DNA of 64,000 nt from Tridacna crocea (Eukaryota > Mollusca > Bivalvia > Cardiida > Cardiidae), in contig OX031066.1 in the NCBI GenBank assembly GCA_943736015.1, positions 9,304,245 to 9,368,244 on the forward strand, read 5' to 3'. Position numbers and translations under genes: made by a program. The notes beneath the pieces were generated by a model. It did not search any database and was not told the origin of the DNA. It saw nothing but the letters and a program-made list of their open reading frames with translations. Positions 1 through 64,000 of this stretch are shown piece by piece. Position 1 is the stretch's first letter; each line of letters begins with the position of its first letter.

Positions 1-60
1 CGGACGGACGGACGGACCGACCGACCGACAAGCTGACTCCTATATACCCCCCAAACAGAT
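1..60. repeat. GGAC/GACC tetranucleotide microsatellite at window edge
   Basis: The window opens with tandem GGAC units that switch to GACC and then end in non-repetitive DNA followed by a C-rich/T-rich run. It is cut by the window boundary, so its true length is unknown. Confidence 0.7.
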
Positions 61-113
61 TTTTTGGGGGTATAAATATTATGCTCTGTACATATATATA
101 AAATATTTACCAG

Positions 114-222
114 GAAATTGTTCAGGGAGAGACATGGCGACCAACTCGAAGTCACGGGTACTTCTAGTGAAGAAAAGACGGGTGCAGTGAATGATGCGTT
201 TCAGTTAAAAACAGTCGATGAG
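114..222 (+). CDS. Tentative N-terminal exon of the MFS transporter gene
   Basis: A hydrophilic open segment of about 35 codons (…TSSEEKTGAVNDAF…KTVDE) lies between a possible acceptor ending in ACCAG at 113 and a donor GAG/GTAAAT at 222/223. It ends in phase 0, which agrees with the phase-0 start of the next proposed exon at 1009. It would supply part of a cytoplasmic tail before TM1. There is no in-frame ATG, so if real it is internal. The call rests only on phase and splice-site agreement; it could be chance. Confidence 0.3.
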
Positions 223-1008
223 GTAAATATGAGAATTTCGTCTGTTGAGACCGTTCTTTGTTTCCATTTAGTATACAGAACCAATAAGATGTCTTCACGA
301 TCCATATTCAAAGTGCAATTTCCACAAAATGTTTAGTTACACATCCAATGGCCTGCAACACGCGAAAAGGAACATAATAATAAATATTTTCATACTTAAT
401 TTTGTATAAACCAGTATTTACCCAGTATTTACCAATCTCCACCTTCGTAATTTCGCGTGAAACATCAATGAGATTAAAGTTTTTCTGATAATACTGTTAG
501 TTTTACCTGAAATTGTTGAAATACTTTATGTTGGCAAATAGCCGTCCGGCACAAGGTTAAGCGGATGAACTGATTTAACTGAAACGTTACATACCTATAA
601 CCACATTCTATTTACTTAACTCTAAGTAAAACGAAACCTGTTTTATGTATATGATGGAGCCGAAGATTTGAAGGTAAAAGATTGTCTTGTAGGAATATTA
701 CAACGTCAAAGAAACGTGACAACCAGTTTTCGCTTGATATCTTATAGCTAGGATACCATCTTTATATGATTTAAAGTAGTCACCTCAAAGAATACTAAAG
801 AAAGCTGGAAACGTCGAAAAGAAATGTTGAATAGTTTCACATTGTTTTTACAGACTACAGGCGTTCGTTTTATGACTGAGTTCTCCATTTATATGATTTA
901 ATATTTAATTTAGACGTTGAGATTTTTCATGTGTTACAGGCAGTTGATTAAAAATTTAAAACTTTTGTTGTTGTTGTTGTCGTTTTATATTGTTCATCCA
1001 TTTTCAAG

Positions 1009-1179
1009 CAACTTTCATCAAGGAACAATAAAAGATCGCTTACAAGAGTAAATAAAGTGGAAGGAAGAGAGAACACAAGTTCCAACACAACAGCTGCCAG
1101 AGAGAAGTCATGCTCAGACCCAATCAAAAAGAGGAAGATACTTCAAACAGTGTTACTGTTGATAATATATGCCACAGCG
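1009..1179 (+). CDS. MFS transporter exon carrying TM1 start
   Basis: The 57 codons begin after an acceptor TTTTCAAG and end at a weak donor GCG/GTACAG. They read a basic, serine-rich stretch, then K-K-R-K, then a hydrophobic run ILQTVLLLIIYATA. That run continues directly and in phase into GLVYGQMGPT of the exon at 2936, which completes a typical MFS first helix followed by the loop before TM2. The phase match on both sides and the unbroken helix are the evidence. The donor is not consensus, so the exact end could shift by a few bases. Confidence 0.55.
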
Positions 1180-1650
1180 GTACAGTGAATCTTATCATGT
1201 TTTGTTATCTGACTCAACTATATGGACAACATCAAATAAGCCGGAATTTGAAAATGCCTAAACGACTTATATCAGTTTGAACATTGCATATACAGTAAAA
1301 ATAGATGTAAAAATAGATATTGGTCACCGTGCTCGTCTCTAAGAAATTTGCCTTTCAAAAAATTATATAAAATTCTTTTTAAGAAGTAAACTTCACTGAT
1401 CTCTGTGGAAGTTAATATTTACAAGGAAAAATACGAAATGAAAGCTCAGTGGAAAAGGAAGAAAATGCTAATTAGGACTGACTTTGCCTTTCCTTACAAT
1501 AATTTTCAAAGTGTAGGCTTCTATACTTAAATAGCTTTAAATTTCCTGCTTGTTTGCTTCTTTGTCAGCAGTATTTCAGTCATTCGACGGTGACAGTTCA
1601 CCGAACCATTTCTTTTTCTTTACTCATACTACTACAGTGTTAGTTGTACA

Positions 1651-1790
1651 GTCAGTGGCAGGGGACTTGGAAACTTGTTCACGGCTGTGGTTAATCATGT
1701 CGCCCCGAGCCGAAAGCCCCGAGCCGAAAGTGAGGTGGCGACATGATTCACCACAGCCGTGAACAAGTTTCCAAGTCCCCTGCCACCTGA
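1651..1790. repeat. Inverted repeat with about 53-base arms
   Basis: The arm at 1651-1704 (GGCAGGGGACTTGGAAACTT followed by the CGGCTGTGG segment) is repeated in reverse complement at 1737-1790 around a short spacer holding two tandem CCGAGCCGAAAG units. It is a foldback or MITE-like hairpin inside the transporter intron. I could not assign a family. Confidence 0.85.
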
Positions 1791-2233
1791 CCGTACAACG
1801 AATTTATTATACTGCAAAGTTTTACCTTTTTAAAACGCGTTAAGCGAAATTTTCCTGTTTTATAATTTCACATATCGAGTATACTGACGAAATAGAAATT
1901 CCCTCCTGTGTGCCCCAATTCAATGAAAACGTGCAGTTTGGTGCATAAATGTGCAGTCTGGTGATCGATCGACGCCGCCATTTTGGATGTTGTGTTGCAC
2001 GTGTACTGATGTTTACGGGGCATTCAAAAGGGAAACTGGTTTTACGTGTTTTTTGCCAGGGAACATGATTTATATTCCCGGCATGTTAACCAATCAGATC
2101 ACGAGAAATTTCTTTGCAGTATAATAAAAAAGGCTAATTGTTTCAATACTCCCAAATAGTATTACGATATGTGCGAAAAATACACAGTTGCACTTTTGTT
2201 TCATTATTTATGTCTAAAACACATGGGCGCGAG

Positions 2234-2323
2234 CATATCGTCGGTGTACTTCCAAAACCTCGTAATTACAGCTTGTTACAAGCTGTAGATACGAGGTTTT
2301 GGAAGTACACCGACGATATGTGA
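2234..2323. repeat. Inverted repeat, about 40-base arms
   Basis: The arms read ATCGTCGGTGTACTTCCAAA continuing into ACCTCGTA, and its reverse complement, around a short centre (TTACAGCTTGTTACAAGCTGTA). A diverged half copy (CAAGCTGTAGTTACGAGATT) lies at 17149-17192. It is probably the end of a small hairpin element in a host intron. Confidence 0.75.
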
Positions 2324-2439
2324 TATACTTCGTTAAAAGGCAAAGTATCCAAAGAAGGCAACACAATGTAAAAACACATTATTTTCTTACATTTCTCGTA
2401 CTTATTTCTGCATGGTTAGCCATCCATTCCCTTTCAGTG

Positions 2440-2830
2440 AATAAGGCATGTTATTATATACCAAGCAGTGAAATCCTGGAATTTCCCAGTGTAATAAATT
2501 TTGATATCATCACTAGTGACGATATCAACTTTCACTTTCACTTCCTGCCGTAATTTAGGACCTTTTTTTTTTCATTAAGCACATATACATAGTGTTAATT
2601 AAAGATGTTAATGTTAATAAGGTATATAATAAATAGAATAATCAACTGGTTATTATTGATATGAAAAATATCTCACGCGGATGTGTTGTAAGGCGTTAAA
2701 AAAACTCGTGCTGCGTACTCGTTTTTTTCAACGCCTAACAACGCATCCTCGTGAGACATTTTTCATATAAAAAATAACCAGTTGATTATTCTCTATTTTA
2801 ATGATTGGTTTAATTATAAAAATATGGACA
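2440..2830 (+). repeat. Intronic repeat block with internal hairpin, inverted copy at 16212-16590
   Basis: The block holds a segment around ATATCAACTTTCACTTTCAC and then a near-palindrome (2638-2793) whose arms contain ATATGAAAAATATCTCAC and AACGCCT. The same two parts occur on the opposite strand at 16212-16590. The two blocks therefore form a second inverted pair around the transposon-bearing region. No coding sequence is seen. Confidence 0.75.
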
Positions 2831-2935
2831 GGCCTTCTTCAAAAGCCAACATACTAGCAAACTATAAATGTTGATAGACGACAATATATTAAGCAGGATA
2901 AGTGTTAACATTTCTTTTTTTTTTTTTGCCAACAG

Positions 2936-3071
2936 GGTTTGGTATATGGACAAATGGGTCCAACGTTACCAGATCTGCAAAGGATAAGCGGTGTACAATT
3001 AGAAAAAGCCTCGTGGATTCTCACTGGTTTTGCCATCGGCTACTTACTTGGCTGTTTACTCGGCGGGATAT
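2936..3071 (+). CDS. MFS transporter exon, TM1 end to TM2
   Basis: The exon follows a long polypyrimidine tract and AACAG, and ends at a consensus donor GTAAGT. It encodes 45 codons plus one base: GLVYGQMGPTLPDL, a loop, then ASWILTGFAIGYLLGCLLGG as TM2. G-Q-x-G-P-T followed by an acidic residue, and G-Y-L-L-G-x-x-L-G-G, are hallmark stretches of NaGLT1/MFSD4 transporters. It joins in phase to the exons on each side. Confidence 0.85.
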
Positions 3072-3296
3072 GTAAGTAACGTATCCTATCCCATTATGAT
3101 CCGATAGAAACTACAGAGAGGGGATTGAGATTTTCTTCCAGAGAGTACCTCAAGAGTATTTCAAAGATGACAAAAGATAACTTCCATGCTTTTATATAGT
3201 TTGCAATTTAATGGATAAGGCTAACGTCTATTTGACAAGATCTATAAACATCTTTGTATTTTGTATGTCAATGCACATACCGAAGGTACACATTTA

Positions 3297-3460
3297 AGTT
3301 TAGTTTAAACATATTTTATTGCCAAGTTAGGTCACAAAAATAAGATTTACAATACAGAAAAATATACAAAATCAAGCGAATATGCAAACGGGTCTGACCA
3401 CAAGTTCTCGCAACTGAGATTCGGTCATTCCATCGGGTACTCACTAAAGTCATAATTCAA
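3297..3460 (-). repeat. Minus-strand LINE 3'-end-like fragment
   Basis: Read on the minus strand this ends AATAAAATATGTTTAAACTA, close to the 3' end of the LINE at 32676-32703. Its inner part (GAATCTCAGTTGCGAGAACT on the minus strand) has a second copy on the plus strand near 33165-33270. It is probably a 5'-truncated LINE or SINE tail inside the transporter intron. Confidence 0.45.
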
Positions 3461-4503
3461 TTTATTAATTGAAAGCAGATTCACGACGGTTTATCGTTGT
3501 ACAGCTTATTAAATTGTATATTTTCTTTTTAATTGAAATAGAAAAGGGAAATGCCACACATTTATCTAATAACAATGTATATCACTTGTAGTAACTATTT
3601 ACCATACTTTTTGGCAGCTAAAAAGCTATGGTATCGTGTAATAGATGTTTTTAACCTTTTAATCAGCCGATTAATTCAAGTAACGTTTTTTTTTTTGCAA
3701 ATGGTTTACGCACAACATATTGTACTGGTTATTTCAAGAACGTTTTCAGTTAAAATACATAAGTCTTCAAATATATCATTTCTGTAGTAAAAGGCAGATC
3801 GTGTAATAATGTGTGGAAAATTTTCTGTCACGTTATATACTACTTCAGGTCTAAGACATGAAAAATGATAATTAACAACAATACCAGTCTCAGTGTTGCC
3901 AGTCCTTTGATTCGGTATCATGAATCAAAGAATTTGCAAATAGGTCTATGTTTTCAACATAATGTAATCTTTAGTAACAGTTTCTTACCAACATTTGAGC
4001 CATGTAAAGGGGCTTAACGTATCTGATAAATTATTGACAAAAGGTCAGTCTGCGCATTCTGTTACATGCCCAACAAGGACAAGTCTACCTGAAGGTTGAG
4101 TCGATTGTTAGACAAAATAGAATTTCAAGATCCATTATCATGTGATGATTTGCTAGACACACGTATCACATTACAACACGCTGGATGGCAATGGACAATT
4201 ACACATCTAATTTGGGTATTCAGGGTACAGAACCGGGCTAATTTTCAAAACGACAACCGTTATTTTGAATTTCAGAATCACATAAACGTTTACTAAATAA
4301 AAAGCTACTTGTTGCAACTCAATCAGCTATTATCAGCTAGCATGTGACCTATGCACCGGTCATTTATTAAAACAACTCCTACAGGCTTTGGTATAAGCCG
4401 TACTTGTCCTTAGTATATGGGATCGATGCTGCGTCATAGCAGACAGGTCGAATCTTCGGATATGATATGCGCAGACTACGTTTGCATCATGGAGTTGCAT
4501 TCA

Positions 4504-4876
4504 GGTAAGACCTGTGTAATGGAAAACAGCAATTTCCACTGAAATATCATCCTGCAAAATTAGCTATAATTAAAAATGAGTTTTATTTAAGTACTTCCAT
4601 CATTTCATTTTTTCCATTTTTTCCTTCTTTGAATTATCATTTATCAATCTAAAACCACTATATTCTCAATTCAAAAATAGATAATAATTACCTCCCTTTT
4701 CAGAAAACTAACAAAAGTGTCAAAAATTAATTTCAAGATAGACATAAACGGAATTTCTGATGCGTTAGAAGTGTGCAAAAATATTATTTCTGCATAAATT
4801 GTTATTTATTCTCATTTATCAACCAATTAGAATTTTTGCTCCATGTTCACAGGAAGTGCATTACACAGGTCTTACC
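4504..4876. mobile_element. TTAA MITE family D (GGTAAGACC ends), copy 1
   Basis: About 373 bases with inverted ends GGTAAGACCTGTGTAATG. The right flank is TTAA (4877-4880) and the left flank is TTCA, one base off. The body matches the copy at 32769-33139. The right-hand TTAA is shared with the adjoining family-A MITE, so two TTAA elements lie end to end. The GGT start resembles the large transposon at 7956, so it may use the same class of transposase; that is inference. Confidence 0.8.
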
Positions 4877-4880
4877 TTAA

Positions 4881-5094
4881 CTCATTACCAATATTTTAGA
4901 CTTGTCCAAATCGAAAGCATTTGCAGACGACTAAATAAAAGTGACAGAAAATTTGAAGTTTGTTTTGTGAAGGGTAGAAAACATTGTGGGAAAAGGAGAA
5001 AATGCTGGTTACCAGCATTTTCTCCTTTTCCCACAATGTTTTCAAAATGTTTCTTTTCCAGGACAGTCAAAAGTAGGGATTGTGTGGTAATGGG
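4881..5094. mobile_element. TTAA hairpin MITE, family A
   Basis: Reference copy. It is flanked by TTAA on both sides (4877-4880 and 5095-5098), with ends CTCATTACC and GGTAATGGG. The interior has AATATTTTAGACTTGTCCAA, AAAGCATTTGCAGACGAC, then a perfect hairpin at 4981-5039 (ATTGTGGGAAAAGGAGAAAA arm, centre CTGGTTACCAG). There is no coding capacity. Ends starting CCC or similar next to TTAA suggest piggyBac-type mobilisation. Confidence 0.88.
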
Positions 5095-5233
5095 TTAAAT
5101 CACTTTTTGATAGAGTAAGGCTCATTTTTAATTTGTCAATGCTCTTGCATCCATCTTATTTGAACGTCAAACGGGCAAATTGGTAGGCAGAATAAGCCAA
5201 TGCTTTCTTATTGAAGAAATTCGTTTATTTCAG

Positions 5234-5383
5234 TACTGGAGAAGTTTAATCCATACTTACTACTTTTCCTGTACACTTTTGGGGTTGCTATAACCACGGC
5301 ATTGTTACCATGGATACCAGGGCTCGTAATCATGGTGATACTCCGAGTGGGCACTGGGTTCGGCATTGGTTGTCAAGACACAG
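5234..5383 (+). CDS. MFS transporter exon, TM3 and TM4
   Basis: The exon is bounded by TTTCAG and CAG/GTAAAA. With one base carried over it encodes LLEKFNPYLLLFLYTFGVAI… (TM3) and …GLVIMVILRVGTGFGIGCQD (TM4 with its following loop). The R-V-x-x-G-x-G-x-G-x-x-D-T-G pattern is the MFS motif in the region where NaGLT1 proteins read G-x-G-x-x-D-T-G-G. It leaves one base, completed by the exon at 16891 across an 11.5 kb intron. Confidence 0.85.
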
Positions 5384-5473
5384 GTAAAAAAAAGCAACAA
5401 CTACTAATAAAAATAAAATAAACCTTCAACATATACCATTTCCATAGCTGACGGAACATATATAAGCTTCGGT

Positions 5474-5590
5474 TTAACCCTTTGTAGGCTGCTGAACGCG
5501 ACTCACTGGCCTTTTTCGGACAGCGCAGATCAAAGATCAGACTGCACGGAATGTGCAGTCTGATCTTTGACCTGCCCTGTCCGATATGGA
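5474..5590. repeat. Hairpin MITE, family C
   Basis: It starts TTAACCCTTTGTAGGCTGCT, has CGCGACTCACTGGCC, and then a hairpin at 5521-5584 with arms CAAAGATCAGACTGCAC around GGAATG. The same GATCAGACTGCA hairpin recurs near 33350, 46950, 52940, 57790 and 60370. Confidence 0.75.
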
Positions 5591-5599
5591 CATTATGGA

Positions 5600-6200
5600 C
5601 ATATTCCTCACCCCCCCACCACCCCCATTCTTTTGTAATTGCAACATTTTAGTTTTTCATTATCGGATCAAAATTTTCATTGTAGCGCCGCATGAGCGGC
5701 GGCACTATATTTTTATTCGGTTTTGAAGAGTACCTATGGAGGCTATATTGTTAACTCGGCTTTCAGTCATTTCGCATTTAAATCATATCGTACCTATGCC
5801 ATTTCGTACAATTTTGATAAATTCGTACCCATCTTTTTTTTTTTGTCATTTCATACTCACTTCGATCATTTTTGGTCATTTTTCATACCCAGTTTTTAAT
5901 ATCAATTTGGTAAGTTGAAACCTAGTTTTTAATACAATTTTCTTCTGTTGTTTCTCGAATGACAACTGCTTTTGTACATAGCTTCAAATTAAAATGATAT
6001 TAAATTTCGCCGAAGGATAGGTATGATATGATATTTTTGAAGTTCTAAGTATCATTGTAAGGATTGTTTAGGACTTCTTAGTTCATTTTTCACCTTGTTC
6101 TGCACAAATTTACTTTGGTCAATTTGAAATGCTGTTATGTGCCTTATTTCAGAAACAACTGATTGGCGGCGCCATTGATGTTATGCATCAACATTTTCTT
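5600..6200. other. Transporter intron, no feature recognised
   Basis: AT-rich sequence with a short C-run near 5610-5625 and T-runs near 5830. I see no splice-bounded open frame and no repeat shared with the rest of the window. Confidence 0.5.
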
Positions 6201-6215
6201 GTTTAAGTTATTTAA

Positions 6216-6437
6216 CTCATTACCACACGAGAAAATTTTGGACTGGTCCAAATTGAAAGCATTTGCAGACGACAAAATAAAGGTGACTGAAATATAGAAA
6301 TTTGTTCTGGCAAGGGTAGAAAACACTGTGGGAAAAGGAGAAAATGCTGGTTACCAGCATTTTCTCCTTTTCCCACAGTGTTTTCAAAAGGCTTGTTTCT
6401 CAGGGGGCGTCAAAAGTAGGGATTGAGTGGTAATGGG
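6216..6437. mobile_element. TTAA hairpin MITE, family A
   Basis: TTAA at the left, CTCATTACCACACGAG end, GGTAATGGG at the right; hairpin 6321-6384. The arms carry a paired change relative to the copy at 4881: CACTGTGGG matched by CCCACAGTG, where others have CATTGTGGG and CCCACAATG. Confidence 0.85.
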
Positions 6438-6975
6438 TTGATAGGAAAAGATTTAACTCTTGCAGAGCTAAATATATAAACTTGACGTACACTGCTATTA
6501 AAGCTGATTAACATTTCATGAGGCATTACTAATAAAGGACACGGTATAGATTCAAGATCAGTTTGTACATTTTGTGCAGCCTGACCCAAATCTCTGCTGT
6601 CTAAAAGGCCGAAATATTTGGCCTTTTTTCTGCGACGTGTGCATGTTTTTTGTGTTCCTTGAAGTCAAAATTTTAAAGGTCACTATTATTGTAGATATCC
6701 ATTTTTCTTTTGACAAGGTGCAAAATAAATTTTACGGGATGCATTCAAACCAAACGTCACATAATTATTCATATAACCATTTTCCTTAATAAATGACTCA
6801 ATTATGAGGTAGCATGGTTCTTTGACATGCAGAAGATTAACACGCAGCAAAGTTTCTTGGCCCATGTTACCCTGTACGGATTGCATAAGCTAGCCTTGGT
6901 CGACACTTTTTGCAAATACAAAAGCCTACATAATAGGGCTTAATTTTATAAAACCGTGATTGAATTGCGTTTTAA

Positions 6976-7201
6976 CCCCTTACCACACGATCCCTGCTTT
7001 TGACGACCCTGAGAAAGAAGCCTTTAGAAAATATTGTAGGAAATGGAGAAAATGCTGGTGATCAGCATTTTCTCCTTTTCCCCACAATGATTTCTTTCCT
7101 TCACAAAAACAAATAATTTCAAAGCTTCAGTCACTTTTATTTCGTAGTTTACAAATGCTTTCGATTTGGACAAGCTTGAAATAATGTTGTTTGGTAATGA
7201 G
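6976..7201. mobile_element. TTAA hairpin MITE, family A (opposite orientation)
   Basis: Flanked by TTAA at 6972-6975 and 7202-7205. The ends read CCCCTTACCACACGATCC and TTGGTAATGAG. The central hairpin around AAAATGCTGGTGATCAGCAT is slightly imperfect. Confidence 0.85.
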
Positions 7202-7375
7202 TTAAATCAGAACAGGCAAGAGGGCGTACTTTTAAAATGATCAAATGAGTAAGAACATCACTTACCAATAAAGGGATGGACCCCGTGATCGAGTCGCCAG
7301 CTCTTCGCTTTATTTTCAAAATCCGAAAACAAACGAAATAAGGCCACAGCCTTGGAAGAAATCTCGGACAAATAT

Positions 7376-7955
7376 CACACTGATCAACGTGAGCCGTGGA
7401 CACCATGTGTTCTCGGTACACCAGATCGAATTTTCCATGGAAGAACCGGAGGTGGTGTAAGTGTTTTCATTTTTATGGACCTGATTTACAGCAATGTCAA
7501 GACGAATGATTGATCTGTTTACACACATACTAGGGAATAATAATACCGTCATACAAGCGAGCTGTGGCTTTATAAGCAATTGGGGTCTTACTTTTTTGAA
7601 GTTTGTTGCCGATTTTCGGACAAAATCCCCTTACTATTGTTCATTTTACAAGTTTGTATGATACGATAAATGTATCCCCTAAAGGAACACAAAATTTCAC
7701 TTATAAATGTCCATCCAAAGCGAAGATATACGTTTTTGAATGGACCTGGGTAGAGGAAAACATGCTAACAAGACACCATTTTCATTTTCAGAGTATGTAC
7801 ATGGACACCAGATCAGGAAAAGCTTGTGGTAACTGGACACCAACCTTTAAATCATCAATATTTCTGCCTGAAACTCGATGCATGGGCTGTATACGAAGAC
7901 TATTTATGTAAACATTATGTCACTACGGTCCATTACCTGATAAAGAGCATGTTAA
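7376..7955 (+). repeat. Left arm (part 1) of a large inverted repeat
   Basis: This segment plus 13568-14083 matches, in reverse complement and at roughly 90 percent by eye, the uninterrupted block 14806-15938. The transposon copy 1 lies exactly between the two parts. Short open frames occur in both arms, and a splice-like segment (a TTTCATTTTCAG acceptor near 7790) is present, but I cannot identify a protein. Confidence 0.85.
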
Positions 7956-8353
7956 GGTGTTCGAGGCCTAACTCTCTGCGAAATCATCGTCTAATATCGT
8001 GTAATATCGACGTACTCGGACGAGCTGTCGGTTAATCTCGGTCTCTACCGTAGTTTTCGTATTTTTTCTGGATGAACTCTGCATACCGGTGATTTTTTTC
8101 AGACAATATTCTAGAAATTTTTAGAAAACGAAATTTATTTTTTTACCAAAAAAACTGATTTGATTTTAGTTGTTTGTAAGTCACGTGACGTGGGTTTTCC
8201 CCACTTGACGTATTTATATTTGGTTCCAAAATGGCAGACCTTATCGACAAAATTAGGGACTACCGTTGTCGTTGCCGAAAAACTAAATCATAGCGGGCCA
8301 AAAGGTCAGTTATTATAGATCATAACTATGCACTTGGATTTATCTGCAAATGA

Positions 8354-8650
8354 ATGAGTTGCACGAGGGAGATTTGTCCGGTGGAGGGCAAATTAAATGA
8401 AAAAGAACATCGCCCGAAAGGTCGACGGATAGTGGAATTTTCAGTTTTATTAGAAGCGCTTCAAAACTGTGAAAAATGCCGACTTGGACCTGTTCCACTT
8501 ACCTTGTATACTATCAAAGGTGAAACGAAGGAAAGACTTGGTGGCTATTTGAAAGTTCAGAGCCAAAATCCAGATTTTTGCCATGTAAACACAGCACCTT
8601 ATGGAAAAACGTACCGTGCTAGGAAGACTGGGGCACACAGCTTGGTACAG
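8354..8650 (+). pseudogene. Transposase N-terminal exon (Mutator-like/Kolobok-like), copy 1
   Basis: The 99 codons from ATG to a consensus donor CAG/GTAAGA contain GRRIVEFSVLLEALQNCEKC and, later, the L-G-G-Y-L-K-V-Q-S stretch and a KTY(R) end. I know the G-R-R-I-V-x-x-x-V-L-x-x-x-L followed by C-x-x-C and L-x-V-x-C order as the start of Mutator-like transposase-domain proteins common in invertebrate genomes. One expected Cys pair is partly replaced here. The exon does not join in frame to the next recognised piece, so the gene is incomplete or an exon is lost. Confidence 0.6.
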
Positions 8651-8682
8651 GTAAGAAATATACACGTGTGACTGTGACTCTG

Positions 8683-8882
8683 CTCAAATCCCTACTTTTG
8701 ATGCCCCTGTGAAAGAAGCCTCTTGAAAACACTGTGGGAAAAGGAGAAAATGCTGGTAACTCCTGTTTCCAGTGTTTTCTACCCTTCCCAGAACAAATTT
8801 CAATTTCTCAGTCACCTTTATTTTGTTGTCTGCAAATGCTTTCAATTTGAACAAGTCTAAAATTTTGTTGTGTGGTAAAAAG
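8683..8882 (-). mobile_element. Family-A MITE inside transposon copy 1, degraded
   Basis: It has ATCCCTACTTTTGATGCCCC at one end, TTGTGTGGTAAAAAGTTAA at the other, and a damaged central hairpin. Its bases 8694-8701 (ACTTTTGA) are the site where the 2.7 kb element has inserted in transposon copy 2. Confidence 0.75.
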
Positions 8883-9077
8883 TTAATTGGACAATGCCCC
8901 CCGTAATATCCTCCATATACCGGTATGTTTTCCACAAAAAAAATGCACAATCCAAGGACAGAAATCTGTACAAGCCTACTTAGTCTAGTGACTCTGTAAT
9001 GCTATATCTTTTTTTTTCCTAAGTATTTTCTGTGTATAGAACAAAAGTGTAATAATTATGAAGATGTTTATAAAACA

Positions 9078-9340
9078 ATTGCCAGATGACAAAATTTTGG
9101 ACTTGTCCAAAATGTAAGAAAATGTAGACAAATATAAAGAAGAAAATAATTAAAAATGAAAACAAAAAGTTCTCTGTAGGATAGAAAAAATTGTAGAAAA
9201 AGAAGAACTACATGTATCTTGATTATGATACTACTAGCATTTCTTATTTTCCCCATATATTTTAATTGATAATATCTCAAGCTCATGTAAATCAATGATT
9301 GAAGGCTTGTGTCAGTGAGAAAATGTATCATGTTTGTGAA
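9078..9340. repeat. Degraded family-A MITE in transposon copy 1
   Basis: It keeps GACAAAATTTTGGACTTGTC and a GATAGAAAAAATTGTAGAAA remnant of the hairpin arm, but the palindrome is no longer matched. It is an old insertion carried by the transposon. Confidence 0.5.
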
Positions 9341-9403
9341 ATGAAATGAATTCTTTTCAGCACTTTTACAAGTTTTTCTGATTTTTTTTTCTCCTTTATG
9401 CAG

Positions 9404-9490
9404 AGCAATAGAAGAGTCTTGTGCTGCTGAATGGAAATGTAAAGAAGACATGGAGTTAAACTCTGTACCAGTAATTGAAAAAAGTAAGAG
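9404..9490 (+). pseudogene. Transposase internal exon fragment, copy 1
   Basis: Bounded by TTTATGCAG and GAG/GTAGGT. One frame reads AIEESCAAEWKCKEDMEL, comparable to the A-I-E-x-x-A-x-E-S-C region of Mutator-like transposases just before their acidic spacer. It is out of phase with the exon at 8354, so an intermediate exon is missing or unrecognised. Confidence 0.45.
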
Positions 9491-9790
9491 GTAGGTTTGA
9501 ATCTACACATATTACTGTGTATTTGTTACTTTGGTAAATGAGACAGTATTTATAATATTAACCAATATTTAAATTTTGGTGTGAGGACATTTGCCATGAT
9601 TCATACTCAAAGTATCATTTCAAAACATAATTCTAAGTAGAATGCTGCTTGTTTTGTGCATTGCATCACAGTCATTGTGACACTCAGATCATAACTGCAT
9701 GAAAAACAAAGCAATGTGCTTGTAAAGAATAAAAAATTATTCTATTTCAGGAGTTTTAATGGAAACACAACTTATATACAAACTGGAGTC

Positions 9791-9907
9791 GTTTATCGGA
9801 AAAAGAGAAATTTGCTTATTACAAGCAATTTCTCCTTTTCCCATAGCCTTTTTAAAAGACTTGTACTGCAGACACGTAAAACCACAGCTTTGTTTGGTAA
9901 AGGGCTA
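9791..9907. repeat. Truncated family-A MITE with variant hairpin
   Basis: The hairpin arms read GGAAAAAGAGAAATTTGCTT and AAGCAATTTCTCCTTTTCC around ATTAC. The usual GCTGGTTACCAGC centre is changed on both sides. The right end is TTGGTAAAGGG followed by CTAA instead of TTAA. Confidence 0.65.
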
Positions 9908-10064
9908 AATTTGTCTCTTGTCCGATTTTTCAATCATGTTTTGTGCTATCTATATTTCAGAAAAGAAAGTGCTGGTTTGATTGTTGCTTGCCAAAAGGTT
10001 TCAAGGGCTAGGAGAAGCTGTTGACCAAGTTTCCTCACAAAGAGCGCTATGGAATGTCATGAGC

Positions 10065-10108
10065 TGTAGATACTGCCTGGCAGAAAAGGGGATTTGATAG
10101 TCTAACAT
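10065..10108 (+). pseudogene. Transposase catalytic-domain fragment, copy 1
   Basis: One frame reads VDTAWQKRGFDSLT just before a GTATGT donor. D-x-x-W-Q-K-R-G-x-x-S-L-T is a strongly conserved stretch of Mutator-like/Kolobok-like transposases, and the Asp is thought to be the first catalytic acid. Stops TAG and TGA lie just upstream in the same frame between 9961 and 10065, so either a further splice exists or the gene is dead. Confidence 0.6.
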
Positions 10109-10323
10109 GTATGTTTTCCCATATGTTTGTTCGTAATCTTTTCATGATATTTCTTGTTTCATTTTTACAATCTCTAGACTTTTTATCATACAATATTTTG
10201 TAAGTTTAAATGAAAGAGCATGTTTATGAAAATGTGAGCTGGAATGTGTGGCATTTACGGTGGATCTGCTGTGATGTTTGTAGCACCCTACTACCAAATT
10301 AAAAATTATGAAATTTCATCTAA

Positions 10324-10668
10324 CCCTTTACCAAATGACAAAATTTTAGACTGGTTCAAATTGAAAGCACTAGCAGACAACAAAATAAACATAACTCAAA
10401 AATTTAAATTTGTTTCCAGAAGGGTAGAAAACATTGTGGAAAAAGGAGAAAATGCTGGTTACCAGCATTTTCTCCTTAACCCACAATGATTTCAAAGCAG
10501 ACAACAAAATAAACATAACTCAAAAATTTAAATTTATTTCCAGAAGGGTAGAAAACATTGTGGAAAAAGGAGAAAATGCTGGTTACCAGCATTTTCTCCA
10601 TATCCCACAATGATTTCAAAAGGCTTCCATCATAGGGTTATAAAAAACAGGGATTGATTGGTAAAGGG
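10324..10668. mobile_element. Family-A MITE with its hairpin segment duplicated
   Basis: The ends are CCCTTTACCAAATGACAAAA and TTGGTAAAGGG with TTAA at the right (CTAA at the left). A unit of about 123 bases containing the hairpin (about 10372-10494) is tandemly repeated (about 10495-10617), so the element has two hairpins. Both transposon copies share this. Confidence 0.8.
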
Positions 10669-10760
10669 TTAAGCATGCAGCATTTCATGAAATTTTTTAG
10701 ACTTGTCTAACAGGATAGAATTTTTCTATGAAAAATTTACTTAGTATCAATATGAATTAA

Positions 10761-10983
10761 CCCATTTCCAGACGACAAAATTTTAGACTGGTCCAAATTG
10801 AGGCAAATTGCAGACAACATTAAAGTGCATCTAAAATGAAAAATATGTGCCATATAGCGTAGAAAACATTGTGAGAAAAGGAGAAATTGCTTGTTACAAG
10901 CAATTCCTCCTTTTCTCACAATGTATTCCACAGCTATATATCTTTCTTTAGTGTGTCAAAATGTGGCATTATGTGGTAATGGG
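10761..10983. mobile_element. Family-A MITE with rewritten hairpin arms
   Basis: TTAA flanks at 10757-10760 and 10984-10987. The hairpin reads GTGAGAAAAGGAGAAATTGC on the left and GCAATTCCTCCTTTTCTCAC on the right around TTGTTACAA. Several changes from the common form occur on both arms so that pairing is almost fully kept. Confidence 0.8.
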
Positions 10984-11046
10984 TTAATCTCTTTGAAAAA
11001 GAAATAAATGAAAAAATAAACTCATGATATTTTATCTATTTTACAG

Positions 11047-11323
11047 CTCACACATTTTTAATGAGCAAAGCCAAATATGGAAAAAAAGTTATGAAGGCGA
11101 TAAAGAAACATCGAATCCGTGGAACATGTAAATGGTGGCAAACTCAGGGTTAAATCTTGAACATCTAGAGAAGATTTATTCCAGGGAAGGGAAAGATGGA
11201 CTTCTGAATATATTTACTGTGAAAAACACTGAAAGCCAGCCACATGTTACAAACACAAAGAGAACTCTAGAAAGTGTTATTCCAAAACTTGCTGACTATT
11301 TGAGAAGTATTAATGGAAAATGA
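11047..11323 (+). pseudogene. Terminal coding block of transposon copy 1, frameshifted
   Basis: After a TTTTACAG acceptor one frame reads HTFLMSKAKYGKKVMKAIKK and on to a stop near 11148. The +1 frame from ATG at 11132 continues as 63 codons with GLNLEHLEKIYSREGKDGLL, then V-T-N-T-K, ending at TGA. The pattern G-L-x-x-x-x-L-x-x-x-x-x-x-G-x-x-G-L … V-T-N resembles C-terminal segments I recall from invertebrate transposon-encoded proteins, but I cannot name the domain. The two halves overlap in different frames. Confidence 0.4.
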
Positions 11324-11398
11324 AATCCTTCAAATTATTTTTTGTGGTGGTGCTCTTCAGAAACAAGGCAATGAAACATTTAGATTACAACTCTTTAA

Positions 11399-11612
11399 CA
11401 CATAATCCGGACTTTTAATGACCCTGAAAAAGAAACCTTTTGAAAACATTGTGAGTAAAGAATAAAAAGACTGGTAACCTGCATTTTATCCTTTTCCCAT
11501 AATATTTTCTACCCATCCCAAAAGGAATTTTAGTTTCTAAGTTATACTTATTTTGTCATCTGCAAATGCTCTCAATTTGGACCAGTCTTAAAAATTGTCA
11601 TTTGGTAAACGG
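11399..11612 (-). mobile_element. Family-A MITE, degraded hairpin
   Basis: TTAA flanks at 11395-11398 and 11613-11616. The centre GACTGGTAACCTGCATTTTA no longer pairs well. The right-hand TTAA is also the left flank of the next MITE. Confidence 0.7.
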
Positions 11613-12094
11613 TTAACCCATTACCGAACAACAATATTTTAGACTGGTCCAAATTGAAAGCATTTGCAAATGACAAAATAAAAGTGACTGAAATTTAAAA
11701 TTTGTTTTGTGAAGGGTAGAAAACATTGTGGGAAAAGGAGAAAATGCTGGTTACCAGCATTCTCATTTTCTCAAGATGTTTTCTAAAGGCTTCTTTCTCA
11801 GGGGTTTCAAAATTAGGGATTGTGTGGTAATGGGTTAATTGAACTGCTTTGGTAAACGGTTAACCCATTACCGAACAACAATATTTTAGACTGGTCCAAA
11901 TTGAAAGCATTTGCAAATGACAAAATAAAAGTGACTGAAATTTAAAATTTGTTTTGTGAAGGGTAGAAAACATTCTGGGAAAAGGAGAAAATGCTGGTTA
12001 CCTGCATTTTCTCATTTTCCCAAGATGTTTTCTAAAGGCTTCTTTCTCAGGGGTGTCAAAATTAGGGATTGTGTGGTAATGGGTTAATTGAACT
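11603..12094. repeat. Tandem duplication of a complete family-A MITE (about 246 bp unit)
   Basis: The units are about 11603-11848 and 11849-12094. They contain MITEs 11617-11832 and 11862-12083, each with TTAA on both sides. They differ at few positions (for example CATTGTGGG against CATTCTGGG). The duplicated unit extends past the TTAA into TTGGTAAACGG on one side and ATTGAACTGCT on the other, so it arose by duplication and not by two insertions. Confidence 0.8.
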
Positions 12095-12379
12095 GCTTCT
12101 AAACATAATGCAATGTACATGTATATAAATGACCCGTCATCTGTAAAGTAACCTTCTTTGAAGTGCAAAAAGTGTTGACCCTGGTCAGAATGTTCAAAGT
12201 GCATTGTTTGCAAATAGCATGGCAAAGTTTAGTAATGATATGTGTGGTTTACTTGGTATTTTTACTTGGAACATTTTTTCACTATCAAAAAGAAAAATAA
12301 TTGAAAAAAAAAAGTATAAAGCCAAGAATATGTAATTGCATTTTTGCTTTTTTACTTAGAACTTTTATCCACCTTTCAA

Positions 12380-13020
12380 ATTTGACATTGTTGGCATTGA
12401 CCTTGTCACCAGAAGAGTAATGGTGAGCTATGCCTTCTTACAAAATTGTAAGCTTGTAACTTGAATACTTGTTTTTTTCCACAGATTTCTGGCAAATGTT
12501 ACAATTTGATATATTTGTGAAAATGCGACCTTGATATTTGACCTTGACCTTGTCAGAAGACCTTAAAACAGGTTATCAAAAGAAAATATGTGAGGTACAT
12601 ATTCCTTTCAAATATTGACTTTGAAACCGGATATTTTTAAGAAATTCCTGGCAAATGTTTAGATTTTTGTTGATTCTTTGATAATTTGACCTTGATATTT
12701 GACCTTGACCTTACCAGATGATGATAACTTTTTAAACTTTGTTATCAGCTGAAACATTTTGATGAGATTCACCTTCATACCAAATATGAGGTTTGCAATT
12801 GTAATCCTTCAAAAATTACGGGGAAATATTTATAGTTTTGATCATATTTTTCTAAAATTTGATCTTGATATTTGACCTTGACTTAGTCTAATGACATCAA
12901 CTTTGTTATCAGCTGAAGCATAATAGTAAGATGTACCATCATACCAGATATGAACTTTGTACCTTATATACATTAGAAATTACAGGCAATTCTTCAGTTT
13001 TATGTTAATTTTCTGAGAGA
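12380..13020 (+). repeat. Degenerate tandem array, TTTGACCTTGACC-containing units
   Basis: About four diverged units of roughly 150-170 bases, each with GATATTTGACCTTGACC, then a TTATCA segment, then CAAATAT or ACTTTG, then a stretch like ATTCCTGGCAAATGTTTAGA. It occupies the non-coding right part of the transposon and is repeated at 28935-29560 in copy 2. Confidence 0.65.
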
Positions 13021-13567
13021 AAGACCGAATGCACCGTACCATATCTAGGTCAGATTTTCTCTGAAACCGTGTGGTAAAGTTCCTTAAAATTTCTTTCCAG
13101 TATTCATTAATGGTGTCTTGAATTTTTGGAGAAATTCTAATGAATTCAAGTTTTATTTGAATTTTTTAGGATTTTTTGAAATTTAGTGTGAACTGGTCAA
13201 ACGTACTTGAAAATTGTCTAGTTGAAGGACCTATATGTGACTTTTGTCAGAATACTTTCTACCTTTGGACAAAAAAAATCCATTTTTGATTAAAATTTGA
13301 TGAAGTGATATTTATTTGCTTGTTTGATACCATTTTTGTTCATAAATTTTGAAAAACCTGATAAATATGTTAAGTTTTATAGAGGTAGTAGTCTATTATT
13401 TTTATCAGTTTTGATGTTCACGGGTTATGAGATAAAATTCCTCATAATTCAACTTACACGTGGTATTTTTTTTTAAAATTTCAACATAAAGTGTCTTTAC
13501 CAGTTACAATTGTAGTGAGACTTAATTTATGATGATTTCGAAAAATGAGAGTTAGGCCCCGTATACC

Positions 13568-14083
13568 TTAAACGCAATTTCATTACTTGTACCACTTGCT
13601 TTTTTGAAATATTTGCAATAACACGGCAATTTACGAAGTAGACCTACAATGCTTGATCACAATTGAGCGGTAATTGCCTCCAATGTTGGTGCAAGACATG
13701 TTCTTTTTTTACAGCGTTTCAGTTTTATGAATGGCGTATTAACCCATTACTACGCAATCACGAGCTTTAATGTCCCTGGGAAAGATGGCTTCGAAAAACA
13801 TTGTCTATAAAGAAAAAACCCTATTAACTTCATTTGGCCTGATTCTTAGTTTAAATAATTTTCAAATCCGCTTGGCCAACTGCCAGCGGGCTCTTAGAAT
13901 GGCGTTCTACCGTTCGTACATTTGCATGTGTGGGTTTGTTCGTCTACGCGTTTATTTCTAAAATTTTTATTTAATTGACTTCTCTTTAGAAAGCACCAAG
14001 TGGAAATCAACAAAATTCAACGTGGATGATTCCATAATTTCTTTCAAGATACTTCGATCCTTTAAAAAAGATGACCTATGTGG
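13568..14083 (+). repeat. Left arm (part 2) of the large inverted repeat
   Basis: It continues the arm beginning at 7376 and pairs with 14806-15340. It includes a fragment of a family-A MITE (TTAACCCATTACTACGCAAT at 13742). About 720 bases of non-matching spacer (14084-14805) separate it from the right arm. Confidence 0.85.
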
Positions 14084-14805
14084 AAGGAGCTTATTTTCCG
14101 TGTACGGCGCATTATAAAAATTGTAAAATTTGTCCTCTCAAAAGAACTCAATCACGAGATTGGCATTGGGTAGCTTAATTTCTATCACATTCCTTCAATA
14201 AATTTTGATCTGCTGAAAAACATGGCATTTGTTGGTGGGACTTATTTTCTCTTTGTGTCATAAAGTGGAAGTACTTGCAGCTCTTTAAATAATTCATGGA
14301 TAATACATGTCTGTAGATCTACATGTATTTCACAACACAGATGATCACTGATAATGTTTCATTTTATCCAATATGCTGGGTGATATATGAGACATTAATC
14401 TTTGTTGTTACAAACTCACATAGCTCTTGGAAATGCAGAATTAGTGCTCAGAAATAGTTACAGTTCAACCTATATTGATCAATTACCAAAGGTACGGTCA
14501 AAAGAGCTTGCCAAAGGTAGGTGCTTGCTTGATACAGATGAATGTCTGTGCATTGCTATTTGTCGGGAACTACATGTATGCTTGGTGCTTGTTTATTCAG
14601 GTTGCTTGCTTAATACAGGTGGCTAACATGCCAGGTTTTACTGTATTTCGTATTGCTGAAATTTATTGGAGAGTTCATCAGACCCTCCAACAGTGGTGAG
14701 TTCAAATTGCAGACTGCCACAGAATTTGCTGTCTAATTCTATTTCTTCGAGCGTAATTGTTCTGATACACAGTCTGTTTCGTCATGGTTTTGTAAATAAA
14801 GCTTC
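14084..14805. other. Spacer of the large inverted repeat
   Basis: It holds no recognised gene. The segment 14710-14800 (AATTTGCTGTCTAATTCTAT and onward) has a close second copy at 34335-34422, so it is a dispersed repeat. Confidence 0.55.
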
Positions 14806-15938
14806 CACATAAGCCATCTTTTTTAAAGGATCGAAGTATCTTGAAAGAAATTATGGAATCACCCACATTGAATTTTGTTGATTTCCACTTGGTGGTTTCT
14901 GAGGAGAAGTCAATTAAATAAAAAATAGAAATAAACGCGTAGACGAACAAACGCACGCATGCAAATGTACGAATGGTAGAACGCCATTCTAATAGCCCGC
15001 TGGCAGTTGACCAAGCGGATTTGAAAATTATTTAAACTAAGAATCAGGCCAAATGTGGTAAAAAATGTACACTCTGTATTAGTTAATAGGTTTTTCTTTA
15101 TAGACAATGTTTTTCGAAGCCATCTTTCCCAGGGACATTAAAGCTCGTGATTGCGTGGTAATGGGTTAATACGCCATTCATAAAACTGAAACGCCGTAAA
15201 AAAAGAACATGTCTTGCACCAACATTGGAGGCGATTACCGGTCAATTTTGATCAAGCATCGTAGGTCTGCTTCGTAAATTGGCGTATTATTGCAAATATT
15301 TCAAAAAAGCAAGTGGTACAAGTAATGAAATTGCGTTTAACATGCTCTTTATCAGGTAATGGACCGTAGTGACATAATGTTTACAAAAATAGTCTTCGTA
15401 TACAGCCCATGCATCGAGTTTCAGGCAGAAATATTGATGATTTAAAGATTGGTGTCCAGTTACCACAAGCTTTTCCTGATCTGGTGTCCATGTACATACT
15501 CTGAAAATGAAAATGGTGTCTTGTTAGCATATTTTCCTCTACCCAGATCCATTCAAAAACGTTATATCTTCGCTTTGGATGGACATTTATAGGTGAAATT
15601 GTGTGTTCCTTTAGGGAATACATTTATCTTATCATACAAACTTGTAAAATGAACAATAGTTAGGGGATTTGTCCGAAAATGGGCAGCAAACTTCAAAACA
15701 ATGAGACCCCAGTTGCTCATAAAGCCACAGCTCGCTTGTATGATGGTATTATTATTCCCTAGTATGTGTGTAAACGGATCAATCATTCGTCTTGACATTG
15801 CTGTAAATCAACATTTCTATCTAGGTTAATCAGGTCCATAAAAATGAAAATACTTACACCACCTCCGGTTCTTCCATGGAAAATTCGATCTGGTGTACCG
15901 AGAACACAAGGTGTCCGCGGCTCACGTTGATCAGTGTA
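14806..15938 (-). repeat. Right arm of the large inverted repeat, with empty TTAA target
   Basis: It is the reverse complement of 7376-7955 joined directly to 13568-14083. At 15337-15340 a single TTAA lies where the left arm has TTAA, the 5.6 kb transposon and TTAA. This is direct evidence of the insertion boundaries. Confidence 0.88.
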
Positions 15939-16211
15939 AATATGAGCATGTCAAATTTATATCGTTATAACATTGTTCAGCATTTCATATGAGGCGAGGG
16001 GCTTTAATGCATCCGCAAAAGGAATAATTTTAGATCAGATCAGCTTGGGCGGTTCGGGCAGACTGATATGAAACGAACCTTTTTTTCTATAAATTTTCTG
16101 CATAACATACATGTATATACTAAAATTGTGAATTGTTAGACAAAATGGACTTTACGTATCCAAGGCTATGTGATGACTTGCTTATTATCATGCATCACCA
16201 AGGTACAATAT

Positions 16212-16590
16212 AGAGGATAATCCACTGGTCATTTTTGATATGAAAAATATCTCACGAATATGCGTTGTTAGGCGTTGAAAAAACGAGTGCGCAGCATGAG
16301 GTTTTTTAAACGCCTTACAACGCATTCGAGTGAGATATTTTTCATATCAAAAATAACCAGTTGATTATTCTATTTATTATATACCTTATTAACATTATTA
16401 TTTTCATTTTTTTTGTTTGAAAAACAACAAAAACTATCTATTAGTGCTTTATGAAAAAAAAGTAGTTCCTAAATTACGGGAGGAAGTGAAAGTGAAAGTT
16501 GATATCGTCACTAGTGACATCAAAATAAATTATACTTGGAAATTCCAGGATTTCACTGCTAGGTATATAATAAAAGCCCTTTCCTTTAAG
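16212..16590 (-). repeat. Inverted copy of the 2440-2830 repeat block
   Basis: The hairpin (ATATGAAAAATATCTCAC arms, 16215-16370) is followed by GTGAAAGTGAAAGTTGATAT and GTCACTAGTGAC, matching 2440-2555 on the other strand. It lies in the transporter intron. Confidence 0.75.
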
Positions 16591-16611
16591 AACATGGTTG
16601 ATATATGTGAT

Positions 16612-16872
16612 CCATGACGCAAAAAGGGACCTTCTTGGAACTGCGAAAGGTGTCAACCCTGGTCAGACTGCGCGAATTGCGCAGTCTGACCAAGGTTGAC
16701 ACTTTTCGCTTTAATGACATTTTATGTATGAAAAGTAGTCATTGTACCTTGTTGCACAATCATTTTTGAATTATCAACTTTAAAAACTTGACCTGCACTA
16801 TCGTTGATCTGTTTTCATCCTTCTAATTGATGGGCAGAATTCACATATGGTCCCTTTTTGCGTAATGGGTCC
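16612..16872. mobile_element. Hairpin MITE with GCAAAAAGGGACC ends
   Basis: The outer ends GACGCAAAAAGGGACC and GGTCCCTTTTTGCGTAATGG are inverted repeats. An inner hairpin at 16644-16711 has arms GCGAAAGGTGTCAACC…CAGACTGCGC around GAATT. A related element lies at 51369-51617. It sits just before the exon at 16891. Confidence 0.7.
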
Positions 16873-16890
16873 CTTGTATTCTTTTCTCAG

Positions 16891-17010
16891 GCATTCATGC
16901 GATGCTACTCTATATTTGGCAAAACCAAGGGGGACGATTCATACATGTAACACACGTACAAGCAGCTATTGGTGGTGTATTATCTCCCTTGATAACAGAA
17001 CCATTCGTTA
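16891..17010 (+). CDS. MFS transporter exon, TM5 region
   Basis: The exon runs from TTCTCAG to a consensus donor GTAAGT. With one base carried over it reads GIHAMLLYIWQNQGGRFIHV and then THVQAAIGGVLSPLITEPF. In NaGLT1/MFSD4 proteins the same place reads N-x-x-x-L-x-I-W-G then (M/L)-Q-x-x-H-x-x-x-G-x-G-(A/G)-x-x-(S/A)-P-L, a good match. The last base A completes a Thr codon with the exon at 18195. Confidence 0.85.
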
Positions 17011-17097
17011 GTAAGTATTAGTGTTTTGATGACCTTAGCAAAAATTGCCATGATGGAAAGGAAGAAAATATTGGTTACTAGCATTTGGTCGGTTTAC

Positions 17098-17192
17098 TTA
17101 CAATACAATACAATAATACAATCTTTATTATTAGCGTAATAAGGCCTTGTTTCAAGCTGTAGTTACGAGATTTTGAAATAAACCGACGATTT
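17098..17192 (-). repeat. Minus-strand retroelement tail with (ATTGT)n
   Basis: On the minus strand AATAAAGATTGTATTATTG runs into ATTGT repeats, as at the 3' end of a non-LTR element. The adjoining CAAGCTGTAGTTACGAG matches the inverted repeat at 2234-2323. Confidence 0.4.
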
Positions 17193-17410
17193 ACGCCTTT
17201 AACGACAATTATTTCAGCCTTTTCAAAGGTAAATTTTATCGTTTTCAGATACATTTCCTTTTTTGTTCCGTCTGCTTGTACCTTCAATTAAAAAAAAAAT
17301 CTGGGAACAATAGCAACATTTGATTTGTTGTCACCAAATGCTGTCAATTACGCTCAGTCCGAACTTATATCGCTTAGTAAAACAAAAAGTTAGATACTTG
17401 GGACGGTTTA

Positions 17411-17631
17411 CCCTTTCTCAAACGACAAACTTTTGGACTAGACCAAATTGAAAGCATTTACAGAAGACAATTCAACTCTTCCTGAAAAGATGATTTCTGT
17501 CTATGATTGGGTAGAAAACATTGTGGGAAAAGGAGAAAATGCTGGTTACCAGCATTTTCTCCTTTTCCCACAATGTTTTCAGAAGGCTACTATTCCAGAC
17601 CTGTGAAAACCAGGGATTGTTAGGGGAAGGG
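17411..17631. mobile_element. TTAA hairpin MITE, family A, perfect 33-base arms
   Basis: Left end CCCTTTCTCAAACGACAAAC (flank TTTA), right end GGGGAAGGG followed by TTAA 17632-17635. Bases 17514-17580 are a perfect inverted repeat: 33-base arms beginning GAAAACATTGTGGGAAAAGG, with a single T as the loop. Confidence 0.9.
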
Positions 17632-17639
17632 TTAATTGA

Positions 17640-18190
17640 TCCCATAAGAACCGTGAAAAAGAAGGCTCTTGAAAGAAAAAAATGTTAAGAAAGGAGAAAA
17701 TGCCTCATTTTTTCCACAACGTGTTTTACCTTCTGAAAGACAATACGAACGTTTTATTCAGGCCATACTGAATTTGTTGATTGCAAGGTACTTCGACTTC
17801 GATGAGTACCAATTTCTATTTTCTGGTAAAGAGTAATCTTTAATACTTGCTTTATGGTTATTGTTGTTTTGTGTTCATTCTTGTCGTAAACTCTAAACAA
17901 AAGGAAAAATATGGTACAGATTGGTCCAAAATGTAAAGTCTAAACCAAACGGCAAAATTTTGTCCAAATTAGGAACATTTGCACTGAGACGACAAATTGA
18001 ATAAGACTAACTAACAGATAATTTCTGCCTTTGAATGGTAGAAAAATTTGGTTTTTTCAAAGCCCTTTTTTTTCCTGTTACGAAAGTTTAAACACGGGTA
18101 TGTATCCATGGTTATGCGATGACAGACGTGTAATACAACACGGGCTTACATTTTAAAACCTTTTACTACAGCGTAGCTTATTTACTTTTT
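17640..18190. other. Last transporter intron, family-A remnants only
   Basis: Scattered pieces resembling family A (AAAGGAGAAAATGC at 17690; ACCAAACGGCAAAATTTTG near 17944) without an intact hairpin. I see no extra exon; the exons at 16891 and 18195 already join in phase. Confidence 0.5.
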
Positions 18191-18194
18191 GCAG

Positions 18195-19162
18195 CGTCAA
18201 ACCCTATTGAAAACGTCGAAGACTCGATGAGTAACGAAACATTTGGTGGCTACAACGGTTCCGCCGATATGAACATCACAAACACCAGTCTAGTTGGCAA
18301 TGACTCAATACCAGACACAGAGTCCACCATTCATTACGCATTCTTGATAACTGCAATCATCACCGCAGTAGCTGCTTTTCCGTCTTTGTACATCTACTTT
18401 ACAGAAAAGGACGTGAGTTATAAACTTGGGGATTTGGATGAAGACGAAGAAACATGCAAATCAATTTTGCCAACTAAAACCAAAATTGTTATTTTTGGCA
18501 TTCTTTGTGTCAATTCCTTTCTTTCCACGGCTTGTATCGATTTGTTTCCTAGCTTTTTGACGACATTTCTTATAGAAGACCTAAACTGGTCTCAAAAAGC
18601 AGGAACCATCTTAACATCGGTTTACTTTGGTACGTATGGACTTGGAAATTTGATAGTTGCTTTTACTCACAGCCACTTGCAGACAACAGTTCTGATTGTT
18701 GTATCTTACGCAGCAACTCTGTTAGCGATAGTAACGTTACTGCTTAGTGTTGTTTTCACGCAGACAGTTTTCATCTGGGTATCTGTATCTGTTACAGGTT
18801 TAACTACATCCGTGTTACTACCGACACTTTTTTCTTGGACACAAGAATACATTACACCGGTTACCGGAAGAATCGCTTCGGCACTCCTTTTTTCCGGTTC
18901 AGCCGGTGTCATAGCTAACTCTTTATTGCTCGGTTACCTTATGGATAATTTCACACCAATGTGGTTTTTGTTTTTCTCCATTGGTGAGACTCTGCTGTGT
19001 GCAGTGTTATTTGCATTTGCATATGGTTTGTTTAAGAAGTATTCAAGACCAATTAAGAAAAAATCTGTAGATAAAGATCATGACAGCACGAATAAAGTAA
19101 ATGCAAAAACTACAAGTAATGGCGATATGCTCAAGTCAGTGGTATATAGCATACATTTATAG
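18195..19162 (+). CDS. MFS transporter terminal exon, TM6-TM12
   Basis: It follows TTTTTGCAG and encodes 323 codons including the stop. It opens with a hydrophilic loop of about 50 residues with several N-glycosylation sequons (NGS, NIT, NTS), consistent with an extracellular loop. TM6 follows (HYAFLITAIITAVAAFPSLY), then an acidic cytoplasmic centre (DLDEDEE), then TM7 (TKIVIFGILCVNSFLSTACI), TM8 (AGTILTSVYFGTYGLGNLI), TM9, TM10 (VSVTGLTTSVLLPTLFSW), TM11 (GRIASALLFSGSAGVIANS) and TM12 (WFLFFSIGETLLCAVLFAFA). The tail is lysine-rich. The in-frame ATG at 18227 lies inside the exon and is not the gene start. No frameshift is present. Confidence 0.88.
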
Positions 19163-19224
19163 TAAACGGAATTTTTAATTCCTATCCTACCACAACCTTC
19201 TACACACACATTTACACTAGGGGA

Positions 19225-19440
19225 TACATTATTGGTCCGTCTTTTTGTCTATCTGTCCGTCTTTTTGTCTATCTGTCGCTGTGTAGGACTGTCTGCCTGC
19301 TTGCCACCTGCCTTGTCTGTCTGTCTGTCTGTCGGACGGTCGATCTTTCTGGCTCTTGTCCAGTCTTCACTAAGCATACACTCGTATATCTGTCTATATG
19401 TCAGTCAACCTGTCTGTCTGTCTGTCTATCCGCCGGACTC
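19225..19440 (+). repeat. Interrupted (TGTC)n microsatellite
   Basis: Runs of TGTC and CTGTCTAT interspersed with unique sequence, in the probable 3' untranslated region or just downstream of the transporter. Serine/cysteine-rich open frames through it are repeat artefacts. Confidence 0.7.
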
Positions 19441-20219
19441 CTTTTGTTTGCTTCCGTATCTGTTATGTGATTTTGTTATTAGCGCCAGTAATGTTGTATT
19501 ATTGTATATCCCTATGTCTATATCCCTATGTCTATTCTTATGTAGCCTCTCCATTTCTTTTCCTGTTATTCAAGCATATATTATTTTCTATTCTTATTGT
19601 TGCAAGAGATAGAGTATTATTTCGTTATCGGTGTCAGAAATATTGTATTACTGCAATGCCTATGTCTGATCGAGAATATCCATTTATTTTCCTGTCATTC
19701 ATGTATTTATCTACTATTCTTTATTACTTGTCCTTAAATTGAAAGAATATACTTATATTGCATGTTATCATTTCTGACGAAGTTTCCATGTCTAATACAT
19801 GTATTGCTGTGGAATCTTAATATTCCAATGAAAACTAAACAGGAAAATGTAGCCTTAAAGAATAATGGTGATGAGCTGTTATGATGTCTTACGTGCAGCA
19901 GTTCATTTGATGGTAAGAAATCTAGTTTGTCAATGATGATGATATAAATTAAGTCTAATAATCGTTTCTCTCTTTTTATATGAATATGTAGATACTATAC
20001 GTAATTAATTCACTTATTTCTTACGGATAAACTTCGACCACTCCCACTTAATGACTATAAATCCATGTTTTGTATAGTTAACCAGTTTTTCAACTATTAT
20101 TTTAATTTTTGTTTTGTTTTTCTTCTATCATTGTTCTTAATTCCTTTTCTAAAAGGTCTGGAGGGTGTAATGATTTTGATTAGTTCAATTTGCCGTAAAA
20201 TTGTGCCGTATCACAAACT
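19441..20219. other. Intergenic stretch between transporter and LINE
   Basis: AT-rich; it may include the 3' untranslated region of the transporter and the 5' part of the LINE. I could not find a LINE 5' boundary, a first LINE frame, or a target duplication here. Confidence 0.4.
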
Positions 20220-21778
20220 ATGTGGATGTGGACATGTGTTGTGCTGCTACCTGTTATTCCTGTACCTTCTAAGCGCCATTACATGAGGAACCGTAAAGTT
20301 TTTATTGATTTGTGTAGCCAGCCGACTCACCGTCCTCATCTTCAATTCCACTTGACCATAACACTATTCTTTATTCTACCAATTCTAAGTTTTGTTGCTC
20401 ATTCATATTCAGCTCTAGTGAACATAAAAGATTGTGCATATTTGACCAAGTGTATACAAAGCCACAATAAAAGAAGGCTACTAGTGGGTACTCGCTGGGA
20501 AAAGAATATTAAATTTTGTAGAAATATGTTATATTCAACTGTTTTCACCTCGTTACTTTTGTCAGTAGTCGTTCTTCTTATGATACTGCTAGCGGGTGAT
20601 GTTCATCCAAATCCAGGCCCACAAACTAGCGAGTCATCAAGTAGTTTGTATAGTACGGATTTGTATAACTTTCTGAACCTTCCAAATCACCTCTCAACTG
20701 TCCATTATAATGTTCAAAGTATAGCTAATAAGCTAGATACATTGATTGCGGAGTTTTCATTCTTTGACATTGTGTCTTTCTCCGAGACTTGGTTGCACAA
20801 TGAATACCCATCAAATGAATTAATCTTCCCATCTTTCCATCCACCCGAGCGAAAAGACAGAGTTAGAGACAGATATGGAGGTGTTATTTTGTATGTCAAA
20901 AATAACCTGTCTTATATTCGAAGAAATGATCTTGAACCTATCGGACTAGAATGTATTTGGGTTCAAATACAGTCTAGCAACAATAGGAATATTTTGTTCG
21001 GTGTATTCTATAGACCACCGAACTCTGACTCTAATTATTATTCACTTATCGAAGAATCCATTGGTCTTGCAATGGACTGCAATATCTCTGATGTCATTAT
21101 AACAGGAGATTTCAACTTGAATGTTATGAAACAAAACGAGTTCCGTAAAATTGAGTCCCTATGCAATGAATACAACATGATTCAATGTATTGATGAACCC
21201 ACCCATTTCACAGAAAATTCTATATCGACCATTGATCTTTTTTTCGTTACTAATAAAGAATCAGTCCTTACAACTGGCGTTGGAGAGCCCTGTCTCGGTC
21301 TTACAACGCGTTATCACTGTCCCGTTTTTGGCGTTTTCAATTTCCTCAAACCCAAAATTAAAAATATCAATCGAATTATTTGGAAGTATGATCTAGGAAA
21401 TTACAATGAATTAAGAAATAGTTTCGCTAATTTTGATTGGGATTCAATACATGACAATAACATTAACATTTATGCGGAAAACCTAGCGGATACCATTTCT
21501 GAAAAAGCACTTAAGTTTATTCCTAACAAGAAAATTTGTGTTAACCCGCAAGAGCCGACCTGGATGAATTGTACTATTAAAAAGGAAATCCGTCGTCGTA
21601 AAAGGTTATATAGAAAAGCTAAGAAATCAAATAATGTCAGTCACTGGACAAAATTTAAGTCTGTTAGGAATAAAGTGATTTCATTGATTCGACAGAGAAA
21701 AGAAAGTTATTATGAACGGTTGTCTATAAAGTTGAAATCTGGTAATCTATCTTCGCGCGATTGGTGGAAAACTCTTAA
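20220..21778 (+). CDS. LINE polyprotein, endonuclease half (interrupted)
   Basis: ATG at 20220 (others at 20226 and 20283). Two hydrophobic stretches lead into GDVHPNPGP at about residues 126-134, a 2A-like motif often seen at this position in CR1-type LINEs. The endonuclease follows, with HYNVQSIANKLD, SFSETWL, YGGVILYVKNNL, FGVFYRPPNSD, ITGDFNLN, STIDLFFVTN and a His in R-Y-H-C-P-V, the expected motif order. The half ends at WWKTLK; in the present DNA the frame then runs a few codons into the transposon and stops at 21792-21794. The joined frame with 30125-32186 is 1207 codons including the stop. Confidence 0.85.
20596..20622 (+). other. 2A-like NPGP motif in the LINE frame
   Basis: The residues read L-L-A-G-D-V-H-P-N-P-G-P after a long hydrophobic run. 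The general 2A rule is D-x-E-x-N-P-G-P; here His replaces Glu, so ribosome skipping may be weak or absent. The hydrophobic run may also act as a signal sequence. Confidence 0.7.
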
Positions 21779-22176
21779 GGTGTTCGAGGCCTAACTCTCT
21801 GCGAAATCATCGTCTAATATCGTGTAATATCGACGTACTCGGACGAGCTGTCGGTTAATCTCGGTCTCTACCGTAGTTTTCGTATTTTTTCTGGATGAAC
21901 TCTGCATACCGGTGATTTTTTTCAGACAATATTCTAGAAATTTTTAGAAAACGAAATTTATTTTTTTACCAAAAAAACTGATTTGATTTTAGTTGTTTGT
22001 AAGTCACGTGACGTGGGTTTTCCCCACTTGACGTATTTATATTTGGTTCCAAAATGGCTGACCTTATCGACAAAATTAGGGACTACCGTTGTCGTTGCCG
22101 AAAAACTAAATCATAGCGGGCCAAAAGGTCAGTTATTATAGATCATAACTATGCACTTGGATTTATCTGCAAATGA

Positions 22177-22473
22177 ATGAGTTGCACGAGGGAGATTTGT
22201 CCGGTGGAGGGCAAATTAAATGAAAAAGAACATCGCCCGAAAGGTCGACGGATAGTGGAATTTTCAGTTTTATTAGAAGCGCTTCAAAACTGTGAAAAAT
22301 GCCGACTTGGACCTGTTCCACTTACCTTGTATACTATCAAAGGTGAAACGAAGGAAGGACTTGGTGGCTATTTGAAAGTTCAGAGCCAAAATCCAGATTT
22401 TTGCCATGTAAACACAGCACCTTATGGAAAAACGTACCGTGCTAGGAAGACTGGGGCACACAGCTTGGTACAG
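22177..22473 (+). pseudogene. Transposase N-terminal exon, copy 2
   Basis: Same as 8354-8650 apart from one visible amino-acid change (Arg to Gly in ETKE-R/G-LGGY). It keeps the ATG and the GTAAGA donor. Confidence 0.6.
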
Positions 22474-22524
22474 GTAAGAAATATACACGTGTGACTGTGA
22501 CTCTGCTCAAATCCCTACTTTTGA

Positions 22525-23020
22525 GGGTCCTACTAAAACACGCCGTACCAGAAAAATACGCCGTACCATACGCCGTACGGATTAAAACACGCCGTACCAA
22601 AATGTGAATTATATTGAATGCTTTTTTTGGTATTTTTATATTGAAAAACATATAATCTAACCCAAGCAGCGATATTACTGCCCAATTTTTCACATTTGTC
22701 AAGTTATTGGTAATTATAGACATTCTTGTAGGGGACCAACAGGTGCCCGTTACGCCGTACCAATTACATGAGGGTCGTACGAATTTTGAGGCACAAAACA
22801 ACCGAATTAATAAGAATGTATGGTACAATATGCAATTATCTACTTATTTACGAGTTCATGTTGTTCTATTTCATGTCTTACAGTGGTTGCAGGTACATGT
22901 CAAGCATCAAGCAGATATTTACAGAAGGGAAATAACTCTGTGGTACTGATGAAGTTTATACAGAGAACTCTACTACGTTTCATTACTTTAATGAAACCTT
23001 GTGAAAAAATAAGAAATTGC
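22525..23020 (+). repeat. Left long terminal inverted repeat of the nested element
   Basis: It pairs with about 24760-25245 at roughly 85-90 percent by eye. It starts with four ACGCCGTACC-type repeats within 80 bases and another near 22753. Confidence 0.8.
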
Positions 23021-23184
23021 TGGTCTTGAAAAACAAGGTTATTGAAAAAATTTAGGGAAAAGAATTTTATGAATTTGTAATATTAAAACTCAGTTATATT
23101 TTTTCATTCATTAATTAATCCATTTTTACATTACTAGTTCTGGTGTTTTACAGTCAGTATCGTTGCCCACTGCGAATAAATTAA

Positions 23185-23372
23185 CACTTTCCCAAACAAC
23201 AAATTTTAGACTCTTCCAAACTGAACTAGTTTGCAGACGACAATTTAAAACTTGGTGAAAATGGTGGGAAGTTCTCCAAAAGGTTAGAACACAAGAGCAA
23301 TTTCTTGTCTTCACAGTATTTTCAAAAAGATTTATACTGCAGACACTTAAAAAAAGGGTTGTCTGGGAAAGG
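23185..23372. repeat. Diverged family-A MITE inside the nested element
   Basis: TTAA at 23181-23184, CACTTTCCCAAACAACAAAT start, GTCTGGGAAAGG end. The central hairpin is largely lost. Confidence 0.6.
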
Positions 23373-23402
23373 TTTAGATGACCAAAATAGATAAGACCAA
23401 AA

Positions 23403-23683
23403 GGAATTGAATACTGCTCTGAAGGCACTACATTACAAGCCTACGAACACATAAAAGAAGGCTTGAGGACAATGAATCGCCAGTACATTCACTTCACCGC
23501 TTCCAAGACCCTACTGAAGAAGGCTCGCAAGTCATCATCACACTTAATGTGAAGAAATATCTCCAAGAAGGGATTAAGCTGTTCCGCTTGGCAGATCGAA
23601 ACATTGCTGCATGTGGAAACAGATCGGGTATAATAAAGCCATGTTTCCTTAAATGTGTGACTGTAAGAAAATGGCCCTTCTAA
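23403..23683 (+). pseudogene. KptA/Tpt1-like RNA 2'-phosphotransferase fragment, frameshifted
   Basis: Frame 1 (23403-23552) reads EGTTLQAYEHIKEGLRTMNR and then QYIHFTA before a TGA. A second frame continues with VIITLNVKKYLQEGIKLFRL, ADRNIAACGNRSGIIKP and CFLKCVTV to a stop at 23681. Together they follow the order of the PTS_2-RNA family: (H)-G-T…W/Y-x-x-I-x-x-x-G-L-x-x-M-x-R-x-x-I-H-x-(A), then V-x-I-x-(I/L)-(D/N)…G-I-x-(F)-x-(R)-(S/A)-(N/D)-x-x-I…G-N…G-x-(L/I)-x-P-x-x-F. That enzyme removes the 2'-phosphate at tRNA splice junctions using NAD+. Here the HGT His is Glu and the second His of H-I-H-F is preceded by Tyr, the frame is broken and both termini are missing, so it is a dead captured piece. 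The match is from memory of the family, not from a search. Confidence 0.5.
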
Positions 23684-24300
23684 GGGCCAACCAACAATGA
23701 CCCTTCCAAACACCAACGGCCCTTGCTGAGGCCACCAATTTCACAGAAATCTATCTTTGCGAAAAAATGTCTTTAAAACGGCCCTTCTCAGTGCCAACAC
23801 ATTGAAGTAAACAGGAAAAGACATTACCCTCATCATCCCCTTCCTCAATAAATAAAAATGATGCGAAAATGGGTTCTTTCTCAGGTATTTCCTGGGGCCA
23901 GAAAATTCAGGGCCCTTGCCTAGTACTGGTAGAAACAGGAAGTACATGAATATGTGAGCTTCTGCAGTGAAATAATGTACTTAAAGTGGCGTAAATCACC
24001 ATAAAATCAATCAATCAACATTTGCCAGTCAAATTTCTTTACATTGTTTATTGGTAAAAAAAATCACAACAGAAAAAGAACACGTGTTTGTGAAACACTA
24101 ATGCCCCCGTTTATGCAGACGGACAGGCGGACAAGGGTAAAGCTATATGGCCCCTATCTTCCGATGCCGGGACATAAAAAATAGAATAGATCTATCTCAA
24201 TATTAATTTACAGTTTATTGATTGCAAGAGTTGTGATGACAATTTTCGGAAGATATCATTCAAATAGGCACATGTAAAGGTTGAGAAAGTGTTACTTAGG
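23684..24300. other. Interior of the nested element, no gene recognised
   Basis: It holds several related segments (GGCCCTTCTAAGGGCCAAC, GGCCCTTGCTGAGGCCACC, GGCCCTTCTCAGTGCCAAC) that look like a degenerate repeat, then AT-rich sequence. Confidence 0.45.
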
Positions 24301-24316
24301 GCACACAAATTGGATG

Positions 24317-24465
24317 TATCTAAGTTCACCTTTTCTTATTTTTCCATACCGTGTTTTCTACCCTTTTGGAGAACTCTCCGCCATTTTCATCAACTTTAAA
24401 ATTTTCGTCTGCAATCTGTTTCAGTTTGGATGGGTCTAAAATTTGACGTGTGGATAAAAGTAAAT
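24317..24465 (-). repeat. Family-A MITE remnant inside the nested element
   Basis: On the minus strand it reads a GGTAGAAAACACGGTATGG arm and GTCTGCAAATGC-type sequence of family A, without a matched second arm. Confidence 0.5.
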
Positions 24466-24567
24466 TTTTTTCACAGTGTGCAACGATACAGTATGGAAAA
24501 AACCAGCACTAAATGGAAAAATTGATTAAAGAATGAAAAAATACAGTCCACGTTCTACAATCATTAA

Positions 24568-24735
24568 CTTTTTACCAAACGACAAAATTGTAGACTGTTC
24601 TAAATTTGCAGACGACACAATTGAAATTTGTTCTTGGAGGGTAGAAAACATTATATGAAAAGGAGAAAATACTGGTTACTAGTGTTTTGTCCTTTTCCCA
24701 AGATATTTTCAAAAGCCTTATTTTTCCGGATCAGA
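24568..24735. repeat. Family-A MITE inside the nested element, imperfect hairpin
   Basis: TTAA 24564-24567, then CTTTTTACCAAACGACAAAA, GTAGAAAACATTATATGAAA and a hairpin around ATACTGGTTACTAGTGTTTT. The right end is unclear. Confidence 0.6.
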
Positions 24736-24759
24736 AAAGAAGAGAAACGGTTATAAGCA

Positions 24760-25245
24760 ATTTTTCGTTCTTCCACAAGGTTTCGTTGAACTGATGTTAA
24801 ACGTTAAGTTCTCTGTATAAACTTCAGAGTTATTTCCCTTCTGTAAACATCTGCTGGATAAATGCTTGACATGTAGTTGCAACCTCTGTAAAACATGAAA
24901 TAGAACAACATGAACTCGTAAATAAGTACATAATTGCACATTGTGCCATACATTCTTATTAATTTGGTTGTTTTGTGCCTCAAAATTCGTACGGCGCTCA
25001 TGTAATTGGTACGGCGTAACGGGCACCTGTTGGTCTCGTGCAGAAATGTCTAAAATTGGCAAATAACTTGACAAATATGAAAAATTGGCAAGTAATATCG
25101 CTACTTAGGTTAGATTATATGTTTTTCAATATAAAAATACCAAAAAAAGCATTCAATATAATTCACATTTTGGTACGGCGTGTTTTAATCCGTACGGCGT
25201 ATGGTACGGCGTATTTTTCTGGTACGGCGTGTTTTAGTATGACCG
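24760..25245 (-). repeat. Right long terminal inverted repeat of the nested element
   Basis: Reverse complement of 22525-23020 with small indels. It ends in a cluster of GGTACGGCGT repeats and AGTATGACC at the outer end. Confidence 0.8.
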
Positions 25246-25253
25246 ACTTTTGA

Positions 25254-25436
25254 TGCCCCTGTGAAAGAAGCCTCTTGAAAACACTGTGGGAAAAGGAGAA
25301 AATGCTGGTAACTCCTGTTTCCAGTGTTTTCTACCCTTCCCAGAACAAATTTCAATTTCTCAGTCACCTTTATTTTGTTGTCTGCAAATGCTTTCAATTT
25401 GAACAAGTCTAAAATTTTGTTGTGTGGTAAAAAGTT
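25254..25436 (-). repeat. Remainder of the family-A MITE split by the nested element
   Basis: Corresponds to 8702-8882 of copy 1. The nested element inserted into the end of this MITE, so the order of events is MITE into transposon, transposon duplicated, then the nested element into copy 2. Confidence 0.75.
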
Positions 25437-25956
25437 AATTGGACAATGCCCCCCGTAATATCCTCCATATACCGGTATGTTTTCCACAAAAAAAATGCAC
25501 AATCCAAGGACAGAAATCTGTACAAGCCTACTTAGTCTAGTGACTCTGTAATGCTATATCTTTTTTTTTTCCTAAGTATTTTCTGTGTATAGAACAAAAG
25601 TGTAATAATTATGAAGATGTTTATAAAACAATTGCCAGATGACAAAATTTTGGACTTGTCCAAAATGTAAGAAAATGTAGACAAATATAAAGAAGAAAAT
25701 AATTAAAAATGAAAACAAAAAGTTCTCTGTAGGATAGAAAAAATTGTAGAAAAAGAAGAACTACATGTATCTTGATTATGATACTACTAGCATTTCTTAT
25801 TTTCCCCATATATTTTAATTGATAATATCTCAAGCTCATGTAAATCAATGATTGAAGGCTTGTGTCAGTGAGAAAATGTATCATGTTTGTGAAATGAAAT
25901 GAATTCTTTTCAGCACTTTTACAAGTTTTTCTGATTTTTTTTTCTCCTTTATGCAG

Positions 25957-26043
25957 AGCAATAGAAGAGTCTTGTGCTGCTGAATGGAAATGTAAAGAAG
26001 ACATGGAGTTAAACTCTGTACCAGTAATTGAAAAAAGTAAGAG
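25957..26043 (+). pseudogene. Transposase internal exon fragment, copy 2
   Basis: Identical to 9404-9490 (AIEESCAAEWKCKEDMEL between ATGCAG and GAG/GTAGGT). Confidence 0.45.
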
Positions 26044-26627
26044 GTAGGTTTGAATCTACACATATTACTGTGTATTTGTTACTTTGGTAAATGAGACAGT
26101 ATTTATAATATTAACCAATATTTAAATTTTGGTGTGAGGACATTTGCCATGATTCATACTCAAAGTATCATTTCAAAACATAATTCTAAGTAGAATGCTG
26201 CTTGTTTTGTGCATTGCATCACAGTCATTGTGACACTCAGATCATAACTGCATGAAAAACAAAGCAATGTGCTTGTAAAGAATAAAAAATTATTCTATTT
26301 CAGGAGTTTTAATGGAAACACAACTTATATACAAACTGGAGTCGTTTATCGGAAAAAGAGAAATTTGCTTATTACAAGCAATTTCTCCTTTTCCCATAGC
26401 CTTTTTAAAAGACTTGTACTGCAGACACGTAAAACCACAGCTTTGTTTGGTAAAGGGCTAAATTTGTCTCTTGTCCGATTTTTCAATCATGTTTTGTGCT
26501 ATCTATATTTCAGAAAAGAAAGTGCTGGTTTGATTGTTGCTTGCCAAAAGGTTTCAAGGGCTAGGAGAAGCTGTTGACCAAGTTTCCTCACAAAGAGCGC
26601 TATGGAATGTCATGAGCTGTAGATACT

Positions 26628-26672
26628 GCCTGGCAGAAAAGGGGATTTGATAGTCTAACATGTATGTTTTCC
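26628..26672 (+). pseudogene. Transposase catalytic-domain fragment, copy 2
   Basis: Same VDTAWQKRGFDSLT stretch and GTATGT donor as copy 1, with the same upstream stops. The shared defects show the gene was already broken before the last transposition. Confidence 0.6.
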
Positions 26673-26876
26673 CATATGTTTGTTCGTAATCTTTTCATGA
26701 TATTTCTTGTTTCATTTTTACAATCTCTAGACTTTTTATCATACAATATTTTGTAAGTTTAAATGAAAGAGCATGTTTATGAAAATGTGAGCTGGAATGT
26801 GTGGCATTTACGGTGGATCTGCTGTGATGTTTGTAGCACCCTACTACCAAATTAAAAATTATGAAATTTCATCTAA

Positions 26877-28640
26877 CCCTTTACCAAATGACAAAATTTT
26901 AGACTGGTTCAAATTGAAAGCACTAGCAGACAACAAAATAAACATAACTCAAAAATTTAAATTTGTTTCCAGAAGGGTAGAAAACATTGTGGAAAAAGGA
27001 GAAAATGCTGGTTACCAGCATTTTCTCCTTAACCCACAATGATTTCAAAGCAGACAACAAAATAAACATAACTCAAAAATTTAAATTTATTTCCAGAAGG
27101 GTAGAAAACATTGTGGAAAAAGGAGAAAATGCTGGTTACCAGCATTTTCTCCATATCCCACAATGATTTCAAAAGGCTTCCATCATAGGGTTATAAAAAA
27201 CAGGGATTGATTGGTAAAGGGTTAAGCATGCAGCATTTCATGAAATTTTTTAGACTTGTCTAACAGGATAGAATTTTTCTATGAAAAATTTACTTAGTAT
27301 CAATATGAATTAACCCATTTCCAGACGACAAAATTTTAGACTGGTCCAAATTGAGGCAAATTGCAGACAACATTAAAGTGCATCTAAAATGAAAAATATG
27401 TGCCATATAGCGTAGAAAACATTGTGAGAAAAGGAGAAATTGCTTGTTACAAGCAATTCCTCCTTTTCTCACAATGTATTCCACAGCTATATATCTTTCT
27501 TTAGTGTGTCAAAATGTGGCATTATGTGGTAATGGGTTAATCTCTTTGAAAAAGAAATAAATGAAAAAATAAACTCATGATATTTTATCTATTTTACAGC
27601 TCACACATTTTTAATGAGCAAAGCCAAATATGGAAAAAAAGTTATGAAGGCGATAAAGAAACATCGAATCCGTGGAACATGTAAATGGTGGCAAACTCAG
27701 GGTTAAATCTTGAACATCTAGAGAAGATTTATTCCAGGGAAGGGAAAGATGGACTTCTGAATATATTTACTGTGAAAAACACTGAAAGCCAGCCACATGT
27801 TACAAACACAAAGAGAACTCTAGAAAGTGTTATTCCAAAACTTGCTGACTATTTGAGAAGTATTAATGGAAAATGAAATCCTTCAAATTATTTTTTGTGG
27901 TGGTGCTCTTCAGAAACAAGGCAATGAAACATTTAGATTACAACTCTTTAACACATAATCCGGACTTTTAATGACCCTGAAAAAGAAACCTTTTGAAAAC
28001 ATTGTGAGTAAAGAATAAAAAGACTGGTAACCTGCATTTTATCCTTTTCCCATAATATTTTCTACCCATCCCAAAAGGAATTTTAGTTTCTAAGTTATAC
28101 TTATTTTGTCATCTGCAAATGCTCTCAATTTGGACCAGTCTTAAAAATTGTCATTTGGTAAACGGTTAACCCATTACCGAACAACAATATTTTAGACTGG
28201 TCCAAATTGAAAGCATTTGCAAATGACAAAATAAAAGTGACTGAAATTTAAAATTTGTTTTGTGAAGGGTAGAAAACATTGTGGGAAAAGGAGAAAATGC
28301 TGGTTACCAGCATTCTCATTTTCTCAAGATGTTTTCTAAAGGCTTCTTTCTCAGGGGTTTCAAAATTAGGGATTGTGTGGTAATGGGTTAATTGAACTGC
28401 TTTGGTAAACAGTTAACCCATTACCGAACAACAATATTTTAGACTGGTCCAAATTGAAAGCATTTGCAAATGACAAAATAAAAGTGACTGAAATTTAAAA
28501 TTTGTTTTGTGAAGGGTAGAAAACATTCTGGGAAAAGGAGAAAATGCTGGTTACCTGCATTTTCTCATTTTCCCAAGATGTTTTCTAAAGGCTTCTTTCT
28601 CAGGGGTGTCAAAATTAGGAATTGTGTGGTAATGGGTTAA
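26877..28640. repeat. Family-A MITE cluster of transposon copy 2 (five elements)
   Basis: Counterparts of 10324-12083 in copy 1: the double-hairpin MITE (26877-27221), the variant-hairpin MITE (about 27314-27536), the degraded one (about 27952-28165), and the tandem pair (about 28170-28385 and 28415-28636). One difference, AACGGTTAA against AACAGTTAA, lies between the tandem units. Confidence 0.8.
27600..27876 (+). pseudogene. Terminal coding block of transposon copy 2, frameshifted
   Basis: Identical in protein terms to 11047-11323, including the overlap of two frames and the 63-codon end from ATG at 27685. Confidence 0.4.
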
Positions 28641-28934
28641 TTGAACTGCTTCTAAACATAATGCAATGTACATGTATATAAATGACCCGTCATCTGTAAA
28701 GTAACCTTCTTTGAAGTGCAAAAAGTGTTGACCCTGGTCAGAATGTTCAAAGTGCATTGTTTGCAAATAGCATGGCAAAGTTTAGTAATGATATGTGTGG
28801 TTTACTTGGTATTTTTACTTGGAACATTTTTTCACTATCAAAAAGAAAAATAATTGAAAAAAAAAAGTATAAAGCCAAGAATATGTAATTGCATTTTTGC
28901 TTTTTTACTTAGAACTTTTATCCACCTTTCAAAT

Positions 28935-29560
28935 TTGACATTGTTGGCATTGACCTTGTCACCAGAAGAGTAATGGTGAGCTATGCCTTCTTACAAAATT
29001 GTAAGCTTGTAACTTGAATACTTGTTTTTTTCCACAGATTTCTGGCAAATGTTACAATTTGATATATTTGTGAAAATGCGACCTTGATATTTGACCTTGA
29101 CCTTGTCAGAAGACCTTAAAACAGGTTATCAAAAGAAAATATGTGAGGTACATATTCCTTTCAAATATTGACTTTGAAACCGGATATTTTTAAGAAATTC
29201 CTGGCAAATGTTTAGATTTTTGTTGATTCTTTGATAATTTGACCTTGATATTTGACCTTGACCTTACCAGATGATGATAACTTTTTAAACTTTGTTATCA
29301 GCTGAAACATTTTGATGAGATTCACCTTCATACCAAATATGAGGTTTGCAATTGTAATCCTTCAAAAATTACGGGGAAATATTTATAGTTTTGATCATTT
29401 TTTTCTAAAATTTGATCTTGATATTTGACCTTGACTTAGTCTAATGACATCAACTTTGTTATCAGCTGAAGCATAATAGTAAGATGTACCATCATACCAG
29501 ATATGAACTTTGTACCTTATATACATTAGAAATTACAGGCAATTCTTCAGTTTTATGTTA
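28935..29560 (+). repeat. Degenerate TTTGACCTTGACC tandem array, copy 2
   Basis: Counterpart of 12380-13020, with no visible unit-number change between the two transposon copies. Confidence 0.65.
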
Positions 29561-30124
29561 ATTTTCTGAGAGAAAGACCGAATGCACCGTACCATATCTA
29601 GGTCAGATTTTCTCTGAAACCGTGTGGTAAAGTTCCTTAAAATTTCTTTCCAGTATTCATTAATGGTGTCTTGAATTTTTGGAGAAATTCTAATGAATTC
29701 AAGTTTTATTTGAATTTTTTAGGATTTTTTGAAATTTAGTGTGAACTGGTCAAACGTACTTGAAAATTGTCTAGTTGAAGGACCTATATGTGACTTTTGT
29801 CAGAATACTTTCTACCTTTGGACAAAAAAAATCCATTTTTGATTAAAATTTGATGAAGTGATATTTATTTGCTTGTTTGATACCATTTTTGTTCATAAAT
29901 TTTGAAAAACCTGATAAATATGTTAAGTTTTATAGAGGTAGTAGTCTATTATTTTTATCAGTTTTGATGTTCACGGGTTATGAGATAAAATTCCTCATAA
30001 TTCAACTTACACGTGGTATTTTTTTTTAAAATTTCAACATAAAGTGTCTTTACCAGTTACAATTGTAGTGAGACTTAATTTATGATGATTTCGAAAAATG
30101 AGAGTTAGGCCCCGTATACCTTAA

Positions 30125-32186
30125 GTCTCTGATATCTCCACATACCGCAATATCTATTCCTCCCATGTTTGATGTTTCCACTGATTCGTTGATTGTTGAT
30201 GACCACGAGATAGCAAACATACTGAACACTTATTTCGCAAATCAGTCATGTATTGATGATTCTTTTAGTAACATACCTGATGAACGTTTTCATTTTATAC
30301 ACAATACTTTAGATACAATCAATATCATGCCATCTGAGGTACTGGATGTTCTCAAAACACTCAAAATTGGTAAAGCATCCGGCCCTGACGGCATAAATAG
30401 TAGAATTCTTATCGAATCAGCTCATCAATTAGCACCACATTTGTCCAAACTATTCAATTTCTCATTAAATACTAGTTTTGTTCCGAAATCATGGAAAATA
30501 TCTAATGTATGCCCGATATTTAAGTCCGGTGACCCTTCACTTCCTTCTAATTACAGACCCGTTTCATTATTGAATAACATTGAAAAAGTTTTAGAACGTA
30601 TTATATTCAAGCACGTTTATAATCATCTAAAGGATAACAATTTTTTTACATCTTATCAGTCAGGTTTTATGCCTGGTGATTCTACTGTTAATCAAGTAAC
30701 TAGCTTATATAACAATATATGTAAGGCTTTGGATAATGGTTTGGAATTTAGAGTTGTGTTTTTCGATATCAGCAAAGCATTTGACAAAGTCTGGCATAAA
30801 GGGTTATTGTTTAAGCTGAGAAGAGCAGGGATCAGAGGAAAGCTGTTGGACTGGTTTTCTAATTATCTCTCTGACCGTTTCCAAAGAGTTGTTCTGCCGG
30901 GTGGTTCTTCAAATTTATGCCATGTACAAGCCGGCGTGCCTCAGGGATCTATAGTAGGACCGCTTTTATTTTTGATCTACATCAATGATATCGTCGATGA
31001 TATTCAAACGAACATTAATCTTTTTGCAGATGACACTAGTTTATCTGTGGTTGTTGGTGACCCGATTTGTGCTGGAACTATTTTACAATCTGATATAGAT
31101 AAAATTTCTCGTTGGGCACAAAAGTGGTTAGTCACGTTTAATCCATCGAAATCTGAATCTTTGGTAATAACGCGGAAACGCGTCAAACCCGTCCATCCCA
31201 GTCTTTTTATGTTAAATACTGAGATTCCGTCCGTTAATAATCATAAACACTTAGGCATACATCTAAGTAACGATGGCTCCTGGGACTTACACATTAACAA
31301 TGCTATTGAAAAGGCTTGGAAAAGAATAGGAGTCATGCGATCTTTAAAACTGCGACTTGATCGACTTTCACTTCAAATAATTTATTTCTCATTTATCAGA
31401 CCCATTCTTGAATATGGCGATGTTATATGGGATAATCTTTCTCAGGGGTTAAAAGATCAACTGGATAAAGTGCAAAACGAAGCTGCTCGGATAGTTACCG
31501 GTTGCACTAAACTTGTTGCCATCGCTGATCTTTATCGGGAGGCTGGTTGGGAAACTCTAAGTCAAAGACGGCGTAAGCACAAACTCATTCTCTTATATAA
31601 AATGGTAAATGGGCTTGCTCCAAATTATCTCAATCATCTTGTTCCGACAACGGTTGGCAATTCTTCAGCTTATAATCTTCGAAGACCGAATAATCTTAGG
31701 ACCATTGCATGTAGAACCAGTCTCTATAGCAATTCATTTTTGCCAGCTGTAATCAATGAATGGAATAATCTACCAGATGAAACAAAGGATGTGGAGTCTC
31801 TGTCATCTTTTAAATACTGCTTAAATGTAGACAAACCTGTTCCACGTAAGCTTTACTTTTTTGGAGACAGGAAAATGCAAGTCATTCATGCTAGGTTACG
31901 TAACCGATGTAGCAGTCTTAATGAGCATCTGTACTTGAAAAATTTAGTAGATTCACCTCTCTGTAGATGTGGTTATGTCGAATCGACGCACCACTACTTT
32001 TTAGAGTGTTTATTTTATCGTGACTTCAGACTTAGTTTAAGTCATAGCATATATGATATTTCAACATTTAATCTTCAAACCATTCTTTTCGGGGATGAAA
32101 ATCTTAGTATTTCTGATAATCAAAGAATATTTAGTGCGGTGCATACATATATCCGTAACAGTGGAAGATTTTCTGGCAATGTATAG
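30125..32186 (+). CDS. LINE polyprotein, reverse transcriptase half (interrupted)
   Basis: The frame continues WWKTLK as SLISPHTAISIPPMFDVSTD once the transposon is removed. RT motifs in order: G-K-A-S-G-P-D-G-I, Y-R-P-V-S-L-L-N, Q-S-G-F-M-P-G-D-S-T, FFDISKAFDKVWH, AGVPQGSIVGPLLFLIYIND and NLFADDTSL (catalytic Asp pair about residues 822-823 of the joined frame, near 31029). The C-terminal part has LRNRCSSLNEHLYLKN and a C-R-C-G…H-H-Y-F-L-E-C cluster, a possible zinc-binding end typical of CR1/Jockey elements. Stop at 32184-32186. No internal stop or frameshift. Confidence 0.88.
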
Positions 32187-32703
32187 TTAATATATGACTA
32201 TTTGGTTTCGCATTTAAGTGGAAGTTTACTGTCTTTCTTTGTATTTATTGCGAAGCCATTTTTGTGTATTGTCTTTCATGACCATTATCAGATAATCTTG
32301 TACTTTTCCCATTTATCATAATTTATGTCGTAATTTAAAATGTCAATACAGAGGTGTTGGTCAAGTTGGAAGTTACTATGACTTCTTAATCTGTATCTAT
32401 AGATTGGCAAATCTCTACCATTAACGCTCCAGACCATTCTGTCTCAATCTACTTCTAATGTTTTTTTCTTTTCTTTTTTTGATCTTGTTAATGTTGTTTT
32501 CTTTCTACTTCTATCCACTTTGAAATTATTTTTATCGTATTGACTATGAAATACATTGTACCATAACCTTTGTCTGGAAATTGGAGAAGAACTCTATAAG
32601 CTCTAGCTTCCGTTCTGATCCATTTCTTCAGTACATGTGTAATATGACTTAAGTTTGTTACTATTTGTTATATACTGTTGAATAAACTATGTTTAAACTA
32701 AAC
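32187..32703 (+). other. LINE 3' untranslated region
   Basis: Unstructured AT-rich sequence ending near GAATAAACTATGTTTAAACT. A related end on the minus strand at 3297-3340 supports this as the retroelement 3' terminus. Confidence 0.55.
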
Positions 32704-32768
32704 AAAGGAGATGAAATTTTCAAACCGATGGCAAAACCAAAATAATACGATTTTCAAACTGATTTTAA

Positions 32769-33139
32769 GGTAAGACCTGTGTAATGGAAAACAGCTATTT
32801 CCACTGAAATATCATCCTGCAAAATTAGCTATAATTAGAAATGAGTATTATTGAACTACTTTCACCGATTCATTTTTTCCATTTTTACCTTCTTTGAATT
32901 ATCATTTATAAATCTAATCCACTATATTCTCAATTCAAAAAGAGATAATAATTACCTCCCTTTTCAGGAAACTAATAAAAGTATAAAAAAAAAAATCAAG
33001 ATAGACATAAACGGAATTTCTGATCTGTTAGAAATGTGCAAAAATATTATTTCTGCATAAATCCTCATCTATCCTTATTTATCAAACAATTAGAAATTTT
33101 GCCTCATGATCACTGGAAGTGCGTTACACAGGTCTTACC
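32769..33139. mobile_element. TTAA MITE family D (GGTAAGACC ends), copy 2
   Basis: Exact TTAA on both sides (32765-32768 and 33140-33143), ends GGTAAGACCTGTGTAATG and GCGTTACACAGGTCTTACC, body as at 4504-4876. It sits just past the LINE 3' end. Confidence 0.88.
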
Positions 33140-33324
33140 TTAAACATGTAATTGGAGGAGGGGAATGGCCGAATCTAAGTTGTGAGAACTTGTGGCCAGA
33201 CCCCTTCGCCAATGTTTATGTGCCATTCCATGTACTAGGAATTGTGTCTATGTATTGCTTTTAATGACATGTACGTATGTATGCCAATTATACATTTTAC
33301 TGATTTTCCTTAAAAGAATTCTGA

Positions 33325-33391
33325 CTTTTGGACAGTGTAGATCCAAAATCAGACTGCACAGAACGCACAGTCTGATCATGATCTAAACTAA
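33325..33391. repeat. Hairpin MITE fragment, family C
   Basis: GACAGTGTAGATCCAAAATC, then a hairpin AGACTGCACAGAACGCACAGTCT. Only the core is seen. Confidence 0.6.
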
Positions 33392-33432
33392 CCACGAAGG
33401 TCAGTAGTTGCAGTTAGCAGCCTTAGGGTTAA

Positions 33433-33653
33433 CTCATTACCAAACGACAATATTTTAGACTTGCCGAAATCGAAAGCATTTACAGACGACAAAATGAAAG
33501 TAAATGAAAATTTGAAATTGATTTTATGATGGATAGAAAACATTGTGGGAAAAGGAGAAAATGCTGGTTACCAGCATTTTCCTCTTTTTCCACAATGTTT
33601 TCTAAAGGCTTTTTTCTTAGGGTCGTCAAAAGTAAGGATGGTATGGTAATGGG
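33433..33653. mobile_element. TTAA hairpin MITE, family A
   Basis: TTAA at 33429-33432 and 33654-33657. The hairpin AAAACATTGTGGGAAAAGGA has one break in the right arm (CCTCTTTTTCC). Confidence 0.85.
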
Positions 33654-33867
33654 TTAATACACCTCCACTTTTAGTAAATTTACGAAGCAATCATGAGTTT
33701 CAGCAATCCGGGTGAAGAAGGCTGAAAATATTGTAAGAAAAGCGGAATGTATTTTTGATGCATTTTCTCATTTCTACACGCATTGACTGACATTGTTCAC
33801 GAGTAATTCTGGTATCCGTTTTGTCTTCTGCAAACTCTTTCTGTCAGGACAAGTCTAGAATCATTAA

Positions 33868-34090
33868 ACCCTTTACCAAACAATTCCTGTTTTTTACGAC
33901 CCTGAGATAGAAGCCTTTCGAAAACATTGTGGGAAAAGGAGAAAATGCTAGGAACTAGCATTTTCTCCTTTTCCCACTATGTTTTCTACCCTGCTGGAAA
34001 TAAATTTCATTTTTTTTAGTAAGGTTTATTTCGTCGTCTGTAAGTGCTTTCAATTTGGACCAGTTCGAAATTTCGTCGTTTGGTAAAGGG
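33868..34090 (-). mobile_element. TTAA hairpin MITE, family A
   Basis: TTAA at 33864-33867 and 34091-34094. The hairpin centre GCTAGGAACTAGC replaces GCTGGTAACCAGC with changes on both arms, so pairing is kept. Confidence 0.85.
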
Positions 34091-34334
34091 TTAATCTAGT
34101 CAAGAATGCATAGATCATGATCAGTCTAGTGTTTAATCTATACCTTCCACTTGGTCAGGAAAGCATGTTATATGAGGTTGTTTCGATTGTTCAGTTATAT
34201 ACATTCTGGTCATCAGACCTCTCCAACATATACCAGTGTAGACTGGTTACCGCCCCTGATACTACTACGTGTATAGGTAATACACGGTATACAATGTGGC
34301 CAGTTCAATACCAGTGATGAGTTTAAAAGGCAGA

Positions 34335-34422
34335 CTGTCACACAATTTGCTGTCTAATTCTATTTCTTCTAGCGCAATTGTTCTGATACACAGTCTGTTT
34401 CGTCATGGTTTTGTAAATATAG
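34335..34422 (+). repeat. Dispersed repeat shared with 14710-14800
   Basis: AATTTGCTGTCTAATTCTAT and the following bases through GTCATGGTTTTGTAAATA match the inverted-repeat spacer with few differences. Confidence 0.7.
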
Positions 34423-37230
34423 CGAAATAAAAAAAATCAAAGGACTGATAGTCCTGAGAGTCGCCTGTAGGGTAATGGGTTAGAAGTTTTCACCCTTTTG
34501 TGTTGAAATCTATTAAAAGCATTCAAGATACAAAATAACTTAACCACAAGACAGTATTATATGCAAGCATATTTCTGAGTTGTGATCCTAAAATTCAAAA
34601 TATCCGTATTAAAATTTATATTAAAAAATGTGCTGGAAATTAAAATTTAGGCACCAGGACCAGCTTTAATAAGTTCAACGTTTTTGACACACAGACAACA
34701 ACCCTTTACAAATAAAGACCAGATTATCTTGTGGTATAGGATCTATATAGTGACATACTGGCTTTTAGACAAAAAACGCCCTTTTGCAACTCGCCCATAT
34801 CTAATCTGAGCAGTCTGACAAAGTTTCATAAGTATTACACTGAACATAAATGGATTCTACTGCTCTTTTACGGTTTCGTCTGATTTGACCTAATGACATC
34901 CTTTAGGCTTTTTCTTTTATCTCCAGGTGACCTATATTCAGTTTTGTCAAAGAAATTATTCAGACAAACAGCCGGGCAATTTCATGATCATTGGACTGAA
35001 CTGTAGCCTTTGGAGCACAAACAAATATTTGACTCAGTGATCTACCTGTCCTTTGGAAATAATTTGTTTTTGTTGTTGTCCAGGTTGAGGTTTTGACCAG
35101 CAATGAACTCTTTGAATGTGGCTGCTACAACTCAATCTATAACCCAACAGCATGATCATCAGCCTTTAATCTTTGTCTGCATTTTATAACGTCCCAGGGA
35201 TTATAGTGCTTCCACACCAATCAAAAATTGTCTACATGTTTGTTGCTTTGGTGTAAATTAAATGTTTGCGATTCGCTTTATTACCATTTTCAAAAACCCT
35301 TCACAAGATTACAAACACTCCAAAAAAGAACTTGTTGTTCGAGCGGGTAAACACGTACTGATCTGTTCTATCATATTTGAATTATAGCGGAGTAAAAAGT
35401 CAATTTCTCAGATTGCTGGTTGTTAGAACTGCGTAGTGTAAATTCAGATTTTGGCAGTTACAAAAGCACCTTGCGTTCTAACACCCGCACTAATAAATTG
35501 TTTTTTAGTAAATACTAGATCTAAGTTAATCGCTCATTGAAAAAATAAAAACAGCAGACTTTAACAAATTTGGCCGTCTTTATGAACGAAAACCAATTAA
35601 ATATAGTAAACTTCAAAGCATTCTCTCTACATAGGTCAGTGCACGCTGAAAGTAAAGACGGGTTCAGCGACTGATTCATAAATATGTAAATTCATAAAGA
35701 TTTCCGTGGTGCAAATGACGTTTATATGTCACGTGATTATAAGATCTATATTTGTCGCAAAGCTACATTCCAGAAAACACCTGCAAAGCGATAACTTGGT
35801 ACAGCCTAGAGCCGTGTACATTGCATACGCTATGTACGATCTCTGGTGCACCTAGAATATGGGTGTGCAAAGTATCTAAAGTCTAGATTAAAAAGCTGGG
35901 AAGAAGCAACGTGTAAGAATGTCTAAGAAGGCAATGCAACCATTCCATGTCGTTATAAATTCGTTAAAAAAAATTAGCCTACTGTTGAGAAAAAAAGCAA
36001 TATGTTAACTCGGCATCGCCTTTCTCTGTCCGATCTTAGGTTGAGCGTTGAATTGTAATAAGGCTTGCAGTTAGGATTGTAAGATTGTAAGAGTTAGATT
36101 GTACTTCTAATGGGTAATTATCAAACAATTTTCACTGAGAATGGTCCACTAATAGAAGCAGAAAAGATGCTTGTAGTTGAAGATTTCTCAGCATGTCCGC
36201 AGACTTGTTTAGTTCGCGGCAGCTATTTTTACCTATACGTAATGCGCTATTTTTAGAGATGATGTCTTACACAGACATCAGGCTAATGTGTACCCTTGTG
36301 GACGAAATGATTGTTTCAAAGATTAGAACCGTTAAACAGCTCAGTCTTTATAGATATATTCATTATCACAAAGGCACAATTGTAAATAATTTACAACAGA
36401 AAAAAACTGGACTGTTTACCGAATTATTAGAAAACTGTTTTATCTCGTAAACCGGAACTTGGGACAGGAAGCAGTACAAGGCCGGAGGTATGCTTACGTC
36501 ACCCCATAGATCAAGACGATAACAATGAGAGCCTGTTTGCTACGCAAACAGGCGACTCAAAAACGAAACAGGAAATAGATGTGGTTTATTTTTATAAATG
36601 ACGAATTCCAGAAAATAGTTAGCTTAGTAATTTGCCATCGCTGCAAATAACCTCTCTAATAACTGAAGTTTCTTTTATTAAGCAAATATTCTAAGCAGAA
36701 GAAAAAAATAAGAAGAATTTCGTTAAAAAAGAGAAAGAAGGCTGCTGGACAAGAACATGCAACTTGAAAACGTGACAAGAAGGTCAAAATACTGTCATGT
36801 AAAGCATAATGAGGTTTCTACGAGGCGGCTTTTTTACTCGTTTGTTTACATGTACCAAAATATATTGAAATTGAAAGCCAATTAACTATTTGAAAACATT
36901 GATGCTGACCTATCCTGGCTTTTTTTTTAAAGAAGCCCGGCAACTTGTCTAGTTCTAACATTTTCAAATCGCATGCTTCCGATCACCAGTAAAACACAAG
37001 AGACCGACCTTCAAACTACCAAAGTTAATCGAACAAATATGTTCCAATTGTTGGGGAAAATCCAGGCTACAATATACAACACAGTTGATTGTATGTTTTT
37101 TTCCCGCCGTCGAAAAATGCTGGGTTCTTCTTTGGCACTGAAAAGAGTTGGATCAGGCCTTGAGCCATCATTCCCTCTATAACGGTCGAAGAAAATGAAA
37201 ATGAATTATATAACTACATGTATCCAGGGC
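34423..37230. other. Long stretch without a recognised gene
   Basis: AT-rich. An 85-codon ATG frame at 36193-36450 shows no family I recognise and no splice context. A short inverted motif (CAGACAAACAGCCGGG…) is not compelling. I cannot exclude untranslated exons here. Confidence 0.4.
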
Positions 37231-37231
37231 T

Positions 37232-37403
37232 AGAATTCACCAACCATTCTTAAGAACGTTCTTTGTCTTATTCTCCAGACTTTTCCACATTTGTTAGTAA
37301 CACAACTTCTGATTGGCTAAACCAATCAGAACTTGTGTCACCTACAAATTTAGAAAACATTGGAGAATAAGACTTAGAATATTCTCAAGAATGGTTGGTG
37401 AAT
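37232..37403. repeat. Inverted repeat, about 60-70-base arms
   Basis: ATTCACCAACCATTCTTAAG at the left and its reverse complement at the right, with an inner pair CTTCTGATTGGCTAAACCAATCAG split here around TAAA. A foldback-type element with no coding capacity. Confidence 0.8.
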
Positions 37404-37543
37404 ACAGGCCGTGATTAACCTTTTTTTCTTAGAGTACCACGTTATCTGATATCCTAGGCAAAGAGTGGAGGAAAAGATTGAATAACACATCCTTGCTGTC
37501 TGATCTTATTCGACACTCTTCGACACCTTACGTGTTTGTTTAA

Positions 37544-37770
37544 TCCTTTCCCATATAAAGCCGAGTTTTAACGACCATATTGATTCTTTTAACACTTTTG
37601 AAAACATCGTGGGAAAGGAGAAAATGCTGGTAACCACCATTTTCTCCTTTTCCCTGAATGTTTTCTATTTTTTCCAGAGACGAATTTTGTAGCTTTGATT
37701 TAATCTCTTTTATATACCTGAAATTGCTCTGCCTATAGACAAATCTAAATTCTTGTTGGAGTATGAATAA
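37544..37770 (-). mobile_element. Family-A MITE, diverged right end
   Basis: TTAA 37540-37543, TCCTTTCCCATATAAAG start, hairpin around AATGCTGGTAACCACCATTT with a central mismatch. Confidence 0.65.
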
Positions 37771-38055
37771 AGATTTTTTTGTTGGCACGGTCTCAAACGC
37801 CGATTACATTTTAATTTGTTATGTTGCGGCGGCCTGTGCACCTATCCATGATTTCCTTTTCTATTACTAGCGCTTCGCACAATTTTTCCCTAAAACCGCT
37901 AGCCGCTTTCTCCACAAGCCATGGCCGAAACAATAATCGGTGGTGAGAGAGGATCGAATCTTATTGTCATGACTTATAGTCCTCGTCAGTCCTCGGAACA
38001 AAATTGACCGTACTGGGGATACGAATCAGCTATGCCCTTGTCAGTAAAGTTTTAA

Positions 38056-38277
38056 CTCTTTATCACACAATTCCGACTTTTGACAATCGTTAGAAAGAAG
38101 CCTTTTGATAACATTGTGGGAAAAGTAGAAAATGCTGGTAAGCAGCATTTTCTTCTTTTTTCCACAATGTTTTGTACCCTTTCCACAGCAAAGTTTGAAC
38201 TTTTTCGACACATTTATTTTATCGTCTACAAATGCTTCAATTTGGACCAGTCTATATTTTTTTCGTGTGGTTAAAAG
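38056..38277 (-). mobile_element. TTAA hairpin MITE, family A
   Basis: TTAA at 38052-38055 and 38278-38281. The hairpin is slightly imperfect (AAAAGTAGAAAATGCTGG against CAGCATTTTCTTCTTTT, centre TAAG). Confidence 0.8.
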
Positions 38278-38309
38278 TTAAAGCGTATGCACCTTTATCA
38301 ATCAAATCA

Positions 38310-38352
38310 GCAGGTGTGTGTGTGGGGAGGGGGGGGGGGGGAGGGGAGAGAG
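38310..38352 (+). repeat. GT then G-rich microsatellite
   Basis: GTGTGTGTG followed by a run of G with occasional A. Confidence 0.7.
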
Positions 38353-38599
38353 GAAATTATAGATTTATTCGTGTATTTTTCTTTCTGCTATTTGAAATCT
38401 TATAAACGGTGTTTCGGATCGAGACAAAAGGACGGAAAATAAACAAACGGACAATGTATTCTGTTACTTTACAGTTTTTTTATATAAAAAATATTTTCTT
38501 TATGATCGATGCATATTTAACGCTTTCACCAGACCATAAACTTAAAGACACCAACAAACCAAAAGAAAACAAAAACTAAAAGAAATCTGGTACGAATGA

Positions 38600-38735
38600 A
38601 GCGACTTGCCTTTGACAGGGAAGAATACATTGTGGAAAAAGTAAGAAAAATGCTGGTAACCAGCATTTTCTCCTCTCCCCACGATCTTTTCAAAAGACCT
38701 TCTCATTCTTTAAATCACAGAGTTATGTGGTAAAT
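38600..38735. repeat. Truncated family-A MITE
   Basis: It keeps the hairpin core AAATGCTGGTAACCAGCATTT and a TTATGTGGTAAATG end; the left end is missing. Confidence 0.65.
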
Positions 38736-38845
38736 GAATATGTAAGTAGATCCCCTGGGCCACAAGGAAATGAATAACCAGAGGTGAAGATAGAGTGAAT
38801 GATTTTGATTTCGAAATTGAAAATATTGATTATTCTCCACTAAAA

Positions 38846-38911
38846 CCTATGTTATGGGTACTCATTCGAATCGTCTCATCGAGACAATTCTAACGAGTAC
38901 CCACAACATAG
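38846..38911. repeat. Inverted repeat, about 30-base arms
   Basis: CCTATGTTATGGGTACTCAT and its reverse complement around GTCTCATCGAGAC. It is not related to the MITE families named here. Confidence 0.75.
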
Positions 38912-38998
38912 GGGTTGGAGGAGAAATAATGGATTTAGAACACCATTACTCAATCTTACATGGAGCTCTGAATAACTCTTAACTAAGCAATTGTTTAA

Positions 38999-39219
38999 CT
39001 CTTTAATCCATAGATACTCATTTCTACGCATTGCTTGTAGGAGCCTTTGGAAAACATTGTGGTAAAAGACGAAATTGCTCGTCACGAGCAATTTCACCTT
39101 TTGTCACAATGTTTTTTATGCTATCAAAAGGTGTCATATACACATAAGAAACTGCTTCATCCTTGCTGTTATTTAGAGTCAATTACAGATACCATAGAAA
39201 TGCCTTATGGGGTAAAGGG
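38999..39219 (-). mobile_element. TTAA hairpin MITE, family A, variant arms
   Basis: TTAA at 38995-38998 and 39220-39223. The hairpin reads GACGAAATTGCTCGTCACGA then GCAATTTCACC. The TTGCTCGT/ACGAGCAA pair differs from the usual ATGCTGGT/ACCAGCAT on both arms. Confidence 0.82.
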
Positions 39220-39223
39220 TTAA

Positions 39224-40338
39224 GTGTTTATTAACCACTGTTGTTTGATTTTATTTGTTTGGTGTTTAACCATTACCTAACTAAATCATTAAAATATTTA
39301 AGCCGATATTTAAATCCCAAAATTTGCTATACTAAGTTATTTTTTGGGGAAAATTTTTCCCATTGTGCCGCCTGGTCTTGAACTACAGTAAGTGCAAAAC
39401 GTCTTTATGTCTAGCTCGGCATTCTAAGGGTTACCGCTGTTGAATACATTATTATTAATTAACTATTGGATATTAGAAGTTATACATGGAAACCAGTCCA
39501 CGCGATACCAGTCACATTTCTGACTTCGTATAGTATACAGGTCGTGACCCCGGGTTAATACGACTTGACCTCCGATCAATACAGTTGACCTCGTATCAAT
39601 ACATGGATCCGTGGAAATCGATATTTGACCAATCAGGACATCGCATTTATTCTACCCGATGTCCCACCTTGGTTTCTGCTATTTCGGTTCACAAATAAAC
39701 GACTGTTAACGTTGGAAGAATGCAATTCTCTTTATTTATGTTGTGTTTTTAACGTTTGAATTTTAAAAAAAGCTTAAAAAATGTGCTTTGCGAACGTGTA
39801 CCGATGACGTGAGATCACGCAGAGGCTATAGACAAGTTTAAATTGTGATGATTACTGAAAATTTGAACTTATGCAAAGAGATGATCAGCGCTGGATAATG
39901 GATTAATTCAAAGTATTCTATGATTTTTCCTCTCTGAAAGAGAAAACTGAAAATCAAAGCTAAAATTGGACCTATATGAAGTATTAATAAAAAGAAATAT
40001 TTTTACTTGAATATTAAACTTGTTCAATTACCTATGCACATCCAAAAAGTGGCCGCGTAACTTGTTACCAATGTTTCAATTTGACATTAATCTTAAACCC
40101 ATGGTGCATGAAGAACATGCTAAATGTGTACTGGGATCGTATATACGATCTCTGATGTGTAGATATAGATCATATTGCAAGTTACATGATGATTAGTCTT
40201 GGATTTAAAGAACCTGCTGATTACAATAAGCACTTTGACGTGTAGTTCTTCCTCAGTAAGAGTATAAATTTTCAATTTTAAAACAAGTCTAACTTCTGAT
40301 CTGGTGGAACTTGGAAATTTTTCTCTTGACTTGATGTT
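39224..40338. other. Stretch without a gene; GATCAATAC-type repeats
   Basis: Near 39540-39610 are near-repeats of AATACGACTTGACCTC and AATACAGTTGACCTCG. Nothing coding was recognised. Confidence 0.45.
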
Positions 40339-40342
40339 TTAA

Positions 40343-40558
40343 CCGTTTACCACATAACACCGAGTTTTAACGACCCGTAGAAAGCTTTTAAAAGCATTGC
40401 GGAAAAAGGAGAAAATGCTTGTAACATTCATTTTATCCTTTTCTCACTGTGTTTTGCGCTCTTTCAAAAACAAATTTCAATTTTTGAATAATTTATTTTG
40501 TTGTCTGCAAATATTTGAGTTTGGATTGCTCTAAAAATTTTGTCAATTGGTGACGAGT
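40343..40558 (-). mobile_element. Family-A MITE, degraded hairpin
   Basis: TTAA at 40339-40342 and 40559-40562. The centre AAATGCTTGTAACATTCATT pairs only partly. Confidence 0.7.
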
Positions 40559-41396
40559 TTAAATGGATTAGCACATCTGCACTTTAGCACAAAGGGTGTG
40601 TTGGTAAACTGTTAATTTGATAAGAAGTGTGTTTGATTGCAAAGCAAATTACCGCTCTAATCAACTTGACCACCCGTTGTCATCAGTATATCATATACTA
40701 CCGTCAGTGATATTAACAATTTTCTTAATTGACAACACACTTGACACATTTTATAATCATCAGACAACCCTTTTCCCACTACGTAATATTGAAATTTTTC
40801 ATTAATTTAAACGTCTCTGTTGAATCAGACATTCTATAAACTTTTCGAAAGGCTTGTAATTCAGTGTTATTGAACTTGGTATGATGCTGAGATGACTTTA
40901 CTAGCCCAACGAAAGCAATAAATATCGTTAATTCTATTATTCTGTTGCAAAACGGAGATTTGTTGATGTTTTTTATGTGTTCAAATTTTTGTTTAAACAT
41001 GTAAATCTGTTACATTGTACGTCGCCCCCGTAATTCGCCCTTTTAATACATCTCCGTATATAAATTAGTTAAGCACCTTTAAATTGCTTACTGAGAATTT
41101 ATCATCGATAGAAATATATGATTAAAGTACTTTTTCAGGAATTTTATTGAGAGAAAAAGTCATGACAGCATGATTTAAGTAGCCTATCTGCTATACTGTA
41201 TATGTATTGAATACGTTTGTTTGTGAGACCTTGGCAACAGTAACTAAGGTAGTCATTTTATCTTATCGCCACGGATCCATGTATATTGATGACCCGCGAC
41301 CAATACAGAAATTCTTGAACGTGATTGGTCAAAAGTTAGTCGCGTGAGTGTCTGCGCTTACTTTTAGCCAATCACGTTCAAGGAGGCGGCAAAGTA

Positions 41397-41554
41397 GATA
41401 TGACCCAAAAATTGATATTTGTTTCCAGCAGGGTAGGAAACATTGTGGGAAAAAGGAGGAATTGCTGGTTACCAACATTTTCTCCTTTTCTCACAATGTT
41501 TTCAGAAGGTTTCTTGTTCAGGGTCGTAAAAACCAGAGATTGTTTGGTAAAGGG
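41397..41554 (+). mobile_element. Family-A MITE, left end lost
   Basis: The hairpin around AATTGCTGGTTACCAACATT is imperfect. The right end TTGGTAAAGGG is followed by TTAA 41555-41558. Confidence 0.7.
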
Positions 41555-41599
41555 TTAATTAATAAAATTGTCATTTTTGACAATAAATAAATAAAATTG

Positions 41600-41692
41600 T
41601 CACGTTACAGGTCCTCGGTCAGCCGTATAGGCCCTCGGCCTTCGGCCTCGGGCCAATACGGCTGACCTCGGACCTGTAACTGGGCCAATACG
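41600..41692. repeat. Palindromic repeat, GGCCTTCGGCC centre
   Basis: CGTTACAGGTCCTCGGTCAG … CTGACCTCGGACCTGTAACT around a GGCCCTCGGCCTTCGGCC core; arms about 40 bases. Confidence 0.8.
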
Positions 41693-42198
41693 AAATCACT
41701 TGATTAATAACATTATATTACAGTTACATCGCAGCCACCAGCGCACCTCGCCATGCTTTCATGATTGGAGTGTCTGTGTAACTATTACTAGTATATAGCA
41801 CAGCATTCTTTCCAAGCCACTGCATGGGTAGCCAACAGAACATGAGAACCAGGCTTCGCTGGCTCGACTCCCAAGCACGGCCACTTTCTTACCGAAAATT
41901 AATCACAGTCATAACTGCAAGGTTCATTCCTCTCTCGTCTCTTGTCATTGTTTCAACTAGGGTTATATTGGAAACCAGGCAGTGGCTTAATTGATTTTTA
42001 ATTAAACATATTTATTTTACATCGATTGAGAAACAAGTTCTTACAACTTATACTAATCTCTCTCGATTCTGCCAACACTGTCCAAGACGAGGCAGTGGCT
42101 TGGGAAGGATATTCTGAATGGCAATCGTGAAAGCACCTCTCTGAAAGAACGGAGAGTTGCATCGATCGCCACAATATATAAACATGTTGAAAATAGCT

Positions 42199-42400
42199 TT
42201 AGCAAGTGACAGAATTTTAGAATGGTCCTAAAATTGAGAGCACTTGCAGAAATGAACGCGACTCAAAAATTGAAATTTGTTTCAAGCAGGATAGAAAACA
42301 TTGTGGGAAAGGAGAAAATGCTGGTTACCAGCATTTTCTCCTTTTCCCACAATGTTTTCAAAGGGCTTCTATGTCAGGTATGTCTATGTTTGGTAAAGGG
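42199..42400 (+). mobile_element. TTAA hairpin MITE, family A
   Basis: The left end is diverged. Near-perfect hairpin AAAACATTGTGGGAAAGGAG with one base lacking in the left arm. Right TTAA 42401-42404. Confidence 0.8.
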
Positions 42401-42853
42401 TTAAACACCATGTAAATAATCAAGTAATCGGACCGATAAAAATGCTGAAGCCCCTGTGGTTGAAAACAAAAAAACAGCGGTTTTTTTTTGTTACAAACAA
42501 CTGTGCCTTTTCAGAAATGTTTTCTTTACTGTAGAATAAACTATACATTTCCTTGAATTGTTTGTCCAATACAGCATTCATAAGTGCACTGGTCGCCACG
42601 ACATAGCTGGAATATCTTTAAAACAGGTAAAAGACCATACGATCAATCAATCTTTCGCACACAAATACAGATATTAAAGAAACAACTAGTTATAAGCGGC
42701 GAGAGAGGAAAGATTTCTGTCGAAATGACAGTCATCAATCCTCGGAAAGAATTCGGCCTCACTAAGAAACGAACCAGCAACCCTCGGACTTCAAGTCTAG
42801 TGCTTTACCAAACTGAACACTCGAGCTGGCTTCCTGTTTTAATTTGGTTTTCC

Positions 42854-42859
42854 TTTATT
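42854..42859 (-). promoter_or_regulatory. Candidate polyadenylation signal for the GT92 gene
   Basis: TTTATT on the plus strand is AATAAA on the minus strand, about 85 bases past the stop codon at 42944. Position and motif fit; there is no other evidence. Confidence 0.45.
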
Positions 42860-42943
42860 TATATTACGGTATTTTTCCGTATTTTTTTATCTGTCTGCAA
42901 AGGATTCAGACCAAAGATAGCCTACTTTTCCGACTCTGGGCCT

Positions 42944-44161
42944 TCATGGACCGGTGCTGGTGGCAAAGGCGTCAAATTCACCGAATGCAATCAAAGAATG
43001 CCGAATATTTACGGCAATCGTGGTTCTTACGTCATTAAATTCTATTGTATTTTTTAGCATTTCTTCTGTATCGTTCAGCCAATTCTGTGTTCTAGCGCCC
43101 CAATAGTGCAACAATATCATGTCATTATGTGCAGGATGAATGCTTTTCCCGGTTGTCACTGCTGCATGCATGCCAGCTTTCGTTGTCATGGCAACACGAT
43201 ATATAGGTTTGACATTTGTATTCAATGGTTTCGGAGTTATTCGGTTGATTCTGTCATAAAATATATCACGTGTTCGATCACCTTGACCTTCAAGCACAAA
43301 GTTCGCTAGTTTTAGTTCTGACACTTTACTGTCTACAGCTTGTAGATACCGACTCAGAAATCCTTCACATCTGTCTCGGGGAACGTACGCATTCTCGTCC
43401 ATGTCAAAATTGTAATGCCAAACGGCCTCGTTTCCATGATGTTTCAGTATATGATTATAACAGCTAACTTGGTTTTTGCCATTGTCTCCTCCAACATGGG
43501 GTATATATAATATTTCTGACCACGGGTAAAGTGTCACAAGTCCGGATTTGATGTATTTCACCAGGTATGGCTCTAGTTTTTCACTGTCGTTCAAGAAGTG
43601 ATTACATACATACACATGCTCAACGCCAGCCCAGAACTGGTAATGTAACCACTGTAGGAACTCTCTTGGCGTCCATTTTGCTTTATCATCGGCGTATAAA
43701 CGCACCCGTACTACAGATGCGACATAAAACTTGGTACCATTGGTTGGCTTACGACTTTGTAAGTCGTGTTGCCATTTGGGTACCGATAACACATATTTTG
43801 AACCTATTCTGAAATAGGACAACATACGTTTTTCGTCAAGACGCATCTTTAACTTGTCATCAATTTGTATACCGTGCGGGGAAAAGCAAGGTTCCGACTT
43901 GTTTCTTGTTTGGTTGTTTAGGTCGATATGTGTCACTGTTTCTTCGACAAATTGTCCGACTAACATTGGCATATCCTTTCTTGCTTCTGACATAACCTGT
44001 TGACCAAAGCTGGACATGTTAAAAGATGACGGGAGTTTTATGTATCCAGGAATTCGACTCTGGTATAGAAACACCAGGAAAACTGCTGATAGAGAAAGGT
44101 ATGCACCAAGTAAAAGCACACAGCGTCTTTTGCTTCTCTGTTTTAGCAGGGATAACTTCAT
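42944..44161 (-). CDS. GT92 (DUF23) family glycosyltransferase, type II membrane protein
   Basis: A single uninterrupted frame of 405 residues from ATG (CAT at 44159-44161) to TGA. A short basic start (MKLSLLKQRSKRR) is followed by one signal-anchor helix (CVLLLGAYLSLSAVFLVFLY) and a lumenal stem with N-glycosylation sequons, the usual layout of a Golgi enzyme. The catalytic region has YVASVVRVRLYADD, W-T-P-R-E-F-L-Q-W-L-H-Y-Q-F-W-A-G-V-E-H-V-Y-V, P-Y-L…G-L-V-T-L-Y-P-W, Q-x-x-x-Y-N-H-x-L-x-x-H, and HYNFDMDENAYVPRD. The last holds a D-M-D-E motif at the metal/sugar-nucleotide site, as in GT92. Near the C-terminus GKSIHPAHNDMILLHYWGAR is also conserved. Known family members add galactose to core-fucosylated N-glycans; the exact acceptor here is unknown. 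No introns are seen in the coding part. Confidence 0.85.
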   Translation of the reverse strand: MKLSLLKQRSKRRCVLLLGAYLSLSAVFLVFLYQSRIPGYIKLPSSFNMSSFGQQVMSEARKDMPMLVGQFVEETVTHIDLNNQTRNKSEPCFSPHGIQIDDKLKMRLDEKRMLSYFRIGSKYVLSVPKWQHDLQSRKPTNGTKFYVASVVRVRLYADDKAKWTPREFLQWLHYQFWAGVEHVYVCNHFLNDSEKLEPYLVKYIKSGLVTLYPWSEILYIPHVGGDNGKNQVSCYNHILKHHGNEAVWHYNFDMDENAYVPRDRCEGFLSRYLQAVDSKVSELKLANFVLEGQGDRTRDIFYDRINRITPKPLNTNVKPIYRVAMTTKAGMHAAVTTGKSIHPAHNDMILLHYWGARTQNWLNDTEEMLKNTIEFNDVRTTIAVNIRHSLIAFGEFDAFATSTGP

Positions 44162-44293
44162 GGCGTGATTATGTTGGTTTGCTAAATTTCTTTTGAAATG
44201 TTCGTATCTTTAATAGTAGGATATTGTCTTTCTGTTTACCATCTGTCTGAAATAACAAAGAAAATTATCTGAAATCATATATTTTCAACAAAC

Positions 44294-44441
44294 ATTCAGC
44301 ATTTTCTCATTTTTCCCACGATGTTTTGTTTTGTTTCAATGCTATTAAAGACCTAAAGTTAATTTGTTATCATTCGAAATTTGTCGCCTGCCGATGCTGT
44401 CTGTCTCAAAGAGTCTAAAATTTGACGTTTAGGAAAGGGTT
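44294..44441 (-). repeat. Half family-A MITE
   Basis: Starts mid-hairpin at CAGCATTTTCTCATTTTTCC and runs to TTTAGGAAAGGGTT. The other half is missing. Confidence 0.6.
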
Positions 44442-44567
44442 CATGCTGTTTTCTAGCTGGTCTTATATTTTCTTCAAGTATTTTCTTACATTTTAAGAGG
44501 CAGAGCCTATCAATTGAATCACAATTATTTTTTTTTTCTTTAACTTTAGCTTTCAAGTTTGACTAGG

Positions 44568-44942
44568 CTATATGAGCTACGCTCTGCCAAAAGGGGGCTT
44601 AATGCATCTGCGAAAAGTTTCGGCCCAGGTCAGCCTGCGCAGTCCGCGCAGGCTGACCTGGGCCGAAACTTTTCGCCATTGGTTCATTTTCTGCATGTCA
44701 AAGGACCAGTCTACTTCATGTTTCAGTCGTTTGTCCGACAAAATGCGTTTTATAGGTCCCAAATGATGGGTCGAATGGTTTAGCCATTGATAAATCTTCT
44801 GCATGCCTAAGAAGTAGTTTACCCCGTGATTCTCTCGGTTGTAATTTATGGAGCATTTCATTTCATCCGGTGATGACTTGCTTGGCATCATACATCATGG
44901 AGATGCATAAAGCACTCTTTTGCCAGAGCACGGCTCATACCT
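44568..44942. mobile_element. Hairpin MITE with long inverted ends and GC hairpin
   Basis: The ends ATGAGCTACGCTCTGCCAAA and its diverged reverse complement at 44898-44942 pair over about 40 bases. Inside, 44612-44680 is a near-perfect hairpin with arms AAGTTTCGGCCCAGGTCAGC and CTGCGCAG around TCC. A related left end occurs at 52450-52492. Confidence 0.8.
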
Positions 44943-45164
44943 TTGACGTCTGATAAACAGTGAATTTATCACTTCCGGGACAAACTCAGCAGCAGACGAG
45001 CAATTTTAAAACTTTTCTTGGATATGTATTGTGATCAAGATGAAACGGCTCTTAGAGTGACTTTTCATTGGCCATAATTATGTAATCAATCAGTGTTCTA
45101 CAATAATATACTATGATGATCGTCTGCTTTACACGTATAAGCTCTTCTGAATAGCCTACAACGA

Positions 45165-45334
45165 AATCTTAATCTGTTGGAATGCATTTAGAAGACAGCA
45201 AAATAATGTGACTTAAATACGTTTGAAAGATTTGAAGGAGAAAATGCTGGTTTCAAGCATTTTGTTCTTTTACCATAATATTTTCAGAAGTCTCTTCATT
45301 TCTGTCGTTAAAGCTAATTCTATGGTAACGGGAT
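45165..45334. repeat. Diverged family-A MITE
   Basis: GGAGAAAATGCTGGTTTCAA, then GCATTTTGTTCTTTTACC; the ends are decayed (TATGGTAACGGGATAA). It abuts the intact MITE at 45345. Confidence 0.6.
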
Positions 45335-45344
45335 AAAGTTTTAA

Positions 45345-45565
45345 CTCATTAGCAAACAACAATATTTTAGGCTTGTCCAAATCGAAAGCATTTGCAGACA
45401 ACAAAATAAAAGTGACTGAAAATTTGAAATTTGTTTTGTGAAGGGTAGAAAACTTTGCGGGAAAAGGAGAAAATGCTGGTTACCAGCATTTTCTCCTTTT
45501 CCCACAATGTTTTCTTCAGGCTTATTTCTCAGGGGCGTCAAAAATAGGGATTGTGTGGTAATGGG
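45345..45565. mobile_element. TTAA hairpin MITE, family A
   Basis: TTAA at 45341-45344 and 45566-45569. The hairpin is matched except CTTTGCGGG against CCCACAATG at the arm base. Confidence 0.87.
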
Positions 45566-45897
45566 TTAAACGCTTTCTTTCGGTGGACAAATATTTAGTT
45601 TTCATTAAGTATTTTATTTATCTTATTATTTAGTTATTCATTTATTGTCTGTTTTAGTTGGTTGGAAATGTTTCAAATTGTATCAGCTAGCGTAGGTCTG
45701 GCTGCAAATACGGTTCAGACAGTCCTCAATCTTCATCGACACCAAAAGACTCAAAATCTGTCAAGATTAAGTACAAAATAGAAACGCCTTCGACATGTTT
45801 TAAATTAGAGTCCAATCTGGATTAGCATTCAGGGTGCACACAATTATGCTTGCCTAAGTTTAAGTCATAATGCTTTCATAGTACACGAACCAGATAA

Positions 45898-46103
45898 CCC
45901 ATTACCACACAATCCCTAGTTTTGAGGATCCTGAGAAAGAAGCCCTTGGAAAACATTGTGGGAAAAGAAGAAAATGCGGGTTAACCAGTATTTTCTCCTT
46001 TTCCCACAATGTTTTCTACCCTTTACAAAACAATTTCAAATTTTCAGTGACCTTTATTTTGTCGTCTGCAAATACTTTCGATTTGAAAAAAAAAAAAAAT
46101 CGT
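45898..46103 (-). mobile_element. TTAA hairpin MITE, family A
   Basis: CCCATTACCACACAATCCCT start, hairpin ACATTGTGGGAAAAGAAGAA with a few mismatches, an A-run, then TTAA 46104-46107. Confidence 0.75.
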
Positions 46104-46454
46104 TTAACTGTGTTTCACTTGTTTTTTGTTTTCTTTTTCTTTATTTATTAACAAGTTCGCTTTCCTACCTTAGCGCTAAGGAGAGACGAAAGAATCTTTT
46201 CTATCTACCACGATCGTTTCCAGCTTGAGGCTGATTTCGTGGATGTTTGAATCCATTATGTTCCGCTAAGAGATCAACAACTGTAAACTCACTAAAGTAC
46301 ACACACATAAATATCATCCTGACCAAAGAAAGAAAAACTGATCTGAACAAGGTATTGATTTTGCAAAAAGTAACCTACAATTAACTGACAACTCATAATT
46401 AATTAATTTACTCAAACACATGTATTGATCACCCCCGTAGTTTTACCTCGATAT

Positions 46455-46690
46455 TTTAGGAAACATACGGAATACCGTTAGGGCCATCGTGTATGAATTT
46501 GTTGAATTTAAACGCGAAGCTCGATAGTACGATAGTGTTAAAGCGAAATCACGATGACGATAAAGCGATGGTACGGTGATTGTAGCGTTTACACCATCGT
46601 GCTAACGCGTTCTCACCATCGTACTATTCGCGCTTAAAATCGACAAATTTCTATGCGATGGCCCTAATGGCATTCCGTAGAAATACCCTG
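46455..46690. repeat. Palindromic element with CGATGGTACGATG-type internal repeats
   Basis: Outer arms CATACGGAATACCGTTAGGG and CCCTAATGGCATTCCGTAG, then AATTTGTTGAATTTAAACGCG and its partial complement. The interior repeats short units such as CGATAGTACGATAG, CGATGACGATAAAGCGATGG and CACCATCGTGC on both strands. Confidence 0.7.
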
Positions 46691-46924
46691 GTACAGTTCT
46701 CTGTTTACTTTATAACGATTCAGTCCGATATACTGACTGCAGAAACGAATAACTTTATTCTTCAAATATTTTCTCCACTGATAGTAAGTATTACACCAGT
46801 CACAACAATAGGCTAACAGCTGTTCCAAAGACCAAGAAAACGTCGATTTAGAGTGAATGCCAATAAAACGTTAAAATGTTTCGCTCAGGTAAAAGCTGCT
46901 TTTAAGCCACTAATTAGAATCAGA

Positions 46925-46997
46925 TAGTGGACGGTATAAATCAAGATCAGACTGCACGTTTTGTGCAGTCTGATCTTGATCTATACTGTCCACAAAA
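46925..46997. repeat. Hairpin MITE core, family C
   Basis: GGACGGTATAAATCAAGATC, hairpin AGATCAGACTGCACGTTTTGTGCAGTCTGATCT split around GTTTTG, then GATCTATACTGTCC. Confidence 0.75.
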
Positions 46998-47094
46998 AGA
47001 TATCCAATGCGACGCAAGCAGTGAAAGAGTTATGATAGCACGAACCTCTAAATATATACACAAAAAGTAGATCTATGAAAACGAAATAAGTTGC

Positions 47095-47170
47095 AAATAA
47101 ATTAACCGTGAAAACGAAATCAGCTGCAAATAAATTATCCATGAAAACGAAATCAGCTGCAAATAAATTT
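47095..47170 (+). repeat. Short tandem repeat, CATGAAAACGAAATCAGCTG unit
   Basis: About three units of roughly 34 bases (GAAAACGAAAT…GCTGCAAATAAATTA) in tandem. Confidence 0.7.
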
Positions 47171-47381
47171 AGAAGAAATGAGCCACACTCTCTGGAAAGG
47201 GGATTTAAGGCATCTGCAAAAATGTATCAACCAAAGTGAGCCTTCGACATCTGCACAGGCTGATCTTGATCGAAACTTTTTAACATGGCCAATTCTTAAG
47301 TTTTCTCCATTGCATAAGACCATTCTATATCATGATCAGGTCGCTTGTTAGACAAAGTGAATTATAAGGATCCATTTTTAT

Positions 47382-47450
47382 ATCGTTTGGCCGGTTAGCT
47401 AAGTGGTAAAATCTATTCGTCGACACCTGACCAGGAAATCTACACAATTT
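47382..47450 (+). repeat. tRNA-like SINE head fragment
   Basis: GGCCGGTTAGCTAAGTGGTA resembles a box A, followed by CTATTCGTCGACACCTGACC; box B is not preserved. Tentative. Confidence 0.35.
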
Positions 47451-47488
47451 TAATAAATGGACTTGTTCACTAAAATCTAGATTTTTGT

Positions 47489-47925
47489 AATGGCCTTTTC
47501 GCAAACATTCCTGATTACTTGATTGAAAAGCTGCAAATGGTCCAGGATAATGCAGCAAAGGTAGTAATAAACATGCCTTATATACAATCATGATCGTGAA
47601 ATGTTAAAATCCTTTCATTTGTTACCAATTCGTGCACGAATAGAATATAAAACCCTTGTTCAAATGTACAGAGTGATTTATGGAACTGCTCCCCTATATA
47701 TTCATTCACCATTTTATCAAATTGAATGTCATTACAGGCTAAGATCCTCAGGCTCAGCAATTTATTTGCAATACCAAGAACGAGAACACGCCTTGCTGAT
47801 AGATCTATCTCCTGTGTTAGACAAAGGTGGTGGAACTCTACCAGAAGAATTTATTTGTGTACAAAGTGAAAGTACATTTAAGAAGAAACTAAAAGCATTT
47901 TTGTTCAACAAATACTATCAACAAG
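47489..47925 (+). pseudogene. LINE reverse-transcriptase C-terminal fragment
   Basis: Broken frames read NGLFANIPDYLIEKLQMVQD and N-A-A-K-V-V, then LLPIRARIEYKTLVQMYRVI and YGTAPLYIH. Then come L-R-S-S and FKKKLKAFLFNKYY. The order L-P-x-x-L-x-K-L-Q-x-V-Q-N-x-A-A-R, then L-x-W-L-P-I-x-x-R-I-x-Y-K, then N-G-x-A-P-x-Y-L, is that of the region after the RT domain in CR1/Jockey-like LINEs. It has an internal stop and no RT core. Confidence 0.7.
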
Positions 47926-48129
47926 TTCTTCTGTATTATTGTAAAGCACAGAAGAATATATGGTATTACTCTCAGATGATAATTTTAACCTTTCTTGACA
48001 TACACAACATAACAAACAACCACATAAAAGGTAAGACAAGTAAAATGCATTGCTTCAACATAGACAGTACAACGGACATGTAAGCAGTAAAATATACCTG
48101 TTTCCCCTGTTATTATGAAGTCAGTCAGC

Positions 48130-48318
48130 CTAAAGGCCCGGTCACACCGCCTGATCTTTGCTGGAGCGTTCTGTGAGCGGTGAAAAAAAATCATCACCGC
48201 TAGTAACCGTTCACCACCGTTTAACAAAAGTTGGGGTCCGTTAAAGCAAATTCGGCCCCCCTCCCTACCGTTCAAGGAACGCTCCAACAAAGTTCGGGCG
48301 GTGTGACCGGGTCTTTAG
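48130..48318. mobile_element. MITE with GGCCCGGTCACACCGCC ends
   Basis: AAAGGCCCGGTCACACCGCC at the left and GGCGGTGTGACCGGGTCTTT at the right. Inner arms GGAGCGTTC and GAACGCTCC also pair. About 189 bases, non-coding. Confidence 0.85.
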
Positions 48319-48384
48319 TAAGACACTGATACCGTCTGAGAGTAATATAAAGTGTGCACTATATAAATGTTGTTGTATTTGTAT

Positions 48385-48620
48385 TTGTAAACATATCTAA
48401 CTGGTGACCTGTGATAGAGGCTACGATACCCGATTGAGGTAAACTTCCTTTCCGGCGTTTTTTTTTTTCGACCCTGACCTCTGATGCATGGAAGAAAAGT
48501 ATTTAGTGAGCTTGAAAGGAAGTTGTGCAAGTACTAGTGTGAGAAAGCCAGAAAACAGATGCATAGCTTCACTGACATCCGTGAAATGACCCAAACCTGT
48601 AAAACAGCGTAAAACTGCAT
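48385..48620 (+). repeat. SINE-family tail, related to 63252-63515
   Basis: Shares GACCTCTGATGCATGGAAGA, AAAGTATTTAGTGAGCTTG, and AGTACTAGTGTGAGAAAG with the SINE at 63252. The tRNA-like head is decayed. Confidence 0.6.
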
Positions 48621-49433
48621 ACATACAGAGAAACATACCGTATAAAGGGTTTTTTTACGTGCTGCCAATTTTTACTAATCGATATGAAATAAAGGGTTAT
48701 CAGTATGTAAAACCTGTGCACTAAATACACGCAATATAAGATTTTTTTTTCACTTGTGTTCAGGTTACGTGTGATATGACTTCTCAACTAACAGAGAATT
48801 CCAATCCATACTATACGTTAATTGAATATTCAGGTTAAAAATGCTTTCACACCACGTAAACGAGGCACCTTCATGATACTCGACGCGTTGATTACATGGT
48901 GGTGATGAGAATTTGACTCGGCACTGGGCCGCTTCAAAAATGTCACTAATGGGTCTTGTGAAAAGACGTGGCTGTACAAATGCAAAACCCGAAGTTTTAA
49001 AATTTCGATGAGCTAAAGGAGGGCTTTCTAAACAGAGAGAAAAAGTAATGACGGATGACAATGTGTCTCCACAGTTAGTTACCAATTATGACCATACACG
49101 TATCTGTTAAAACAGTTATTCGCACGTCAAAACAATTACCGCTATTCGCACGCCAAACAAAGAGTGACACTTTTCTTTTAACCTGTATTTAAAACAAACA
49201 ATACACCTATAATCTTAAATGAAAGAGTGGACAATGCACTGATATTTTTAATGCTGTAACTTTTTACGCTTGTTTAGAATTAGAAAAAAAAAAATCGTAA
49301 AAATTTAAATTACGTGTTTTTAGCTCAAATTCGTAAACTTTTACTGGAGTAAAAAAAAAAAAAACCGAAGTTTGCATACAGCATCATGGAATGCATTAAA
49401 CGCCTTTTTCCCAGGGTGTAGCTCAAATACAAT

Positions 49434-49690
49434 AGGCCTGCAACACGCGACAATGGACATTTGCGTAAAGTGTCGTTTCGGATTAGCCTGCGCAGTCTGC
49501 GCAGGCTAATCCAAAACGACACTTACGTTTTTATATAATTTTCGCACTTGCGCAAGTCTACTGTAGCACAAAAACAAATGTGTCCGTAAAGTGCCATCTC
49601 GGATTGACCTGCGCGGACTGCGTAGGCTGATCCGAGACGACACTTTACGCAAATGTCCGAATGCCCCTTTTTACGAGTTGCTAGCCAATT
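49434..49690. mobile_element. Double-hairpin GC MITE, family B
   Basis: Ends GCCTGCAACACGCGACAATG and TTTTTACGAGTTGCTAGCC. It contains two hairpins, 49459-49530 and 49583-49655, each with arms of the AAGTGTCGT…GGATTAGCCTGCGCAG kind around a TC or GAC turn. This type is familiar from bivalve genomes. Confidence 0.82.
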
Positions 49691-50119
49691 TTAGCATACA
49701 ACTTCCCTATAATATGATGTACAAGCATATCAAATTACTTGCTTTTTTTGATAAGTTATACGAAAATCTTAAACTTATTTAAATCAGGAATACGTCTATA
49801 CTTTCTTACATTAAAAGATACATGTACAACATGCACATTGTATTTCGAAAAGTAGGACACCTACATTTTTTCCTAAAACGTTCTACATACTTTGAAATAA
49901 TACATACATGTATATGAGTAAAATTATGATTTGTCAAGAGTAAAACATACATATACATGTAAGTACACGTCTTACCTAGGCATTCTCTAATTCTCTTATA
50001 TATTTTCCGTGTTTTTTGCTTTTTTCTTTCAAGAGTACGTGTGAAAATAAAAAAAAAAATACATATAATCACTGATTCCTCGCCTAATCCAGCAAATATA
50101 GCCTAGAATGAAAACCGTT

Positions 50120-50248
50120 TTTCTCCCTTTCCCTACAATGTTGGTGAATCAACTGGAAATAAATTTTAATTTTTGAGTAATTTTTATTTTGTTGTCTACA
50201 AGTGCTTTCAAATTGGACCAGTCTACAATTTTTGTCGTTTGCTATGTG
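50120..50248 (-). repeat. Truncated family-A MITE
   Basis: Starts in the hairpin (TTTTTCTCCCTTTCCCTACA) and ends at TTGTCGTTTGCTATGTG with TTAA 50249-50252 shared with the next MITE. Confidence 0.65.
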
Positions 50249-50252
50249 TTTA

Positions 50253-50432
50253 ACCCATTACCACACAATCCCTACTTTTGGCGACCTTGATAAAGAAGCC
50301 TGTAGAGGACACTGTGAGAAAAGGAGAAAACGCTGGTAACCAGCGTTTTTTCTTTTTCCCACAACGTTTTTTCTACTGTTCCCAAATTATTCACATTTGA
50401 ACTCGTCCAAAACATTGTCGTATGGTAAAGAG
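50253..50432 (-). mobile_element. TTAA hairpin MITE, family A, paired C-G change
   Basis: TTAA at 50249-50252 and 50433-50436. The arms read AAAACGCTGGT and ACCAGCGTTTT, where most copies have AAAATGCTGGT and ACCAGCATTTT. Confidence 0.82.
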
Positions 50433-50436
50433 TTAA

Positions 50437-51365
50437 ATATTTGCCTATATTGCCATGCGGGCTTTCCCGATCGGACTTTACATTCATGCATGCATTAATT
50501 GACCATGTGAAAAGTTATAATAATTGCTGTTTGAATAGATCTATTATCATTTCCTCTTTCTGTACTTTGTTGTACAAGAGAAGTATAATAATAAAGTTAT
50601 TTGTATTGTATTGTATAAAGATGCTGACTGCTGATTGGTTACTGATTATAATGATAAACTGCTGGCGCCAGTTTAATTATCAGAACATTTACAATCGTGA
50701 ATATTCTTACAACATCTGGTGGTAATTGCCTTTTGTCAAGTGAGAAGAAATTAAAATGATGTTGTCCCCATTCTGTTCTTGTAACTTTTTTTACGCGTAT
50801 AGAACACTAGAAATTATAGTTTATACTTTGAACTTTGTTTAACGAATGATAAACTGTCGACCCTTAACGTTACAAATGGCATTCCTCTAAAAGTGGACCA
50901 TTGTCAACCTGAGGTGCGTTTATAAACGCAAGTGATTGTAAACGCTCACTAACATATACCCAGCGATTTAATTCTGGGTAAGTTATCACCAACGCCCTGT
51001 TAAATGGTGCTTAATCCATCTGAAAATAGTATCCACACAGGTCAGCCGTCACAGATTGCGCAGGCTGATATGGTTATTATATTTATATACTTATTTTTCA
51101 AGATTTGATATTGAGAAAAATCATCGTTGAAAAAGGAGCAAATATGTAATCTAAAATTACATGTATATTTACAGTTAATGGTTACAGGGAAACGCATAAC
51201 AAGTATTGAATTACCAGTTGGCATGAAAATAAAGAAAGCATTATCGGCTTTCAAATTTATTTGCTTAAGCGCCCCGGGTATCGATTAGCAATGCAATGTT
51301 TGTATATTGGCGTCATAAGTGTACCCGAATATAGACCAGGAGGGGCCCGCAGTATAAACTTGTCT
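50437..51365. other. Stretch without a recognised gene
   Basis: AT-rich; a LINE-like tail fragment (AATAAAGTTATTTGTATTGT at 50590-50620) is the only structure noted. Confidence 0.4.
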
Positions 51366-51368
51366 AAA

Positions 51369-51617
51369 TGTGACCCATTATGCAAAAATGGACCTTCTGA
51401 GAATTCTGTACATCAATAAGATGGAAAGAGATCAACGATAGTGCAGGTCAGTTTAAGTTGAGATTTCAAAAATGATTGTATAACAACGTACAATGAACAC
51501 TTTTCATACAGAAAATGTCATTAATGCGAAAAGTGTTAACCCTTTTTGCGCAGTCTGACCAGGCTTGATACTTTTCACAGTACCCAGACGATCCATTTCT
51601 GTGTGATGGGTTAAAAA
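51369..51617. mobile_element. MITE related to 16612-16872
   Basis: TGACCCATTATGCAAAAATG at the left, GATGGGTTAAA at the right, and inside GGAAAGAGATCAACGATAGTG plus GCGAAAAGTG. It is an inverted relative of the element near exon 16891 with a decayed hairpin. Confidence 0.6.
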
Positions 51618-51719
51618 ATCGTTCAACTATCGCAAATTACCATCTTTTATTTTGAACCAATCCACACCTCCATACCAAGAAGAACTAAAAAATCAGCTAC
51701 TTCAACAGAAATAAAATAA

Positions 51720-52436
51720 TAACAAGAGGGCCATTGGCCCTGGAACGCTCACCTTAGACTATAGCTTATGAGTGAAATTCAGGTCTTTGAACAACTTTGG
51801 TAGAACTTCACCAAAGGAACATCCCTGCCAAGTTTCATCAAGATTGGCCCAGTGGCTTAGGAGAAGATGTTTAAAGAAATTGTTGACGGACGCTGGACGA
51901 CGGACGACAGAAGCTGGACATAGGGCGATCACAATAGCTCACCTTTACCACTTTGTGCTAAGGTGAGCTAACAAATATCAAAGCTCTACGCCTTCCAGTT
52001 TCAAAGACGAATTTTAAATTTTCCTTCTTTGTCCTATGTTCGAACTCGTGATCCCTGGGGCTGGGCCATTTTTGATCAAAGCAGCATCCATGGAACAAAC
52101 TTGGTAGAGGTCCACTCAAAGATGCCCCATACCAAATATCAAAGCCCTACACCTTCCCGTTTAAGACATTAGGAAATTTAAAGTTTTCCATCTTTGTTCC
52201 TATATTCCTACCCCTGACCTCCGGGGCATGGCCAGTTTTGAATCCAGGGACATCATATTCAATTCTTTGAACAATTTTGGTAGAGCTTTACCCAAGGAAC
52301 ATCCCTACCAAGTTTCATCAAAATTGGCCCAGTGGTTTAGGAAAAAGATGTTTAAAGAAATTGTTGACGGACGACGGCTGATATAGGGCGATCACAATAG
52401 CTAACCTTTAGCACTTTTGTGCTCAGGTGAGCTAAA
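51720..52436 (+). repeat. Bivalve-type interspersed repeat, two partial tandem units
   Basis: AACAAGAGGGCCATTGGCCC start. A segment with AACATCCCTGCCAAGTTTCA, AGATTGGCCCAGTGGCTTAG, TGTTGACGGACG and AATAGCTCACCTTTA…GGTGAGCTA occurs at 51811-51970 and again at 52285-52436. Similar sequence is widespread in bivalve genomes in my experience of them. Confidence 0.7.
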
Positions 52437-52449
52437 AATCACAAATATG

Positions 52450-52720
52450 TTTGAGTCATGCTCTGGCAAAAGGGGGCTTAATGCATCTGCGTGACCAGCA
52501 TGTTCTCCTTTTTCCGCATTGTTTGCTATTTACTGAAAGACAACATTTCTTTATTTTAGTCAGATTTATTCATACGTCAGTTTGCAGATATGTGATAACA
52601 GCATGTTCTATTTTTCCTGCAATGTTTGCTATTCTCTGAAAGACAGACAACATTTGATCATTTCAGTCACATTTAATATGTCATCTGCGATTTGCGTTCA
52701 ATAGGGATGAGTAAAAAAAC
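52450..52720. repeat. Decayed MITE fragments
   Basis: Left end as at 44568 (CATGCTCTGGCAAAAGGGGG), then family-A-like pieces (GACCAGCATGTTCTCCTTTT, CTGAAAGACAACATTTC twice). Not an intact element. Confidence 0.5.
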
Positions 52721-52914
52721 CTCTGTCGTCTGGAAAAAAAATACCTGCTTCCAATACAGGTGTATTTTTCATCACTGAATATAGCTATTTATTTAGTCAA
52801 TAGTTATTAAACCATAAATCCATTACAAGTACAATTATTAGATTGTCATATGAGATCTATTTTAACCCAGCTACAGTTGACAGCTTCCGTCTCCATTAAT
52901 ACTGGTAATTCGAA

Positions 52915-52975
52915 TGTGTAGATCTGAGATCAGACTGCAATTCTTGCAAGTCTGATCTTGATCTACGCCGTCCTC
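52915..52975. repeat. Hairpin MITE core, family C
   Basis: AGATCTGAGATCAGACTGCA, short turn TTCT, then GCAAGTCTGATCTTGATCTA. Confidence 0.65.
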
Positions 52976-53154
52976 ATAAATTTAACACGTAACAGCCAAC
53001 ATCTCTGTTATTATTCGTTATTATTTACTAATTTTGTCAAAATATTTGTAAGTGTATATTTATGTACGTATTTCACTGTAAAACTAGAATCAGACGGCAA
53101 TTCTTACAACTTTGTAATATTTGTATTTATTTGCGATCTACATTTCCCAGACTT

Positions 53155-53215
53155 TGTGGATTAGGGATCGGATTGCACACTGTGCGGTGCGACCCTGATC
53201 CACATCGTTTGCAAT
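53155..53215. repeat. Hairpin MITE core, family C, diverged
   Basis: GGATTAGGGATCGGATTGCA then TGTGCGGTGCGACCCTGATC; partly paired. Confidence 0.5.
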
Positions 53216-53409
53216 ATTGTATTGAGGCGCGCTTAGCAACCGATAGGTATAGAAGTACAACTGTTGACATGCCATTCTTTTTTTTAACTTAATCAGTATC
53301 GGTCTTCCCATGTTTCCTTCGGAAAACATGAAATTATTTCATGTGTTACCGACACGCACTTTTTTTTATATCTACATACATTCTTTCGCATCTCGTGGTT
53401 ATTGTATTT

Positions 53410-53465
53410 GTATTGGCTATAAATATGTGTATATTTAATGCCAAATAAAGATTATGTTATGTTAT
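53410..53465 (+). repeat. Non-LTR element 3' tail, (TTATG)n
   Basis: GCCAAATAAAGATTATGTTA runs into TTATG repeats, as at LINE 3' ends. Confidence 0.45.
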
Positions 53466-53623
53466 TTTCTACAATACCATGCGTTTTCCTTTAAAGTCTA
53501 TGTTTTACACGGGCCACCTCTCGCTAAACATTTACTATAGACACGCGCATATTTGCTCATGGATCTTCAAACATTAAGACACAATTGATCGTGTCAGTCG
53601 ATCCAACCTTTTTCTATTTTTTT

Positions 53624-53775
53624 TCTGAATCTAAACGACCTTGGGGAAGAAAGATTTTGTGAACAATCTGGAAAAGTGGAAAAAATGCTGGTAACCAGCA
53701 TTTTTTTGCATTTTTAACAATATTTTTACCCTATCAAAGACAGAATTTATCATTGAGTTACAGTTATTTTGGGGT
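53624..53775 (-). repeat. Diverged family-A MITE
   Basis: The hairpin core AAAAATGCTGGTAACCAGCA followed by TTTTT is kept; the ends are lost. Confidence 0.6.
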
Positions 53776-54221
53776 CTGTCCTACCCACACTCAATTCGGG
53801 AACTAGCTCCGATGTTATTTTTGTAATTGTGTCTCCGCAGCAGCCACTCAAATATCCCATCTGGAGTGAAAAGTCAAAATACCAGCATCGTTTCAAATGG
53901 CCATATGCGTCGATCTTTTCTTTGTCAAGGAGCAATAAAGTCTTTTAATCGACAGATTAATGATTAATCTTTACGAAAACACCGAGATAATTAAAAATGG
54001 CAGTGTTTACCTCCTTGTAATTTCATTATTTCGGAATGTAAATATCCATTGACGTACTTCTTGGGAAATCCAAACTTATAGACTTTAAAACATTTACTGC
54101 GCTTGAATGTTGGTAGTCACTTCGGGTCACTAAAGGTCTTTGGACTAGAGGTAGGGTCTGCCCAAGCTTTCAATTTGTGCTAGTCTGGAATTATATCGTG
54201 TAGCAAAGACTTTTAATATGA

Positions 54222-54484
54222 CCTGCAACACGTAAAAAGGGGACATTCAGACATGTGAGAAAAGTGTCGTCCAGGATTAGCCTGCGCAGTCTGTGCAGAC
54301 TGATCCGAGACTACACTTTCCGATTTTGTGTGATTTTCTGTTTCGCACAAGTCTAATGGAGGACAAAATCCACTGTTGGCGTAAAGTGTCGTCTCGGATC
54401 AGCCTGCGCAGACTGCGCAGGCTGATCCGAGACGATACTTTACGCAAATGTTCGAATGTCCCTTTACGCGTGTTGCAAGCCATC
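54222..54484. mobile_element. Double-hairpin GC MITE, family B
   Basis: Ends GACCTGCAACACGTAAAAAG and TTTACGCGTGTTGCAAGCC. Hairpins at 54255-54325 and 54380-54445. The second is almost perfect, with AGTGTCGTCTCGGATCAGCC and its complement around TGCGCAGACTGCGCA. Confidence 0.85.
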
Positions 54485-54984
54485 TAGAAAATAATCGGGA
54501 GGCTTGAAATATGTAGTCTGTAAAATAACCCAAAATCATACCTTTAACTTCAGCCTGTTACATTACGCATCCGTATTTCTTGATATACACCGTATAAACC
54601 CACTTAGGCAAAAATATCGCGCATATTAGAGCAATTATAGGCTGTACGACACGAGCACTGAAATTAGAATCAGCCTGTGGGCATCCTTGAGTTTCTGTGA
54701 TCATAAATCTATTGAAAAATCCAAATAAAACTGTATTACTTTCCCACTGTCTCACTTCTTGAATGGTCCATGTTTTTCTATCTTACGACGTAACTTACAA
54801 AAGAGACCCACCCTTTTATTTTCGTCCCCGTCTTTCTCGTGAATAAGCCCTTTTCTCTTGATGTAATTCGTGTACCGAAGTTATATTTGAATTTCAAAAA
54901 TGTCAACCAAACAGTTTCGTGTTTTAACTAACCTGATTTGATCAGATTTCATAAAATACCCGCCCGTCCGTCCAATCTTCCGCC

Positions 54985-55018
54985 CTCTCCCTCTTTCTCT
55001 CTCTCTCTCTTTCTCCAA
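54985..55018 (+). repeat. CT-rich microsatellite
   Basis: CTCTCCCTCTTTCTCTCTCT run. Confidence 0.7.
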
Positions 55019-55194
55019 GACAGTCATAGAAAATTGCATCATAAGCAATAAACAGCGATTTGTCATCAAATAATCTCACAAGTTTACTGTCGTACATGGT
55101 TATTACATTGCATTGTCGTGACTTCTGAGATTGTCGCGGGCACAAAGTAATATCATGAACCAGGGAATCAGTAGCACAAGATAACACATTTTAA

Positions 55195-55415
55195 CCCTTT
55201 CCCAAACAATCCCTGTTTTTTACGGGTCTGAAATAGTAGCCTTTTGAAAACATTGTGGGAAAAGGAGAAAATGCTGGTTACCAGCATTTTCTCCTTTTCC
55301 CACAATGTTTTCTACCCTATCATAGACAGAAATCATCTTTTCAGCAAGAGTTGAATTGTCGTCTGCAAATGCTTTCAATTTGGTCTAGTCCAAAAATTTG
55401 TCGTTTGGGAAAGGG
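55195..55415 (-). mobile_element. TTAA hairpin MITE, family A, near-perfect
   Basis: TTAA at 55191-55194 and 55416-55419. Ends CCCTTTCCCAAACAATCCC and TCGTTTGGGAAAGGG. The hairpin AAAACATTGTGGGAAAAGGA is fully matched around a one-base centre. Confidence 0.9.
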
Positions 55416-55778
55416 TTAAATGGGTTTGCTTTTATCATCCATCACCGGTAGGTATTTCGTCCCGGTGTTTAGCATGGCATGGTTACGTTTGTATTGGTTT
55501 TTTTTTTTATTTGAAATCAATAACATACGGAAATCTTTCCTGTTTCCTTTTTTTTTTATCGTTCCCGTTTCCTTTTTTTTTTTGAAAAAAAAAATATCCT
55601 ACGAAGTCTTAGAACAAACGTTCTGATTTAATATAAGTCTAAGTGCCAAGATTCGAAGTCTGATTCAATGAGACAGGCCTCCCGATTTCTGATTTTACGA
55701 GAAATTACTTGCTGTTCCATCTCCAATGTTTTCTACAACCTTTTTTTTTTAAATAGCGGTGTAAACAGGCATGTTTAA

Positions 55779-55857
55779 CTCTTTACCAAACAATCTCTGC
55801 TTTTAACGACCCTGGACAGGAAAGCATTTGAAAGTATTGTGAGAAAAGGAGAAAATC
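55779..55857 (-). repeat. Family-A MITE cut by a family-B hairpin
   Basis: TTAA 55775-55778 then CTCTTTACCAAACAATCTCT to GAGAAAAGGAGAAAAT; the family-B segment starts in the hairpin arm and the rest of the MITE is absent. Confidence 0.6.
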
Positions 55858-55975
55858 TTATGGAGTCGTAAAGTGTCGTCTCGGATTAGCCTGCGCGGAC
55901 TGCGCAGGCTTATCCGAGACGACACTTTACGCAAATGTCGGAATGCACCTTTTCACGAATTGCAAGCCATTTTCA
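55858..55975. mobile_element. Family-B MITE, single hairpin half
   Basis: Hairpin 55865-55932 with GTGTCGTCTCGGATTAGCCT arms; the right end CACGAATTGCAAGCC is kept and the left end is missing. Confidence 0.75.
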
Positions 55976-56644
55976 GTCTTAACGATTGGGTTTGACGGCA
56001 TTTTTGGCATCGAAAGAAAGTTAGCTTTATAATTACACAAGTGGCTGAAAGAAGAGAATACATGCTTGAAAGAAAAATGCCTTTTCTGGTATAAATCATG
56101 CAAATCACAAGAAAAAAAAAAAAGAATTAGAAATATATAAGAATAAAAAAAAAATCGGGTTAATTCAATTTTGGACGCCCACCCCCTTCTCCCTCTTAAG
56201 AAGTGAAACTTGTCTGTGCGCAATCTTCCTACCACGTAATGCTCAGTTTTCCCATCAGGCACTGTGCAACCTTCCCGTCATGCACTTGCTCTTTCCCGTG
56301 ATGCAACTGACACTTTCTGGCAGATCATTCGGGCAGAGCCTAATGAAACCCCACGAGACAAATGCCCGCTAATCATGTGACCGGTATTTGTATTTGAATT
56401 TGAATTCGAACATATTAAGAACTGCACAAAGAAAGTAGAAATAATGTATATAAAGTGCAAACTTATAGCAAACATAACTAAAAAGCAACCATAAATCAGA
56501 GATCAGGTTCAAAGGTAAGAGCGCTGACATCTTGATAAAAGCTGATATACATTTTAAATCGCATTATAAGTTATACATGTATGTTTGAATCTTTTGGTAC
56601 TTAATCATTTACAGCTTAAGCTTATTTTTAAACAACACTAAACA

Positions 56645-56822
56645 ATGAAGGCGTTTAAAAGTATTGTTGAAAATGGAGAAAATACTGGTTTCCAATATTT
56701 TCCCTTTTGCAAGAGTGTTTCTAGTCTTCGGAAAATAAATATTTACTTTTGAGACACATTCATTTTGTCTTGTGCAGATGTTTTTAATTTGAACCAGTGA
56801 TTTTTTTTGTCGTTTGGTAAAG
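56645..56822 (-). repeat. Diverged family-A MITE
   Basis: AAATGGAGAAAATACTGGTT then CCAATATTTTCCCTTTTGC; the right end GTCGTTTGGTAAAGAGG is present. Confidence 0.6.
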
Positions 56823-56861
56823 AGGTAAAAAGCCTTTACAACATTTCATACAAATTGTTAA

Positions 56862-57075
56862 CCTTTTCCCAAACAGCAAATTTTGGACCAGACCCAATTC
56901 AGAGCATTTTGCAGATTAACAGTCGCTAGAAAGAGGATTTTTCTATATGATAGGGTCGAAAACATTGTGGGAAAAGGAGAAAATGCTGGTTACCAGCATT
57001 TTCTCCTTTTCCCACAATGTTTTCAAAAGGCTTCTATTCCAGACCCGTAAAAACCAGGGATTGTTTGGGAAAGGG
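56862..57075 (+). mobile_element. TTAA hairpin MITE, family A, perfect hairpin
   Basis: TTAA 56858-56861, CTTTTCCCAAACAGCAAATT start, TTTGGGAAAGGG end. Hairpin GAAAACATTGTGGGAAAAGG with the same 33-base arms and one-base centre as at 17514. Confidence 0.88.
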
Positions 57076-57309
57076 TTGAACTCGTTTGTCACGCTGCGGC
57101 AGTTTACCTTTGACAAGCTAAATGAGTGAACTGAAACTTCCTAGGCGATAGTAAAACTCAAATTTTAGTATTTCAAAGTATTTTCTTTAGGGAAGAGTAA
57201 ACCTTAACGAACAGTGTAGATTCAGGATCAAACTGCACGATCTTATTAAGTCTGATTCTGATTTAAAAAGAGTCACTGAGTCCCGCTAAAGATCCAAGAG
57301 TTACAGAGA

Positions 57310-57440
57310 AATAAAGGAAAACAGAACAGAACAGAACAGAAATTTTATTTAGACTCTTAAGCATATAAGCTTAATGGTCATAGAAGTATAGTACAAAGCA
57401 TGCAATATATATAACATATGTCAATATACAAATATTAAAA
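57310..57440 (-). repeat. Retroelement 3' end with (TTCTG)n tail
   Basis: The ACAGA repeats followed by AATTTTATTTAGACTCTTAA are, on the minus strand, a TTAAGAGTCTAAATAAAATT end running into TTCTG repeats. This is typical of a non-LTR element tail. Confidence 0.5.
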
Positions 57441-57715
57441 AACACATCACCGACATGCTAGATAGGTTGTTCAGTAGCGGTCGACGCTTGACTACGTTTT
57501 CATGGTTGAATGCATGAATAATTATTCTGATATACTTTATGACCCCCTCCCCCTGCCCCCTTCAAAGGACCAGTCAATCGTAAGCGGTTTTTTGCTATAA
57601 CACAAAATATTGTGTTTTTAAAAGAAATATTTGTTATAAACAGTTGTTTTATGCGGCTTTACTCTTTACTAGACAAAATTTAAGAATAATTTAAATTAAA
57701 AGCACAACAAATTAA

Positions 57716-57826
57716 CCCTTTAGCTGCTAAGCGCGACTCACTGACCTGTTACGGACAGCGTAGATCCAAGATCAGACTGTACAGAACATGCAGTCTGATC
57801 TTAGATCTACACTGTCCGATAAGGTG
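57716..57826. repeat. Hairpin MITE, family C
   Basis: TTAACCCTTTAGCTGCTAAG start, CGCGACTCACTGACC, hairpin AAGATCAGACTGTACAGAAC with GCAGTCTGATCTT, and TACACTGTCCGATAAGG end. Confidence 0.78.
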
Positions 57827-58467
57827 ATATATTTCCTTCAAAAACAGGTATTACCTAACCGAGTCAGTGTATAACCTCCAACGTTGTCTGCGCATCTCAT
57901 ATTCTTCGAAGATTCGACCTGTCTTATATGACGCATCACTAGCCCCTAAAGCGGGCAGACTGTAATATTACGCTCTATAAAGTAGCAATGTAGAAAATAG
58001 CTTTTATCGATACGTCTTCAAGAGGAGAAATGAGAGCTGCTTTAGCTCCAGATTTCTCTAAACTGCTGATCATAGCTGAGTGAATTGCACGAGGTAGCGT
58101 TTTACTTAGTAAACGTTTAGTTTGAAATTCAAAGTAACGGTTGTCGCGTTGGAAAGTTGTTCGGTTCTGTACCCAGGATGTCGAAATTAGAAAGATGAGC
58201 ATTCATCACGGCGTGGAATCACGTGACACAACAACAACAACAATGACCGACATTTGAAGAAATTCCCCCAACTTCAGGTAAGAAAATCTTCAATAATTCC
58301 ATTAATACGTGACCGATTGGAATTTGGTTTGAAGCAGAGAAGGCGGTAGGACTCCATGGATTTGCTTGATGTGTTAGAATTTTTAAACAACACCTGATAA
58401 AAAAGTTATTGACGAGCAAACAAATTATCCAGGGTAAAAAATTTGTGAAATCCCCGCCGTGATTCAT

Positions 58468-58572
58468 AGAATGCCATCTAGCGGGAGATCATGTAACCTG
58501 CAAACTCCAGGTCAGGATTCGGATACTCTAACCACTGAGTTTTCCGGCGGGGGATGATGTTCATGGCGACAA
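58468..58572 (-). repeat. tRNA-like SINE head fragment, minus strand
   Basis: On the minus strand CCGCCGGAAAACTCAGTGGT, TAGAGTATCCGAATCCTGAC, then GGAGTTTGCAGGTTAC: a box A-like start and an anticodon-arm-like region without a good box B. A tRNA-derived SINE scrap. Confidence 0.45.
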
Positions 58573-58711
58573 GATTTTTTCCTTTGCTTTTGCTAAACAT
58601 AGTTAATTTTGGACAGCAGCATATGGCGTGGAAAGAATATTGTAAAGAGAATTGGAAATAAGTTCTTGGGAAGCATGGATATCTGCACTGCCTTCCCGCT
58701 ATCTAGTTTAA

Positions 58712-58931
58712 CCCTTTCCCAAACAATCCCTGGTTGTCACGATCCTGTAAGAGAAGCTTTTTTAAAACATTATGGGAAAAGGAGAAAATGCTGGTAACCA
58801 GCATTTTCTCCTTTTTCCCATAATGTTTTCGAACAAATTAAACAAATTTGAATTTTTCAGTTATGTTACTTTTGTCGTCTGCAAATGCTTTCAATTTGGA
58901 CCATTCTAAAATTTTGTCGTCTGGTAAAGGG
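58712..58931 (-). mobile_element. TTAA hairpin MITE, family A
   Basis: TTAA at 58708-58711 and 58932-58935. Hairpin ACATTATGGGAAAAGGAGAA matched by CCCATAATG: a paired change from CATTGTGGG/CCCACAATG. Confidence 0.87.
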
Positions 58932-58963
58932 TTAAATAATGCCGAAAACGCCGCAAAATCTAT

Positions 58964-59182
58964 ACCCAACGACAAATTTTTGGATTCGACCAAATTCAAA
59001 GCATTTGAAGAAAACGAATTAAATCGTGCCAATATGCTGATTTCTGATTTTGATAAGGTGGAAAATACTGTGGTAAAAAGGAGAAAATGCTGGTTACCAG
59101 CATTTTCTCCTTTTCCCACAATGTTTTCTATACGCTTCTTTCTCAGGGTTGTTTAAAAGTCGAGATTGTGTGGTAAAGAGTA
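58964..59182 (+). mobile_element. TTAA hairpin MITE, family A
   Basis: Left end CCCAACGACAAATTTTTGGA decayed; hairpin AAATACTGTGGTAAAAAGGA imperfect; right TTGTGTGGTAAAGAG with TTAA 59183-59186. Confidence 0.75.
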
Positions 59183-59186
59183 TTAA

Positions 59187-59400
59187 TCCGTTCCCAAACA
59201 ATTCCTTGTTTTCACGACTTTGAAAAAAAAGAAGCCGTTTGAAAACATTGTGGGAAAAGGAGAAAATACTAAGAACCACTATTTTCTCCTTTTCCCACAA
59301 TGTTTTCAACCATCCCAGAACAAATTTCACTTTTTGGTTCATGTTAATTCTGTCGTCTTTTAATTTGGACCAGCCTAAAATTTCGTCGTTTGGTAAAGAG
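59187..59400 (-). mobile_element. TTAA hairpin MITE, family A
   Basis: TTAA at 59183-59186 and 59401-59404, so it shares a TTAA with the preceding MITE. The hairpin has AATACTAAGAACCACTATT as a mismatched centre but matched outer arms. Confidence 0.83.
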
Positions 59401-59404
59401 TTAA

Positions 59405-60265
59405 ACAAGATAGACATTGACCAAAAAAAAAATTCGATGACCCGGCGGGTATATACAACATATCTACGCGTCTGAAAGATCTACATAGAAAAGCATTCAT
59501 CTGTATAAATCGTTTTTTTTTCAAACATACAATTATATTTATGACATTACACCGTCCATTCAGACGAAACAATCCCCTATCAAAATATGGAGATCTGTAT
59601 AATAGAAAATAATTGAATGACCCTAGACCTTTTAAAGGTGGGTATTTAGAATTTTCACATCACACCAAATTTAAAAATATATGTACCACTGAAATTTAGA
59701 TGAAAAAACAATACAATTCATCAATAATCAAGAATCATAAAATTCAAAAAAAAAACTTTTCTGTTGGTATTCCCTTAAAAGGCTACGTAGCCTCTTAGGC
59801 TATTTTTAGATTCCCCGCCAAAAATCAAAAAAGCATTGTGGGAAGGTTAAGTGAGTAGCATGTGACTATTGACTCTTAAATTCCATAACATAACAAACAT
59901 GTAATTATTTTCCAAATGTCTAGAACTATGAATGTTACATTTGAAGCTTCTTCTATATATTTCCGGTATGTAAATGAGCAAGTAGCTGCTGTAAAAATAG
60001 ATGGTGTTTCCCTTCAGTGTCAACCTGGACTGTAGTAAATCTCTAATTTCTCTTGTTGTCTGATGGTTTTCGACTAATGGGGTTTTATGAATGAAAATTA
60101 TAGACTTTGGGAGTATAAGGATGATTTTTTTGATTTTTGTAAAATTTTCTGAAGGGCCACCTTTAAAACATATTATTGATCGCGTATCCCTTCAACCCGT
60201 GTTTAAATACTAAGAAAGAATGTGTTTAACTTGACATGGCAAAAGTTTTTTTCGCTTGGTGAAAA
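59405..60265. other. Stretch without a recognised gene
   Basis: A possible frame with HRPFRRNNPLSKYGDL near 59550-59610 might be a LINE scrap, but I cannot support it. The rest is AT-rich. Confidence 0.35.
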
Positions 60266-60269
60266 GTTA

Positions 60270-60408
60270 AGCGCGAAACACTGACCTTTAGCGGACAGTG
60301 TAGATCAAGATCAGACTGCACTCACTGACCTTTTGCGGACCGTGTAGATCAAGATCAGACTGCACAGAACGTGCAGTCTGATCTTGGATCTACACTGTCC
60401 GATTGGGA
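60270..60408. repeat. Hairpin MITE, family C, left half duplicated
   Basis: CACTGACCTTTAGCGGACAG then GTGTAGATCAAGATCAGACT occurs twice (60278-60323 and 60324-60363) before the hairpin turn CACAGAACGTG and the single right arm to 60405. Confidence 0.75.
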
Positions 60409-62339
60409 GGTATTATTCTTAGAAATATATAGCAATAGCAATATTTTTTTTTTTCTATCGAATTAAAAATTTTATTCTAGTTATTTACCTGGATAAGGGT
60501 TGAAACGTAGAAAGGAGAAAATGCTGGTAACTTGATTATTTCAGAAGCAAATCTCACCGTTTGGTTCATATTTATTTTCTCGTCTGCGACTGCTTCTAAC
60601 TATAGACCGCTGGCTAGGTATCGTTTAGCTCCCCCCTCAGGGGGAATTTTGTAGACCATATTTTTCTTAAAGCCTGATGTCTGGCGAGCATTTTGCAAGA
60701 TGTTAGCCCTCTGCCCCCTGGGGCGTTACCGTGTAACAGCCTGTAATATACGTTACCCTTTAAATAATCAAAATAAAGGAAGCGCATTATCAAATTTACA
60801 AAAAGTGTAAAAGATATTATTTGATTTCAAAATCAACTTTCACATGTGCCACAGCTATGACAGAGCTGATGAATGATACTTACAGGGAAGTTAAAGGTCA
60901 ACTCTGGTGTAATCTACGTTACTTTTATTGTTGAAATTTGGTAAAATTGGCCAATTCGCCTCAAATGGTTACTTCTGATTTTTTTCACACTGGCTTTTTG
61001 GTATCTGTGATGTTCTTATCACCAAAAATAATTAATGACCTTTCTAAAACTGCAAATTATGTCTCTCTATCTTAAATACTTTTCATGTAATGAATTGTTA
61101 AACATGGTAACCCCATTTCAGAAAATTGTACATGAAAATGACGATTTTAACATGATAATGATCTGAAACTTTCTACGTCTTCAGATAATAAAATGCAACT
61201 AAACTGTCTAAAATGTATTTATTTTCAGCAAGAGTTTTATTTTCGAGTATTTGAATGACTTGAAAATAAACAAGTAATGTATGTAACGTGAAGCAGCTTT
61301 GGATTAAAAGACAGCTGTATCCTTTCAAGGTTTAACCAGGAATGAGTGAATGTGCTTTGAGTTTGTTGGTGTTCAGAATTTGGCTGCATCATTTCAGGAT
61401 CCTTGCTTATTCAAACTTTAAATTGACATCTCTCGCAAAACTTAATGGTGTGTTACATTTAGATATTTTCATTTTTATTGATGCGAAAGCCATACTATAA
61501 TTACATCCCAAAACTTAAAGAAATACAGAAACACGACTATTTCAGTTCATTCCCATTGAACCAAAACTGGAAGCCGTTTTAGAACTCCAATAATAAATAA
61601 AAAAGCCAAATAATTGTTTAAATAAGCTGGGCACTGTATAATTGTTAACATACTTTTCAATGTTTATAACAGAACAGTTAAAATACATATTTCCATTTGT
61701 ATATTACACAAAATGTAACGTAAATTACAAGTGAAATAAGAACATGTTACAAGGATATGGCTCCTTAGCCAAACGAAAATAAAATGACATATTAATTTGC
61801 ACGGGCATACATGTAAAGCCGTTTTGCTTTTGTGCAAAATGCAGTCAAAAAAGCTATGTAACGTACGTAACAAATAACTAAACAGAACCTTTATAAAAGG
61901 AATAATGAACAAAATTGTTTGTAATGGGGATTTAAATAATCGTCATCTGATTTTCTGTGATTTAAGACGTTGGTTTAGTCTGTTTTGGAATAATTATCCA
62001 ATTTAACTAATAGCACACAATGATAAACTACAGTAATTCACAAATAATTGACACCAAGAAGATTGTACGTCTTTCCTCGTGTTGGACTTTCTCGAAAGTC
62101 GAACGCTAGCGTTAAATTTCGTGCCACTTCGCTATGACGTAGTTGAATTATAAACACAACGCTACGAATGCGCCTAGCCGTGGTGTATCAGCGACACAGA
62201 AAACAAGATGCGCAACGCAAGAAAAAGACCCTTAAGACCCTCAGTAGAACTTTGCAATCTTTAAGCGCGCATGCCCAGCCCTTAGCGGGGCTACAAGGTT
62301 TTGTTTTCTTAGGTTGAAGCTTCTACTAGGCCCATAGAT

Positions 62340-62415
62340 TACCTGAGCGAAAAAGAAAGGTTCTGGTGAGACTGCGCGGATGCGCAGGCTCGCCTGAACC
62401 TTCGCATTTCCTATA
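62340..62415. repeat. GC hairpin
   Basis: GCGAAAAAGAAAGGTTCTGG, then TGAGACTGCGC GGA TGCGCAGGCTCG, then CCTGAACCTTCGC. A variant of the hairpin MITE type. Confidence 0.6.
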
Positions 62416-62587
62416 GGGCTATGTAATTAAGGCATTTTTCTTGTGTTGAGCATCAATTACGTATTACATACTAATCATCTGTCATTTGTTTCCGATCAGT
62501 ATTTGAAACAAAGAAAAAAAAAGTTGTTGGCGGCTCTTTAGCCTTGCTTGAGATTTGGCTTTCACCCAAAAACGTACTTAAATATCG

Positions 62588-62625
62588 CGGGGGGGGGGGG
62601 GCGTGAGGGGGGGCGGGGGTGCTTG
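62588..62625 (+). repeat. Poly-G tract
   Basis: A run of about 13 G followed by G-rich sequence. Confidence 0.8.
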
Positions 62626-63251
62626 GTAGATAATCCACACATATCTGAAAAAGATTTTTACAGTCTGCGGTGTCATTCAGTTCTTCTCAATTTGACAATC
62701 TTTAATAAGAATTTGATTCCGACCCGAATCTGCTCATAGTTTGTCGTCAAATGTTAAATTATAGCCTAAGCAACCCGTGGTAACGTATGTTACAGTACTG
62801 TGACATGTTCTTACAGTTACATGACCATAATTCGAGCAAGCACTTCAGACTTACTGAATACATGTAGGTAGCAGAACCTGCTCATACCGGTAAAAATCTA
62901 CAACTAACTATAAAAAATGACTTCTAAGTACGTTATACGTGGAATTTTATGTAATTTTGAGGGTTACGTAGATTACATTAATGTTACATGCACACGCCCC
63001 AGCCGCCAGAGGGCTAACATGTCTCATTTTGCAGCTTATATAATGTAGTTTCAGAAAATCATGGTGTACAAAATTCCCCCTGAGGGGGGAGCAGGGTCTA
63101 TTGCCAGCCAAAGGTCTACTAGGACAAGTATACAGTTTTGTCGTCTTTTCGGTAATCAAATACACGCGCGCCATACTCTTTGAAAAGGAGGTTTAACCCA
63201 CCTTTTAAGAGTATAGGCTCGGCTTAGTATGCGCATGTACATTTTGAGCCC

Positions 63252-63515
63252 GGCCGGATAGCTCATTGGTTAGGGTATCTGACTCGTGACCTTGAGGTTG
63301 TGGGTTCGGTTCCCGATTGTGGCGAAATTTCCTGGGACCATTTTTCGCCTTTCGCCTCTCACCTCTAATGCATGTGAGAAAAGTAATTAATGGTTTTGGA
63401 AAGAAAGTTCATTACTAGGGTGAGAGAACCGGGAAACACATGGATGAGTCATTGACCGCCTTGATATGACCATAGCAATTAAAATAGTGTAAAGTCCAAC
63501 ACAAACCACAGAACG
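63252..63515 (+). repeat. tRNA-derived SINE
   Basis: The head GCCGGATAGCTCATTGGTTA (box A) and GTGGGTTCGGTTCCCG (box B) have tRNA spacing but no CCA-ready acceptor pairing that I can confirm. The body CTCTCACCTCTAATGCATGT and AGTTCATTACTAGGGTGAGA matches the tail at 48385-48620. It is a SINE, not a tRNA gene. Confidence 0.7.
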
Positions 63516-63712
63516 TGCAGTCTGATCTGGAGTCTATATATCCGATGAGGAGATATCTGTCCTCAAAAATATCTTAGAATTAAAAAAAAAAAATCTTATT
63601 ATTTCATACTTTCCAGTAGGATATGGAGAAATAGCAGTGAAACTTTTTTTTTGGTATTATACTGGTATGACCAGTGAAAATACCGATTTTCATTGTTCTC
63701 GTTGCTAAGGTA

Positions 63713-63890
63713 AATTGTGCGTGCCTCACAAGCAGATGGAAATATGACGTCATTTACCTTACATTTCTCGCACTTGACGTAATATTGTAATTCGTTGCTA
63801 TGCGGGAGAGGTACGACACGGGGAATGACGGAAACGAACTTTACTGGATTTTGATAAAGTTCCTCCAAGAAAGGCTGCAGCCACCCGTGA
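63713..63890 (-). CDS. Possible exon, weak SKICH-domain resemblance
   Basis: On the minus strand, between GGCTGCAG and a possible donor AAG/GTAAAT near 63757, the frame reads PFLEELYQNPVKFVSVIPRV, VPLPHSNELQYYVKCEKCK. P-V-x-F-x-x-V…P-x-(S)-x-E-L-x-x-Y-(Y) is reminiscent of the start of SKICH domains in CALCOCO/TAX1BP1-type autophagy receptors. There is no ATG and no second exon, so this is only a candidate. Confidence 0.2.
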
Positions 63891-64000
63891 AAATAATACC
63901 GATGATGTTCACACGATGAAATAAATAGAATATTCGTTTTTTTTCGGTGAAAGATCGAAATTTATTTCATCGAGTGGACACAATCGGTGAAAATATTACA

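Follow-up and report, generated by a model that had tools for sequence, protein, structure and literature searches.

Mutator-like elements (MULEs) are described, in the sections of the literature accessible to us, as making target duplications of 8–11 bp and often bearing long terminal inverted repeats (TIRs; PMC6446971). Several MULEs carry an extra enzyme domain, among them MuDR-6_HM of Cnidaria, with Ovarian Tumour, and the Phytophthora SET MULEs (PMC6446971), and in the Ulp1-carrying Vandal MULEs of plants, known as Kaonashi/KIU, an extra enzyme gene of host origin has been amplified and long kept (PMC13317346). Animal Pack-TIRs hold non-transposon coding sequence between TIRs, are multicopy and have distinct target duplications; in the available portions of that study no Pack-MULE is recorded for the animal reference genomes it used, and the fly Ssk-FB4 elements are treated as Pack-MULEs (PMC8277862). 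TRPT1/Tpt1/KptA enzymes are reported, in the part of the source at hand, to remove 2′-phosphates and to ADP-ribosylate 5′-phosphate ends of RNA and single-stranded DNA (PMC8883491). As far as the accessible part of PMC6333775 goes, their loss in mouse and E. coli gives no phenotype and the enzyme is kept in many animals and bacteria, which raises the question of what Tpt1/KptA does beyond tRNA splicing in fungi. In the available text of the MULE survey 'phosphotransferase' occurs 0 times and KptA was not found (PMC6446971), and in that of a bivalve transposon survey MULEs are mentioned and 'phosphotransferase' was not found (PMC10294476). At the level of titles and listings, we found no link of KptA/Tpt1 to transposons, no link of histone stem-loops to transposons, and no other transposon cargo with histone-type 3′ ends.

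Here, we describe a KptA/Tpt1 fragment from Tridacna crocea. It lies in the window, by which we mean the whole 64,000-nucleotide stretch that was analysed, and is very probably a decayed remnant of the 3′ part of a KptA/Tpt1 gene, the cargo of a MULE transposon lineage. The positions in the window are:

7952–13571, plus strand: second copy of the outer element, without the KptA element (99.7% over 750 bp, 99.9% over 4879 bp)
8694–8701, plus strand: empty target site, a single ACTTTTGA, in the second outer-element copy
21775–30124, plus strand: outer element, the target of the KptA element insertion, from comparison with the second copy
22517–22524, plus strand: left target-site duplication ACTTTTGA, 8 bp
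22525–25245, no strand assigned: non-autonomous MULE-type element with KptA fragment, ends GGGTCC...GACCG, 2.7 kb
22526–23021, plus strand: left long terminal inverted repeat, pairing with 24756–25244
23397–23605, plus strand: KptA/Tpt1 (PF01885) C-terminal fragment in two overlapping frames, from profile match and alignment to the relative L071
23673–23688, plus strand: stem GGCCCTTCTAAGGGCC where the KptA frame ends, taken to be an altered remnant of a histone-type 3′ stem-loop
24756–25244, minus strand: right long terminal inverted repeat, pairing with 22526–23021
25246–25253, plus strand: right target-site duplication ACTTTTGA, 8 bp

In the window, the KptA element is inserted whole: both of its ends are present, flanked by an 8-bp target duplication. 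Its arms of about 490 nt are 88.9% identical over 503 columns and 97% across the outer 183 nt, and the empty site is present inside the same window, in the 7952–13571 copy of the outer element. Among loci with both exact ends, where the ends were left free to shift by up to 2 nt, 26 of 27 have a target duplication of 8–11 nt and one (L028) has none. The empty site and these duplications place the fragment, which lies between the inverted ends, within the mobile unit, as a previous sequence-only reading had proposed. Both the duplications and the TIRs (about 490 nt in the window, 642 nt in the larger relative L070) agree with the description of MULEs. Within the window element we saw no frame for a transposase. 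The outer element has a fragment that weakly matches PF20700 (Mutator-like transposase) at about 22177–22473, followed by GT, with E 0.004, below the cut-off.

Some features of the surroundings were observed alongside. Read by eye, the outer-element copies at 21775–30124 and 7952–13571 have TTAA flanks and inverted ends AGGT...GGCCTAAC. Frames at 20199–21794 and 30102–32186, which we take to be of LINE type, are split by the outer element, and the upstream frame reads GDVHPNPGP, presumably a 2A-like motif. A palindromic repeat of ~250 bp is present in many copies (25245–25438, 26874–27048, 27310–27541, 28166–28391 and about twenty other places in the window); its ends resemble TTAACCC(A/T)TTACC, it is perhaps a TTAA-type MITE, and the right flank of the KptA element sits in one copy.

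The two frames at 23403–23683 keep the order of the PTS_2-RNA profile (PF01885). In Pfam the first frame matches profile positions 106–148 (E 6e-5, 23.6 bits) and the second, weakly, positions 144–169 (E 0.2, 12.2 bits). Measured against the cut-off of 26 bits, both frames of this broken copy are below it; many sister copies and the relatives L069, L070 and L071 are above. Aligned to L071 (C2:16176598), a complete KptA relative, the window is 43% identical with one stop at 23397–23564 (C11:9327641–9327808) and 77% identical at 23513–23605 (C11:9327757–9327849), in the overlapping second frame. The frame split is due to small indels relative to the sisters. From the Pfam matches and this alignment, the pair of frames noticed earlier is a real, frame-broken Tpt1/KptA fragment. 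Its only residue of the catalytic Arg-His-Arg-Arg tetrad, which was taken from the accessible part of PMC6333775 and placed on our sequences by reading alignments, is the fourth (RQYIHF), the first three being absent.

How widespread is this element, and does its reading frame remain open? The terminal motif of this first family is found at 200 exact places genome-wide (reversed control 0), or some 100 elements on the assumption that ends are mostly paired. Taken by themselves, the first 100 ends in the list form 38 adjacent convergent pairs, of which 32 enclose a KptA hit, mostly near 2.8 kb, and 6 do not. Beside the window's own, at least 39 copies of the KptA stretch are present at 94–100% identity (best 40 of 118 candidates scored), the repeat counts being lower bounds because the best candidates only were scored. 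With 99.7% identity over 2696 bp, L010 at C5:19889079 is the nearest copy of the whole element; its target duplication differs from that in the window, and this hints at movement not long ago. As a separate observation, 11.2 kb without a listed KptA hit lie between two convergent exact first-family ends at C1:52830296–52841452; they may belong to an element that is larger or is nested.

Sister copies with an open frame do exist: the KptA stretch is in one open frame of at least 96 aa in 21 of 42 distinct window-type copies, a set that leaves out the complete gene L008 and seven partial matches, and a stricter rule retains 18 distinct copies with intact frames. Selection on the truncated frame was not seen when substitutions in 36 distinct copies (27 synonymous, 59 non-synonymous, 2 stops) were compared with random placement of the same base changes (expected 25.0, 58.8 and 4.2). 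The pooled pN/pS of 0.70 carries no meaning, as other frames and stretches reach 0.61–1.21. The truncated domain in the window-type sisters drifts neutrally, and since its N-terminal lobe is missing too, along with three of the four residues that are essential, the window subfamily spreads a fossil and no enzyme. The idea that an RNA-modifying enzyme domain is being spread therefore does not apply to this subfamily, with its neutral C-terminal part; a second family, that of L069, spreads complete enzyme frames.

Genome-wide, PF01885 has 77 hits at E 0.001 or better, the window copy not being among them. A complete, intronless KptA gene is present at L008/L070 on C16, in one frame of 213 aa from stop to stop and 181 aa from Met, with a PF01885 E of 4.9e-23. 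L070 and its surroundings align with the window-type element L013 at 82–86% identity in the 3′ part of KptA, in the 3′ region and along the inverted repeats; the L070 element has 642-nt arms, 98% complementary, and an 8-bp duplication ATAACTAA. Head to head with KptA stands a 243-aa remnant of the C-terminal part of a transposase. The remnant itself has no Pfam match, and its relatives extend N-terminally, in the same open frames, into PF10551 (MULE): one at C2:66265849–66266670 is 64% identical, within a 1041-aa frame (PF10551 match at C2:66266497), and another at C7:8578278 is 35% identical to the L070 transposase ORF, within a 932-aa frame with PF10551. In six copies (two on C12, two on C9, one each on C7 and C11) the transposase remnant is joined to a KptA remnant, with 96–97% identity to L070 on the KptA side and 88–92% on the transposase side, so the transposase–KptA pair is older than L070. 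No KptA hit is listed near the 64% relative on C2, and among the elements read none was seen with both transposase and KptA intact. In the L070 KptA (4535–5077) the third tetrad Arg is replaced by Trp; L071 and the L069-type copies read keep this Arg, and in L071 the fourth tetrad residue is absent. On these sequence comparisons, the window copy is very probably an internal-deletion derivative of a larger L070-like element that lost the transposase and the KptA 5′ part. Elsewhere, at C13:5444700, a KptA relative with stops, 77% identical to L071, shares its strand with a MULE transposase remnant ~10 kb away (C13:5454924–5455867).

The L069 family also holds a complete KptA. In L069, on C9, the arms measure about 240 nt, the ends read GGGTCC...GGACCG, like those of the first family, and a 10-nt repeat CCAATGATAC is present on both sides; the exact ends of its family occur 21 times in the genome (control 0). 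Its KptA frame is complete (PF01885 E 4.8e-26), and no transposase frame was recognised in L069. Among the seven copies read (L001–L007), L001, L002, L004 and L005 have all four tetrad residues and no stops in the matched stretches; stops are present in L003, L006 and L007, and the last part of the gene is lost in L004–L007. Dispensability of KptA in cis follows from ten further copies that lack a stretch inside the gene, five of them also lacking the stem-loop described below, and that have still spread. In five of the ten the missing stretch is the same, about 228 nt (a multiple of three) at 3102–3320 of the L069-family query, with sides overlapping by 9 nt, and in the five others it is larger and includes the stem-loop. 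Estimates of dN/dS within the L069 family (0.0 to 1.66) are too few to use.

In several subfamilies, a stem-loop of the histone 3′ type stands at the end of the KptA gene. Just after the L069-type KptA, in 7 of 7 copies read, stands GGCCCUUUUCAGGGCC, followed by a purine-rich AGAAAGA which we take to resemble the histone downstream element. L069 and L002 match RF00032 at 38.8 and 39.3 bits (gathering 34), and below gathering are L077, downstream of L071, at 33.5 bits and L070, with three tandem stems, at 30.8 bits; no match at the gathering score was obtained in the window. Genome-wide there are at least 70 RF00032 hits (best 75 of 323,229 candidates scored), 56 of them in an array at C13:7.05–7.47 Mb that contains PF00125 histone genes. 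Outside the array, 11 of the 14 listed hits are on the same strand as, and directly downstream of, a KptA hit, at distances from overlapping the KptA end to about 125 nt, and no PF00125 hit is listed near these 11 (best 150 of 153 candidates). One stem-loop outside the array, at C13:14040566, is beside a histone gene, and the two remaining are at C13:3534843 and C8:48946788.

Nine of the 11 pairs are L069-family copies, and the pairs are therefore not independent. The stem-loop at C9:39243995 (35.6 bits) follows an L071-type gene of 80% identity, and that at C4:19253787 (38.8 bits) follows a KptA with 46% identity to L071; because this KptA is absent among the listed L069-family matches, it may represent another subfamily or else an L069 relative that has decayed. 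MicroRNA matches in the Rfam scan, which included L070, were set aside as they are far below gathering scores and within palindromic repeats.

Where did the KptA gene come from? The sequence-only reading had pointed to capture of a host gene by a DNA transposon and to a host TRPT1 parent. The KptA fragment and its place in a MULE-like element are borne out, and capture of a single exon from host TRPT1 is not supported. A canonical TRPT1-type exon of 59 aa is present at C3:20568651 (L074), with 7yw2 (tRNA 2′-phosphotransferase 1), which we take to be the human enzyme, as its best PDB match among 2′-phosphotransferases (E 8.7e-8); two designed repeat proteins rank above it through summed weak repeats. 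L074 was compared with the L069 KptA, a similar hit at C2:55595406 not being included, and the two are 37% identical across 27 residues only. On this strong dissimilarity, capture of the TRPT1 exon was rejected as direct source: L074, the only exon of this type that was read, has diverged too far from the L069 KptA for a parent. The KptA sequences match PDB 7kw8, 6e3a and 7yw2. The nearest complete relative read, L070, itself sits in an element.

L070, the L069-type genes and L071 are 52–69% identical to one another, a closer resemblance than that between L074 and the L069 KptA. L070 and L071 give a dN/dS of 0.18 (bootstrap 0.09–0.29, 155 codons), and between L070 and the L069-type genes synonymous sites are saturated (pS about 0.87) with pN 0.33; both comparisons indicate that the protein was kept by selection while the subfamilies diverged. 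The transposon KptA genes make up a lineage that is divergent, and comparison of its subfamilies gives signs of purifying selection. L071 was read short of element ends, and selection may therefore have acted on a host gene before capture. L077 was read for homology to the element; stem-loops are common to them, and this reading too stops short of element ends.

We propose that, long ago, a KptA gene that had no introns and ended in a histone-like way would have been taken up by a MULE, and that subfamilies would then have diverged with the gene kept by selection. Non-autonomous derivatives such as the window copy would have lost the transposase and the KptA 5′ half and subsequently moved in trans. 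The stem-loops suggest that the cargo mRNA is probably processed in a histone-like way, with no introns, no poly(A) and SLBP/U7-type cleavage, which would imply that expression is highest during DNA replication or in germ cells. Such an enzyme would act on RNA or DNA ends, by 2′-phosphate removal or by ADP-ribosylation of 5′-phosphate ends. What would the element gain? Our leading guess, a tentative one, is that nucleic-acid ends may be protected or modified during transposition or against RNA-based silencing. The complete proposal, in which a MULE KptA with a histone-like mRNA (intronless, with stem-loop and purine-rich downstream element) would time the enzyme to S phase or the germ line and so protect intermediates or blunt host RNA-based silencing, is possible, if short of probable.

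Alternatively, the genome may contain an expanded host family of intronless KptA genes with histone-type 3′ ends, members of which transposons accidentally duplicated again and again. The low copy number and open frame of L071 agree with this, as does the fact that no first-family end occurs within 3.5 kb of L071 (one motif, exact match); purifying selection between subfamilies and a stem-loop that accompanies the gene in each subfamily read would be expected as well. However, L069 and L070, which were read with wide flanks, both lie between inverted repeats and target duplications, KptA relatives are scattered on all 18 large contigs, and no transposon-free donor was recognised among the KptA hits read. 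We consider such a host family rather unlikely. An ordinary Pack-MULE that took a KptA fragment from a host gene once, leaving copies that are passive passengers, would account well for the window subfamily, which has a fragment only, no transposase and neutral drift; it does not account for the complete gene in homologous surroundings in L070 or for that in a second MULE-like family (L069), and L074, the single TRPT1-type exon read, differs too much to have been the parent, making this explanation quite improbable. A gene from an integrated virus is very improbable, because two conserved peptides, used to scan viral contigs and reaching near relatives only, found no relative there and the element has MULE-type ends, size and transposase remnant, even if some phages and a few eukaryotic viruses have KptA (PMC9503650, accessible part) and phage KptA align at about 31%.

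If the KptA gene indeed became part of a MULE lineage as proposed, the complete gene would be a natural case in which the enzyme may pay for itself, and a mobile gene with histone-type 3′ ends would give transposons a way to couple their expression to DNA replication. It would also be an animal example of MULEs with complete genes. The Pack-TIR captures described in PMC8277862 are mostly small (median 224 bp), whereas complete genes are present here in two families. Similar to Tpt1/KptA RNA 2′-phosphotransferases, as described in the accessible part of PMC6333775, the sequences have the same domain order, and four L069-type copies have the tetrad and the HGT motif; the genes here are, however, transposon-borne and diverged from TRPT1, and the window copy is the C-terminal part only. 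The stem-loop has the 6-bp stem and 4-nt loop of replication-dependent histone mRNA 3′ ends (RF00032), with AGAAAGA downstream in L069-type copies, but is found on a non-histone transposon gene. Kaonashi/KIU, to the extent described in PMC13317346, are non-TIR MULEs of plants with a SUMO protease, whereas the present elements are from an animal, have long TIRs and carry the intronless gene of an NAD-dependent RNA/DNA-end enzyme with a histone-type stem-loop. MULEs with an extra enzyme domain are thus already known, and what appears to be new here is the KptA cargo and, above all, its histone-type 3′ end.
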